Translations under genes and position numbers: made by a program
Origin: Taxawa tesnikishii (nom. ined.)
Taxonomy: Eukaryota; Ascomycota; Dothideomycetes; Dothideales
Assembly (NCBI GenBank): GCA_030247885.1
Contig: JAPDRO010000029.1
Coordinates: 62,001-126,000, forward strand
Reading direction: 5' to 3'
DNA length: 64,000 bases
The notes under the pieces: generated by a model
Told to the model about the DNA's origin: nothing
The model's database searches: none
What the model saw: only the letters and a program-made list of their open reading frames with translations
Part shown: positions 1 to 64,000 of the stretch, piece after piece
Position numbering within the stretch: the stretch's first letter is position 1
Layout of the letters: every line of letters starts with the position of its first letter

Positions 1-3000
1 GCTCGATTTTAATATTCTTTTAATTAATAGACTATTAGACGAGAAGCTAATAGTTACTTATAGAAAGGTACTAGAGCTACTTAAGGTATATAATTTACTT
101 AGAAATACAAAGAATATTAATACTATTAACTAGTAATTATCCTAGTTAGTAGTAACTATACCTAAAAAGATTAGTATAAAGACGGACTTTATTTCTAATC
201 TTAACGCGTCCTAGTTACTCGTCCTCTTCGACGAATTTTATCTAAATAAGAATTAGACTTATAACGTATATAAGATACTAGTTTAATAAGTAGTATACGC
301 GCGCTATATTTTTATAAGCGAAACCCTATACCCTCCGATGCGAATAATACTCGTACTTACTTTAACTATAGAGTATTACTACTACTCTTATAAGAAAGAT
401 AGTAGGAGTTTTACGTAAATTAGAGCGACTAGCTAGAAACTTATAAATCTTATAAACTTACCCTTTAGTAAAGGACTATTAAAAGGAAGAAAAAGCTATT
501 AAAGTAAAAGTAAAAATAGTTACGAACTTGTAGGTTTCTAGTACTAGTAGAATAAATAGTAATTATTAATAAAGCTTAGTAAAAGGATAATAAGCTAAGC
601 GAATTAGTAGCTAATTTAGCTTAAGCTAACTAGGATAATAGTAATAACTCTTAACTAACAGATTTTATTACTAATCTTCCGAAAGAAGTAAGGAAGGCTT
701 TATAAGCGTTCGCTAAGATCGTACTATTAATAATAATATAGTTTCCGTTTCGTCTTATATAAAATCTACTCTAGGGTAAATATTCTAGTAAACTAGCGAT
801 CGAATTTCTACTATATTATATATATAACGTTAAGATTACTATTAAAGATAAGTATTAATAGTCCCTCGAAGGTAAGTAGAAGCAATCGATTAAGTCTATA
901 TAAGAGGATATATAAAGAATATAAACCGAGACGTTTATAGTTTAGAAATTCTTTATAATTATACGCCTATTTTATATCTAGTTAATATTCTCGTATTTAT
1001 AGAGCTTAGCTAATAATAATAGAACCCTAAAGGAGGAGCTTACTAATTATAATATAATAGTAGTAAAAGGGATTATAATTAACTCTAAAGGCTCTTACTT
1101 ATAAAGTATTATAATAAATATTAATAGGCTTATATTAATATAAGTACTAAAGTAGTTAATTACAAAAGTACGTACTTAGAGAAATACTTAGAGTTATTAT
1201 CGTAAGATCGTCCTCGCTACCTTTAATTCGTTTAATATTATAGTAATCTAAATAGTATATATATATAAACTTTATATAATAGTAAGAAGATTTAACTTAA
1301 GTATAATATCTACTATAGTTAGTAGAGTAACTAAACTTCCCCGTTATTACGGACGAGGAAGATATTGCCTTTATACTCTTATTATATACTACTAATAATA
1401 AGAGTTAAGAAATCGGTAAGTTCTTAAACTTAACTAGAAAGGAAAGTATATAAATAAGCTATTTATCTTAAACGTAATAGCTTCGATAATTGAGACTAGA
1501 TAGTTACTCGTTCTAGTAGACGTAGTTATTATTATTAATTCGAAATAGAATATTAAGAAAGTCCTCTAAGTTTAGGTAAGAGTTAGCTATATAAGTAAAA
1601 TATAGTAAGCTAGCGTTACTAAGTACTATCGCCTAGTATATATAGTATTATAATATAACTTCTAAACGTAAGTAGTTAAGTAATAGGACTTAGTATTAAC
1701 TATACGTAAAGAGGTAGCGTATATAGTAAGTAAAATACTAATAGATAATTAGAGTATAGTCTAGCTAGTATTAGAGTAGTTAAGATAAATAGTATTTATT
1801 AAAGTATTATACTTATCTTATAGTACTTACTATACTTTATAACTATTTAGTAGCTTTGTTTTATAATAGGGATATAATAACTTAAATAAACGCTTTACTT
1901 TTTCTATTCCGTCGGGTCTATTAGTAGTAGTTATATATTTATTATTATACTTTTATAGTAAGTAGGCTCGTATAAAATCGAAAGTAACTTACTAAGTTAG
2001 TAAGTAACTTATAACGTAATAGCGAGTAGGATCTTAAACCGCATATATTTACTTACTATTATCTTAGTTACTATCGAGTTAGCTAGTATTATTAGGCGAG
2101 TTTAATAATAACTTACCTAAGACTTACTTAGTTACGAATTTAATTTATATAATCTTAGTCTTTACCTTAGACGTACTAAATACTTACTATTTACTATACT
2201 TCTTTTATTTATACTTTATTATATTTACTTCTTATATTAGCTATTATAGTAAGAAGTATTACTTATAGAATATATAGCTACGTATATAAATAGAAATATA
2301 GCCTCCTATAGTATATTTAACGTTATAGGAAATACTATTAATATAAGATATAGTATAGTACTAGTAATAAATATATATTAGTAAACTACGTACTACTCTT
2401 TCCTTCCTCGAGTTAAAAATATAATATAATATATCTTAATAATATTATTTAAGATAAGTATAGCGAAGATAAGAACAATAATAAGATATAAGACGACGTT
2501 AATATAGTAGCTATAGTAATAGAGTACTTAGCTATAATAATAGACGACTATAACTTCGATAAACTACTAAATATCTTTTAAGATATATAATATATACTAA
2601 TAGTAGTAGAAGTAATTAACAAAGTATAAAATAAAACGTTATTCGATAATAAGCTAAGCGACGAAGGGAAAGTACTAATACGTATAGTTTTATAGTATAT
2701 AATAATAAAGGTAAGTTATTAACGTTTAATTTATAAATAAAAGAATATACGTAAATATTCGAGGAAGTTACTAAGATCTTAGTTAGTAAAAAGCTAAATT
2801 AGTATAGTATTAAAGTCGTTTATATAAAAGCTTTATAAGTTAATCGTTCTAGTTATAAGTAAAATAAGTATACGAATATAAAAAACCTCGCTAGTTTTAG
2901 CGGTAATATTAATATTAACTTCGCAAACTAGTTATACTAGGAAAATATCTTTAAAAACGCTATTACTTACTTACTACGTAACTCTAGATTAAAGCCTATT

Positions 3001-6000
3001 ACTAGCCTACTTAGCTAGCGCTTAGTAGTAAAGTTAGAAGATAAAATAGTAGGAGTAGAAAAGTAGAGGGACGTAGCGAAGTAGTATACTACGCTATTTA
3101 CCTTACTTACCTTAAATATTACTTAGAGTAAGATAATATATTATCTTTATTATCGCTAAGTTAAGGATACGATTTAGTTTTTTCTTAGGTACTAAGGATT
3201 CGTTAATAACCTTTTATTTTCGCCGTATTATATATAGATAGGTAATAAAGAAGCGAAAAGAATATATAATAAAATAGTATTAGTAGACTAGTAGTAAGAT
3301 ACTTAAGAGTAAATTAGCTATAATAGCATAACTATTATCCCCCTAATTGTTTCGAGTAATAAGACTTAAGTAACTAATTATTAAGGCGATTAATTAGTAT
3401 ATCTAGTATACTTTATAATTAGGAACTTAAAAGCTAATATATAGAATTCGAACTAGAGACTTAGTTTAATACTAATTACCTTTATTTCGAACGTAAATAC
3501 CCCGGATTCGAATACTTAGAGCTAAGTATTCTATAAATACCTTAAGGTATTATTCGACCCGATTAAGTAGATTCTACTAGATAAAGGAAAAGAAATACTA
3601 TATAGCGATAAATAGATATAAAGGTACTTTCTTATACTTACTATAATAACGCTAGACTACGAAGAATAAATATAAGTAACTAATATAAAAAGTAGTCGAC
3701 ACTATATTATATATACTATAAACCCTAATAATAGAAAAGATTTAGAAGCTTAGACTCCTTAGAAAACTTATAAAACTACTTTATAATAAATCTACTACTA
3801 GCGCTCGAACCTTAATAACTAAGATCGAGATAACTAAATATATAATATAAACTACTTTACTTTTAGCTACTTATAAGTAAATATCTACGAGATAATAATA
3901 GTTAACAATTTATACTAACTACTTAAGAGCGTCCTTAACTACGTATAGTAATAGTTACTAAGATTACTAGAAGACTAGCTTCTTAAGATATATAGTAAGA
4001 TACTTAAAGTAGTAATTAATAAAGCTAAATACTATAAAGTACGCTTTAGAAGAAAGGCCTTACTAAAGGATTTTATAAGTAATATAGTCGATAGATAATT
4101 CGCTATAGTCTAGCTATACTATAATTTATAAATCTTTTAGTAACTATTAGTAAGGAAATAAATAACGAGGAAAGAGCTTAAAAGTATATTACGCTAGCTT
4201 CTACTTATATATATACTACTACTAAAAGAGGCCGATTCTATCGAAGCGATTTAGTTTATACGCGTAGTCGTTAACTTTATATTACTAGTATTATATTATA
4301 GCTACGACGATAATACTCTTTAATATATAATACTAGTACTATTTTATATAAACTAATATAAGGAGATTTTCCGTAAGTATTAACTTAATAGTAAAGAGGA
4401 AGGAAATAATATAAAGAGTTATTTTAACTTCCCTAAATAGTATAGGATTATATATTATATTAAGATAATTAGGCGGCTCGGCGTAGTACTTAACTTAGAT
4501 ACTAACTATAGCGAATATAACTACGTTACGTTTATAAAGAAAGGGTATAAGCGTACTAATAGGAAATATAGCTAGAAAGACTAACTAACTACGTATAATA
4601 GCTAGTAGTTAAGTATAGCTACTTACTTTAATATTAGACTAAATATACGTAGCCTTACGCTAATAAAAAGATAAAAGAAGTAACTTAGCTAGTAAGGCTA
4701 ATAGAAGCTATAAACGTATAGTAGTTCTTTAGCTAACTACTAATAGTATATTCTAAATTATAAAGCGTATAAATAAGATAATAATAAGTACGAAAGTTAT
4801 AATTACTCCTTAGACTTACTATAAGTATAATGTTTAGATAAGTAATAGTAGTATTTATACGTAAATCTAAACTAAGAGAAGGGAATATAACTATAACTTA
4901 TATTACCTAAGACTCGAATAGGCTTAAAGAAGATAACTCGTAAGTACTACTATACTAGGTTTAGTTTTACGCCTTATTAAAAGCTAGGAAGGCTAGTAGT
5001 ACGAATCCGAATAATCTAGATAGTACTAAGTTAAATATAATTAAATACGCTTTAAACTAGTAAGGAATCTAAGGAAACGAGAAATACGACTAGTTATAAG
5101 TATAGAAATACGTAGTAATAGCGCCGTCCGACTTACTAAACTACTTATTAATAGTAAATAATATATTCGACGGTTACTAACTAGTACGTTTATAGTTTAT
5201 TATAATAGTAAAAGATTAGTACTATAATTAGACTAAGAATATTATTAAAGTATAATATATAAGCGTACTAGTTAATTTCTACGTACTAAAAGACTTAAGT
5301 AACTACGCTAACTTCGTATATAAAATAACGGAAATTAAACTACTACTATTAGTTCCTTCTCGACGTATAGAGTAACTAAGTATACGAAGAATTTACTTAC
5401 TAACGGGCGTATATTATAGTATTTACGTAGTTTTTAAACTAGAAATACGAGGTAATAGTAAGGGTAAGATATATATTAATAATACTACTAACTAGGAGAC
5501 GTATAATTTCTTATATAACGTAAATTAGGAAGAAGAAGCTACTCGAGTAATAGTAGACTTACGTAAGATATATATTAAAGTTACGTAGGCTTATATAAAA
5601 GCGAAGAGTATATACGTAAGTAACTAGATATAGTAGCGCTATACTAACTATCGAATTAATAACTAAATCGATAACTAACTTAAGAATATAAATAACGCCT
5701 CGGTTTAAGTATAGTAGTAGCGCTAAAACTATAAGACTAATACGCGCCTAAAATAAGTACGTTAAGTAAAGAGCCTATAATAGCTAACTCGATAACCTAT
5801 TTAATAGGTAAATTAGATCGTACGTAGATTTATACGACTAGAACGATATATAATTAAGTATAAAGTAATATTAATAGTACCGTATATATATAACGATAAA
5901 ATAAAGCCGAGCTAAGAATAGTAAAGTAACTTATTAGTCGAGTAGCCTTTCGACTTACTTGCTAAATAATAGTTTATAAAATACGTATTCGGACTATTTA

Positions 6001-6190
6001 ACGTTATACTAATAGCGTCCTTATTATATATATTACATTATAAGGGAAATAAGGTCGAAAGATAATATAGACTTAATTATAAGTCCTCTTTAGCGTATAA
6101 AGCCTATATATAATCTTTTAATTTATAGTTCCTTTCCTCTATAGACTACTAATAAGCCCTAATTACTAATAGCTATTAGCTAATCTTAAC

Positions 6191-6375
6191 TAAAACTCTA
6201 CGCTAGCGTATAACTATTTACTCTTATAATATAAACTATACTTTAGTTAAAGATTACTTACTTTATACTACTTATACTATTAAATAAAACTCTACGCTAG
6301 CGCCTAACTCTTCCTCTTATAATATAAACTACGCTCTAGTCGAAGAGAGCTTACTTTATACTACTCTTATATAAA
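6191..6375. repeat. Tandem duplication of about 95 bp
   Basis: Two adjacent copies each begin with AAAACTCTACGCTAGCG and continue through similar sequence to a shared TTACTTTATACTAC segment. The copies differ mainly by C/T and A/G transitions, so the duplication predates or accompanied RIP of the block. Confidence 0.7.
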
Positions 6376-7740
6376 ACTATAATAACTTATATATAATATA
6401 GTAATAGCTACGTTAACTTAAAGTTAAGTATAATCTTATATATTATTATTTTACTAGTACGCTAACGACTAGTAATTCTAGTCTATATACTAATTAGTAT
6501 AAATAGGGCAAATAGCTAGCTAATAACTACTTTAATAATAGTATTAAAACCCTAGCGCGCGTATATTATAACGCTACGCGTATTATATTCGTCTTAGGAA
6601 CTAAATCTATTCTTACTATTAATTACTACTATATATTCTACCGTTTGTTTAGCTTCTTAAGCGATATATATCTAGCTATAAAGCGAGTAAGATTACTAGT
6701 ATACGAAGTCGTCGTAGCTAGGTAGCTAAAATAGTATAAAACTATAAGTACTTTATCGCGAAGTTAACTCTTAATATAAACCTCTAGTACTTTACTACGA
6801 ACCTTACTATAAGTATAACTAACCCTACTTTTCCGCTCGTATATAAGATACTCTTAAAACTTATTTAGATAAGGGAGTATAGTTCGATAAGGTAGTACTA
6901 TAGCGTAAATAGTCGTAATAGTTTAAATAGAAGAGGAGATATAAACTAAGAAGTAAGTACTTTACTAACTATAAAGTAAAGGAAGAAGATAGTAAATAGC
7001 TTATTATACTTAATAAGTAAATAGCTATGTAAATTTTACCTTTAAGCCGGACATTTTTAATAGTATAAGCCCTTATTATAGTTTAAAGAATATTACTACT
7101 TAAGCGCTAAGTTATATAACTATTTAGTTATAGAATTATAGAGACTATATTACGTAGATATAAAGGTCCGATACTTAGCTATTCGTAGAGTTATATTATA
7201 TATAAGAACTTTAACCTTACTATAATTAACTATAATACTATACTTACTATATAAAGTATCTTATATTATTATAACTACTACGTACTAGTAAAATATACCT
7301 ATTATAATATAGAGCCCGCTATAAGCGCTAGCTCTACGTAGTAGCGCTTTTATAAGAACGTTAAAGGTATAATTCTCTATAGGAACTATATATTATAACT
7401 ATAGAATAGTTCGAAAGAAAAGGAGTATATATACTATATATAAGGGCTATTTATAAGAGAATAACTATACGCTATAATTAATGTATATAAAAGGTACGTA
7501 ATACGCTAAATAATAAGATAAATACTAGAGTAATATTCTCGGATAAAAGCTATTAGATTAGTATAAATTAATCTAGTAAATAATATAGGAATAACTATTA
7601 TTATAGTAACTATATAAATTTCTTACTTTATTAGAGCTTTCCTTACTTCTTTTTCTTATTCTTTCTATACGCTAAAGTTCTTACTTATTATAACTTTTAA
7701 TAATTTCTTTAGTAACGAAGAGTTTAGTAACTAGCTAAAC

Positions 7741-7802
7741 TAGTATACTAGTAATAGTAATAGTAATAGTAATAATAATATTACTAGTAATAGTAACCTT
7801 AA
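7741..7802. repeat. Simple TAG/TAA trinucleotide repeat
   Basis: A run of TAGTAA and TAATAG units lies inside the AT-rich block. It could be an original CAG/CAA-type repeat converted by RIP, which is inference. Confidence 0.6.
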
Positions 7803-8680
7803 CTAACTTATATCGCTTTTAGCTATTCGTAAGGGCGAAGGTAAAGGTAATAGTAATATTACTACTTCTCTTATTATGCCTCTTACTAATACTTCTCCTT
7901 TACTTCTTCCGCCTCTAATACTAAGTAGACTTAATACCTTCCTCGCGCGTACTTATCGTAGTACTTCTAGTAATCCTTCTAAGTTAGTTTACGTATATAG
8001 TCTAGATAAATATATACTAATATTTATATAGTCCTCGTCTAAACCTATTCGATATTCTAGTATTACTAAACTACTCTCCTCTTCCTACTATATCTTCTAA
8101 TAGTAAGAAAGTAGTAGCTAAGAAGCGTAAGCTTATAACGACTAATAAATACTAAGGTATAAGTAATAAGAAATAAAATAAATAGCTAGCAAAGAAGGAT
8201 AACTAGTTAGGTACGTTCTTATATATTAGGAGGATTATAAAGATAACTAAAGGGTAAGATACTACTACGCCCTATACGTATTATATTTAATATAAAAAGT
8301 AATACTATATATATACTATTACTATAAGGGACAAGTATGCGTAAGTAAGAAAGTTATATACTTTTTGTCGCTTTTATAGAGAGAAATACTCTCTAGCTTT
8401 AGTAATTTAAAGAAAGAGGAGGCTTTAGTAGTCTTTACTACTACTACTACTACTAATAATAACTCCTATTACTTCTACTAAGGAAGTTACTAACCTTCGT
8501 CGTCGTATAAATTAGTAAGATATTTTAATCTATAATTTATAACGTCGCCTAGATACCTTAGAAGGTAGTTCTTAAATAGTAAAATAGACTATTTATATTT
8601 CTATTTTTAACTACGATATTACTACCTATATAAATTCGAGAGTATAGTTACTATCCTCTTTAACGTTCTCTTAGCTTCTC

Positions 8681-8840
8681 TTAGATCTAAAGGCTACTAA
8701 ACCCTAGCTCCCTTAGATTTAAAGGCTACTAAATCCTAGCTCCCTTAGATTTAAAGGCTACTAAACCCTAGCTCCCTTAAATTTAAAGGCTACTAAACTC
8801 TAACTCCCTTAAATCTAAAGGCTACTAAACTATAGCTCTC
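8681..8840. repeat. Minisatellite, five 32-bp units
   Basis: Five consecutive 32-bp units start at 8681, 8713, 8745, 8777 and 8809, each built on TTAGATYTAAAGGCTACTAA followed by a CCTAGCTCCC-like part. A partial sixth unit follows at 8841. Units differ by one to three C/T or A/G transitions. Confidence 0.9.
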
Positions 8841-8916
8841 TTAAATCTATAAGAATTATATACTATAAGACTACTATTATTAAGCTAGTTTATATTATAG
8901 AGTATTTTATAAGTTA

Positions 8917-9012
8917 ATATATAAATAAGTTAGTAAGTCGACTTATAAATAAGTTAGTAAGTCGACTTATAAATAGGTAAGTAAGTCGACTTACGAATAG
9001 GTTAGCGAGTCG
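8917..9012. repeat. Minisatellite, four 24-bp units
   Basis: Four 24-bp units of the form ACTTATAAATARGTTAGTAA followed by GTCG begin at 8917, 8941, 8965 and 8989. It lies just right of the 32-bp minisatellite and just left of transposon-derived sequence. Confidence 0.9.
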
Positions 9013-9129
9013 TAGTAAGCGTTTATAGTTCGTAGTAAGTATTTATATATAGTAGTAGTAGTAGTAGAGCTAGTAATAGTAGTTAGCTTAGTAGAAATAT
9101 ACGTACTATAGTTACTAGCCTTACTATAA

Positions 9130-9900
9130 TAAGGAATTTTATAACGTTAAAGACTAACGCTACTTTATAAGTCGATTTTAACTATATATTACGCGTAGAA
9201 TAGACTAAGATATATATCCGCGCGAGGAATAAGGCGCTTACTACTTATAATATTCTCGCTAGATAGTATAATACTAGTTTAGTACTATTAAGCTTAATAT
9301 TTATACTTAAAAAGTTACCTTCTAGAATAACTCTAGTCGCTTTACTACTATATATACTACTCTAATAACTTAATCTAGACTTATTACTACTTTATAACTT
9401 ACTATTAAATAGTATTAAACTACGTAAAGTAAACGCGCTACTTAATTTTATAATAAAAGCTATTTAGAATATTTTATCTCTAGTAAAGTAATATATAAAG
9501 TAAATAACTTACGCTTTTAAATTAATACATAGTAAGCTTATTACTTTACGTAAGTAAGTAGAAGAATAAGAGAGGCTTCTTAATACTCGAAAGGCCTAAA
9601 TAAAGAGTAAGTAAATTATATTAAAAGGGAAGTTTATATTTAGTATATAAAAAGTACTCGAAATAGTAAAGGTAGTAAAAGTAAAGATAGTAAAGAAAAA
9701 ACTTATAAATAGCTACGTAAGTATAAGGCGAAAGAAATAACTAAAGAGAAGGAAGACGAGCTATTTAAGGACTTACTTAGCGACTCTAATTTTAATTATA
9801 TTATAGTTATAATACGTAGATAATTAATAGAGTTAAAAGGGTAAAGATTTATTAACTTACTACTTTACGTAACTTATATCCTCGTAAACTATGTTATTAA
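9130..9900 (+). mobile_element. 3' part of a Fot1-like DNA transposon, RIP-mutated
   Basis: The sequence aligns by eye, in the same orientation, with the 3' half of the better preserved element at 30,506-32,354 (its 31,590-32,354 part). The match includes the transposase C-terminal region, a Lys/Arg-rich tail and an end resembling the terminal inverted repeat. Differences are mostly transitions, many creating TAG or TAA codons. The 5' half is missing, so this is a truncated, non-functional copy. Confidence 0.7.
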
Positions 9901-9920
9901 AGTAAGACTCTTTTAATATA

Positions 9921-11353
9921 ACGTAAACTATAAGGAAGTAAAATAAGTAAAGAAGTAAGATATAATAATACTAATATTTATATTTAATAGCTACTTACGT
10001 ACCGTAATAATAATATAATTAGAATCTAAGTTACTATATATATTTTTAAGTACTTTATCTTCCTTATCTTCTAGTACTTCTTTAATTATATACTTACGTA
10101 AGCGTCCGCGTAGTTTTTTAGTTAATAACTCTACTTTAGCTACCTTAATTATCTTAAGTACTTCCTATATATTAAATATAAACTTATTCTTTAATATAAC
10201 TTACTTTCCTTTCTTTTAAACCTTTCGTATATTAAGAAGCTTTTCTTATTCTTATAACTACTTACGTAAAGTAATATTCTTACTATACGTTACTTTAAAA
10301 GCGTAAGTTATTTACTTTATATATTACTTTACTAAAAATAGAGCCTCCTAAATTACTTTAATTATAAAGTTAAATAGCGCGTTTACTTTGCGTAACTTAG
10401 TACTATTTAAAAGAAAGCTATTAAGTAGTAAAAGGTTTAGATTAAGTTATTATAAAAGTATATAAGGTTATAAATCTACTATAGTCGATTTTATAGGTAG
10501 CTTATTAAGTACTATTATAAGGCTTAATAGTACTAAACTAGTAGCTCTCTATTTACTTAGGATATTCCTTATTATAATAGCCTTAACTTTTACGCGTATA
10601 TATATTTCTATTTACTTTACGTATAATATATAGTTAATATAAACTATAAAGAAGCGAAATAAGTAAGGAAGTAAGATAAAATAACGCCGATTTCTATATT
10701 TAATAACTACTTACGTACCGTAATAATAATATAATTAAAATTTAAGTCGCTATATATATTTTTAGGTACTTTATCTTCCTTATCCTCTAGCGCTTCTTTA
10801 ATTATACGCTTACGTAAGCGTCCGCGTAGCTTTTTAGTAAATAACTTCGCTTTAGTTACTTTAGTTATTTTAAGTACTTCCTATATATTAAATATAAACT
10901 TACCCTTTAATACGACTTACTTTCCTTTCTTTTAGACTTTTTATATATTAAGAAGCTTTTCTTATTTTTATAACTACTTATATAAAGTAACGTTCTTAGT
11001 ATATATTACTTTAAAAGCGCGAGTTATTTACTTTATATATTACTTCGCTAGGAATAAAGCCTCCTAAATTACTTTAATTATAAAGTTAAATAGTACGTTT
11101 ACTTTACGTAACTTAGTACTATTTAAAGGAAAGCTATCGAGTAATAAAAGGTCTAAATTAAGTTATTATAAAAGTATATAAAGTTATAAATTCGCTATAG
11201 TCGATTTTATAAGTAACTTATTAAGTACTATTATAAGACTTAGTAGTACTAGACTAGTAGCTTTCTATTTACTTAAGATATTCCTTATTATAATAGCCTT
11301 AGCTTTCGCGCGTATATATATCTTTATTTACTTTACGCGTAATATATAGTTAA
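9921..11353 (-). mobile_element. Two tandem 3' fragments of a Fot1-like transposon
   Basis: Two units of about 715 bp (from 9,921 and from 10,637) lie head to tail and align along their whole length. Each starts with a RIP-altered terminal repeat, ACGTAAACTATAAGGAAG in the first, against ACGTAAACCGCGGGGAAG in unmutated copies. A TA dinucleotide precedes each. Read on the minus strand, each then contains the transposase C-terminal coding region. Neither has the 5' part of the transposase. Confidence 0.7.
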
Positions 11354-11523
11354 AGTTAACTCGTAAAGTAACGTTAGTCTTTAAAGCTAGCGCGCGCTTA
11401 AGTAGTATAAATACGCTAATATTAAGTAGTTAAAATATATATAAATAGTAAAGTAATAAAATAAGTAAGTTAATTATATTCTCTATATAAAAGGCTATTA
11501 CTTTTACTATTATATAGCTACTA

Positions 11524-13370
11524 ACGTATTTTATTACTAAGTAGTTTACTATTACTAAGTAGTTTGCCCTTACTAATATCGCGACTATTATAAACTATTA
11601 CCTTTATACTATAATACTATATAAAAATATACTCTAGTCTATAGTACTATTTAAAAGTATTACTATTATTTAGATCTATTATTTCTATAGTATAAGTACG
11701 CGTATTATAGCTAGTCTTATTATAATGTTTATAGTACCTTTACGTACGTATTCTCTTCGTAAGCTAGGTAGTACCCTCGTTATTACTATCGTCCTTATTA
11801 GTTATTAAATCCTATACGTTACTTACTATAAGACTTTCTTCTATTTAAATATACTTTCTTTTACGACTACGCTACTTTATTAACGCCTTAATTAACTTCT
11901 AAAGACTTGCAATTTCCCTTGTTTATAACTCTAATTTATAACTTATAATTACTATACCTTTAGTAAGCGAATTTATAGCTTATAAAAGAGGCGAAATAGG
12001 CGAATTTCTATATAGTTATATACGCTCGTAAACTAGCGTTATTTGCGCCTTTATTTCCTTTAAATTAGTTAGTATTTTAGACTCCTATAAGGTAACTTTT
12101 AATAGTACTAGTATTAGCGTACGAAGTACTACGTTAAGCTTTAATAGTACTCGCTTTAAGTTATAGGGAACTAATTTAGCGCCTTTAAAGTTTACTTAGA
12201 TATTATCCTTTATAATTACCTTATTAAAAGTAATACGAAAGGCTAGTAAGAAGGCTTCTTTCTTAACTTACGTAGTAAAATACTATAACTAGCTATTAAT
12301 CTCCGCGTTATATACTTACTTTAAGGGGCAAAATAGCTTACGTTAAGCGACTATAATAAGTATAATAAGTATAAGAATATATAAAGAATAATAATCTTTT
12401 ATTCTTTATAGTAGTTATAAAAGTCGTAACTATTATAACTCTCGTAACTATTTATAATTAGTAGGTAGTATATACTTACTTAACGCGCCTTTATATATAT
12501 ATTAAAGTACTTTAATTACTTTAAAGTAAACTTATTCGTTATTTAGCTATTAGCGCTAGTCTTAAGTACTTAGTCGCGAGGTAAGTCTACGTACTAGCTT
12601 AATATAAGGACCTTACTATTAAAGATAATAAAGAGTAAAATAGCCTACCTAGTAACGTAAATACCTTAGATAATTATAACTTACTCCTAGTTATCTAGCT
12701 ATACCTTTTTAGGATTACTTTATTTCTTAAAGCTTATAAAGACTATTTAAGCGTTAATTATACCTATTATAAAGCCTATCTTATTAAAGTTATATATATC
12801 TTCGTTTAAGATATTATACTTTTCCTTTATCTTTTAATTAGCTTAAACTAAGGCGTTATAATACGTACGTTTTCGTTTAAGACTTACTAATAATCGTATA
12901 AATAACTACGTCGAAGCTTAACTTCCTTAATATACGTCTTAAACTTATTTACTTAGTACTTACTAATAGGCTCTTTACTATACGTAGTTAGTAGATTATT
13001 AGCTATTTCTTTTACTATAGTCCTTATAGCGCTTATTTCTCGTAAGTCTAACTCGAATATACGTACTACTATTACCTCTTCCTTTATCTTTTATAGCTTC
13101 TTTAAGTTAAGCTTATAGTCGCGTTATACGAGTTTTTTATTACGTCGTTATTTTAGAGTTATTTAGGGGACGTTAAATACCTTAGACGTATATCTTTAGC
13201 TATTAGGAGGGGTTACTTAGATAACCTTAATAGTAAGGTATAGTATACCTTTATTATAAGTTAATTACGCGTTACGTTATAAAGGTATTATTATAATAGT
13301 TTATAATAGTCGCGATATTAGTAAGAGTAAACTACTTAGTAATAATAGACTACTCGGTAATAAAATACGT
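11524..13370. mobile_element. TIR element of a second family, about 1.85 kb, RIP-mutated
   Basis: A sequence starting ACGTATTTTATTAC at 11,524 recurs inverted, ending at 13,370, and similarity extends about 100 bp inward on both sides. TA flanks both ends (11,522-11,523 and 13,371-13,372), as for Tc1/mariner-type target duplications. The element abuts the broken end of a Fot1-like copy at about 13,380, suggesting insertion into that copy. Internal sequence is too mutated to show a transposase frame. A third copy of the terminal sequence ends at 32,519. Confidence 0.6.
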
Positions 13371-13379
13371 TATAGTTAT

Positions 13380-14331
13380 TTATAATTAGTATTCTTTATA
13401 TTATAGAGTTATTAAATTACGTTAAGGACTTAAAAATAGTAGTTAGTTACTAAAAACTATAACTATTAAACGTCTAGCTACTACTACTAGTTAAGAACTT
13501 CTAGTTTAAAGGCGTATATATAAGTACTTATATTATATTAGTATATTTTGCCTTAAAGATAATTAAGGGAAATACGGTAGCCTTAGTAGTACTTATATAC
13601 TCGATTATAGTTATTTACTTCTAATAGCTTATAACTACCTTTTAGCTAAATATCTTACGTATATTAACTAGAGCTCTTAATATTTAGCTTACTTTAATAG
13701 TAAAGTCGAACTCGTCTATATTATATATACGCTCTAAAGGATAGTTATATTTTATAAAAAGCTTTATTATTATATTAAACTACTTCTTTATAATATTATA
13801 ACTTATTATATTAAAGCGCGCGCTCTTAATTTAACGAGTCTAAATACTTACGATCTTAAGATAGTAAGTCTTAAAGTAGTTAAGCTACTTCTTACTAATT
13901 AGCTAAGGAAATAATAGTAGTTTCTTCGATAGTTATATATATATATATCGGATTTCCTTAGCTATTTATATAACTAATATAAGTAAAGTAGGAAAGCTAA
14001 TACGTATAAGATATATAATTTATTTAATTAACGTCTTCTTTTTCGCGTTCGAAAGGATTTAATTCGATTTATACGCTATAGTACGTAAAGGTCGTTTAAC
14101 TATATAATAGTATATAGTAGTAGGAAAGATATTAAATATATAAGTAGTATCTCGAACTAATTTATAGTCTTTATTTTTATAGGTAAAAATATACTTTTAA
14201 ATATTAGCTTTAGTATAAACTTACTTATCTAGTATAAAAGTACTTATTATTAGTAGTAGTAGGTTTAGAAGTTAAGAAGATAAGTTTTAATATCTCGCTT
14301 TTTACTTATTTTACTTCCTCGTAGTTTATAT
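13380..14331 (-). mobile_element. 5' part of a Fot1-like transposon, RIP-mutated, truncated
   Basis: On the minus strand this aligns with the 5' half of the element at 30,506 (its 30,506-31,460 part), including transposase N-terminal and central coding sequence. The outer end at 14,331 is a RIP-altered TIR: TACTTCCTCGTAGTTTATAT corresponds to CGCTTCCCCGCGGTTTACGT. TA follows at 14,332-14,333. The subterminal motif is the GCGAGAC type also carried by the MITE at 20,693-20,860. The inner end is cut where the 11,524-13,370 element begins. Confidence 0.75.
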
Positions 14332-14333
14332 TA

Positions 14334-15089
14334 TAAGTAATTCTTATAAAAGTTTACTTAGTTATATATACTTACTTATACTTCTTTTTAGCTATAAAGA
14401 ACCTTTATAAAGCTCTAAATTAGATAATTAAACTAATGTATATATATAGTAAATAAATAATATAAGATAAGTATTAAAAATATAATTTGTAAATAATATA
14501 AAGATAGTAAAGTAAATAGAATAAGTAACTTATTTAAAAAACTTAATATAAACTACTAGTAATAATAATATTAGTAGCTATTATACTTACTAAATATATT
14601 ATTAAGTACTAGGACCTTTAATTCTTATAGTATAAGTAATTTCCCTAGTAAATGTAATACTACTATATATACTATAAGTTAAGATTTTATAATATAATAA
14701 AGAAAAGTTAAATCTCCTTATATAAGGGAGAGTTATTATTAATAGAAGATATTAATAAAAGTTATTAATAGGAAAATGCCTTTTGTTATCTCCTTATCTC
14801 TTTATAATATATCTAACGGAGGCTAGTTATTATGTGTCGACCTACACTTTACTAGGAGTCTTTAGCTTTAGAAACTCTCGTTAGGCTTAGGCTCATGCCG
14901 CCTCTTGTTTTCAAGGAGATGGCCATATGTAGCGTGTTTATACACTCTCTAGCCTTTTATTACAGTGGCACCGGAGGTTCGATGGAAGGGGATATATTGT
15001 CGGTCATCAGGTCATAGGACTCCGGCCACCGACTGATTCCTCGAATCAATGGTTGGCTCTGCTTTGACGAGTAACGCCTCATGTGGACT
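14334..15089. other. AT-rich to GC-balanced transition, no gene seen
   Basis: RIP-degraded sequence continues to roughly 14,800, after which base composition becomes balanced. No coding frame or RNA gene was recognised. The last part is the 3' flank of the lectin-metallopeptidase gene. Confidence 0.6.
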
Positions 15090-16781
15090 TTACAACAAAG
15101 CAATGTAAGAGGCCCCCATGTTGTGGTAGGCAGACTCTTGTTCCCATGTCGAGATCTTCATGTCCACCGAGCGCTCGTTCCAGCTCAGAGCGTCGCACTT
15201 GAACCGGGCATTAATTCCACCCCGAACATTCACATGGTTGAAACCGCAAAATACTTCGCGCGGCCTGGCGATAAGGGGCGAGTAGTAGTTGAGCGTGGCG
15301 CGGTCCTCCATAGCCCAGGGGCCTGGGTGTTCCGGCGGTTCCCAGCGACCAGAGCGGATCGTAGGATCGTCTGCTTCGTGGGCAATCCAGTAGGCACCGA
15401 TGGTGTGGCAAAGAGTATCTGAAAGAGGGGCGAAGCCCTTCGGTTAGTTACGTCGGAGGATTTCGAATGGGCACCACGAGAAAGTGGGAGACTTACCGGC
15501 CCATGAGTGGAGGCACATGGTGAACCCAGTGTTGCTGACGTCCTTGGGAAATACCGAAATGCGGATCCAGTTCCCCTTCTCCACGCAAAATCGATAGATG
15601 AAGTTCAATACCTTTGGGGTGGACTTGAACGGTTGCTTAAAGTTGATCCGCTTCTCGAACCGCTCCCCTGTGCCTTGGTCCACCAGGCACCTCTGATATC
15701 CGCTGTTTCCACACTTCCCGTCTGGATGGTCCAGTCGGTGGCGTTCCAAAGAAGAAAGCTTGCCTTGAGTTCGAAAATGTGTACGGTGGCACTCCAGGCG
15801 CCCATGATGAAGGTGCGGACTTTAGGATCGCTAGTCGACCCAAAGTACGCGGATGCCTGGTAATCGCCGTTTGTCCCAAGATCAACATAGTTCAAAGCAC
15901 TTATGTTCCAGGTGTTAGACCACTTCGAATTGTGCTCTCTGTTGAGTTGCTTTTGTTCAGTCCATGTTTGTTTCCAGCCGGGCATGGCGCTGCACCATTG
16001 ATGAACTAGCTCAAACTCTCTTGGGGTGGGGTAAAGTTCGTTTAGAAGCTGAATCGCCTTGTTGTCGATGTTGCCCATGCGCTCTCGGAAAGAAACTGGC
16101 GAAGCAACCAACTCCGAGGGGCGGTCGTAGTGCATGACGGAGTTCCATGCGTCAAGCCTTGAATTGCCGCGGAGTTGAGTGATCTGAGATTTGTTTATTC
16201 CTGTCACGCTGCACACCCCGTCGAGAGCGGCATCCTTCCATTGAAAGGAGGTTCCGTTGGAGGCATGGGGCCTGCGATCCGTCAGTGAGGCTCCTGCAAG
16301 GCTGGTTGAGAACAGCCCCGGAATCCCACGCCCTGGTATCTTGAACTTACAGACCAAGCACATGGCCCCACACGTGTCGCGCCATTCTCTCCATCTCCCA
16401 ATGGGTCCACACAACCTCAGACTCGTCCGCCTTCCAAGCCCTCAGGCCGAGAACCACTGTAGGCTGCTGCTGGCTGGTTGGCACATTCTTGCCCAAAGCG
16501 CAAGCCGTGACACCACTTGCGGTCAGGCCAAATCTAACATCCGAGTCGCCTGTTTCAACCCATTGGACGGGGATCTCGCGACTCGGCTGGGAGCTGAGCC
16601 ATTCATCGAGGGTGGACCGGAGGATATCTCGTACAACGGTAGGAACATCATCCAGAAACCGGGCTCGGATGGTGTATCTGTACGGCCAGGGTGCCGGATC
16701 GTCGTTTCCAGTGGACTGGATACAGAAGAATTGAGGGCTTTGGACTCCACCCGACGCGGTGGTGATGCCCTTGACGACCAT
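15090..16781 (-). CDS. Metzincin-like protein with H-type lectin domains, active-site Glu missing
   Basis: Three exons are supported: 16781-16351, 16271-15497 and 15418-15090, with introns 16272-16350 (79 bp) and 15419-15496 (78 bp), both GT-AG. Splicing the first intron gives HVWGHVLGLPH, the HExxHxxGxxH zinc motif of metzincins with Val in place of the catalytic Glu. A Met-turn, SVMHYD, follows in exon 2. The C-terminal part has an H-type lectin signature (INFKQPF, PPKV-like STPKV, TGFTMCLHSWADT) and a second lectin repeat. All zinc-binding His remain, so it may be a non-catalytic binding protein. Exon 2 changes frame near a C run at 15665-15668; a 71-bp GC-AG intron nearby is an alternative but would delete lectin-like sequence. 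The start has a good context (CAAACAATGG). No signal peptide is visible. The gene is flanked by AT-rich RIP blocks. Confidence 0.65.
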
Positions 16782-16869
16782 TGTTTGTAGTGGGATGAGG
16801 ACTGGGATGGGATGAGGTCAGGAAAGTGGGCGAAAACACAGACCGAGTGACTTAGGGTCACCTCGATCC

Positions 16870-18050
16870 TATTAAACTAACATACCTCCTCGCTTATAGC
16901 GTAATTCAGGGTCTTTTGATTATGTAACATTTCTTAGAGTTATACCTCGACTCGTACACTTGGCTATAGAGGTTTTGTTTAAGACGAAAGAGCCTTCAAA
17001 CTATTTATTATTAATAAGATAATATATTCTTTATTAAAGATATTCTTAATAGTAATATATTTATTTTATATAAAACTTTATTATCCTTATAAACTTATAA
17101 GAATATAAGTATTATATATATTATTAGTAAAAGTATTAGTTATATTTAACTTAATTATACTTAGTTATATTTAAATAAACTATAGAGAGTATAAATTTAT
17201 AATAGAGACTTTATTTCTTTTAGTACTTAATAAATATAATATTATTTAAGTTTACTATAATTATTAAGACTTTATAATTAAACTCTAAAAATTGAAACTT
17301 AAATAGTAAATTTTTCTTTTAATATAAATAAATCCTATTTTTTTCTTACGTTACTAATGTAAGTATAATAATAAGCTTTAATATAATATAAATAGTATTT
17401 CTTACTATTTTTTATATTTTAATAATTATCTTAATATACCTTAAAGTAATAATATTTCTCTTAACTTAAGTATACTTTTTATTTTACTTTATAACTATAA
17501 TAAAAGAGAAGCTCTTATTAAATATTAACTAATTAATATAAGTATATAAACTTATAAGTAAAATAATAATAAAGTTACTATAAGTATTTTTTATTTTAAA
17601 TAAAATAATTCTTTCTTATATATTTATCTTAGATAAATCTAAGTTATATATTATAATATTTACTTTTAGTTCTTATAATTATATAGGGTTATACTAAATA
17701 TACTTTAATATATTATTTTAATTATATTAAGCTTATAACTAATAATTAGATTATTATATATAGCTTAAATATTACTAATCCTTTTTATAAGAAATAAAAG
17801 TATTTAAGAAATTAATAAGTAAGGTTTTAGTAGATTTATTAGTAGTAAAAGTACTTTAAAGTAAAGGTTTTAATAGATTTATAAGTAATAAAAGTACTTA
17901 AAGAACAAAAGTTTTAGTAGATTTATAACTAATGAAATATATAATTAGTATTACTTATATATACAGCCTAGATAAATAAAAAGCTACTAGGCTTCTTAAC
18001 TTGAATTATGAGGATTTTTAGCGTTGAAAGATTGCTTACAGACCTCTCAA
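16870..18050. repeat. AT-rich RIP-degraded block, no gene
   Basis: Extremely AT-rich sequence with no usable reading frame. From about 17,826 to 17,940 a degenerate unit of roughly 45 bp, built on TTTTARTAGATTTAT and TAAAAGTACTT, occurs about three times. No transposon termini were recognised. The GC-rich flank from 18,050 to 18,758 contains no convincing gene; it holds two copies of GCAACTGCGGGCC near 18,168-18,198. Confidence 0.75.
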
Positions 18051-18758
18051 GCGAGGAGGTGTGTTAATTTACGCGAAAGTGGGGTGCGCTCAATAGGTCC
18101 GACGGTCCGTCTCGGGCCTTATTTAGGTTTCAGATCGCTCTCGACCTAGCTGAAGGCCAGCCTGCAGGCTGCAACTGCGGGCCGCAACTGCGGGCCGCAA
18201 TGTTCTCGACGCCGACACGAGTCGTAGATAGCGCAGCGCATGTGTAAATAGTTCGATGCGTGGAGTTCTCTTTTCGACCCCGTTCGCGGGCCAGGCTCAG
18301 AGGAGGCGAGCTGAGTGCGGCGGGGAAGGTCTCGAAGCAGCCAAGTTCGTGCAAAGGGGGTTGCCCTGCGCCTGAACATGGGTCACTGCAGGGGCGGAGC
18401 GTCCTGTTTCTTGGCCCCGCCTTCGGGCACCTCTTCCCCACAACGGGATCCACAGCAGCAGGGGTTCCACAGGCGCTCGGGCGAAGACGTCCACTCTCAC
18501 CGAGGTCAGGACCACAATCATGGTTGGGAATATGTGAGGAATGAACTTGTGGCGATTGAGAGGGTTGTGTAGACTGTTGACTTTGCGCCTGAAATCCACC
18601 ACGCTCAACGCAGCCGCGAGTTGTTTCTTGTGCTATAGGAGCTGAAATGTGTCTGCTGGAATTCCAAATGACACCAAGACAAAACGGGAAGGAACGACCA
18701 CAAACCAAATTTTCCACGAGATTCCATGCAAGCAATCCAGACTGTGACACCACTCGTT

Positions 18759-20216
18759 TTAGGTGTCCTCCGCATTCTCTGCCTTCTTCTCCGTCGCCAG
18801 CAGGACTCTGAGACGGTCATAGGTCTCGAGCTGCTGCTTGTTCAGCTTTTTGACGCCAGTCAGCTCCATGAGCGCCAACTCTCCCTTCTGCCGTCGTTTC
18901 TCCAACTTAGTGGCCGACTCCCCACGCCCGTTCAGTTTCGCCGCTTCCTTCTCCTCGGGCGTCTCCCTGGCGCGCTTGTACAGGTTCACGGCGCCCTCGA
19001 TGATTTCCTTTGCAGGGATATCAATCAGATAGAATTCGTCGGTGATGCCGTGCACGATCAAGGCAAGGTCGCCAATGAAGAAGGCCACCTTGAACCCCAT
19101 GGCGACGTACTCGGGCCATCTGGGCTTCAGCGTCTCGGCCAAAGCGTTGGCGATGTTGATCTGAATCTCGGGATCGTTGACCATCAGCGTCTTTTTCATT
19201 CGCTTCTGCCTCTCGCCGGCGACAATGGCAAACTTTTCAAAAAGGCCCATGTCGACGGCTTCAAGTTCCGGATCGTCCTCGGCAAGTGCAACACCGTTGG
19301 GGCGGCCTCCCTTGCGGATAGCGTTGATTCGGCGTTGGAGGCGCGTCAACTGGTCGTCGCCTTCGTCGTCAAACGCGTCGGGAATCTCGCTGCCGGTGCT
19401 AGCATCATCCTTCTTGACGGGGTTTCTTTCCGGCTCGTCTCCGAGATCGACTTTCTGGACGTCGTCGTCCTCGTCCGGGTTGACTCCTAGCTTTTTCTTC
19501 AGTCCTCTTCGGAGACGCTCCTGGTCGGTCAGTCCACTCGGCTGCCCACTCGACGGCTGCTCGTCACCCGTCCCGTCATCATCCTCCTCGCTTCGATCGC
19601 CTCCTCCCCTGGGCTTGGGCTTGGGCTTGGGCTTGGACGGATTCTTCGGTTGTTCTCCTTGGCCCGACTGCTCATCCGTGCCATGCTGTCCGCCCGGCTT
19701 CTGCCCGGCCTGCGGCTCGCCACCTGCCTCCTCGCCGCTCACGGCAGATTCATCGTCGTCGGTCCTATTGCCTGCACCTGTTTCCTTGGGCTTGGGCTTA
19801 GGCTTGGGCTTCGGCTTCGGCTTGGGATCTGAAGCGGACGGGAGTCGAGGTTCCGCATCAGGTCTGTCATCAGGGCCACCAGACGGGTGGCCGCGTCCGG
19901 TAGGATGTTCCCCACGGCCGGCCTGGGCACCGGGACCGTCGTCATCGTCGCTATCACCACCAATAGGAATACCACCTGCGCTTGGGTTTCCTGGTCGCCG
20001 GACTCTGGGCTTAGGGCGTCGGACCAGTGTCGGATCCGGTCTGTCATCTGGCTGCGCAGTCGTCGGAGCTCCGTGTTGCGGTTTGCTGGGCCGATGCGTA
20101 GTAGGCTGGTGAGAGCCGCCAGTCTCGCGCTCAGAGTCAGATTCACGGCCGAGAGAGGGACCGCCGGGGGTCCTTTTTCTCGGCGGCTTCTTGGTCCCGG
20201 GCTTGGTGGGTATCAT
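18759..20216 (-). CDS. Pro/Lys-rich disordered protein of unknown function
   Basis: A single uninterrupted 485-codon frame begins at a GCCATGA-context start. Residues 1 to about 300 are low complexity: rich in Pro, Gly, Asp and Lys with alternating Lys-Pro tracts (around residues 130-145 and 195-203) and acidic clusters. The C-terminal 180 residues look folded and mixed, with a hydrophobic stretch (VAFFIGDLALIVHGI) and a Lys/Glu-rich helical end. I do not recognise a family. It is transcribed divergently from the giant LamG gene at 21,086, and the 870-bp space between carries two MITEs. The frame is intact, unlike several neighbours. Confidence 0.7.
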   Translation of the reverse strand: MIPTKPGTKKPPRKRTPGGPSLGRESDSERETGGSHQPTTHRPSKPQHGAPTTAQPDDRPDPTLVRRPKPRVRRPGNPSAGGIPIGGDSDDDDGPGAQAGRGEHPTGRGHPSGGPDDRPDAEPRLPSASDPKPKPKPKPKPKPKETGAGNRTDDDESAVSGEEAGGEPQAGQKPGGQHGTDEQSGQGEQPKNPSKPKPKPKPRGGGDRSEEDDDGTGDEQPSSGQPSGLTDQERLRRGLKKKLGVNPDEDDDVQKVDLGDEPERNPVKKDDASTGSEIPDAFDDEGDDQLTRLQRRINAIRKGGRPNGVALAEDDPELEAVDMGLFEKFAIVAGERQKRMKKTLMVNDPEIQINIANALAETLKPRWPEYVAMGFKVAFFIGDLALIVHGITDEFYLIDIPAKEIIEGAVNLYKRARETPEEKEAAKLNGRGESATKLEKRRQKGELALMELTGVKKLNKQQLETYDRLRVLLATEKKAENAEDT

Positions 20217-20467
20217 GGCGACAAATGGATGAGTGATAGATGGGGGAAAACTTGAGAGGCTAGAAGTTGGTTGAGGCGGCCGGGGGACAGATCACCATCG
20301 TTTTCGTCGGGTTTTTAAGAGTTTGGAAACGGGGACTTGAGAGTCTGGACCCCTGTTGTGAGGCCGCATCCCCTGCAGAGCGGCCGCTACGAAGACAGCT
20401 GAAAGCTCCAAAGGGGCCACCCGCAATCACTAGTGCCCCAGATGCCAGCTTCAGACTCCACTTGCAC

Positions 20468-20606
20468 TACTATGGTATCCAGCATAATTATTGTTAGCGT
20501 GGTTCCGTGGCAAGCCCCAGTGTTTCTTCAGTGTGTTGGTGTGATTGGTACGGGCAGAAGTTGCCACGAACTGGCGCTAACAATAATTATGCTGGATACC
20601 ATAGTA
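20468..20606. mobile_element. MITE with 32-bp perfect terminal inverted repeats
   Basis: The two ends are perfect inverted repeats of 32 bp beginning TACTATGGTATCCAGC, with imperfect pairing extending about 15 bp further inward (around CGTGGCAA). Total length is 139 bp with no coding capacity. The terminal TA on each side may be the target duplication of a Tc1/mariner-type element. Its TIR is unlike those of the other elements in the window, and no autonomous partner was seen. Confidence 0.85.
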
Positions 20607-20692
20607 CAGCTCGGCTTTCTCTTTCTTGCCTCGCTCGGGCCAGAAAATGGTGTACGACAAAGGGCCCCTAGGCCTCCAACAAGTCTTTCCTA

Positions 20693-20860
20693 ACGTAAAC
20701 CGCGGGGAAGCGAGACAAGATGGGGAAGCGAGACACTAAGCCTATCAGCGTAGATAGAAGCGCTATAGAACAGAGACTTTAGCTCGAAGGAAGGAAAATT
20801 ATGCCATATCAAGTTAGCTGTCTCGCTTCCCCATCTGTCTCGCTTCCCCGCGGTTTACCT
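20693..20860. mobile_element. MITE with Fot1-like TIRs
   Basis: 168 bp, flanked by TA on both sides (20,691-20,692 and 20,861-20,862). The ends match as inverted repeats for about 42 bp with one mismatch and one gap, starting ACGTAAACCGCGGGGAAGC on the left and AGGTAAACCGCGGGGAAGC on the right. Each end repeats the GGGGAAGCGAGAC motif about 20 bp inward. The same TIR and spaced motif, in RIP-mutated form, mark Fot1-like copies at 9,921 and 14,331, and a CCGAC variant marks the element at 30,506. It is therefore probably a non-autonomous derivative of that family. It shows no RIP damage. Confidence 0.9.
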
Positions 20861-21085
20861 TACCACTAGGCGCTCCATTGGAGATTCGCGAGGGATTTGG
20901 TGCACCCGTTTTTCTGTCCGGCCGGAGTTGTCTCTTGTGCTCGGCCCGGGATGCGTCAAGAAGGGGCCTCAAGAATTTCGCCCCTCGAATGTTAATTCCT
21001 ATGGCCGGCTACTGACCGAGATCACATCAACCCCAAGCCGTTCTTTGTCAACTCATCTTTGCACACTTCAACGTACACCAGCGCA

Positions 21086-24000
21086 ATGGCGGACTCATCT
21101 GGCCTGGGTGGCATTCGCGATCCTAACGAAAGAGCATTCACGGCACCACCAAAGACAAGATACCAGGCAACCCGGCTGGTTGTCCATGGTGGAGTCAGTG
21201 TCGCCATTGCCCTTCGACGGGACAATGAGACGGGCCGTTTAGCTTTCGACTATGTTGTGCTTGATCCGTCCGGATCGGACCAAGACGGCAACGCTGGCGA
21301 TGGAGATCAACCCAAAACCACAACTGCCAAGACAGAGCTTCTCGATTCCCAGGGATGGACGGATTCACCACTATCTCTCTCGTTCCCGAAGGAAGTTCGA
21401 GTAGCGGGCGAAGAAGCTGTACCGAACTTTCAGCTTCCACTCGTCGACAAAAGTGAGCAGAAGGCAGCAGCGGGGACCCCGGAGTCGCAGCTTCACCCTT
21501 GGTTTTCATCCACGCTGTGTCTCACCGAAGATGTTCCCAATTTTGAGGTCTTATCTGATGGTGGGTTGCAAATATCACATTGGAAGCCTAAGTCAATGGC
21601 AGCATCGCTGACACCAAGTCCAGGAAAGTACGTTTATCTATTCCGGCAGGCCATCAACAGCAAGACAGCCTCTGCAAACAGGCACCTAAGCGCTACCGAC
21701 ATCGGCCTCTATGTCGATGGCAACATTCTGTGCGATCGGTTCATCCTCTCAGGGGCATCCTCATCAGCCCGCTCGAGGTTCGGTATCGGCGCAGTGGCCA
21801 AAAGACGCTTGCCTTGAACACCCAGGATACCCTCGGCATGCGTGACATTAACGATGCCCTCTTTTGTGAGCCTACGTTCTCGATCAGGTTCGTCTCGGGT
21901 TTGCAGCCCGGCAACTTTGCCGTCCTCCGGACCCCGACCATGACAAACGACGAAGTCCGTTGGGTGTTCCTGGCCGTCCTAGCACAAAACAAACAGCTTG
22001 TGTGCTACACATGCGGTGTATCCTCAGACGGGCTGTTTGACGTGCTGGGCCGAGTGTACTACTCGTGCGAGCAGGATCACAAGCGCGTTTTCTCTACCTC
22101 CGCGGGCCGATGCACCGCCCTCACCGACGATGGCTCTTGGTGCCGGAGACTGATGACGCCTGTTGTCTCCTCGAGCCCGCTCTCGGAACGCGCGATACAG
22201 CTTGGAATGGAAGACGTTGACCCAGTTCTGAAGCTTTCTAGCCCGATAGATCTCACTTCATCAGTGTTCAAGAGCGGCTGTACGATGGAGGCATGGGTGC
22301 TGCCGGCTGCCAACACCTACGAACCGGGAGAAACATGCACTATATTCGGCATGAAACCAGGGTCGGGACCGTCCGTCGTCCTCGACCACAAGTTCTGCTT
22401 GGGCTTGACAGATCCGTCTAAGCCGGGCGAGATCCTGTTCCGCAACGATCGACCCTTATCGGCAGACGTGTGGCACCATATCGCCGTGACGATCAGCAAT
22501 ACGACTGTGCAAACGGTTACGCTAGTCGTCGATGGCGAGGCTTCGAAGCCCTTTACTTTCACGTCTTCCACAAGTTTCATGCTTCAGCGCCTTGGATCGC
22601 GTGAGGACTCCGAAGGCGGGGGCTTCTGTGGATCAATCGACGAAGTCCGCATCTGGAAACACACCCTACATCCAGGAACACTTGCGGCAAGCAAAGGCAT
22701 CCGAGCCACAGGACTGGAGGCCCTCCTCGCCGCTTGTTGGCACTTTGACGAAGGCGAAGGTCGTGTCACATTCGATGCCACCGATAATGGCAATCACGTC
22801 AACGTTGAGCTCAAGAATCCGAACCCAACCGACGGTTGGACCGTTTCGAGGCACCTGTCCGTCGTGGTGGTGGTCTCACTCAACAGATCCTCCGGATGCA
22901 ACAGGGGGTCGCAATTACAGGCGGCATCACAGCCTCGACGTACTACGAACAGTCGACAGTTACAATTTCATCGAAAGACTCCAACGCTCCGCAGGGCGGT
23001 AAGGCCAAGGCTGAAGAGAAGCCCCTGAAGCGGTGTGCGAGGGTTTTATTGTGCGCCGTGGCTTCAAAGGAGGGCACGCAGGGAAACCGGCTTCTTGTCC
23101 TCGACTTCGGCCTGCTTTCGGATGGCACGCTGAGCGACACGCCGGGTGTGCTGCCGATCCCATCGCTGAAGCTGACTGTGCCGTCCAGTGGCCTTCCGAA
23201 ATCGTTCGCGTCCCTCCTGTTCATTGACCCCCAAGGCATTGAACTGTTTGGAGGTTTCCTGGACTTCGATGGGGCCAAGTGCGGGAAGGAAGCCCCTTTC
23301 GTCTGGGAAGCCGCCAGCGGAACAGTGACGATATACTTTCGCGGGTCCGAAGGGACGCTCAATTCGTTGCCGTATAACATCAGCCGCGCAATTGCCGTGG
23401 ACTATTCGGCGACTCTGAGCAGCCATGAAAAGATCTTGGCCGTAGCAAAGCTGAGGACAAGCAAGCAGATCACCCTTCGCACGCAGAAGTGCGCATGGGT
23501 CGAGCCCGATGTAGCGGTCGATCTGACCGTCACGGCGATGATGCAAGACAACACCACGCTGACAGAAACCTGGAAGGGTAAGTTGGTCTTCTTTGGTGTG
23601 AATGAAGGTGAGACTAGCCGCTGACCATTGCGACAAACATACAGGCGTGCCAAGCGACCTTGGCACATTCATCAGCATCATCAACGGCTCCTATGTTGCG
23701 GATTGGATACCTGATGGAAGCTTGGTATCTTGCGAGCGGTTTGTACGTCCCCTTTATGAGCAGCAACTGCAAGAACCGAACTTCTAACATGGAGTTCTAG
23801 GAGGATCCCCAAGATTCGCAAGCTGCGAATAGTCTGCGGTACCGCGTCAAGCTTAAAAAGCCCTTGGTAAAGACGTTGATTCCCGGCACTTGCTTGTCCA
23901 TTGACGGAGCCCGTGTGCAAACGGTCGAAGTGGCCGCGGCCGGGACAAACTCGTTTCTTGTCACTCAGCCCTACCGTGCTAGCATGGACTCGACTGCGTA

Positions 24001-27000
24001 CGATCCGAAATCCGCTCTCAAGGCCTCCAAAGGCGCCATGGTGTACTTCCTTGGCTTCGATCACGGAAATCTGGTCTCGTGCACCGGCAAGGGTACCGAC
24101 AGCTTTCAAAACGGATCAAGCATCGTCTCTCTTGCTCAAGAGAGCACAGTCGGGGAGTTCAAGCCGCTCCGGGGCGGTCTGATCCAGGCACCCGCTGAAA
24201 GCACCTTCGACGCGGCCGCCGAGGCGCCTTACTTTTCTGCCACAAGCAACTCGAGCGCCTTGAGTCTCCGGCAAAATAGGGCATTCTCCATGTTCGGCCG
24301 CGCCGCCACAACTCCTGCGTGCTCCGGGCTGACGTTTGAGTCCTGGATCAAGATTGCAACAGGCCCCGACGACATAGCAAGCACGGTTGCGGCGTACACG
24401 TCGGAAAAGCAAGCTCGCTCGGACGGCGGCGAGAAAGAGATCCAGACCTTTGTTCTCTCGGCGGCCCCCAGCGGAAGCCAGACATACTCGCTCGAAGGCA
24501 ATATCAACAATCAACCGTTCCGAGTGGACTCGAGCACAGTGAAGGCAGGCCAATGGACGCACGTAGCGTGCACGTGCAGGAACATTTATTCCCTCCGTCT
24601 CGGCGGACAAGACTATGTCGACCTGGGAACGGCGGCCGAGTTCAACATGGCCGACTTCTCGGTGATGTTCCACATCCAGTTCGATCGGCTGGGCGGCTCC
24701 GAGCAGCTGCTGCTGACCAAGGCTGCCTCGCGTGGCTCACCGACGCCGCTGCAGGTCGTCGTCACTGAGGCATCTCGCCTGCGGCTTACCTTTTGGCCTG
24801 ATGAGGACAGCGATAAGTCCAGTCGAACCTCCTTTATGTGCGACTTGGACAACCCGCTGCAAGCAGGCGTGGCGTACAAGATCCTCGTCTCGCGTCGCAT
24901 GGTCAATGTCAAGGGCAAGTCCGCCCCTCGCCAAGGCCAGCTGATCACGATGAAGGTCTGGTCGGCCGCGGGAACGTTGCTTCACGCTCTCCGGCCGCCG
25001 GAGCTGTCGAAGCTCGAGGACGACTCTTCTTCCGTCCTCGATGCAAAGACGCTTTCGTCGCTGCCGGCACCGCCGCTTGCGGGCTCACAGCAGCGACAGA
25101 CGCCCCCTTCTCCTTGGCGGGGCCCCGTTCGCAAAAGGGGTCGAGGGCAAGATCGGCGGCTTCCATGTTTGGTCGACGGCCATCGAGCCCCCGGACGACA
25201 TATCCAAGTGGAAGCCCGAAAACGCGGCCAAGTCCTGCGTCAGCAGCTACTCGTTCACGTCGCCCGAGGGCAGGGTGCTGTTCGATGACAAGACTCGCAA
25301 CCACGGCAAACTCCGGGGCAACCCGCACTGGACCTCATCGCCGTTCGCAAGCGACGCAAAGCTCTCCGTGTACATCAACGGCGTCGCCCAGGAAACTAAA
25401 CGCATCCCCGTCAGCGCTGAGCTGCGGCAGCCCGCCGGCCCCCACCAGCTCACGCTCGGCAACGCCATCCACGGCGACAGCACATTCCGCTACCTCTCCC
25501 GCAAGGCCAACTTTCGGGGCGAGTTTGACGAGCTGCGCATCTGGGAGGTGGCGCGAAGCCTGGAGAGCATCTGCGACGCCCTCTACTCGAGACTGACTGA
25601 GGTGCCGCCCGAGATCGCCGTGTACCTCCCGTTTGACGATGTGTTGCCGACATCCGACGCCGCGGCAACGCCGGGACGACATTCCCCTGCATCCGCGACG
25701 AGTCGATCAACTGCTGGCACCTGTCCGTCATCGGCGCTGGCACGCCCGAGTTCTGCGTATCGGGCGCGCCGGTAGGCTCGGATGCGGCGTGCGTGGCCCA
25801 GGCGCTCCGGACGGGGCCGGCCCCGCAACTGGCGCGGAAAGTCCGGCCCGGGTCGCGGCCGTCGGTTGGCGAGTATGGCGATCTCACGATTGGCGCGAGC
25901 GGCGGCATGGAGGGATCGCTCAAGCGCGTCTATGGCTTCATCGACGCCGACTCGGGGCAATGGGTGCTCGTCACGGGCTTCAAGATCGGCGCGCTGATCA
26001 CCGAATGGGTGAGCCAAGTGCAGACATCTCCGACGCTGATCGGATACATCGAGGGCGCCCCGCCTATCCCGGCCGAGAACTTTGCGTCGAGGGACGACCG
26101 CCCCTTTAGCGCCATCCGCTTCGTCAACGCGACGAAATGCAGCTACTCGTACAGCTCCCGGCGCGAATCTGGCCTCGACAGCAACATATCCTACAGCAGG
26201 GGAGCCGGAGCCAAGTGGGAGGCCACGCTGGGCCTGGGTGCCACGACGCAGGTGGCCTCCGGCGAGGTCAAGGGCGCAGTCAAGGCCGTGCTCGACGTCT
26301 CCTCTTCCTCGCTCACCAACGAGATGTCGACGGCTACGTCTCATTCCACTCTGGACATGAGAGTCGAAACGACGGGAAGCTGGACGGCCAAGGACCAGGA
26401 TGGTAAGGAGCGCTACGAGCCGGCCAACACGGGCGTGGCGCTTGTCGAGAGCGAAGTGGCCGACGTCTTTGCCCTCCGCTTGAAGTTACGGGGGCCGGTC
26501 AAGCCCCTCGTGGCCTACCAGATGAGGCCCAATCCCGACATTCCCAAGGACCGCAACCTCGTTTCGTTCAAGATCAACCCCATGTATACGAAACAGGGCT
26601 GCCTGGACGGTCGGCGCGGCCTCGAAGCCGACGCGTCGTATCCCATGGCAGGACAAGACGGTCCGCCCCGGGACGTGTCGTACTTCAAGCCCAGCGAGGC
26701 CTACGCGCTGAAGGACAGGATCCGCCGGGCCGAGGAGCAGCTTGCCGGCGAACATGAGCGCTACGATCTCTCCCGGGTCAACTACGCCGCTTCCTCTCTT
26801 GTCAGCTCCATCGACAAGGGCAAGCTGGGCTGGAAGGAGCTGCCCAAGCGGAACAAGCGGAACATCTGCAACTCGTATGTCTGGACGGCCGATGGCGGCA
26901 CGTTCCAGGAGACGCTTTCGACTATGGACTTTGTCCAGCTAGAGGTCGGCGGCAACAGCAATGTGCGGATGGGCATCGGAGGCAGCTTGGACGTCGAGGT

Positions 27001-27826
27001 TTCCGTCTCGGCATGCATGGCTACGATGAATGTCGACGCCCTCGTCGCGACGCATTTCAACATGATGCTGACAAAGGAGTCGAATTCCGAGACGTCGTTC
27101 GAGCTGCAGGTCGACATGCCCCCGCCCATCGACATCCGGGAGCAGGACCCCGTGACAAAGGAATGGGCCAAGCGACCCGGAGCCGTGGATACGTATCGGT
27201 GGATGAGCTTTTGGCTCGAGCCGAGCGTCGACGCCACGGCCTCCTTCTTCCAGCAGGTCGTGGATCCGCTTTGGCTGCAGCAGTCCTCTGATCCCGACGC
27301 TTCCGTCCTGCGCTCGCTCTCGGAGTCTCTCAAGGTCGAGAAGCAGGATGTCAAGACCAAAGCCTGGCGCGTGTTCCACCGCTGCACCTACGTCAGCCGG
27401 GTTCCTGAGCGGATCAAGAGCCCTGCTGCTGCTGCTGCTGCTGCTGCGGCTGCCGCGGAGCAGGAGAAGAAGGGGTTGCATGATTACGCGCCGAGCTGGA
27501 TGCTCATCTCGGCGCTGGAGCCGTATGTCCGGCCGGCGAAGAACAAGAGCGAGGTGGCGGCGTATGCGAAGCCGCTTGTTCAGAAGCTTTATCCTGCATT
27601 GGAGAAGCAACCGAGGCTGTTGGATCAGGTTTTGAATATGGTGGTGGAGTATCTTGGTGTTCCGGGGCAGGACATAGGTGAAGTTTTGGATGTCAACCTT
27701 TTTTTTATATGGATTAGTTGCGGCCTTTTTGGATACACGAACAATTTCATCGTTGGCCATTTCAACTCCACTTCCCTACCTCGATCAGAAACATCCATCA
27801 ACAGAGCCGCCAGAAGCGCGCAATGA
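21086..27826 (+). CDS. Giant LamG/ConA-like domain protein, frame disrupted
   Basis: The preferred start is the ATG at 21,086 (GCGCAATGGC); an upstream ATG lies at 21,059. Two clean introns are visible: 23578-23644 (GTAAGT..CAG) and 23743-23800 (GTACGT..TAG). Three LamG/concanavalin-A-like units can be read near 22,230-22,700, 24,250-24,600 and 24,600-25,560, with hallmark strings such as TMEAWV, DVWHHIAVT and GSIDEVRIWKHTL, later GEFDELRIWEVA. The last third (25,790-27,670) is a long soluble region of unknown family with a Gly/Ser/Thr-rich segment and a poly-Ala run at 27,424-27,450. The reading frame changes about six times outside the introns, several in short homopolymers, so the gene is either decayed or affected by base-calling errors. 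A splice at 27,678-27,804 would join it to the downstream FHA-kinase. Function unknown. Confidence 0.6.
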
Positions 27827-29977
27827 CCCCGTGCCGCATCTCGAATTGAGGTTCAGCCGCGAACCGCGAACCACCAATGGCTTTGTGCTTGGAAAAGACC
27901 CAGACACAAGCGACATTGTCCTCGTCAACGAAAAGGGCATCAGTGACCACCACTGCGCCATCACATTAGAGAACGACTTCAACGACATCGACGATTATCG
28001 CCTCGTCGTACGCGATATGAAATCCAGCTGCGGAACCTCCGTCGAGTACGACAAGGAAGCTGGCCGCGATGATGGGGGCGTGCGCCGCGATTCCCGCTGG
28101 ATTGTCAGCGGGCACCTAGTCCCAAAGAGAAACAGACCAATTATCATCGAACTCCACGAATTCTTCAGATTCCGAATTGTTGTCTCACACCATGACATAG
28201 GTTCAGACCTGTACATTGACAATGTCAATTGGTTCCTTCAGGGGGCAATGAGTATGGACGATCTCTTCTGTCAACTCGGCCTCACAAGCCGTCAGCCAAC
28301 CGAACTCCCCAGCGGGGCACATACGCCCGGCACAGGCACAGTCTACCTGAAGAGGAAACTTGGCGAAGGTGCCTTCGGGGTCGTGACTCATATTTAGGAC
28401 GTCAGCGACGGAGATGAGTACGCCATCAAAGAGCCCTCTAGGAAGGTCATCCGAGAGAGAAGGGTCAACGAAAATGCGTGGAAGAGGGAGGCCCATATTA
28501 TGGGACGAATCTCGCATGTTAGTCGACCAACTCATTCCACGCCCCACATCAATCCTAATGTCTTACTAGGACCACGTTGTGAAGTTTATGCGGTTGCCTC
28601 AATTAATCTTCGAGTACGTCCGCGGGGAGCTCTCGAGAACCACGACAACATATCAGCCAACGAGGGGTGCAGATTCTCTGTCAACTGCTCTCGGCACTTA
28701 CATGTCTCCACGGGCACGATCCGCCTATTGCACATCGAGATATCAAGCCAGATAACATCCTTATCCAGCATCGATACACTGGCGACATTTATGTCAAGTT
28801 TGGGGACTTTGGTCTCTCGAGAAAGCCGTGATCCAACGACGGTCTGCAGCTCTTGGCGATATGCCGCCCCGGAGATCCTCAACGAAAGGGACAGAAGAGA
28901 TGCCCATCATAAGAAAAGGAGTTACACTCTAGCTGTCGATATCTGGTCCCTTGGCGTGACTGTCTTCGAATGTGTCTACGATCTTCCATCCAAGAATGCC
29001 ACAGGAGTATCTTGGTCTCAAGAAATCGTGAAGAAGCTGAAGAAGGACCTCCAGAGGAATCTGGACGACTTAAAACAGCTCCTGTGGGACACTATGGTGA
29101 TCATGACGCCAGAGCAGCGACAGCCAGCCCAGTACTGCCCCTTACTGACCAGGATTGCTCTCCGACTCCGACTCCAGCGTCTTAAGCCCAGGGTTATCAA
29201 CGATCAGTGGGCCAATACAGCGTTGCAGACGACTATGGCACAGATCAGTCAACCGTGGTGCTCGAAGATGCACACACGACTGGCAGACTCCTGCCGAGCC
29301 TTTCCCTGGACGACGACGACGACGACGACGACTCGGCGGAGAACCGAAGGTATATCAGATCAGACGGCCCGCCTCCCGATTCTCAGGCATCAGCGAGCTC
29401 TCACGAGAGCTGGTTGCAGGATCCGCTCCACCTGCTCGGTGGCGGGTCCGACGTCGCAGCATTAGGACAGGGGATCTCTGAACCGAGGGGCCGGGCTACC
29501 CAACTCGAAGAAACACCTCGCTACACAGGCTTTCCAGACAATGAAGATTTCGAGTCTCCATCAAGGGAGACGCGGAAGAGGTCGACTCGGCAATCCAAGT
29601 CGTCTTCATCAAGCGGAAGACATAGGAAGCGTCGTGGACACAGTTTCGTCGCAGCTAAGTCCAGCGCCCATCGGCATTATGAGGACCCTGAACCTGAGGC
29701 GCTGCATTACCACCTGGAACGCAACAATGAAGACTATGGGCCTGCGCCGTTCGAGGAGTCGAATTGGACGGAATTCGGCGTTTCAGGTGCTGGCCAAGTC
29801 TATGACTTGGGCCCATTTCAAACGCTGATACTTTCGCAGAAGATGCTCCTGTCCCGACCCACACGCAAGACCGGCGCGGAGGGGAATAGGAGAGTCCATG
29901 GACGGAGAGCGAGGCATATATGGCAGAAGCTCTGCTGTTTGCAATCCGCTAGGACTCTTGATGGATTTGGAAGATAA
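27805..29977 (+). pseudogene. FHA-domain protein kinase, broken
   Basis: An FHA domain is clear near 27,885-28,070 (FVLGKDPDTSDIVL, then SDHHCAI). A Ser/Thr kinase domain follows: glycine loop GEGAFGVV, VAIK-like EYAIKEP, catalytic loop HRDIKPDN at 28,733-28,756, DFG at 28,805, APE (YAAPEIL) and DIWSLG. The tail is acidic and Ser/Arg-rich and contains an octa-Asp tract. An intron at 28518-28569 fits. The kinase is interrupted by an in-frame TAG at 28395-28397, where the family usually has Trp (TGG), by a frame change at the G run 28664-28667, and by another frame change just after DFGLSR. More frame changes occur near 29,150-29,210. If independent of the LamG gene, the start could be the ATG at 27,678. 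As drawn it cannot make an active kinase. Confidence 0.65.
29309..29332 (+). repeat. GAC microsatellite in the kinase tail
   Basis: Eight GAC triplets in a row encode the poly-Asp tract of the kinase C-terminal tail. Confidence 0.9.
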
Positions 29978-30503
29978 CCTGCAAGGAAATCGTGGAACTC
30001 GCCGACGGTCTGGAACGGCCCGCAAGGGGTCATATTGTCCATCCGGTGGTCATACGCAGGGCCGCCAGAACAAGATCCAATCCACCCAGGGACGGCCGGA
30101 CGGAGGCGCGGCGTCTTAAGTTGGCGGATTGTCCACTAGTGGTGGACTGCATGGGTCGGACTTGGGCGAGATCTCCACTCACTGGAGACTATTCTGTGCG
30201 GCTCTGCGGAAGCTCTGGGGCAGGACTGCGTCGAAGATGCGATGCTCTCTGTCGACACTCATCTTCAATTATTAAGAGAAGGAAAGAAATAGGAGCAGAA
30301 TTAGGGTGGTGGTGGTGATGATGCCAAGGATCGGGGCCAGTCAAAAGCCCACTCATTCACGGCTCCCCTGATGGAAGCGGTTGTAGGTGGTCGTACTGGT
30401 CTACGACACTATTGCTGGACTATCAGGGCAGCTGGATTGGCTTCTAAGGACGAGTGCATCACGTTCGATGCTAGCTTCTAGCCAGATAAGCGTAGGATAA
30501 TAG
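29978..30503. other. Intergenic, no gene seen
   Basis: GC-balanced sequence between the kinase remnant and the transposon at 30,506. No coding frame, RNA gene or repeat could be supported. Confidence 0.5.
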
Positions 30504-30505
30504 TA

Positions 30506-32354
30506 ACGTAAACCGCGGGGAAGCCGACTAGGTGGGGAAGCCGACCATCCAAACGCGACCCTTTCATCTTCAAATATTCCTATCATCAACTATGAGCGCC
30601 TCTATACCTAGTAAGCCGGCTTATTCTGAAGCTAATGTCTAGGACGCTATCGCTACTCTTAAAGAAAAGAAATACACCTCGATTCGATAAGTAGCTAGCG
30701 CATCTAAGATCCCTTATAATACTTTACGCGATCGAATAGTAGGACATAGATTACGCGCTATAGCGTATAAAATAGAGTAAATCCTCTTAAACGCGAAAGA
30801 GAAGATATTAGTATAATAGATTATACGTCTTATACGTACTAGATTCCTCGCTTTACTTACGTTAGTCGTATAAATAGTCGAAGAAGTCTAATATAAACGC
30901 GTATAGTTATCGAAGACTTTATAATTATTCCCTTAACTAATTAGTAAGAAGTAGCTCGACTACTTTAAGACTTATTATCCTAAGATCTTAAGTATTTAGA
31001 CTTATTAAATCGAGAGTACGCGCTTTAATATAATAAGTTATAATACTATAAAGAGGTAGTTTAACGTAATAATAGAACTTTTTATAGAATATAACTACCC
31101 TCTAGAGCGTATCTATAATATAGACGAGTTTAACTTTACTATTAAAGTAAGTTAAACATTAAGAGTATTAGTTAATATATATAAGGTATTTAGCTAAAAG
31201 GTAGTTATAAGCTATTAAGAGTAAATAATAGTAATTAAGTATATAAGCGCTACTAGAGAAGCTATATTACTCTTAATTATCTTTAAGGCTAAATATACTA
31301 ATATAGTATAAGTACTTATATATACGCCTTTAAACTAGAAGTTCTTAACTAGTAATAGTAGCTAAATATTTAATAGTTATAGTTTATAATAACTAATTAT
31401 AGTTTTCGAACTCTTAATATAGCTTAATAACTTTATAATATAAAGAATACTAATTATAGACGACTATAGTAGCTATATAATAGTAAAAGTAATCGCCTTT
31501 TATATAGAGAATATAATCGACTTACTTATCTTATTACCTTACTATTTATATATACTTTAGTTACTTAATATTAAGGTATTTATACTACTAAAGCGCGCGC
31601 TAACTTTAGAAACTAATACTACTTTACGAGTCGATTTTAGCTATATATTACGCGTAGAGTAAATAGAGATATATATTTGCGTAAGAGTTAAAGTCCTTAC
31701 TACTTATAATATTATTAGTAAATAGCGTAGTATAAGCCTTATATTATTAAGCCTTATAATAGTACTTAATATACTACTTATAAAGCTAACTATAGTAAAC
31801 TTATAACCTTATATACTTCTATAATAAGCTAATTTAGACCTTTCGCTACTATATAGCTTTCTTTTAAATAGTATTAAACTTTATAAAGTAAATATAGTAC
31901 TTAACTTAGTAATTTAAGCTATATAAGATCTTCCTTCTTTAATTAAGTATTATATAAAACGGATAACTTACGCTTTTAAAGTAATATATAGCGAGAATAT
32001 AACTTTATAAAAGTAAGTTAAAGAGTAGTAAGAACTTCTTAATTCCTAAAAGTCTAAAAAGAAAAGTAAGTAAGTTATATTAAAAGAAAAGTTCGTATTT
32101 AATACGTAAGAAGTACTCGAAATAATAAGGGAAGTAAAAGCGAATATAGCGAAGAAAAAGCCGCGTAAGTAACTACGTAAGTATCTAATTAAAGAGGTAA
32201 TTAAAGAGAAGTAAAATAAAATACTTAAAAATATATATAATAACTTAAATTCGGACTATATTCTTATTATAATACGTAGATAGTAATTAACGCGAAAGAG
32301 GTAGTAGTTTAGTAATTAGCTTCCTTACTTAGTTAGCTTCCTCGTAATTTATAT
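30506..32354 (+). mobile_element. Fot1/pogo-like DNA transposon, RIP-mutated
   Basis: 1,849 bp flanked by TA at 30,504-30,505 and 32,355-32,356. The left end reads ACGTAAACCGCGGGGAAGCC. The right 41 bp align base for base with its reverse complement if C-to-T and G-to-A changes are allowed. The transposase runs on the plus strand from ATG 30,592. Its N-terminus shows a psq-type helix-turn-helix (SIRQVASASKIPYNTLRDR once a TAA is read as Gln), then a YNIDEFNF string fitting the first Asp of the DDE catalytic triad, and ends in a Lys/Arg-rich tail. Many CAA/CAG-to-TAA/TAG changes destroy the frame. The first 120 bp are hardly mutated. This is the best preserved copy of the family in the window. 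Confidence 0.85.
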
Positions 32355-32867
32355 TATAAAAATAGTAAATCTAAATAATAGTAATACTTTTAAATAGTAC
32401 TATAAGTTAAAGTATCTTTTTATATAGTATTATAGTATAAAGGTAATAGTCTATAATAGTTACGATATTAGTAAGAGGTAGCTACTTAGTAATAGTAGCT
32501 ACTCGGTAATAAAATACGTTATATATAAAAGACTTTACTATCTATTTGCGACCCAAAAATTCGCGTTCTACTATCCGGAAACTTTCCGTCTAGTACCATA
32601 AGCCTACGGGAGAGTTTCCTAGAGTAAGGAAGTAAGAGGGAAAAAGCTAGGATTCGGGAGTCTCTAGGATCGCGTATAGCCTAGGAAATAGAGAACCATC
32701 ATAGGACTTTCTGAGGACGCAACTTGGGGCAGGTTTTCAAACCCATGAGATCAGCTGTATCCTCTTTCTTACGGTCTATTATACTTTAAATCCTAGTCCT
32801 CTCTGCATACTACCTCCGTCGCGTTTTAGTAATCGACTACTAATCGGCTTCCCCATGGTTTACGTTA
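32355..32867. mobile_element. Nested remnants of two further TIR elements
   Basis: About 95 bp ending ACGT at 32,519, followed by TA, match the terminal repeat of the 11,524-13,370 element. From about 32,530 the DNA is GC-balanced and unmutated for about 330 bp. It ends in CGGCTTCCCCATGGTTTACG, a Fot1-family TIR with two changes, at 32,865, followed by TA. The left partners of both ends are not evident, so these are solo right ends from a nested insertion history. Confidence 0.6.
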
Positions 32868-32963
32868 CTTCACTCTCCGCGCTGCGAGCCCGGGTATCTA
32901 CTATATTACACTCTATTGTTGTCCTTTTTTGTGCTCCCCTGTCTATCCGAGCCTTGTATCCCA

Positions 32964-34190
32964 TTACAACTTAACATGCAGCTCTTTCAAATCCATTGTC
33001 TCGTCCTCAGCCTTCTTAAGATAACCCTTGCTCATAAGGTTCGGGAAAATAGGAGTGTAGTCGAAGAGGGTATCGCGGATCCAGGCGAGAGGGTAAGGGA
33101 GGGCGTGGAACATCCTGCCGAGGTTCCGGGCAAATTCCATGTTGTGGTTAACGTAATCAATGCGCTTTTTCTCGAACAGCTCGAATCCGGCGCTTACTGC
33201 TCGCTGGTCTCGCAGGTCGACGCCGTCGAGTGCCCTGGCGAGGTAGTAGCCGTCCTCAATGGCCATGCCTATGCCGTATGCTGCGTAGGGCGATACGGGG
33301 TGCACTGCGTCGCCGATGCCGATGATTCGTCCTTTCGACCATGTCTTCATCGAGGGCCGGTTGTAAATTTCCCATCGAAACACCTGTTTGTCAAAGTCGG
33401 TGACTTCTCGGAAGCGAGGCATGGGATCAGCCCAGTCTTTGAGGATGTTGGTGACATGAGCCTTGACGTCTTCGGGGACGGGCTTGCCCTCCCAGGACGG
33501 CTCGACGATCCACCACTCGAAACCGGGCTTTCCATCGTGGACCATGGGGAAGAAGCTAGCCTGATGCTGCCAGTCGTGTGAGACGCATCCGAAGTTGGGC
33601 GGGATCCCCTCGATCTTGTCGCACCAGGCCAGATACAGACGGATTCCAGTGTGGAAGAGTTTGGGGTCGCCAAAAGCCTGCCTGGATACCTTTGAACGGA
33701 TGCCGTCCGCCCCCACGAGAGTATCGGCAATCATAGAGTTTCCGTTCGCAAATCGAACCTCGACGCCGTCATCAAGCTCAACGTATCCGATGACTTCGTG
33801 GTCGGGGTAAATGACGCCCTCGGGGACGAGGTCGAGCATTTGCCTGAACACCGAGGAGCGAAGGATTCCCTAGTGCCAGCCTCTGATGCCCATGGCCTTC
33901 TCGACTTTGGAATTGAATGGGAGTATGACTCGGTCTTTGCCTTTGTGATTCTGGAAGTGTGTGACTGAATATTCTCCGATCTCGTCCAGTTTCATGTCGT
34001 AGGAGCGTAGGATTGACAGGACTGGAGTGTTTAACAAAACAGCACCTCCGATAGCCTTGGGTTCTGGCTGTTGCTCGAAGACGCGCACATCATATCCCCT
34101 CTGAATGAAGGCGAGGGCGGCCGAGACTGCGCCGGGGCCGCCTCCAGCGACTGCCACTCGGCGTCCTGGGCGCCACTGTGTTAAAGACAT
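32964..34190 (-). pseudogene. FAD-dependent aromatic monooxygenase with in-frame TAG
   Basis: One frame of 408 codons plus stop covers the whole family length. The FAD-binding GxGxxG region is AVAGGGPGAVSAALAF near residue 14, the DG motif is DTLVGADGIR, and the GD motif is IGIGDAVHPVSPYAAYGIG, placing it in the PHBH/salicylate-hydroxylase-like group (flavin monooxygenases that hydroxylate aromatic acids with NAD(P)H and O2). Codon 107 (33872-33870) is TAG between GWH and GILRSS, where the frame otherwise continues without a break. CAG to TAG is a CpA-to-TpA change, the RIP signature, and RIP-affected transposon DNA ends within about 100-450 bp of the 3' end. No intron resolves the stop. The gene is probably inactivated in this strain; substrate unknown. 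It is nearest to the DapA-like and ALDH genes. Confidence 0.8.
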
Positions 34191-34994
34191 ACGGGGCTAA
34201 GGTGTAAGGGACGATGGAAGTTCTGAGTACAATCCTAGCAGGGCCAACAGACTACAATCATGGGACTCGGTTTTTAAATAGATCTAATGTGCACACTGAA
34301 GTAAAGTTAGCTGTCGTACGCCGCCTTAACTTCTCCACAAAACGTCCCGAGTGCCCACAAGTCCCAACGTGAAGTACCTTTCCTTCAATCTCACGAAGTA
34401 CTCTGCTCTCCCACCTACTCTGAGAACAAAAATCTTCCTCTCTTTCGACTCATTTCCAGGCCTAGCTAACTTTCTGAGTTTACGGAGAAACGTCGGGTAC
34501 CTCTTACGTTACCTTTTAGTTGGCTCATACGACTACTAGCTATATATATATACCATGCTACCCTCTCGTATTAAATACACATTGTATACATAGTATAACA
34601 GTGCATTACAAGGTTAGTACTTTGCGCGTAAGGTAAAGTATAACTCGAGGTTAAGCTACGCAAGCGAGTAGCTTGCGTTTATAAAGGTAAAACCCTTTTT
34701 ACTCTAGAAAAGGCAACGATTAGTCTTGAACTCTAAGTATCACTCGTTATTCCTAGCCCTCTATACGTTACTGTTTACCTTACCCTTATAGTGAGTCCTG
34801 AACGGGGAGGTAAGTTATGTCATCCCGCGTCCTTGGAGGAGAGCGACGTTGTTCAGCAGCAACCCATTACCCTCGTTCTCACCTTAAATGTCGGCACTCG
34901 GCGGTCCGGATACAAAAACTACGCATAAGGACAGCAACAAAGCAAAGAATTAGCTTGCCCGGTTTGGAACATCAGTCATCCCATACGCCAGGAT
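34191..34994. other. Intergenic, no gene seen
   Basis: Holds the upstream region of the monooxygenase and the 3' flank of the DapA-like gene. A moderately AT-rich stretch at 34,530-34,640 includes a short (TA)n run. No coding frame was supported. Confidence 0.5.
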
Positions 34995-35962
34995 CTATTC
35001 GACAACCTTCAACCCAGCATCCTTTAGTAACCCCTTCAACTCCGCCCTCTCCTTCTCCCCGAGCAGATGGAACGGTTTCCTACTCCCTCCCGTGCTCCTT
35101 CCCAAGAGCTCCATCCCCGTCTTGATGGCGGCGGCGTAATTGTAACTCTCCAGGAACTTGCAGATGGGGAAGATTTTCGTCCACAACTCGCGTCCCTCCT
35201 TGAGATCGCCGCGCACCGCAACCGCGTCCCACAACCGCACGGACAGTTCCGGGATAATGTTCGTGGCACCCCAAACGCTGCCTTTGGCGCCCGCGCAGAG
35301 GCCGTAGAAGGTCAGTGTATCCCAGCCATTGAAGGCCGTGATCTTGGAACTCAAGCTCTCGGTGAACAGCAGGTCGGTCAGCGCGGGGGCGTTGCCGGAT
35401 GTGTCTTTCATGTACTTGACGCCAGACTTTGACAGATCGGCAAGCTGCTGCGGGCTCAGAGTCAAGCCGCTCGCAGACGGGATGTTGTAGTACATGATTG
35501 GCAGACCGGAAACCTCGTGCATGTGCGCGAGTAATTCATTGAGCTGGTCCACGGATACGGCATCGTAGAACGGCGGCACGACCATGAGGGCGGCGGCGCC
35601 TGCTTGAGCTGCGTGCGAGGCTAGTTCGGAGCACTCGGAGGTGGAGAGCGCGCCCACGCCTGCTATCACGGGGACTCTGCCGCGCGCGGACTTGACGCAG
35701 AGTTCGATCAATTGTTTGCGCTCGGGGACAGTCATAGTGGTGAACTCTCCCGTACTGCCGCCGGGGACGAGACCATGAACGCCGGCGGATATGAGGTCCT
35801 GGAAGATGTGTGGTTGGCAATGACTTGTTGGATTAGAATGGGGGATGAGGGTCCTACCTGGATGTGTGCGTCGAGTGCGTCGGCGTCGATTGCGCTCTGG
35901 TCGGCCGTCCAAGGTGTATATAGGGCGACCATGATGCCCTTGAGCTCCTTCGAGTTGGCCAT
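34995..35962 (-). CDS. DapA/NAL-family aldolase or lyase
   Basis: Two exons, 35962-35858 and 35798-34995, with a 59-bp intron (GTAGGA..CAG), give 302 residues, the usual length of the dihydrodipicolinate synthase/N-acetylneuraminate lyase family. Motifs: LVPGGSTGEF (GxTGE-type substrate loop), IMYYNIP with the catalytic Tyr, and VKYMKDTSGN with the Schiff-base Lys. These class I enzymes join or split pyruvate with an aldehyde. In fungi most members are sugar-acid or keto-acid aldolases (for example the L-threo-3-deoxy-hexulosonate aldolase group) rather than lysine-synthesis enzymes, since fungi use the aminoadipate route. Start: ATGGCCAACTCGAAG, the first Met of the conserved ELKGIMVALYTP region. 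It is divergent from the ALDH gene at 36,916, which may share its regulation. Confidence 0.88.
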
Positions 35963-36915
35963 GTTGGAGTTTGTATTCTTCGAAGAAATTTGCTGATGCT
36001 CTGTGAGGTATGCAATGGTGGGACGGCGTGGAGGGAATTGTGTATGCGACGGATCGACAACGGAAAGGTACAAGTCAGTGGCAATAATTGGGCTTGATCC
36101 CGGCGGCCGACTTCTTTTCTATCTACCAAGCGGAGAGGCAGGTGGACCTGCTCCAGTCATTCTTACAGTGAAAGGTGATACAGCAGGTAGCCCTCTGCGA
36201 GCGGCCATGGTTCGCGTGGGTGCGGAGAGAGACCGGATCGGGAAGGCGTTAGCGACACGATGTACACACATCAGGTGCCTGTGGGGAAGAGCTACAGTAG
36301 AGCTTCAAGTGGGTAGTGGGGGTTTCATGCATATACACGGACTACAGCAGGTTGCACGTGGAGCGGAGAGTGACGACTTTCGTCAACGATTTTCGTTGAG
36401 TTGTGCTGTTCCATGTTTGCATCGTTTGCATCGTTTGCATCGTTTGCTTCGCTTGCTTCGTTTGCTTCGTTTGCTTGCGACTGTGCTTTTCTGTTGTCGC
36501 TCAGAGCGATCGTCTGTGACTCCTCTCCATCTCCTCTTAGCTCTTTGGCGAAAGACATTGGATTATGACAACTCTCTTCATATGTCTATTCGGTCGATCG
36601 AACTGTAAATCAACGCTGTCGATAGCAGTCGCTGGCCTGAAAAGGAAGGTGTCCGCGACGTGGTGCGCGACGCCCAGCTCCACCCACTCGTCCAATCGCC
36701 GTACATTGCAAGCATTGCGCCGTCGTGATGGCGGCGGAGTCTTGTCCTTGCTATAAAGAACAACTACTAGGTGACAAGGTGCCAAGATGCCATATCTCAT
36801 CTCACACCTTCACTCGCCAGCTGTACACGCCGTGATCCTGTCCCAGTTTTTGAATCCAAGTTAGTGTCGCGGAACGCCTCGAACCAAGGACAGGACAGAC
36901 AAAAAGCCAGCAAAC
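35963..36915. promoter_or_regulatory. Divergent promoter region of DapA-like and ALDH genes
   Basis: The 953-bp space between two divergent metabolic genes. It carries a 9-bp minisatellite at 36,415-36,476. No specific regulator site could be proven. Co-regulation by the Zn2Cys6 protein encoded at 39,832-42,503 is inference. Confidence 0.4.
36415..36476. repeat. Minisatellite, about seven 9-bp units
   Basis: Three GTTTGCATC units are followed by four variants of GTTTGCTTC or GCTTGCTTC. It lies within the divergent promoter between the DapA-like and ALDH genes. Confidence 0.9.
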
Positions 36916-38959
36916 ATGTCTTCAGACCTTTTCGTCAAGCTAACGGCACCGAATGGACGAGGGTATGAGCAGCCGCTCGGTCTGTTCATCAACAACGAAT
37001 TCGTCCGCTGCTCCCACGGCCGCACCATAACATCAATAGACCCAGCGTGAGCGACTGCCCCCGTTGTACCTCCACTCGCAAACTCCGTGTTTGAAGGGTC
37101 AAAGGTTGACGTTCTGACCAGGACCGAGTCGGAGATAACAACGGTGCAAGCAGCTTCAACCGACGACATCGATCGCGCTGTCAAATGCGCTCGCGCGGCG
37201 CTGAGGAGCCCGGCTTGGAAACAGCTACCTGCGACCGATAGGGGAGTCTTGATGGGGAGACTCGCTGATCTTATGGAGAAGAACGTTGAGCTGCTTGCCA
37301 CCATCGATGCCTGGGACAACGGTACGCGAATCTCCTACTCACGTTGGCCAGCACTGTTCTCGACGGTGCAGTTGGACTGATTTAGTGACTGCTGTCGTAT
37401 GGCAGCAACGCCTGTCCCTAAACTGTAGGGCGTCCCATGAGGGTCTGTGCTGCCTCGCAACAGACACAGGGTTATGAAGAGCCCAGTGTCTGGGGTCTAC
37501 ATTGCTCGCACAGCCATCCTCGCTGCCTTGCAATCACGGTCACTTGGATCAATCCTTCTGCGTTCCTTTTTCAAAACCACCTGTTGGGTCACCAACAAAA
37601 GACGTGCTAGAAGCGGAAATCGAGACTGACGCCGCTCCAGGCAAACCATACTCTGTCGCGCTGAGCGAGGACCTCCCGGAAGCCATCGGTACGATCCGAT
37701 ACTACGCCGGCTGGGCTGATAAGACGTATGGGCAGACCATCTCAACAACACACAAGAAGTTCGCTTACACGCTCCGTCAGCCGATCGGTGTGGTCGGCCA
37801 GATCATCCCCTGGAACTATCCGCTCTCCATGGCGTGCTGGAAACTGGGTCCCGCGCTCGCGTGCGGCAACACCGTCGTCCTGAAAGCCGCCGAACAGACA
37901 CCCCTCAGCATTCTCGTCTTCGCCACTCTGATCAAGGAAGCGGGCTTTCCTCCCGGTGTCATCAACCTCGTCAACGGATACGGAGCAGAAGCCGGCGCGG
38001 CCATAGCACGCCATCCGGATGTCGACAAGATCGCCTTCACGGGATCGACTGTAACGGCGAGGGAGATCATGAAGCTCGCGGCCGGAACCTTGAAGAACAT
38101 CACGCTCGAGACGGGCGGCAAGAGTCCCTTGATCGTATTTGACGACGCCGACATCGACCAAGCGGCCAAATGGGCTCACGTCGGCATCTTCTCAAACCAG
38201 GGACAGATCTGCACCGCCACCAGCCGCTTGTTCGTGCAGGAGGGGATCTACGACGCCTTCGTCAAGCGATTCAAGGAGGTCATCAAGGAGACGAGTATTC
38301 TCGGAAACCAGTTCGAGGAGAGCACATTCCAGGGTCCGCAGGTGACGAAGCAGCAGCACGAGCGCATTCTCGAATACATCGAAAAGGGCAAATCCGAAGG
38401 CGCGACGGTCATCTACTCGGCCGATGCGGACAAGGAGAAGCCACAGAAGGGCTACTTCGTCTCGCCTACCGTCTTCGGCGACGTCAGGGACGACATGAGT
38501 ATCTGTCGAGAAGAGATTTTCGGGCCCGTCGTCGTTCTCTCCAGCTTCAAGACCGAAGAGGAAGCGGTGGCGAGAGCGAACGATACAATGTACGGCCTGG
38601 GCGCCGCCGTATTCACCACCGATCTGGAGAAAGCACACAGGTACGTGATCTTGCACGCTAATCTGCGCACCGTCGGCACACAAGAGCTGTGGAAGAAATC
38701 TCCCGCGAACGCATCCGTATCACGGATCAAGCAATCCGAGTGAGCGCCAGTTCTACGCATCGCTAACGCCATCCACCACAGGGTCAGCGCGGAGATCGAA
38801 GCGGGCATGGTCTGGGTGAACAGCAGCCAAGATTGCGATCCGCGAATCCCTTTCGGCGGCGTCAAGCAGAGTGGGATCGGGAGGGAACTGGGCGAGCAAG
38901 GCCTCGAGGCGTATAGTCAGGTCAAGGCGGTGCACATCAACATGGGGAACAAGCTGTGA
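36916..38959 (+). CDS. NAD(P)-dependent aldehyde dehydrogenase
   Basis: Four exons, 36916-37046, 37122-37321, 37641-38640 and 38782-38959, give 502 residues, the normal length for the ALDH superfamily. Visible motifs: [12 protein letters not shown] (cofactor cleft), [30 protein letters not shown] with the catalytic Glu, and [14 protein letters not shown] with the catalytic Cys. The C-terminus has [15 protein letters not shown]. It oxidises an aldehyde to a carboxylic acid, probably in the cytosol since no targeting signal is seen. All junctions are GT-AG and the frame is intact, a useful contrast with disrupted neighbours. Introns 2 (319 bp) and 3 (141 bp) are long for this genome. Its cluster partners are the divergent DapA-like gene and the monooxygenase. 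The substrate cannot be told from sequence. Confidence 0.93.
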
Positions 38960-39831
38960 TGTGTAGCGACCGCAACCGGGGCGCTGCGTGGGGGGTTGGT
39001 GAGCAGAGGGGATTTGGTAACGGAGGACAAAGGACAGCACAGGGGATGCACAGGAGATGACTTGAAGGATTCGACCCAGGAGCGAAGATAGCTCAACTCG
39101 AAGCGATGAGCTGGCGCTAAAAACTCCGTGTTGCATTGACTCAAAGATGCCGGTAGATGTAGACGAGGGTGATAGAGGCCCGAGACACCCGCATACAGCG
39201 AGCTGAACACCAACGCTCGGCGACTACCCTCCCTGCCTCTGCGCGCACAGTCCGTGAACCCCTCCCGCTCCCGTGCATAGGCGAATCTGCGTACGCCTTC
39301 CGCACGCACATCGCCTGTCGCCACGCCACCGCCCGTCAAACGTCAACCTGATCTCAACCCCATCGTAGTCCGCCAGAAACCAGCACCCGCCCGGTACCAT
39401 TGCTTGCGCCCCGCGCTCGTATCCAATGAGCCCCGTTCCTCTGCGGAGTCGTCCACGGACGCTGCAGAAGGATACCACGTCACGGTGTCCCGATGGGCTG
39501 CTTCTAGTGCGCTTGCTTCGTTGGGGTGGCGGATGGTTGAGCATGGGCGCCGGTGGTGAGAGATTGCATAACGCGCGCGAGCCCATGTTGATCTCCTCCG
39601 TCTCGCTCCGACAGCAGGGTTGGACTAGTGCGTATACAGCCGAGCGCTTGGGGGTGCGACGCCAATCCCAGTGCGCACGACTAGTCTGAGTTGATGCAGG
39701 TACAGTGGAGAAGTCAGTGCCGGATTCGCGCAAGCATCTAAGCTCGACACGACGCCAAGGATGACGAGGCTGAGATCAACGCTGGGTGGGCATCCCTTAG
39801 CCGCATTCGGGACACGCGCCGCCCGTTTTGA
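38960..39831. other. Intergenic between convergent genes, no gene seen
   Basis: The 3' flanks of the ALDH gene (plus strand) and the Zn2Cys6 gene (minus strand). Long chance frames occur on both strands but show no family motif and no splice logic. Confidence 0.5.
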
Positions 39832-42503
39832 TCAAGAAAGCACGAGGAAGATCTTCTTCTGCAACATGACATCGGGCCACCTCACTTCCGTGCCCTCGAC
39901 TCCTCCCGCCCCGGCTTCCCGGGCATTCCTGATCTCTCTCGCGGCACTGACGGCGCGATCGAACGCCCGGCTGCCGTACCTGTCCGCACATGCCCTCATC
40001 CAGTCCAGGATCTGCTCGAAATCGGCCTCGTCGATCGCCTCCACGGCCGCCATGAAGCCCGGCCAGATGATGCTGGAAGAGGGGATGTTGTATTGGGTTT
40101 TGTTGAGTTCGGAGACGAGGATGTAGGAGAGGATGGACTTGACGAGGCCTTGGAGGGCCATGCGGTGTACGTCTTTGACTTCGCGGTAGAAGTATAGGAG
40201 GAGGGCTGTGTGAAAGGCATGCGAGACGTGCGAGACTACCTGGTAGGATAGGAGTCAGCAGAGCATTCGAAAAATTCTGGGCACGTTGAACAGGATAACA
40301 CCGTACGCCGGTGTTTGACAAGACGCGTGGCGGAGAGATGGCACTCATGGTTAACTGTGTCCCCTTGCGGGCGACCTATTGAGAAGACCGCTATAGTGTG
40401 TCAAGCATCACGTACCTGCTGCATAGCGGGCGATGCCGAGTTTGTCGGACTAGAGGCGTCGGAGTCGGGACTGGAGTCGTTGTCCACCAAACAATGGGTA
40501 GAGCTGATCTCTGGTTCATAGCTCCAATTGCACAACTGCTCTTCCACGACTTTGACGCGTCGATCAAAGTCCTCACGCGCGTTGACGGAAGGACTGCCGG
40601 AGGTGTTGCCGGAGTTTTGCTGTGCTTTGAACTGCCTCGCCTCGCATGCCACGAACGTGATATGCGACATGAGCACGATCAAGCTCTCAGGTAGCCCGAA
40701 ATTCACGGCCATGCGCTCTCTTACTGCGGGATCGGCGTCGTGGTCCTCGAACAGCGCCTCAAACAGCGCCGGTTCCTCTGCGTGTTGCCTCTGGTGATGA
40801 TAGTCGCGGAGGCTGGGCATGGCTAGAGATGGGTACTTGAGTAGGCTGTAGGCGTGCAGCCGGTCCGTGAATGGCTTGTCCCCTACATGGATTGGATACA
40901 CAAAAGTAGCTTCTTCCATTACGCGGAGGTATATGAACATGGAATGTAGTAGCTGCATTTTGGAGGACCTCTGGGTGAGCGCTCGAGATGACGTGTTGAT
41001 GAGTTTCTGAGCGTCGAGCAAGTACAGGCGCGCCTGCTCGAGCCTTCCGCTCGTTAGCTGTGAGAGGTGTCAGCCGGATTTTGGCGTAAGAGACCACGCT
41101 ACAGTTGCAAAATACTCACACAAACGGTAACCAGAGTGAGCAAAGCCATCAGGATGGTCTTGTGTTTCGCTTTCGAGCCACTGTTCTCGTGCTTTAGACT
41201 TAGCTGCAGTCTGGAAATAGCTTCGCATTGATATTTCTCTCCGATGCCCTGGTAGAAGCCCATGTCCGATTCCGATGTCGCCATCCTGTCGAGGTGGAAC
41301 GCGCTGGCGGCCAACAGAGCAGAAAGGACAGAAAGGCTAGCATTGCTAGGTTTGGTACGAAGCGCAATCTTTCCCAATGTCTTTTGTACTTCTGGTAATT
41401 GGAGACGGTGCCAGGGGAGTTACCGCCGAGACAGAGAGGGCCGACGCGTACGAAGGTGTTGATGAAGTGGTTCATTAGGAAGCTGGTCTCCGGTGATGAA
41501 TCATCGATCTTGCAAAGCGAACGGTAAAACTTGGGTACCAAGTTCGGCGGGTCTTCAGTATCGTGTTCTTGCTCGATCTCTTGGACTGGCAGGTGCTGAG
41601 GGAACAACCATGACGTCGGGTTTGTGGAAACATCGTCCGTAACCGAACCAAACCAGGGGATGTGTTGAGCCAGGATGCATCAATGGTATACTGCGAAACA
41701 TCCGGCCCGAACACGGTATGGGAAGGCGCAAGCATGAGATTGGAAATTTCGTGATCAAGCTGGCTTTCTGCAGGTGGCAGTGATTGGGACTCCATCGCCA
41801 TGGTCGCGATCTGGTCGAGTGGCGCGGGCGCTTCCATGGACGTAACGAGGCCGTCTATATCGATGGGCCAATCCACATCGAGAGTTGGTCCCTGAGACAC
41901 TAATTCGAGTCCAGCTGTAGTGGGATCAGCATGGGGTGGCAAATCGGTCACGTCGTGCGCGAGTGCCAATCTAGCAGCGACTCCAGATGAGTCCGTGGCT
42001 GCAACCACGTCCGCGTGAGCACATACGGGGGCGATGCGTTGCCGGTAAGAACGAAAGCGCCAAAAGGCCCTCGAAGAACAGTTTCGCCACCTGAGTGACA
42101 GCGCTCCTCCAGGTCGGCAGCTGTGTCCCTGTAGTTAAGGTGGTCGGCGGACTCGTGCATCAGGACACACATAGAAAGCCGTTCGGCATCTATTCGCAAT
42201 CAGCACAAGCATTGAACATGGATGTTGCGTGTATCACACACCAGTAAACAGTGGCCGCCGAGTCCGCCTTCCATCCTCGGCGAGCGTATCATTGCACTCT
42301 GCACCGTCCTCAAGAGCGCCGTCACGGACGTTGTCGACACTGATCGGTCGCATCCATTGCACAAGAGCTTCATAACCACTGCATTGTAGCTTGAGTCGCT
42401 GACAGGCTCCGCATTTGGGCCTTCGTTCATCACATTTGACACGCCGTCGGCGGCAGGTTTGGCATCCGGTGAAAGTCCTAGAGCGCGTCTTTGCAGCGGG
42501 CAT
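39832..42503 (-). CDS. Zn2Cys6 transcription factor, Fungal_trans_2-like
   Basis: The N-terminus has a binuclear zinc cluster: GCQTCRRRRVKCDERRPKCG followed by ACQRLKLQC, giving Cys spacing CX2CX6CX6CX2CX6C. Introns are seen at 42190-42241 (52 bp), after GPLCLGG (near 41,420), after LVTVC (near 41,115) and between MQQ and VVSHV (near 40,425-40,240). The C-terminal half, ending in a WPGFMAAVEAIDEADFEQIL region, resembles the fungal-specific domain of PF11951-type regulators. Total length is about 700 residues. The frame slips at 42027-42031 and at 41656-41659, both G runs on the plus strand; otherwise it reads cleanly, so I suspect base-calling errors. As the only DNA-binding regulator in the metabolic run, it is the natural candidate to control the nearby oxidoreductases; that is inference. 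Confidence 0.85.
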
Positions 42504-42924
42504 GCTGTCTGATCTGCATGGTGCCTATGCGGAGGAAGGATGTGAGGAAGTGAATGGGTTGTGCATCCGGTTGCATGTCATAGTGTAATGTGAGGTTGAT
42601 TGAGAGGGCAGCCCTGAACCTGCCGGCGTGAGCCAAGCAGAGCCGCAGAACTTCTCCGTCCAGTCTCAGTCTATTGAGCGTCCCATTGATTTTGACTAAG
42701 CTTTACATTATGCGCTGACGGTTTCTTGATATGAAAATTAGTTGTTCAGAGATTCCATTTCGCTAATTATCTATGAATTATACATATAGAGTCAAGTCCA
42801 CGAGAGCTTCGTTGTTGTGTTGTAAACATTCGAAAGTGGTAGGTTTTGGTGAGAATCCAGCGGAATCCCAAGATTTCTGACAGATTGGTCACTGCCCCGC
42901 GGTTCATGTTACATACTACTGTTA
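42504..42924. other. Intergenic, upstream of the regulator, no gene seen
   Basis: Contains the regulator's upstream region and the 3' flank of the FMN dehydrogenase gene. A string CCCCGCGGTTCATGTTAC at about 42,896-42,913 resembles the end of the Fot1-family TIR with two changes, but has no partner. Confidence 0.45.
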
Positions 42925-44449
42925 CTACAACTTGGCGAGAATTCCGTCGCGGTTAAGCACAGCCAGATGTGCCGAGGTGATATCCTTGACAGTAGCACAA
43001 CTACCCCACCATGTTAGCAACGCACGGTGACGCACTGATTCAGAACAAAGCTCACCCAGCCAAGCGCATCGTTATGGCGAATTCCTGGAGGAGGATCTTT
43101 ATGGCCAGATCCACGCCTTGCTCGCCATTGTACTGCATTCACTTTAGCTCGCCTTCTGGACAGGCTGCGAGTGCGTTCCAGCAAGCCCAACACTTACCGC
43201 TAACCCCCAAATGGGAATCCTCCCGACGAAACAGTGCTGCGCACCCAGCGCCAACGCCTTGAAGATATCCGAGCCCTGCCGTATACCGCCGTCGACGGCA
43301 ATTGCGATCTTGCCTCTTGCAATCGGAGCGCACTCTCGAAGCGTATCCAAAGTCGCTGGCACTCCATCAAGCTGCCTTCCTCCATGGTTCGAGATGACGA
43401 CGCCGTCGAGTCCGTATTGTATGGCCATGTTGACATCTTCCGCCGTATTCACTACGAGAGCGTCAGCCGCTGATCAATGGGCAGATAATGTGTCCAGAAC
43501 CTACCTCCTTTGAGCCAGACTTGCATCTTGGTGTTCTCTCTCAGCCAAGGTATTGCGGAGTCCCAATCCAGGCTTGCATCTGCTGCGCGTCAGCATTGAT
43601 CTTAGTCGCATCTCGTCCAGCCATATCTCGAGTCCCATACCAAACACGACGTCATCGTTTTGACCTCCGAACTCGTCCTGGCCATTTGACAACAGGTTGG
43701 GAAACCTCATGCCTTCCGGCAGCATGAAGTTGTTCCTTTGCTCGTTCAAGCGTCGGCCAAGAACAGGGACGTCGACCGAGACGAAGATGGCCTTGTAGCC
43801 GGCCTCTGTTATGCCACAGCGTCAGCACAACATCAGGTTTCATTCTACTCGCAGGCTCAACTTACCCTCCGCTCTCTTTAGCAGCTGCAGTGTCGTCCCT
43901 CGGTCTTTCAGCACACAAACCTGCATAAAGTATGGGTTCCCTAACCCTTGAGCCGCAACGTCCTCGAGCGAACTGGTGGCATACGATGACAACCCCATGC
44001 AGATCCCGGCTTTTGCGGCGGCTCTCGAAGTGGCGACCTCGCCCTCAGGGTGAGCTAGACCGTGCATGGCGGCGGGACTGAAGCCCAGAGGAAATGGCAC
44101 CTGCCACAGGTCTCGTCAGTGGGTCCAATTCGAGTTGCACACCTCTCGACGCAACGGTACCTTTATGCCGAATATCTCGGTAGACATGTCAAGCTTGTCG
44201 ACGTTCACGAGCACGCGGGGGCGGATTTTGAAGCGGCGGTATGCGAGTTCGTTGTCTTCCAGTCTAAATGAATGGATGTTAGAAAGGTATTTGGAGCATT
44301 ACGGTGTGAGCGCTCACGCACGTTTCCATCGCCATGGCTCCATCGTTGAAGTAATCGCGGTACATCCTGGTCATGCGAGAACTTCCCTCACGCTTTAGAT
44401 CATCGATTGTGAAGACCAGCGAGTCGAGGGTCTCTGCTCTGTTCGCCAT
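42925..44449 (-). CDS. FMN-dependent alpha-hydroxy-acid dehydrogenase/oxidase
   Basis: About seven exons start at ATG 44449 (MANRAETLDSLVF). In order the protein shows VPFPLGFSPAAMHGLAHPEG (FMN-binding first strand), MGLSSYATSSLEDVA, QVWLKG (Lys near FMN N1), VVISNHGGRQLDG with the catalytic His and Arg, and DGGIRQGSDIFKALALGA (phosphate-binding). It ends DITSAHLAVLNRDGILAKL. This is the glycolate oxidase/lactate dehydrogenase/mandelate dehydrogenase family, which oxidises 2-hydroxy acids to 2-keto acids. There is no cytochrome b5 domain, so it is not a flavocytochrome b2. Clear introns include one beginning GTATGGGAC inside the NDDVVF region and one beginning GTAAGTGTT after PIWGLA. No frame break was found. 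The gene is divergent from the NmrA-like gene. Confidence 0.9.
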
Positions 44450-44875
44450 TGCGAAGAAGTTGTTGGGATACGATGGCGCAAAGGAGTAAGACAGATGAAG
44501 CTATTGTGATCGCTCGATTCACAGCGCACAGTTGAGGTACGAGAACAGCGAGGTAAAGTACATGGAACACTGCTTTACTGTATAAGTTTCTCGGATGGTT
44601 CGCGGCGACCACGCCACCACGGCCACATGCCTATCGCAGCGTCCGATCTGCGGAGTGCAGCGATCCAGCCAAACTCTCCACCCGACAGCTGCATGGCTCG
44701 CGGAAGCCTGCCACATCTGGCATGCTGCACCCCACACGTCCCCGCTGTCAACTGTACTTCCCAAACGAGGCCACACGTACAAAAGTGTGCGCGTCAGGTC
44801 CACGTTCCGCGTCCAACCACACTTTCTTGTCTTGCCACCAGACGACTGCTTGCTCGGCGACCGAGAAAATCGACC
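44450..44875. promoter_or_regulatory. Divergent promoter region of FMN dehydrogenase and NmrA-like genes
   Basis: A 426-bp space between two divergent starts, without long frames or repeats. Shared regulation is inferred from orientation only. Confidence 0.4.
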
Positions 44876-46165
44876 ATGCCCAAGATTTTTCTGTGAGTGA
44901 CCCTTGCCGTGCGCTAGCCCGATCCGGTTAGCGTGAAGCAGCTCTACCCTACTTCGGACCCTGCCACCTGTACTAATCCGGAGCAACCAGAACAGGGGCT
45001 ACAGGGTTCGTGGGCGGAGACATCCTTCATGCCGTCGCCACTGCTTTCCCTTCGTCTTCCATCATAGCTCTAGTTCGGGACAAGTCCAGAGCCTCCAAGA
45101 TCGCAGACAAGTTCAAGAATGTCAGTCTCTGCGAGGGTGACCTGGATTCAAAGGATATTATTGCGAGGGAGGTCCAAGAGTGTGACGTTGTTATAAGTGT
45201 GCTTCACCTCACCGTGTGAAGGTCGACATCGAAGTTACTAACATTTATATTTAATAGACGCGGCGCAAGCCAAATACCTTCCCGGAGTCGAGAACATCGC
45301 AGAGGGAATCCGTCGATCGTCCCGGGACGCACCGAGTGAGCTTGACTTGTGTAAAACCGCAAGTGTTATCACAGCGTTGATCCCAAGTAGTCCACTTCAT
45401 CCAGATCTCAGGCGCTAGCGTGCTCTCCGCCCCGGACATCGTCGCCAAATCTTACGGCGAAGCATCCCCAAAGTCTACGACGACCTAGATGGAGCCTCTG
45501 AGATCCACTCTCTCATCTCGAAGACGGCATCGCGAGCCGTAGATCAGTACGTGCTCCAGTTCGCGCAGCAAAACGAGGACAAAGTCCGCACAGCACTCAT
45601 CTTCCCACCCATCATCTACGGGCAAGGCCGAGGGCTGGGCAACTCGCGCAGCATCCAGATCCCGGACCTGTGCAAGTCGGCGATCGGAACGGGGAGAGCG
45701 TGTACGTGGGCAAGGGCGAGGCGAGATGGGGTAACGTGCACATCTCCGACCTTGCCGATCTCGCCGTAAAGTTGGTCCGTGCCGCCCTCTCCGACCCGTC
45801 TTCTGCCTCGTTATGGAACCAAAATGGGCTGTATCTGGTCCAGACGGGCGAGATCGTAAGTTTTCTTCCAAATCTTCCGAACATGGAGCTAGAAACGCGC
45901 CGCTAACATCTTTGTAGACGTGGAAGGAGATCGCTGAACACATCGGCAAAGCTGCGGAGGGATCTGGGAAGAAGGCAGGAGTCAAGTCTGTCAGTGCTGA
46001 GGAAGCGGATAAACTGTTTCCGCATGGAAGCGTGCTGTTTGGGACTAACGCTAGGGGAAGTCGAGTAGGGCTTCCGAACACCTTGGGTGGACCACTGCGC
46101 AGCATAGTCTGGAAGACGAGATTCCGTTGACGTTTGACCGGGAGTTGAAGGCTTCGTCGCGGTAG
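44876..46165 (+). CDS. NmrA-like NAD(P)-binding (atypical SDR) protein
   Basis: Start ATGCCCAAGATTTTTCT, then introns 44893-44990 (TACTAAT branch point), 45197-45257 (TTACTAACA branch), 45336-45387 and one after GEI (about 45,856-45,918). The N-terminus is MPKIFLTGATGFVGGDIL, a Rossmann GxxGxxG loop, followed by ALVRDKSRASKIA and CEGDLD. Further on come FIQISGASVLSAPDIVA, FPPIIYGQGRG and RWGNVHISDLADLAVKL, typical of fungal NAD-dependent epimerase/NmrA-like proteins of about 340 residues that bind NAD(P). The C-terminus reads LEDEIPLTFDREL in a shifted frame. The frame slips at 45466-45469, 45691-45694 and 46085-46087, all short C or G runs, while codon content and introns look healthy. A functional gene with base-call errors is more likely than decay. 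Confidence 0.8.
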
Positions 46166-46365
46166 GAACATGATCGGTGCCCTCGGATTTCTGGACAATC
46201 CCTGAATTGAGCGCTGTGAGAGAGCAGCAGTCATTCTTACTTCCAGATGGAGTCAAAGTATGCAGGCCCGGCTAGGCTTTGCTCGACCGTCGCTCTTGAT
46301 CGTAGTTGGGGAATCCGAAGGGGTTGATGTGGGAAGTGCCCCTGGATGGCGCGCAAACGTGCCGT

Positions 46366-47700
46366 CTACCTTCCCAAGATCGCCAAATCTTCGTTGAGTA
46401 CGGAGCTACAGACGATATAGAACACAAGCAGTTGTTGACCTGTAACGATGTGGAAAAATAAAAGTTCAAAGGTCATAACTGGAGTATTCAACTGTTTACT
46501 CGATTGCACAAAAGACCTAGCTAAGCATACAGTCGTACACTCACTGTTCTTCAGTCCACTTGTCGACCACACCATCATCAATCTTGCAAACGGGTTGAAC
46601 TTCCCATACCACTTCGTCTTAGCTAAGACCAGCATCTCTGTAGCTTCGACAATGTCCAATCCCGTGAGTAAGTCAATCTCTCTTGCATCTCTCCACCAAT
46701 TCTCACCCCTAGCAACGGCGAAACGGTGACCGATCCCCAAGACCACGAAGATAGGAATCCCAATGTAAGAAGTCAGGAAGGTGCTCAACGTTCCAGTTGT
46801 CCGCCACGAAGACCTTGAGACCGTCGACCATCATGATGACGAAGAAGAAGAAGACACCGCAGAACCAAGCGGCGTAGGGCAGGAAATCGGAGCGGTATGG
46901 AAGCTCGTCGACGCCTTGCGCGAAAGTGACGTGCCGGAACCGCAGGGAAGATGATGCAAATTGCGAGCCAGCTCTGCAACCAGCCGGTGTTGAGGAGGGT
47001 TCACGAACGAATTGAAGACGACCGCGCTAGAGCTGGCCGCGGTTCAGGTAGGCGAGAAGGAGAACGACGCACGGACAGCGATCGAGTAGTACGGGATACC
47101 GCTCTTCGTGCACTTGGAGAGGAACTTGGATGCATTACCCACGACGGTCATGGAGTAGAGCGCTCGGCTGGAGAGGTAGAGGTACGGATTTGCTGCTGAC
47201 CATGCTGAAGTAATAATGACAGCGTTGATGGCGGACCCTGATCCCCTGATACCGACGAGTTTGGTTGCGATGGCCCAAGGTGACGATCACGCTCAGCTGC
47301 CTCCGCCGAGAAGGCTGTGGTTGTTGCCCGAGACGATAAGGCCGAAGCAAAAGACGCCCGAAACGTAGAAGATGACGAGACCTGCTCGAGAGGTCAGCAC
47401 AGAGTCTAGGGAGCTGCAACACATGGTAGATAGTTGAGGTATAGACAAGCTTATGGTAGAAATCGCGTCTCGATGCGGTCGGCACGTAGGGTCTCGGATT
47501 TTGCATTCCTCCCGCCGTGACGACCATGACCTCGGGAGGGAATACGAATGCAAACGATGAGAAGGTGACAGTGTCCACAAACGCGCAAAATCTTCCACGA
47601 TGTTGGTGTGGAATCAGGAGCAAAGAGCCAGCCTATATCGCTCTCGAGCGTCGTGTCGAAACGGAGCAATTCTAGTGCAGCACGGAAACAGAGCTAGTTC
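46366..47700 (-). pseudogene. Amino-acid permease (APC family), damaged
   Basis: Segments in several frames line up in order with fungal amino-acid permeases: FCAFVDTVTFSSFAFVFPPE, then MQNPRPYVPTASRRDF, AVIITSAWSAANPYLYLSSR, SKCTKSGIPYYSIAV, LPYRSDFLPYAAWFCG, NWN, FLTSYIGIPIFVVLGIGH and EIDLLTGLDIVEA. These cover about the last eight membrane helices and the cytoplasmic tail. The frame changes several times, at least once at a C run near 46,943, and sequence upstream of 47,700 no longer reads as the N-terminal helices. It may be a truncated pseudogene, or a gene hit by base-call errors whose N-terminus I failed to find. It would import an amino acid, which fits the neighbouring decarboxylase. 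Confidence 0.65.
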
Positions 47701-48885
47701 CAGAACGCCAACTCCCTCGCCGCGAGCTGCATGTATCTGGGGCGTGTGGCGGAAGATCAAACACCGGCATGGGAGTACTTTGATCCTCATGCAGATATGT
47801 ACGTTATCCTGTCGAATGAGCTGTTGCGCTCAGGGCTCTGGCTTAACAGGCATGTTTAGAGTGATGGTGGGCTAATCATTGAGGCTATACGTGCAGCCAT
47901 GTCCACGTTTCACAACAGTTTTAACGGGTTAGCGCACCTTAGACAAGCTTGCCCCGATTAACTGCTGATGTCTTACAGTCTTGTCTGCATTGAATTCTCT
48001 GGCGACGACACCATTTGGCTTGCGGGAGTGCTTTACGCTTCGGACGAGTGCCCCGGTTTGCTGGAGAGGACTGCAAGAGGGAGAACCTATGACCTTCATG
48101 GTTGAAAGATTGGAGGGATGGTAGTTGGGCGGGTGTGGACAGAAGAGGTGTCCAGAGTCAGCATGCTATAGAAGTAGAGAAGGAAGAGGCAGAAGGGAGG
48201 ACTTGCCGTATCTGGAATGTTTCCGCTGTTGTTTTCAAAAGTCGTCTTTGCAGCGATACTAGCGAACAGAGTGATTGAAGGATTATGTTAGGACACCTCG
48301 GGGTGAAACAAAAGATGGCAATACAAGGTGAAGAATTGGAGGGGACTAGCTATGAGGAAAAGCTTCCTGGTTCGTGTTGGGGTCATTTGTCGATGGTGCT
48401 TGGTAACGGTTCAGATTCGGGCTAAGGCTCCATATATGTACCTGAGCCGCGCGGCCCTTTACGGTATCGTTGCGTACGCTCACGTCGAGTGGTGTGTGCA
48501 GAAAACCATGCATTAGGATCATATTTGTGGCGTCGTATCAGCATCAGTTTGAACATCAGGTGTGAGAGAAAGCTGCAGAGCAGTAGGGGTTTGATGCTTG
48601 GTACAGCTTGGGGCAAGGTTTGAGAAGCGGGATAGAAGATTGTTGCCACGATCCCAACGACACCGTTTCCCATCACACGCCTTGCATATTATCCTTGTCC
48701 TATTTGCATCGTAGTCCAGTGATCACGATGGATCAGGCCGGGGTCTAGTTCATAGTCGAGTGACTGAGATCCATGGACACGCATAGAGGTTGTTCGTGGC
48801 ATCTAACATAGCGAAGCGCGTCTTTCTAGAGCATATCTAATCCCCAACTTTTTTCCATCCACTCTTTCGTCTTCTTCTATACATC
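47701..48885. other. No convincing gene
   Basis: This should contain the N-terminal part of the permease if that gene were complete, but no matching helices were read. Short frames on both strands lack family motifs. The right end is the 3' flank of the PsiD-like gene. Confidence 0.45.
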
Positions 48886-50758
48886 TTATTGCTTCTTGTG
48901 TACGGTGGCCAGCTTGCTGCGAACTGGCACGTTTACATTCTGTCCTGGCTTTGGGAAGCCGGACGGGTTTACGCCCTTGCGGAAGATGAGCGTGTGCTAT
49001 TAACATAACGTTAGCAAAGTCCAAAAGTTTATGGAAAGCCATGTTAGGTAAAGCGAATGGCGCCGACTTACACTGGAGCCACCAAAGTGGAACATTCCGG
49101 TGCACTGGCCCTTCTTGACGTGGTCGCCTTCTTTCACGGTGATCTCACACGTGCTGACTTCATCCATGCCGATGCCGATAAAGCACATGAGGCCAATGTC
49201 TGGGTTGTCTGCTTCCATGAAAATGATGGCTCTGTCAAGATGTCAGCACCTCCAGAAGCGCGTTCATGCCAGTTGTGAAAAGATTACCTAGTAGCCAAAT
49301 GTGCAATGTAAGATTGACTGCTCGTCAAGCCAGCCTTCGACTCAGCCGCATCGTTCGTCATGAAGATGGCGGAACTGATCTTCTCCGAGAAGTACGTGCC
49401 ATCAGCCACAAATGCCTTTTTGATCGTACCGCTAACGGGTGCGTGCCAGCGATGGTAGCTGAGCGCAGAGAGGAAAGCCTGGTAGACTGTGCCGCCGACA
49501 AACTGGGGCGCGAGGTCGTCGCCGGCCATCATGTCTGAGAGGGAGTACTTGTTACCTTTTGTCCAGAATTCATCAACGAGTTTGATGTTGTGCTGAACGT
49601 TGAAGGGTCTGGGTGGCGCGAATTAGCAATGCGGAAGTTGTGGGTTGAAAACGAGGGGCTGACTTTGACTCGCATGCGTTGACGATGACGCTGTCGTCGT
49701 CAGGGTCGGCAGTCTCACGGTAGCCGTCCGCTAGCTCGCGGGTGAAGAACTCTGAACAGATGTCAGCCCAGTGAAGAAACCGCGAAAGTAGTATTAGTTA
49801 CCGTCCCAAGATTTGTAACCAAAAGTCTCGTGGTTGGGATCGCACTTGAAGCAATCATGGAACTGGAGTTGCGATCCTGGACCGGTAGCCTCATTTGCCA
49901 CCGTGCAGACATCATTGATAGCGGTCTTACCGAACCAGCCAGTTTTGTTTTTGTGAAGGACTTTGGCGCTCTCGGGGACTATAAGCAGTGTGAGCGATAC
50001 TGCGACGAGTTCCTAGGAAAGAAATCACATGATACCTTTAGGAATCTACCCCACTCGTTAAGTACCTTCTTCATCCCTGCATTGAAGTCGCCTGCAACAG
50101 GTTGAGCTCGGACTTGTCAAGAAATGGATTCATGTCACTCACTGTCGAGAAAGAGCGCGTAGCCGGACGGCGTCGCCATGGGCCAGTCGAGGGTGGCCTG
50201 GAGTCGTATAAGCCAACGTCTTGAAAGACAGCTACTTTCGTGTTCGTCTGCGATACCACTCACATTCATCGGTACTCCCACTAACCCAACTTGCGCCTGA
50301 TGCTCCGTGAAATGCGGTCCTTGCCTCATGATGTGATTCAACACCTGCAAAAGGTGGTCAAAGTCGCGGATCTGCTTGTGGCCTGCAGGATCTAACTTGT
50401 ATGGTCTGGCCCTGTAAGTAGATGTCATCACGAAGCATTACCAGAATCCTTCTTACCCTCTGTTCGGGATCTCCTCGAACATTGCAGTTGCGAGCATTCT
50501 CAGCTTCGTAGAGCTCTTAACCATATCGCCGAATTCCTTCAGCACAGGGTTGAGCTCCTGCGGATTGTTGTCGACGTGCTTCACTTGCTCGCTGAGCCAA
50601 TTGTTGTGGATACGATGGTCAGCGGGCATCCATCCACCGATTCTGGTATCCTAAGTTAGTAGGTGAACTTGTCGAACGCGTCATGTTCCTCACCTCTGAC
50701 GTTGGTGCTCATCAGGAATATCATGGTGGATCTCGTGTGGTACGTCGGTCTTAGGCAT
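48886..50758 (-). CDS. PsiD-like phosphatidylserine-decarboxylase-family protein
   Basis: A multi-exon gene starting at ATG 50758 (MPKTDVPHEIHHD). Its N-terminal part (IGGWMPADHRIHNNWLSEQV onward) corresponds to the extra domain found in secondary-metabolic PSD-like enzymes. The core has ALSYHRWHAPVSGTIKKAF, IIFMEADNPDIGLMCFIGIG, MDEVSTCEITVKEGDHVKKG and FHFGGSSHTLIFRKG. The GGSS motif is where this family cleaves itself to create the pyruvoyl cofactor. The same blocks characterise Psilocybe PsiD, an L-tryptophan decarboxylase, so a soluble amino-acid decarboxylase is more likely than a mitochondrial lipid enzyme; no membrane segment is seen. Introns are short GT-AG, about seven of them (one ends in ATACCAG before AATCGGTGG). 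The C-terminus is LATVHKKQ. Substrate unknown; the neighbouring amino-acid permease supports an amino acid. Confidence 0.85.
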
Positions 50759-51724
50759 TTTTGGCGGCTTTTCGAGTCGTGTTTACAGTGTAGAGTGTAT
50801 TGAATGATGGAGTAGAATGGAGCCCCTAACGCATGGGGATGTAAACTCTTATAACAACTACCAGTCTACAAAACATGTAGATGCCGATATTGCATTGGAA
50901 TGACGATAACGGTGACGTATAACGTGCCGATCAGAATCGAAGCTTTGAGTTAAGCGTTGCCAAGTTTCTAACATGACGCCGTCCCCTCGCCCATGTGAGC
51001 AGCACAGCCGTCCAAAATTTATCCAAGGATTCGCGTATCTATGTCTCTATCGGCGATGCTCGGGTTCCTGCGTGCTCCTGCTGTGGAACTCTGACCCCAA
51101 TCTACGCATTCGTTAGAGAACACACTCAAACGTGAAACCCGCCGGCATGTGCTCACGACCCCGCATCTTGGCGGATTTGTGTAGGGACCACAACCGTCGC
51201 GGAGGCAGCGCGTCGGTTGACGCACGTGCAGCACTTGTAGGATCTTCGCACCTCATTTAGCCAAGTTGTCGGAGCTTAGTCCTACAAGCTGACCGATGTG
51301 GGGACAGATATCCTACAAGTTCGGCGCATCCTGTAGCGCATGTTTTTCCGATCGCATCCCGAGGCTCGTATCCACAACACTCGGTTCTACGTCTCTACAA
51401 AGCCATCTCATCAATCGGCATCGTTGTACATTACTACGCGTTCTGTATGCCTTCGCTCGTCCAGGGGATCTGCACCAACAGCAAGCGACGACATGCTATG
51501 TCACGACACGGGATCTGCGTGCTAGACATCGTGCATTGCATTCGCTCCTTCCCTCCTTGAACATCGTTTGCCCGTACCGCCACGCCCCTCTGTCCATTTT
51601 CGTTTCAATGGAGAAAACTCTCGTCGCGGACTCACTCTCGCTCCCTTTTCGCGTCCTGCGCGCACCTCGAAGGATATTGACACCACCAGGCAGCAAGCAT
51701 GAGTGTCGACGAGATCCCCAGTCA
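50759..51724. promoter_or_regulatory. Divergent intergenic region
   Basis: Separates the PsiD-like gene (minus) from the C48-like gene (plus). The plus-strand frame of the latter is open back to 51,296, but the part before 51,725 has no protein-like character. Confidence 0.4.
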
Positions 51725-53756
51725 ATGTTGACAACATTCCCCGCTTCTGCGCCTGACGACGGCAACCATCGCGCGCAATGGCAGCAGCTCCTCTCCCGAC
51801 TCACGCCCGAAGCACGCCAGCAGATTGAAGGGTTCCGGACAATCGTAGGTCGCAATGGAAAGTGGATACTTGATCAATACGCGACCGTCAAAAAGCTGTG
51901 GGACGAACACCTGCCCGGCACGAGCCTCGATGAGTTTCTCGGCGGCACCAACGTCCTCCAAGCTGTCGCGCAATGCCAGAAGCTTGGCCGAGATGGAAAG
52001 ACCGCCGCGAAAAAGCTCCATGAGGGCCCCTGGAAGCTGGATCACTTGACACTAGTCCAAAACTTCGAAGCCGATATGGCTACATCAACCCGCTTCCTGC
52101 AGCTTCTGGTCGACTTCTCGAAGCTGACAGAAAACTTCGATCTGGCCCTAGCGTTCATTTGCAAGGCACGGGACCTCCGTACGAAAAGCATTGGGTTGCA
52201 TCGAGGCACGCACCGGGACAAACCTTGGCAGCCATCGGACGTTAGCACTGGTATTGCTACCTTCAAAGTTCAGCTCAATGTCCCCTCCAAGCGCAAACGG
52301 AAACACTTTGAGGAAAGTGGAGATGCTAAGTGGGCCGCATCGGAGGGGCTACGATTAGAGAACAAGCGCAGACAATGGGACATCAAGGATGCTGGACTGG
52401 TACAAGAGGCAGAGGATACTGAGCTGATGCAAGAGGCAGATACTGTGCAAGCGCAAGAGGCCGATCAGAAGCCCAACGGCCCCATCACAATTCCAAGGTC
52501 GCCGTCTGTCGAGATGGGTCGGGGTAAGATCGAGGGACCTATCACCCCGTCCATATCAGACTTTGCAAGCCTAGGCGGCGTGTCTGATGATGACGATGAG
52601 GACGAGGATGAGAACGAGTACGAGAACGAGCCCAGCACACAGCTAGGCGGAAGTTTGCCGTATCTTGGGAACGATGGAACAACAGAGGTATGTGCTCTTG
52701 TTCGTTTTCTCCCAACAGCGTTTAGCCAGCCAAGTTGCTACGGCAAGAGAATTGTTCTTCAGCCATGTGACGACCCGCTTGTCCCGAAAGTCCTTGCTCC
52801 TCCTTTGATTGTCAAACACGCCAGGTTACTTTCCTCGTTCCAGAAACATAGGCTGTTAGGCAGACTACCTGCCGACTACATTGGCCTTTCTTTTGCGCCT
52901 GCTGACCCTGCTAGTACATTGACCTGACTATCAATGACAATATCTCAGATCCAGCGGATCATGATTCAGACTCGACCTTGCTGCTTGCTATGCAATCCCT
53001 GCAAGGCGAAGGCTTGGTCTCAAGCACAGCAATCTGTGATATCCTCGCTGCTTTCGAACCTCTGTCTGATGAATGGCTGGTGCTTGGTCCTACGTATGAA
53101 GTCGACATACGTTCGCGCCTGACACTTGCTACCACCAAGGTTCTCGTCATCCTACATCACAAAATGACGACGCCGCACCACTGGACCGCTGCATACATCA
53201 AACTTTCTGAAAGCTTGATTGAGCTCTACGACCCTCTTTCCCTTGAGACGGTAAGAGAGGATGCCGTCCGACAGATTCACGTTTTACTAGAAGGACTAGG
53301 TCGTGAGTGGAATATCTACCACAATGTGAGTTTTTCCACCTGGAGCTACCATCTTGTTAGCTGACTTCGACGTGAAAGATGGCGTCGCCACGCCAGCCCA
53401 ATTCCCGCGACTGCGGCATCTTCGTGCTTGTTGTCAGCATCTGCAAGCTATGGGCTATTCCAGAGCCACCGGTGATTAATGGATCATTATGGCGGAAGAT
53501 TTTCAGCTCCTTGTTTGGTCCTCCACTCGAATCCGTCGACATCTTCTTCAATCCGGTCGGCCCGAAACACCACTCCCTAGCCACGTCTGCCGCGACGGGC
53601 TTGACCGAGCAACAACACATGTTGCGTGCAGCTACATCCGTATTCATGGATTCTATGCACGCTACTTCCGCAACGATTTCGTGGCTTCGGCAGATCAGCC
53701 AGCAAGTCGATGTTGTGCTGCACATCCTCTCCATTGTCGCAAAGAAGATGACGTGA
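51725..53756 (+). CDS. Ulp1/C48-type cysteine peptidase-like protein
   Basis: Three exons: 51725-52687, 52915-53325 and 53379-53756, with introns 52688-52914 (227 bp) and 53326-53378 (53 bp, GCTGAC branch). Alternative starts lie at 51,608 and 51,296 in the same frame. The N-terminal 200 residues are helical. A charged, low-complexity acidic linker follows (DDDDEDEDENEYENE near residue 290). The C-terminal part matches a C48 fold: HHWTAAYIKL with the catalytic His, IELYDPLS with the Asp, and PRQPNSRDCGIFVLV with the oxyanion Gln and catalytic Cys. The family cleaves SUMO or ubiquitin-like proteins. Members of this divergent type occur in many copies in fungi and sometimes in mobile DNA (general knowledge); no repeat ends are seen here. 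The substrate is unknown. Confidence 0.8.
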
Positions 53757-54096
53757 TCATCCACGTGCAAAAAGATACGATGAAGAGGTCGCTGCATTGG
53801 CCAAGGTCAAGGAAGCCATGTCTGCGTTACAGAATTATCAGAACCTGCTCGATGCGAGCAATGACGTGGAGGCAGCCTTGGAGGAGAAGGCCAAGGACAT
53901 GGCGTCGGCACGAGGCGCAAAGTTGTTGCGCAGGGCAAAATCTCGCAGTGACAAGGTCAACAACCTTACGACCGCAGCCGAGGACGTGAAGGCCCACTGC
54001 ACAGCACGCTTGATGGAGGCGGAAGAGGCACAGCGCAGTAATCTCGGCTTCTTGAGGCAGATGGCGGGGGTTTGCTGTGTCGAACTCAAGAGCTAA
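53757..54096 (+). CDS. Coiled-coil C-terminal exon, linkage uncertain
   Basis: A frame reading RYDEEVAALAKVKEAMSALQ and continuing as an Ala/Glu/Lys-rich coiled coil to VCCVELKS lies directly after the C48 domain but in another frame. It probably belongs to the same gene. No canonical intron of sensible length joins the two, so either a base is miscalled near the A run at 53,769-53,773 or the exon structure is unusual. Confidence 0.45.
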
Positions 54097-54569
54097 ACCC
54101 GCAAAATTCGGCTTGAAAATGATGCGGATGTCACCGGACTGGGCAAAAAACTGGTCGAAAGCGGTCTACGAGACGGAATAGGACGGATTTGCAGATGTGG
54201 CTCGATACTGATCTTACTGCAGCTCTTGTGCAGCGCTCCAATATTTGCTTTAGTATATCGGAAAGAAGAATGTAGAATGATCGTAGCCATCGTTCCAGCG
54301 GTTCCTCAGCAGCAATTTATGCTTCTCTTGCAAGGTCGCGACACATACCATCTTGGCTGTTGAGCGTGTAGGAAGATTACAGATATTATTTCGCCCAGGC
54401 GAGCATTGCAGCAACCTTCAACGATTTTCTGACTCCTCTGCCGCCATCATCTTCATCGCGCCCATTATCAGTCCTTCGCCGTCTTTCCCTTGATGCAAAC
54501 CCTACTCCATTACTCCCTCTTGACGCCCCTGAGCCCTCCTATAACCGAAGCGGTGCATATCCACCTCCT

Positions 54570-55160
54570 TGAGCTAGGCCTCCGTTTCTCCAGGACTCAG
54601 CTCGTATAAAATCCACATCCTACCTCTCTCTCCTCCAGGAAGTGGTAGAACATCTGACTGATAATCCAATCCGGGCCGGGAATCATCTAGCGAATCCCTT
54701 AAACCCACGCCATGTCGAAGTAGCAGAACGCACGCACCCACATGTGCTCTCTTTCGAAACTCGTCGTCCCCAAGCGCTCTTCCAGTAAGCCACGGCACTC
54801 GGCCTCTCCCGGCGGTCGAGACTGTAACTTCTCGAAGCAATCGCGGGACGGGTCCTCGATCAGTTCCCTCTCTCTCTCCCTCAAATACCCACCATCTCGT
54901 GTTTTTCTCCGGAACCATTTTGCTGGCCGTTGTGCTCACCGGCTTATCCTCGTAACGGCATCGTAGGAGAGGACTTGCTTTCCTTCAGCGGAGAGGTCGG
55001 AGGAAACAATTTTGGTTTGAAGGGTCAAGGAATTGCCGAAAAGAACGTATCCAATGCAGATGAACCTGCCTGCTCCCAGGTGGAGGGAGTGCGCAACATT
55101 GATCCGTGATGGAAGGGGCATGTACACGTCGGGTGTAGCTGCTTGGCGGTCTGGGAACAA
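54570..55160 (-). CDS. Possible multi-exon gene, unrecognised
   Basis: Three protein-like segments follow each other on the minus strand: SRINVAHSLHLGAGRFICIG (55,100-54,960), ending at a GTGAGC donor near 54,945; RDCFEKLQSRPPGEAECRGL to RAFCYFDMAW (54,850-54,712); and MFYHFLEERE (near 54,650) after a GTTTAA..CAG intron. Codon use and amino-acid mix look genuine, but no family is recognised and the first exon is not found. Confidence 0.3.
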
Positions 55161-55239
55161 GCCGTAACGCAGCCGTTGACGTTTTGTCGTATGTTATGCA
55201 AAGGCTTGCAACGCAACGACAGCGCGAAGCTGAGCACCA

Positions 55240-56049
55240 GCTCCGGTTCTCAAAGTGCGAGCAAATGGGGGATGGGGTATGGTTGGAGTGATACTCTCAA
55301 CATGGCGGACCATAGACCCCGAGCTAGACTTCCCGTCCACGCTGATATCGTCAGCGACCCTCGTCGACAAGCCCAAATACTGCCTTTTGTGTTTCCTGTT
55401 TCGGCTGCGTGTACTTCTCTTGTTCAGTGCAGCAGGTAACATGTCTCTACAATGCTAAAAAAGCCCGGCCTCGGAGTGTCTCGGAATTGAAAAGACTGTA
55501 GACGTTTTCAACCATTTTGAAGAAAAGGACGAGCGCGGGTCTCACCCTCGCTGTTCTTGGCTCAAATATCCGCGCCTCTACTCGCGAGCAATTTAAGTTT
55601 TCCTGGCTGGGTAGACGTTCGGTCATAGTGGAGCATTGAATCAAGAGTAGGGGTTGTCCATCTCCAACACAGTAGCGATATTCTGATTCCATACTGGAAA
55701 TCCCTTGTGCAATAATGCTTGATGGGACTGTTTGCATCTCATCCTGGCGAAAATGGATGATGAATTCCTGTCTGAGCTGGAGAGGGGATAGTCACTAAGC
55801 CTGACATGGCCGAGGAGGGATGGCCGGAGAAGCGCTCAAACAACCGAATCCGCAAAACTCCGATTCTGTAACCCAGGCGTGTCCTGCGGTAGGACAGTGT
55901 TGTTGTGGTGCGCTGATTCCCGCATTTGATGATCAACTGTGATGCCGCTTCTATAGTATTGTTGGTGCAAATGTTGTGCGTTAGCTCTATCAAGTCACAC
56001 CTTCTTCGGTTCCTAGGCTTGTGGACTTGTGAACTGGCTCCAGCGCTCT
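55240..56049. other. No gene seen
   Basis: GC-balanced sequence with only chance-length frames. No repeat or RNA gene was recognised. Confidence 0.4.
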
Positions 56050-56677
56050 ATACGTGGACTGGACCTTGTCGAAAGAGCCTCTTAGTGAGTTCGAGCACCG
56101 CTGCCGTGCCCTCGCCTGCGTTGGCAGGCTCGCGTCCCTCGGTCTTTCCACGGGCGGATATCGCGAGAAGAGTGAGTAGCTCCTTCACGTCGGGATCTGG
56201 AACTCCATTACCATAATCCTAGCCGCCAACTGTAGGTAAAGATGTAAGGACTCTTGACGGGGGTTGCTGGAGTATCGTGATTGCGTGGCTCTGGACTTGA
56301 CTTTTGATGTGTAGAAATCGTTTTTCTGTTTGGGCATGGAAGCGAGAGGAACGTACGCGCAACCGGTTGCGTAGTGGCTGCTGTTGTAGCGGGATGTGCT
56401 GACCGAGTAGTCCGTTCTGTCTAACGGCGCCTCCACCAAGATTCGCTTGATTGTAGGCTTTCTTGTTAAGATCTCTCGAAGTTGGGGCTTTGCTACTCGT
56501 CATGTTCGCGGACGAGTCGAAGCAAACAGAGACAACCGGGTCATTCTTTTGCAATGTAGCAATCAGTATATCCGCCTCTTCTTCTCTCATCTCTTTCCAA
56601 AGCTTGACTCTCCGTTGTTGCTTTGGTTCAAGGAGATCGGACATCTTGCGCTTGGTCATGGTCATGTTGACGGTCAT
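56050..56677 (-). CDS. Possible multi-exon gene, unrecognised
   Basis: Minus-strand segments read like protein in order: MTVNMTMTKRKMSDLLEPK to NDPVVSVCFDSSANMTSSK (56,677-56,480), then PLASMPKQKNDFYTSKVKSR (56,380-56,240), then DPDVKELLTLLAISARGKTE to LTKRLFRQGPVHV (56,200-56,050). The phases differ, as with short introns, but the junctions were not fixed. The SVCFDSSANM string faintly recalls a VWA-type metal site. Function unknown. Confidence 0.3.
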
Positions 56678-56824
56678 AGCCTGTGGATTCATTAGCGATG
56701 CCCTGCAGACGGTCATTATGAACCTACCCACGATAATAGCCACAGTGGTGTTGGGAATATACGTTCGTTGGCATGGCTTCTGTGCAGAGACAGACGGACA
56801 GAAGAAACAACAAAGGAGCTGCAA

Positions 56825-58800
56825 GTGCTAGTTGCTATGCCCTAACCTGTAGCTGCCGCTGTTGTTACACAGCGCACAACGCTACGCATGATGCGCAGAG
56901 AATGGAAGAATATGGGTGAGCAAGCGCTCGTAATGCTCCTACCTGACTGGAGCTACCTCGGGCATTCTACGATGGAGTCAATTCTGGACGCGATGGGCCA
57001 CACCGCGTCGTGTTGTGTGAAGGCTGCGAAACACTGGCATGTGTAACGTTACTCGAGACGGAAGTGTGTTGCATCGCCCGTCTTCCCGTCTACTTTCTTG
57101 TAGGCCGAGTGACTCTGACCGTTTGCTCCGGTTGTCGCACGCGGTACACTGTACGGACTGTAGGTCTTGTCGTCGCTGACACGCGTCGAGTAGTAAGAGG
57201 CATGGAGCAGCTACCGTCATAGTCACAGTAAGAGATTGTAACATACATACGTTGCCTTGACAGCCTCTGAATCTAATGTGGGGAGCGTGCCAGACGGATG
57301 CCCGAACAGAGTCGCAGATCCTCCACACTACCACAACATAGATTTCAACATTGTTCCACCCTCCGCGTCCCGTATTCAGTATTCCACACCCTACACAGTT
57401 GACACCCCAAACCCTCTAACGTTCTTCCTCATTCATCGCACTCCCGAGGTACTGTTCGACGCTTCGAATCCACCGTTTCCTGCCCACAGGTTTTCCCCAA
57501 AAGCGACCACGCTAATACAGCTCCGCTTGCGGCGGCGGCCTCGGCATCGCGTTCAGCAGCCGCTCCGCTGAAGCCCACTGTCTATTCGACATCGACAGCA
57601 ATGCCGACCGACGCTCGTCGACAAGCGTAGGGGTCCCCTTGTTCCAGGCGGAACATCTGCCGTCTACGCAGAGGAACTCACACCTGGCGAAGTAGCGGCC
57701 GCGTGAATTCTCGAAGCAGCGCCGGAGCACACGACCCACAACCTTTGGCAAGAAAAGTAACGCTATCGATGGGCTATCAATCGGTCGGTTCTTCCTCCTC
57801 GGTTACTGCCGCAGAACGGTGCCCCTCCTCTTTCGTGAACCCTGGGGTGTTTCCTTTTCCCCTTCGCGATTAGTGCTGGAGAGGATGCATTGTGTTATGC
57901 GTTCCTCTGAAGGCAAGAGGAGGTTGCGCTGTAGCTGCAAAAGCAGATCGAACGAACCCTAACGGCGAGGCAGGTCTTGCGAGGAGAAGGTGAAGGTTTA
58001 TAGTCTGTCCGGTGGCAGGATGATTGAAGGGTTAATATAGAGTCGGTGCTACAACAGGGGCTTGGGTGACATGAAGTAGCAGTACGAGTTCAATCAAGGT
58101 TGCTTTGGCGGTGTAAACGTCGCAGGAACCGGAAGCATAGTGCGACTGTAGACGTTAGCGGAATGACGGCGGGGAATGCCAAACTAGCTCCGCAGCACAA
58201 CAGCTTTCTACATGTATTTTTGGATGCGGCTCTGCGGGGAGCTCCATGCGTGCGGCGCTTCGTTTCCCCGTCCCCGAACACGGTTGAGCTGTTGTCCCTG
58301 TGCGAGTGAACGCTGTTGATTGGTTTCTGCATCCTCCCTTTGGCATAGGGCTTTTCTGCGCTATTTTTGTACTTTTGATGTGAGTTCCCTGTTTCAAGTT
58401 GAACATGATTTTACGTGTGGCTTTGCTTCGAGCTCGTCTCTCATCACACTGCAACACGTCGTCTTGCGATAACTTATCGACTGACCGCTCACGCTGAACA
58501 GTTATGTCCTGCCGCGTCCACCATTGCTGACCCGTCGAAATACATTGCGTCGTTGAGAAGCACCTCCCTCATGACTCAAACATGATGTGAGAGCATCACC
58601 AGGTGCGTCTTCGTATTACGTCTCATCTGTTCGCATTGTATCCAAGATGTGGCAGACGCGACACTGTCTCCCCCAGAATCGAGTATTAAGGTGCTCCGCA
58701 CTGATTGCTTGGGAACAAGTATATACCTCTCCATCTTCTTGCCCCCTTTCAAGTCTGAGCACATACATACCGAACTAACGGTATATCAACTCCAACAACA
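56825..58800. other. No convincing gene
   Basis: Several short frames occur on both strands, none with motifs, splice support or biased composition. The right end is the upstream region of the small gene at 58,801. Confidence 0.45.
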
Positions 58801-59250
58801 ATGTCATCTTATAGCAGCCCCTTCACTCCTGGCACCGAGCACAACGTCAATCGCCGCGATATAGCAGACCGTCAGTCACGGTCAAACAGAGAAATTGCTG
58901 AGAGATCTACGATAGCTGTTCCCATCACAGACACGTCCGAAAACCCTGTGTCAGAGAACAACATTGTAGACTCACGACCCCCTTTAGCCAATTCGTCGGT
59001 AAGGGAGCCTCGCACGCCCGTAGGTCAGGCCACGATCAAACTCACCGCCAAGCAACTGCGCGGACTCTCTCCGGAGCAACTAAGAGTCTTCACTGTTGAG
59101 CAGTTGATGAGCCTGACTCCTGGAGAAACGGAAAGACTCACCCCTGGTCAGAGACGCACCATTTTGGCCGTAGTTGCCAGCCCAATTCTTCAGGCTCTCA
59201 ATCAACGTAAAGGAGCGTTCGCCCCTTCGATGAGTAGTGTCTATTCTTAA
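58801..59250 (+). CDS. Small protein with octapeptide repeats
   Basis: A complete 149-codon frame with a strong start context (CAACAATGTC). Residues 1-75 are Ser/Asn/Arg-rich and probably disordered. Residues about 80-120 form five near-perfect 8-residue repeats: LTAKQLRG, LSPEQLRV, FTVEQLMS, LTPGETER, LTPGQRRT. The C-terminus is SPILQALNQR and a Ser-rich end. No family is recognised. A possible donor (GTAAAG at 59,207) would let the transcript continue into the next gene, but the phase does not fit. The repeats suggest a helical interaction surface, which is inference. Confidence 0.55.
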   Translation: MSSYSSPFTPGTEHNVNRRDIADRQSRSNREIAERSTIAVPITDTSENPVSENNIVDSRPPLANSSVREPRTPVGQATIKLTAKQLRGLSPEQLRVFTVEQLMSLTPGETERLTPGQRRTILAVVASPILQALNQRKGAFAPSMSSVYS

Positions 59251-59278
59251 TCAATCTCTCCTAACTAGTGTTGCGCGA

Positions 59279-59907
59279 ATGCGCCAGCTCTTGCTTCAAG
59301 AGGATTCTTATCCGCAATGAAGCAGGTTGCTGCCTGCCTACTGTCTCGTCCGTGATGCTCATGAGACTCTCTTTGCTAATAGCAACACGTTTGCTCTCCA
59401 AGTATTTGGTGATTATAAGCCAGTCCGTCTCTGCAGCTGGCTTGCAGAGTACATGTCAGCAAAATCGTTCACATCGTTCCGTCAGCCAGCCCGTTGGCCC
59501 CCCGCTTGCAATGGTGGAGATGACGGCGCTAATGGCGCCGATTATGGCATCAGAAAGCCTTCCGTGTTTTGCCTCATCGTGTATCGCTCGATGGTAATCC
59601 TCTGTTTTATCTTTCTGCTCTCAACCATGCTCTTCTGGTTCGTTTATGGTTCGTCCCATATTGGCTCTCTCCGCCATTTCCGCGTCACGATCACGCAGTG
59701 ACAACAAAGACCTCTGCTATTATCACGCATCTGAAACCCATAATGCTGCCCCAGCTCCAATCGCGCCTCTCGTGGGGTAAAATTTCCGCTCTCGACGACG
59801 TCTCACGGTCCATCCTTCCAAGCCAGGAACACGTCTCAGTCTCGCCATGTCAAACGGTTCAGGTGCAATGCGAACTGTACGAGAAGCCCAAGTTCGAAGA
59901 ATTCTAG
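59279..59907 (+). CDS. Unrecognised protein, possibly broken near its start
   Basis: The frame reads LLPAYCLVRDAHETLFANSN through FGDYKPVRLCSWLAEYMSAK to KPSVFCLIVYRSM. An intron 59594-59709 (GTAATC..AAG) then leads in phase to TSAIITHLKPIMLPQLQSRL and ends CELYEKPKFEEF. The start is uncertain: ATG 59,279 is in frame but a TGA follows 13 codons later (CAATGA), which could be CGA with a C-to-T change or an unrecognised intron. No family is recognised. Confidence 0.35.
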
Positions 59908-60006
59908 CTTTGATACCAGACTATACGGCACCGAACTAGCGACGAACAAACTGCTCTCTTCCAGGCATGACACAACGATTACTACACTAGTCATCATTCG
60001 AACCGG

Positions 60007-60404
60007 ATGGAAACAGCAGATCAGCATGACAGCCACACCCAAGAGAATGATGAGCAAACAAAGAAAGTCATGCAAGCTTTAAAGCATGCGGATGCAACTT
60101 TCAGGAGCGCACGGCGAGATTCGCCGGGCAGAACAAACATATCTTTCGCTTCCCAAAGGCCTACAAAGAGCAAGAAGTCTTCCACATCATCGAAGCGCGC
60201 AGACAACGACCGCGTGGAGCGCGAACAGCGTCAGCAGTATCACAGCAAGCAGAACTACCAAAATTGCAAGCGCCGGCAGTTGATGACACCATTCAAATTC
60301 TTGGTCCAGAGCGGCTGCATAGCGGACCCGGTTTGGGAGTTTTGGTGGCGCGGTATACACTTGGCCTCTCCGCAAGATACAGACCCAAAGGATCACCATA
60401 TGGA
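60007..60404 (+). CDS. Charged hypothetical protein, first exon
   Basis: METADQHDSHTQENDEQTKK begins a hydrophilic frame rich in Lys, Arg, Ser and Gln that reads naturally to DPKDHHMDK. A GTACGC donor follows. Downstream exons were not fixed; the same frame stays open to 60,906 but becomes Pro/Ser/Leu-rich noise. No family is recognised. Confidence 0.35.
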
Positions 60405-60906
60405 CAAGGTACGCGGCCACGTGTGCTTCTGTTCTCTCTTGTTTGTTCTTGTCTTGGGGGCGTCTGCCCGGGTTTCTCTCTGCCCAAGGTTGTTGCTTTT
60501 CTTCCCCATCCTTCCGTCTTCCCTCAATCCTTCGGTCTTCTCCCTGTCTTTCTCCCCGTCCCGCATTGTTGAAATGTTCCCCGCTGCACCTCTCTTCGGA
60601 ACTACCTGGAGTCTTCACCACATTGGATCGGAGCGGACTGTGACTCCCCTACGCCGGCATACTTACGGCTGTGAAGCATCCTCAGTCACCCAACCTGGCA
60701 CTGCGGAAGGTCTTTCAACATCTACGATCTCCTCGGCGCTGCGAAAATCGTCTTCTCCTGGGCTTGAACGCTTCGATCACCCAACCCAGAGCTTCGAACG
60801 GTCTTTACGCCGCTGTTGTTGCCGTGATACGAACCCTCCGACATCTCCTTCCCTTCCACTACCGGAAGTGCCATGGCAGTCCGCTTTTCCAACGCAGACC
60901 GCATAG

Positions 60907-61670
60907 ACTCTGCTTACCGACCGTAGCAGTTTGTAGCGTTGCACCGTAGCCATCAACATATTGGCTTTGGCAGTCAAAACAGAACCGTCGCCTTGATGGA
61001 GGCCACCGTTCCTTACAGCATGGTGTTCTTCCCAGTCGGATTACAGCACACTTGCTCTCCTCTCATAACCCTCTGGTCTTTCCCCTTTAATACTCTCGGT
61101 TATTTTTGTTTGCTTTGTTCCTCCAACTATCTCACCGCTTTTCGCCCCCATCGCCTATCCTCTTTTCTTCCCAGAAAGGAAAAGATTCAAGTATACCAGA
61201 ACAGATGCTCTTTCTCCTCTCTCTCTCTTTCTATCTTCCTTCCTCCATTCCTTCCTTCTTCTTCTTCCTCAACACACTGCAACACGAAACCCAAACCCCT
61301 CTCGCCAACCGACCACCATGACTGACAACCCCACACAGGCTGAGTCTCAGAGCACTCGCCCTCGATTCTAGACACGAAGGCCTGCCGTGACGTGCGCGTG
61401 TTTGGATCCGAAGTCTCATGTGCGCTGTGGGAGAAACGGTGCGAGGAGGCCAACACGGCTTTCCTTTCGACGGTCTGTCATTTATGCGATCAGCTGGGGT
61501 TAGTATTGCCCGACAGGTCTGGTGCAGGGAATGCATGGATTAGAGAAGGTTTGCGGGCGCTATTCTGCTTAGCGGTCTCTCTTCCTCTTCGTTGTTTTCC
61601 CATCCAGTATTGTGGCCCCCTCCCCCCTTTCCGGCTCACTCACATAATCGAACCCTCTCCGCAGAATCCT
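60907..61670. other. No convincing gene; pyrimidine-rich stretches
   Basis: Contains strongly CT-rich segments (about 61,030-61,290, including TTCCTTCTTCTTCTTCCTC) typical of promoter or intron sequence. No protein family match was seen. Confidence 0.4.
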
Positions 61671-62395
61671 CTAATCTTTTCCCCAACAAGTTCTTCCTAG
61701 CAAGTCATTATCAGCAGATCTGCGCCCCGACCGATCTCCCTCTTCCAGAATTTTCATGATGCGCATGAGATCCAAAAGTTGAGCCGCGCTTGGCAAGACG
61801 AGCTTGCTGAACCCACGTTCCTGAGCGAAGCGGACGATAACTAACTTCGTCTCTGGGGACCATACCATCCTGTAGCCGTTGAGGAGACTTGCGACAGTCA
61901 GCCCGTCGAATACCTCCAACCCCAAGCATTAGCCAAAGTCCAAGACCTGGTGAGGACACCATACCGTAGGCGTTTGATCCCGGGCAGGCGTGCCAGATGC
62001 GGTAGACTGCGCGCTGATAGAGAGAAAGCGCGAGCTGTTTGTGGCACTCGATGAAGACTTGTTGATGATGGGAGTTGTCGTAGGTTAGGAAGGTACGAAG
62101 TAGGATTGTAAGGATGGTCGATGGAAGTTATCGTCGCGGGTTCGATTTGGTGAGCTGTGAAGTGCTTTTCATGACCAGTCGATGAGACGGATGCTACCGT
62201 GAGGACTAAGATGTCGTCCAATGCACACAACATATATGAAAGACTGTGTCCATGGTACCGGAAAGCAAGAAGTGTTCCAGAGTGTCGCAGATATTGCGAG
62301 AGATACGCGCCGAATGCATGATGCATGATGCAGTCTTCAACGATGCGAGATAGTGCAGGGTCGAGGAGTGTCAGCACAGCGGAGTTTTTGAGCAT
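61671..62395 (-). CDS. Unrecognised multi-exon gene
   Basis: Protein-like minus-strand segments occur in order: MLKNSAVLTLLDPALSRIVE to ALDDILVLTVAS (62,395-62,180), HQQVFIECHKQLALSLYQRA to CPGSNAY (62,065-61,965), and VFDGLTVASLLNGYRMVWSP to MRIMKILEEGDRSG (61,915-61,715). Candidate introns start GTAGCATCC and GTATGGTGTC. The mixture of hydrophobic and charged residues is typical of a folded helical protein. No family is recognised, and the stop near 61,671 is provisional. Confidence 0.4.
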
Positions 62396-62894
62396 TTAGT
62401 GAGACATGGACGCTCAGAGTAGACATGGAGATTTGAGAGTCACGAAGACTTCCGCGTTCGGAGAATCTTGTGTGGGGAGACTTCCGTTTGGGGGTCTTCC
62501 ATGTTGGGAGACCTCAGTGACTCTTTTACGAGAGACGGCGCACACAACGCAAGCAGCGCAAGCAGCGTCGTCCCCTATTTTCCGCTGCCAATGATCACCC
62601 CTGCCTCTGAGCCTTGGATTAAACAGCGGACGTGTCTGTAGTCCACATTTACAGAACAAAGAGGATGGGGTGATGCAGTATAGAGACATGTAGAACGGAG
62701 ACATGCAAGGCAAACGCGATGCTTCATTCTCCTTGTTCTGCAAATCACAAACCGCGAGGCTCACTATCATGCAACAGAGCCGCGTCCTGTGCCGTGTGTA
62801 TACGTTTGTCCTCACTTCAGGTTCCACAAATTTGTCTTGCTCAGGTCGATATTTCTCGTCGTCGTCTTCTCTCGATACAGACACGGTCGTATTG

Positions 62895-63086
62895 ATGGAA
62901 GAAACCAAGTACACCCGTACCAATACGAGAACACCTCCCGACAACTATGTCGTGCAACAGTTCCGCACGGATCTTTTCGAACAGAAACGGCTTAGGGAAA
63001 CAGTTGAAGGCTTGGAGAATAACGACCTGGAGAAGGCTTCCACTCGCAGCAGCATCGCAGATCATCTCGAGCGGCTGCAATCATAG
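62895..63086 (+). CDS. Small hydrophilic ORF
   Basis: A 63-codon frame, MEETKYTRTNTRTPPDNYVV to IADHLERLQS, is Glu/Arg/Leu-rich and probably helical. It may be an exon of a longer gene. The flank to 63,696 holds nothing else I can support. Confidence 0.2.
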   Translation: MEETKYTRTNTRTPPDNYVVQQFRTDLFEQKRLRETVEGLENNDLEKASTRSSIADHLERLQS

Positions 63087-63696
63087 CTCAGACGCTCTAG
63101 TCTCGTTCAAGAGACCAATTCTGATAATGTTGATCGAGATCGCGAGTACGGCTCTTAATCACTGCGTGTACGTACCTGCATGTAAGGGGAATTCGCAAAG
63201 CCAAGCTTGTCTTGGGTTCCTTTACCCTACTACATCGACCGTGAGTCTTGGGTCTTCCACACGGCCAACCTCAGATTCTTGTCAACGAACGACATAGTGA
63301 AGGGACGTACACTGCAGAACCCAGCGAAGTGTCAATCGCTACGCCGTCTCATATGATGCCCTTCACCACCGGAAGAAAAGCAATGTCTCATGATCGAGAT
63401 CCAACGTTAGCGAGGTATGAAGGGGAAAAGATGCATGGATTGAGGCAGTACCCATGTTGTGCGAACGCGAAGACGTCGCAACGGATACAGGCATAGTGAT
63501 GTCCATAGCAGTTGATGGTGGAGCTAAGCCTGGAGCCTGATCGCCCTTGGACAACGCTGATTCAATGCCACGTATCTCCGTCTAACACGTACAATCCGAC
63601 TTCCGCTGTTTTGAGGCGGTCAATCGGGCACATAATGATGTGGACAACGAAGTGACAATTGACGGTGCGGTGCTCTGGTCTGCTCCTTCACTTATC

Positions 63697-64000
63697 TCAT
63701 CTGATACCCTCCTCTCTTGCCCATTCCTCATCCGGTGCCTGGTCTTTCACTTCCAGCAGATAATCATCAAACCGCTTGCTGAACCTGATGACGTGGACGA
63801 TGCTCTTGAAATTGATCTGCTGTTTCTTATGTTCTGCCAGTTGCCGCGCCATCGTGATCGCACTCCGGACCTGCCTCCCGTTTAGGTCGTAGCTTGCCAG
63901 CTGCGCAAGATGCGCGCGTACATCTTCAAAGTCCACGTCTGCCTGCAAGTGGTCGAGACGATTTATGAAATTGCTCCAGGTTTGGCGACGCTGGCCCTCA
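63697..64000 (-). CDS. AAA+ ATPase, C-terminal lid, truncated by window edge
   Basis: The minus-strand frame is open from the window edge to a stop at 63,697. It reads RRQTWSNFINRLDHL, then LASYDLNGRQVRSAITMARQ and ends DEEWAREEGIR. The pattern (W..F...L, then L-N-G-R-Q-[IV]-R-[NS]-A-[IV]-x-x-A-[RQ]-x-L-A) is the helical lid after the ATPase core in a large group of fungal AAA-family ATPases. The Walker A, Walker B and SRH motifs would lie beyond position 64,000. Specific function cannot be given. Confidence 0.8.
   Translation of the reverse strand, partial: EGQRRQTWSNFINRLDHLQADVDFEDVRAHLAQLASYDLNGRQVRSAITMARQLAEHKKQQINFKSIVHVIRFSKRFDDYLLEVKDQAPDEEWAREEGIR

Follow-up and report, generated by a model that had tools for sequence, protein, structure and literature searches.

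Single-base frame jumps at short G/C runs in a fungal gene region are most likely a sequence-quality problem, while a neighbouring permease remnant may be genuinely decayed

Results

The 64,000-nucleotide stretch analysed here (the window) is fungal-looking, with Zn2Cys6 and Fungal_trans_2 domains and short introns read as GT-AG. Eleven genes (Table 1) were followed by eye in three frames, and this reading is the basis of every jump count; the 50–64 kb part and a low-complexity open reading frame (ORF) at 18759-20291 were read only in part. A jump was scored where the protein seems to switch frame and carry on with no intron that could plausibly explain it. The exon limits behind the run counts, interval tests and spread tests were likewise set by eye. 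Four places were left out before counting: the 3' part of the kinase gene beyond 29130, a permease junction near 47380-47446, the ambiguous decarboxylase junction, and the junction of a C48-peptidase-like ORF, which changes frame in a short overlap (52915-52927) without a homopolymer of four and can be read as an intron or a jump. Rfam and tRNA searches returned no match and no tRNA, respectively, and a single pattern scan each of viral_contigs and genome_contigs, neither of which includes fungal genomes, turned up no relative.

The left end of the window is AT-rich (G+C about 26% across positions 1-12000) and carries a tandem array of a 32-base unit at 8677-8868. An AT-rich element is present in inverted and direct repeats at 9142-14137 and 30702-32521. 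Most differences between its copies are transitions (78 of 84 in one pair and 94 of 112 in another), a pattern like that left by repeat-induced point mutation.

Table 1. Genes followed in the window and the frame jumps read in them. Directions and runs refer to the hand-set intervals; gains are those of the codon model.
Feature	Position	Strand	Direction	Run in interval	Gain	Reading
Lectin-metzincin-like gene	15090..16781	-				one jump
metzincin jump	15662-15682		base missing	G/C run of 4	8.8	
LamG gene	21086..27690	+				long ORF series with Laminin_G_3 matches; four jumps
LamG jump	21722-21778		base missing	G/C run of 4	17.2	
LamG jump	22846-22881		base missing	no run of 4	22.7	
LamG jump	25067-25128		extra base	G/C runs of 4-5	36.2	
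LamG jump	25653-25682		base missing	run of 3	30.4	
FHA-kinase gene	27840..29130	+				three jumps; in-frame TAG 28395-28397
kinase jump a	28615-28635		base missing	G/C run of 4	4.1 (weak)	
kinase jump b	28650-28673		base missing	G/C run of 4	1.2 (weak)	
kinase jump c	28814-28827		other direction	no run of 4	2.0 (weak)	
FAD-dependent monooxygenase-like gene	32964..34190	-				no jump, otherwise open; single in-frame TAG 33870-33872
DapA-like gene	34995..35961	-				intact; one intron; 9 exonic G/C runs of at least 4
Aldehyde dehydrogenase (ALDH) gene	36917..38959	+				intact; four exons; 6 exonic G/C runs of at least 4
Zn2Cys6 / Fungal_trans_2 regulator	39832..42503	-				two jumps
regulator jump	42002-42082		base missing	G/C run of 5 and T run of 4	24.0	
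regulator jump	41649-41669		base missing	G/C run of 4	19.7	
FMN-dependent dehydrogenase gene	43052..44449	-				intact; several short introns; 3 exonic G/C runs of at least 4
NmrA-like gene	44877..46167	+				three jumps
NmrA jump	45456-45479		base missing	G/C run of 4	21.1	
NmrA jump	45683-45706		base missing	G/C run of 4	27.9	
NmrA jump	46050-46061 (or up to 46119)		base missing	G/C run of 4	17.5	
Amino-acid permease remnant	46515..47640	-				six jumps; in-frame stops 47293-47295 and 47287-47289
permease jump a	47056-47076				3.6	
permease jump b	47025-47041				8.6	
permease jump c	46991-47010				5.5	
permease jump d	46936-46955				8.3	
permease jump e	46770-46786				29.4	
permease jump f	46585-46599				0.9	
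Phosphatidylserine decarboxylase gene	48886..50012	-				intact apart from an ambiguous exon junction near 49600-49670

Domain searches followed several of these genes across the changes of frame. The kinase profile is matched at 103-147 and then at 154-251 in different frames, and Fungal_trans_2 spans three exon pieces of the regulator (30-104, 108-247 and 261-381). Pfam NmrA is matched by the first exon piece of the NmrA-like gene only, the frames of the later pieces resting on codon statistics and on family motifs; a PDB search with one NmrA piece gave no match. The lectin-metzincin label was taken from the original prediction, and the two pieces of this gene that were searched gave no Pfam match. 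The ALDH intron at 37322-37643, of about 320 bases, is long compared with the other introns read in the window.

In total, 19 jumps were read, 13 across five genes and six in the permease. None was read in the monooxygenase-like, DapA-like, ALDH, FMN dehydrogenase or decarboxylase genes, the ambiguous decarboxylase junction being uncounted. The original prediction had named seven G/C runs at which a base appeared to be missing. Six of them lie inside intervals in which the frame changes: 42027-42031, 41656-41659, 45466-45469, 45691-45694, 28664-28667 and 15665-15668. The seventh, at 46085-46087, is probably misplaced: stop codons limit the third NmrA jump to 46055-46128, the codon model places it best at 46056 (90% interval 46056-46119), and GGGG at 46054-46057, which fits best, is the more likely site, with 46085 still a possible one. 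A permease site near 46943, described as an extra base, does have that direction. Four jumps in the LamG gene, two in the kinase gene and five in the permease come in addition to those already described.

A codon model trained with the tested gene left out preferred a switch of frame at all 19 sites, with both flanks scoring as coding; the codon tables of the interval analysis, by comparison, were trained partly on the tested genes. The gain exceeded 5 nats at 14 of the 19 sites and was at or below this value for all three jumps of the kinase gene and for jumps a and f of the permease. A frameshift-tolerant codon model run over the whole window made 12 switch calls and recovered six of the 19 hand-read sites (21746, 22885, 25103, 25662, 41662 and 45692). 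Another of its calls, at 35808, coincides with the DapA intron as read by hand, and five further calls (19839, 29103, 52643, 56452 and 60319) were not counted. The sole in-frame stop of this model, at 15444, falls inside a stretch hand-read as an intron.

Outside the permease, a G/C run of at least four bases is present in 10 of the 13 hand-set intervals (expected 2.34; P 2.9e-6), a count open to bias as the intervals were fixed after the sequence had been seen. With the permease included, the count is 10 of 19 (expected 3.06; P 1.8e-4). The 90% intervals of the codon model, which depart from the hand-read positions for all three jumps of the kinase gene and for jumps c, d and f of the permease, contain such a run in 9 of 13 cases without the permease (expected 2.79; P 2.0e-4) and in 9 of 19 with it (expected 3.87; P 0.006). 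The hand-set count becomes 9 of 13 if the third NmrA site is put at 46085, and 10 of 14 if the C48-peptidase junction, which has no run, is included. A/T runs show no excess in the jump intervals outside the permease (1 of 13; expected 1.31). The exons hold 59 A/T versus 109 G/C runs of at least four bases and 5 versus 17 of at least five; if runs were hit in proportion to the 59 and 109, the probability of all ten jumps falling at G/C would be about 0.013. As the original prediction had stated, not every long run is affected: the ten genes other than the permease contain 106 G/C runs of at least four bases, against ten jumps at such runs.

Among the 13 jumps outside the permease, 11 have the base-missing direction, compared with two of the six within it (Fisher P 0.046). 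Of the ten affected runs, four begin in codon phase 0, three in phase 1 and three in phase 2. Since all three phases are affected, the reading frame plays no part, which points to an origin in the DNA and not at the ribosome.

The spread of jumps by gene length over all genes is uneven (P 0.0007), the permease being the driver; over the ten remaining genes the test gives P 0.07 by length and 0.049 by number of runs. By length, the spread over these ten genes is consistent with a single uniform rate, and an even spread is compatible with sequencing error without strongly supporting it. None of the 30 runs (out of 106) in the five jump-free genes is affected (P 0.030, for a split made post hoc). 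ALDH and DapA had been put forward as intact neighbours without such runs in coding sequence; both do read intact, but the description of them as free of runs is wrong (Table 1).

Four in-frame stops were read, one each in the kinase and monooxygenase-like genes and two in the permease, and no in-frame stop was met in the frames followed through the metzincin, LamG, regulator and NmrA genes. Such stops are not directly produced by indel errors. For the kinase stop, a repeat-induced transition would be a further fitting origin. Substitution errors are described as frequent after short homopolymers in PMC12007338 and could perhaps account for some of the stops.

The permease differs from the other affected genes. 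None of its six jumps lies at a G/C run of at least four bases, four have the extra-base and two the base-missing direction, and their density (six in about 1.06 kb) is an outlier at the rate of the remaining genes (P 1.4e-4). AA_permease was matched by two of the 14 pieces searched, at 266-342 and 377-437, both in the C-terminal half, and the N-terminal half was not found with these pieces. In all six intervals (46585-47076) the longest G/C run, of two to three bases, begins at a third codon position; runs this short are frequent, and the coincidence may be without meaning. The permease stands apart from the other genes: it may be a patch that was poorly covered and less well sequenced, or a genuine truncated pseudogene, and we lean slightly towards the pseudogene.

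Two further comparisons were rejected as evidence. In the non-coding DNA of the window, G/C runs of exactly four bases are in excess (136 versus 100-106) and longer ones are in deficit (20 versus 29-33). However, of two accurately sequenced E. coli K-12 stretches one shows the same G/C pattern, and the run-length spectrum therefore carries no weight as support for error. The repeat copies in the AT-rich part contain few indels, one 722-base pair having none, but the repeats are too AT-rich to serve as a test of G/C runs, and this scarcity bears neither for nor against error at such runs.

Discussion

The best explanation for the 13 jumps outside the permease is, with good confidence, a homopolymer error of the consensus at G/C runs. 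Most of these jumps would be length errors at runs of about five bases, such as low coverage or weak polishing leaves in long-read assemblies, and the genes of the organism itself are probably intact. The frame changes, their association with G/C runs, their direction and their indifference to codon phase are direct observations, from which we infer both the miscounting of reads and the technology responsible. A systematic homopolymer error, as originally proposed, thus accounts well for these 13 jumps, with their link to G/C runs, mostly single direction and open flanks, but does not extend to the permease or to the four stops, and has lost the contrast with run-free neighbours. Besides the stops, the slightly uneven spread over genes by run number speaks against error, as does the A/T preference of published homopolymer errors. 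Taken together, the frame jumps at G/C runs are most likely an ordinary sequence-quality problem, while the permease may be genuinely decayed.

The affected genes could instead be true pseudogenes beside a repeat-rich, AT-rich region, their indels being genuine mutations that arose by slippage at G/C runs. The restriction of jumps to six of the eleven genes, with the other five jump-free despite their 30 runs, would suit such decay, as would the two stops and missing N-terminal half of the permease and the single stops in the kinase and monooxygenase-like genes; the ratio of four stops to 19 jumps does not by itself decide against it. However, four jumps but no stop were read in the frames followed through the 6.5 kb LamG series, the NmrA, regulator and metzincin genes likewise have jumps without stops in these frames, and the association with runs appears tighter than would be expected from ordinary mutation at runs of five. 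For the 13 jumps outside the permease, we regard decay as the main rival explanation, but as an unlikely one. A mutator lineage, for example one without mismatch repair, that gathers one-base losses at G/C runs genome-wide is far less plausible still: the direction and the preference for runs would fit, but there is no excess of A/T runs, and a genome disrupted this often (13 jumps per about 18 kb of exon) would hardly be viable.

Programmed ribosomal or transcriptional slippage might also join the frames, and a backward slip would bridge 11 of the 13 jumps. Against this, the slip runs have no fixed position relative to codons, a single gene has up to four jumps, both directions occur, and the frame passes unchanged through most similar runs, so that this reading has next to no probability. 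The same holds for the idea that the run lengths are real and that one-base losses at G/C runs are tolerated because slippage in transcription or translation restores the protein.

If consensus error is the right explanation, G/C runs interrupt the gene models derived from this record and could lead to genes being wrongly called broken or split, and annotation and claims of gene loss from this assembly would be premature before accurate reads are at hand. If it is wrong, a gene cluster is decaying in an unusual, run-specific manner.

Among known systems, programmed ribosomal frameshifting resembles the window in that the protein carries on in another frame, but differs from it in the phase-independent sites, several per gene and in both directions. 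Fungal pseudogenes beside repeat-rich AT regions resemble the permease, with its many jumps, stops and missing half, and the window shares with them the nearby AT-rich repeats with mostly transition differences; the five other affected genes are unlike them, as their jumps are tied to G/C runs and they have few other lesions. Homopolymer indels are described as the main residual error of nanopore assemblies, those of ascomycetes included (PMC9453082, PMC8011154, PMC12007338, PMC11232133); low-coverage nanopore assemblies of ascomycetes contain indels inside and outside homopolymers (PMC9453082), and deletion errors peak following runs of four to five bases (PMC12007338). Two of these sources describe A/T homopolymers as more error-prone than G/C (PMC12007338, PMC11232133), whereas only G/C runs are concerned here. 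In its one-base jumps within otherwise open genes, mostly deletions and concentrated at homopolymers some four to five bases long, the window nevertheless resembles long-read homopolymer error as these sources portray it.
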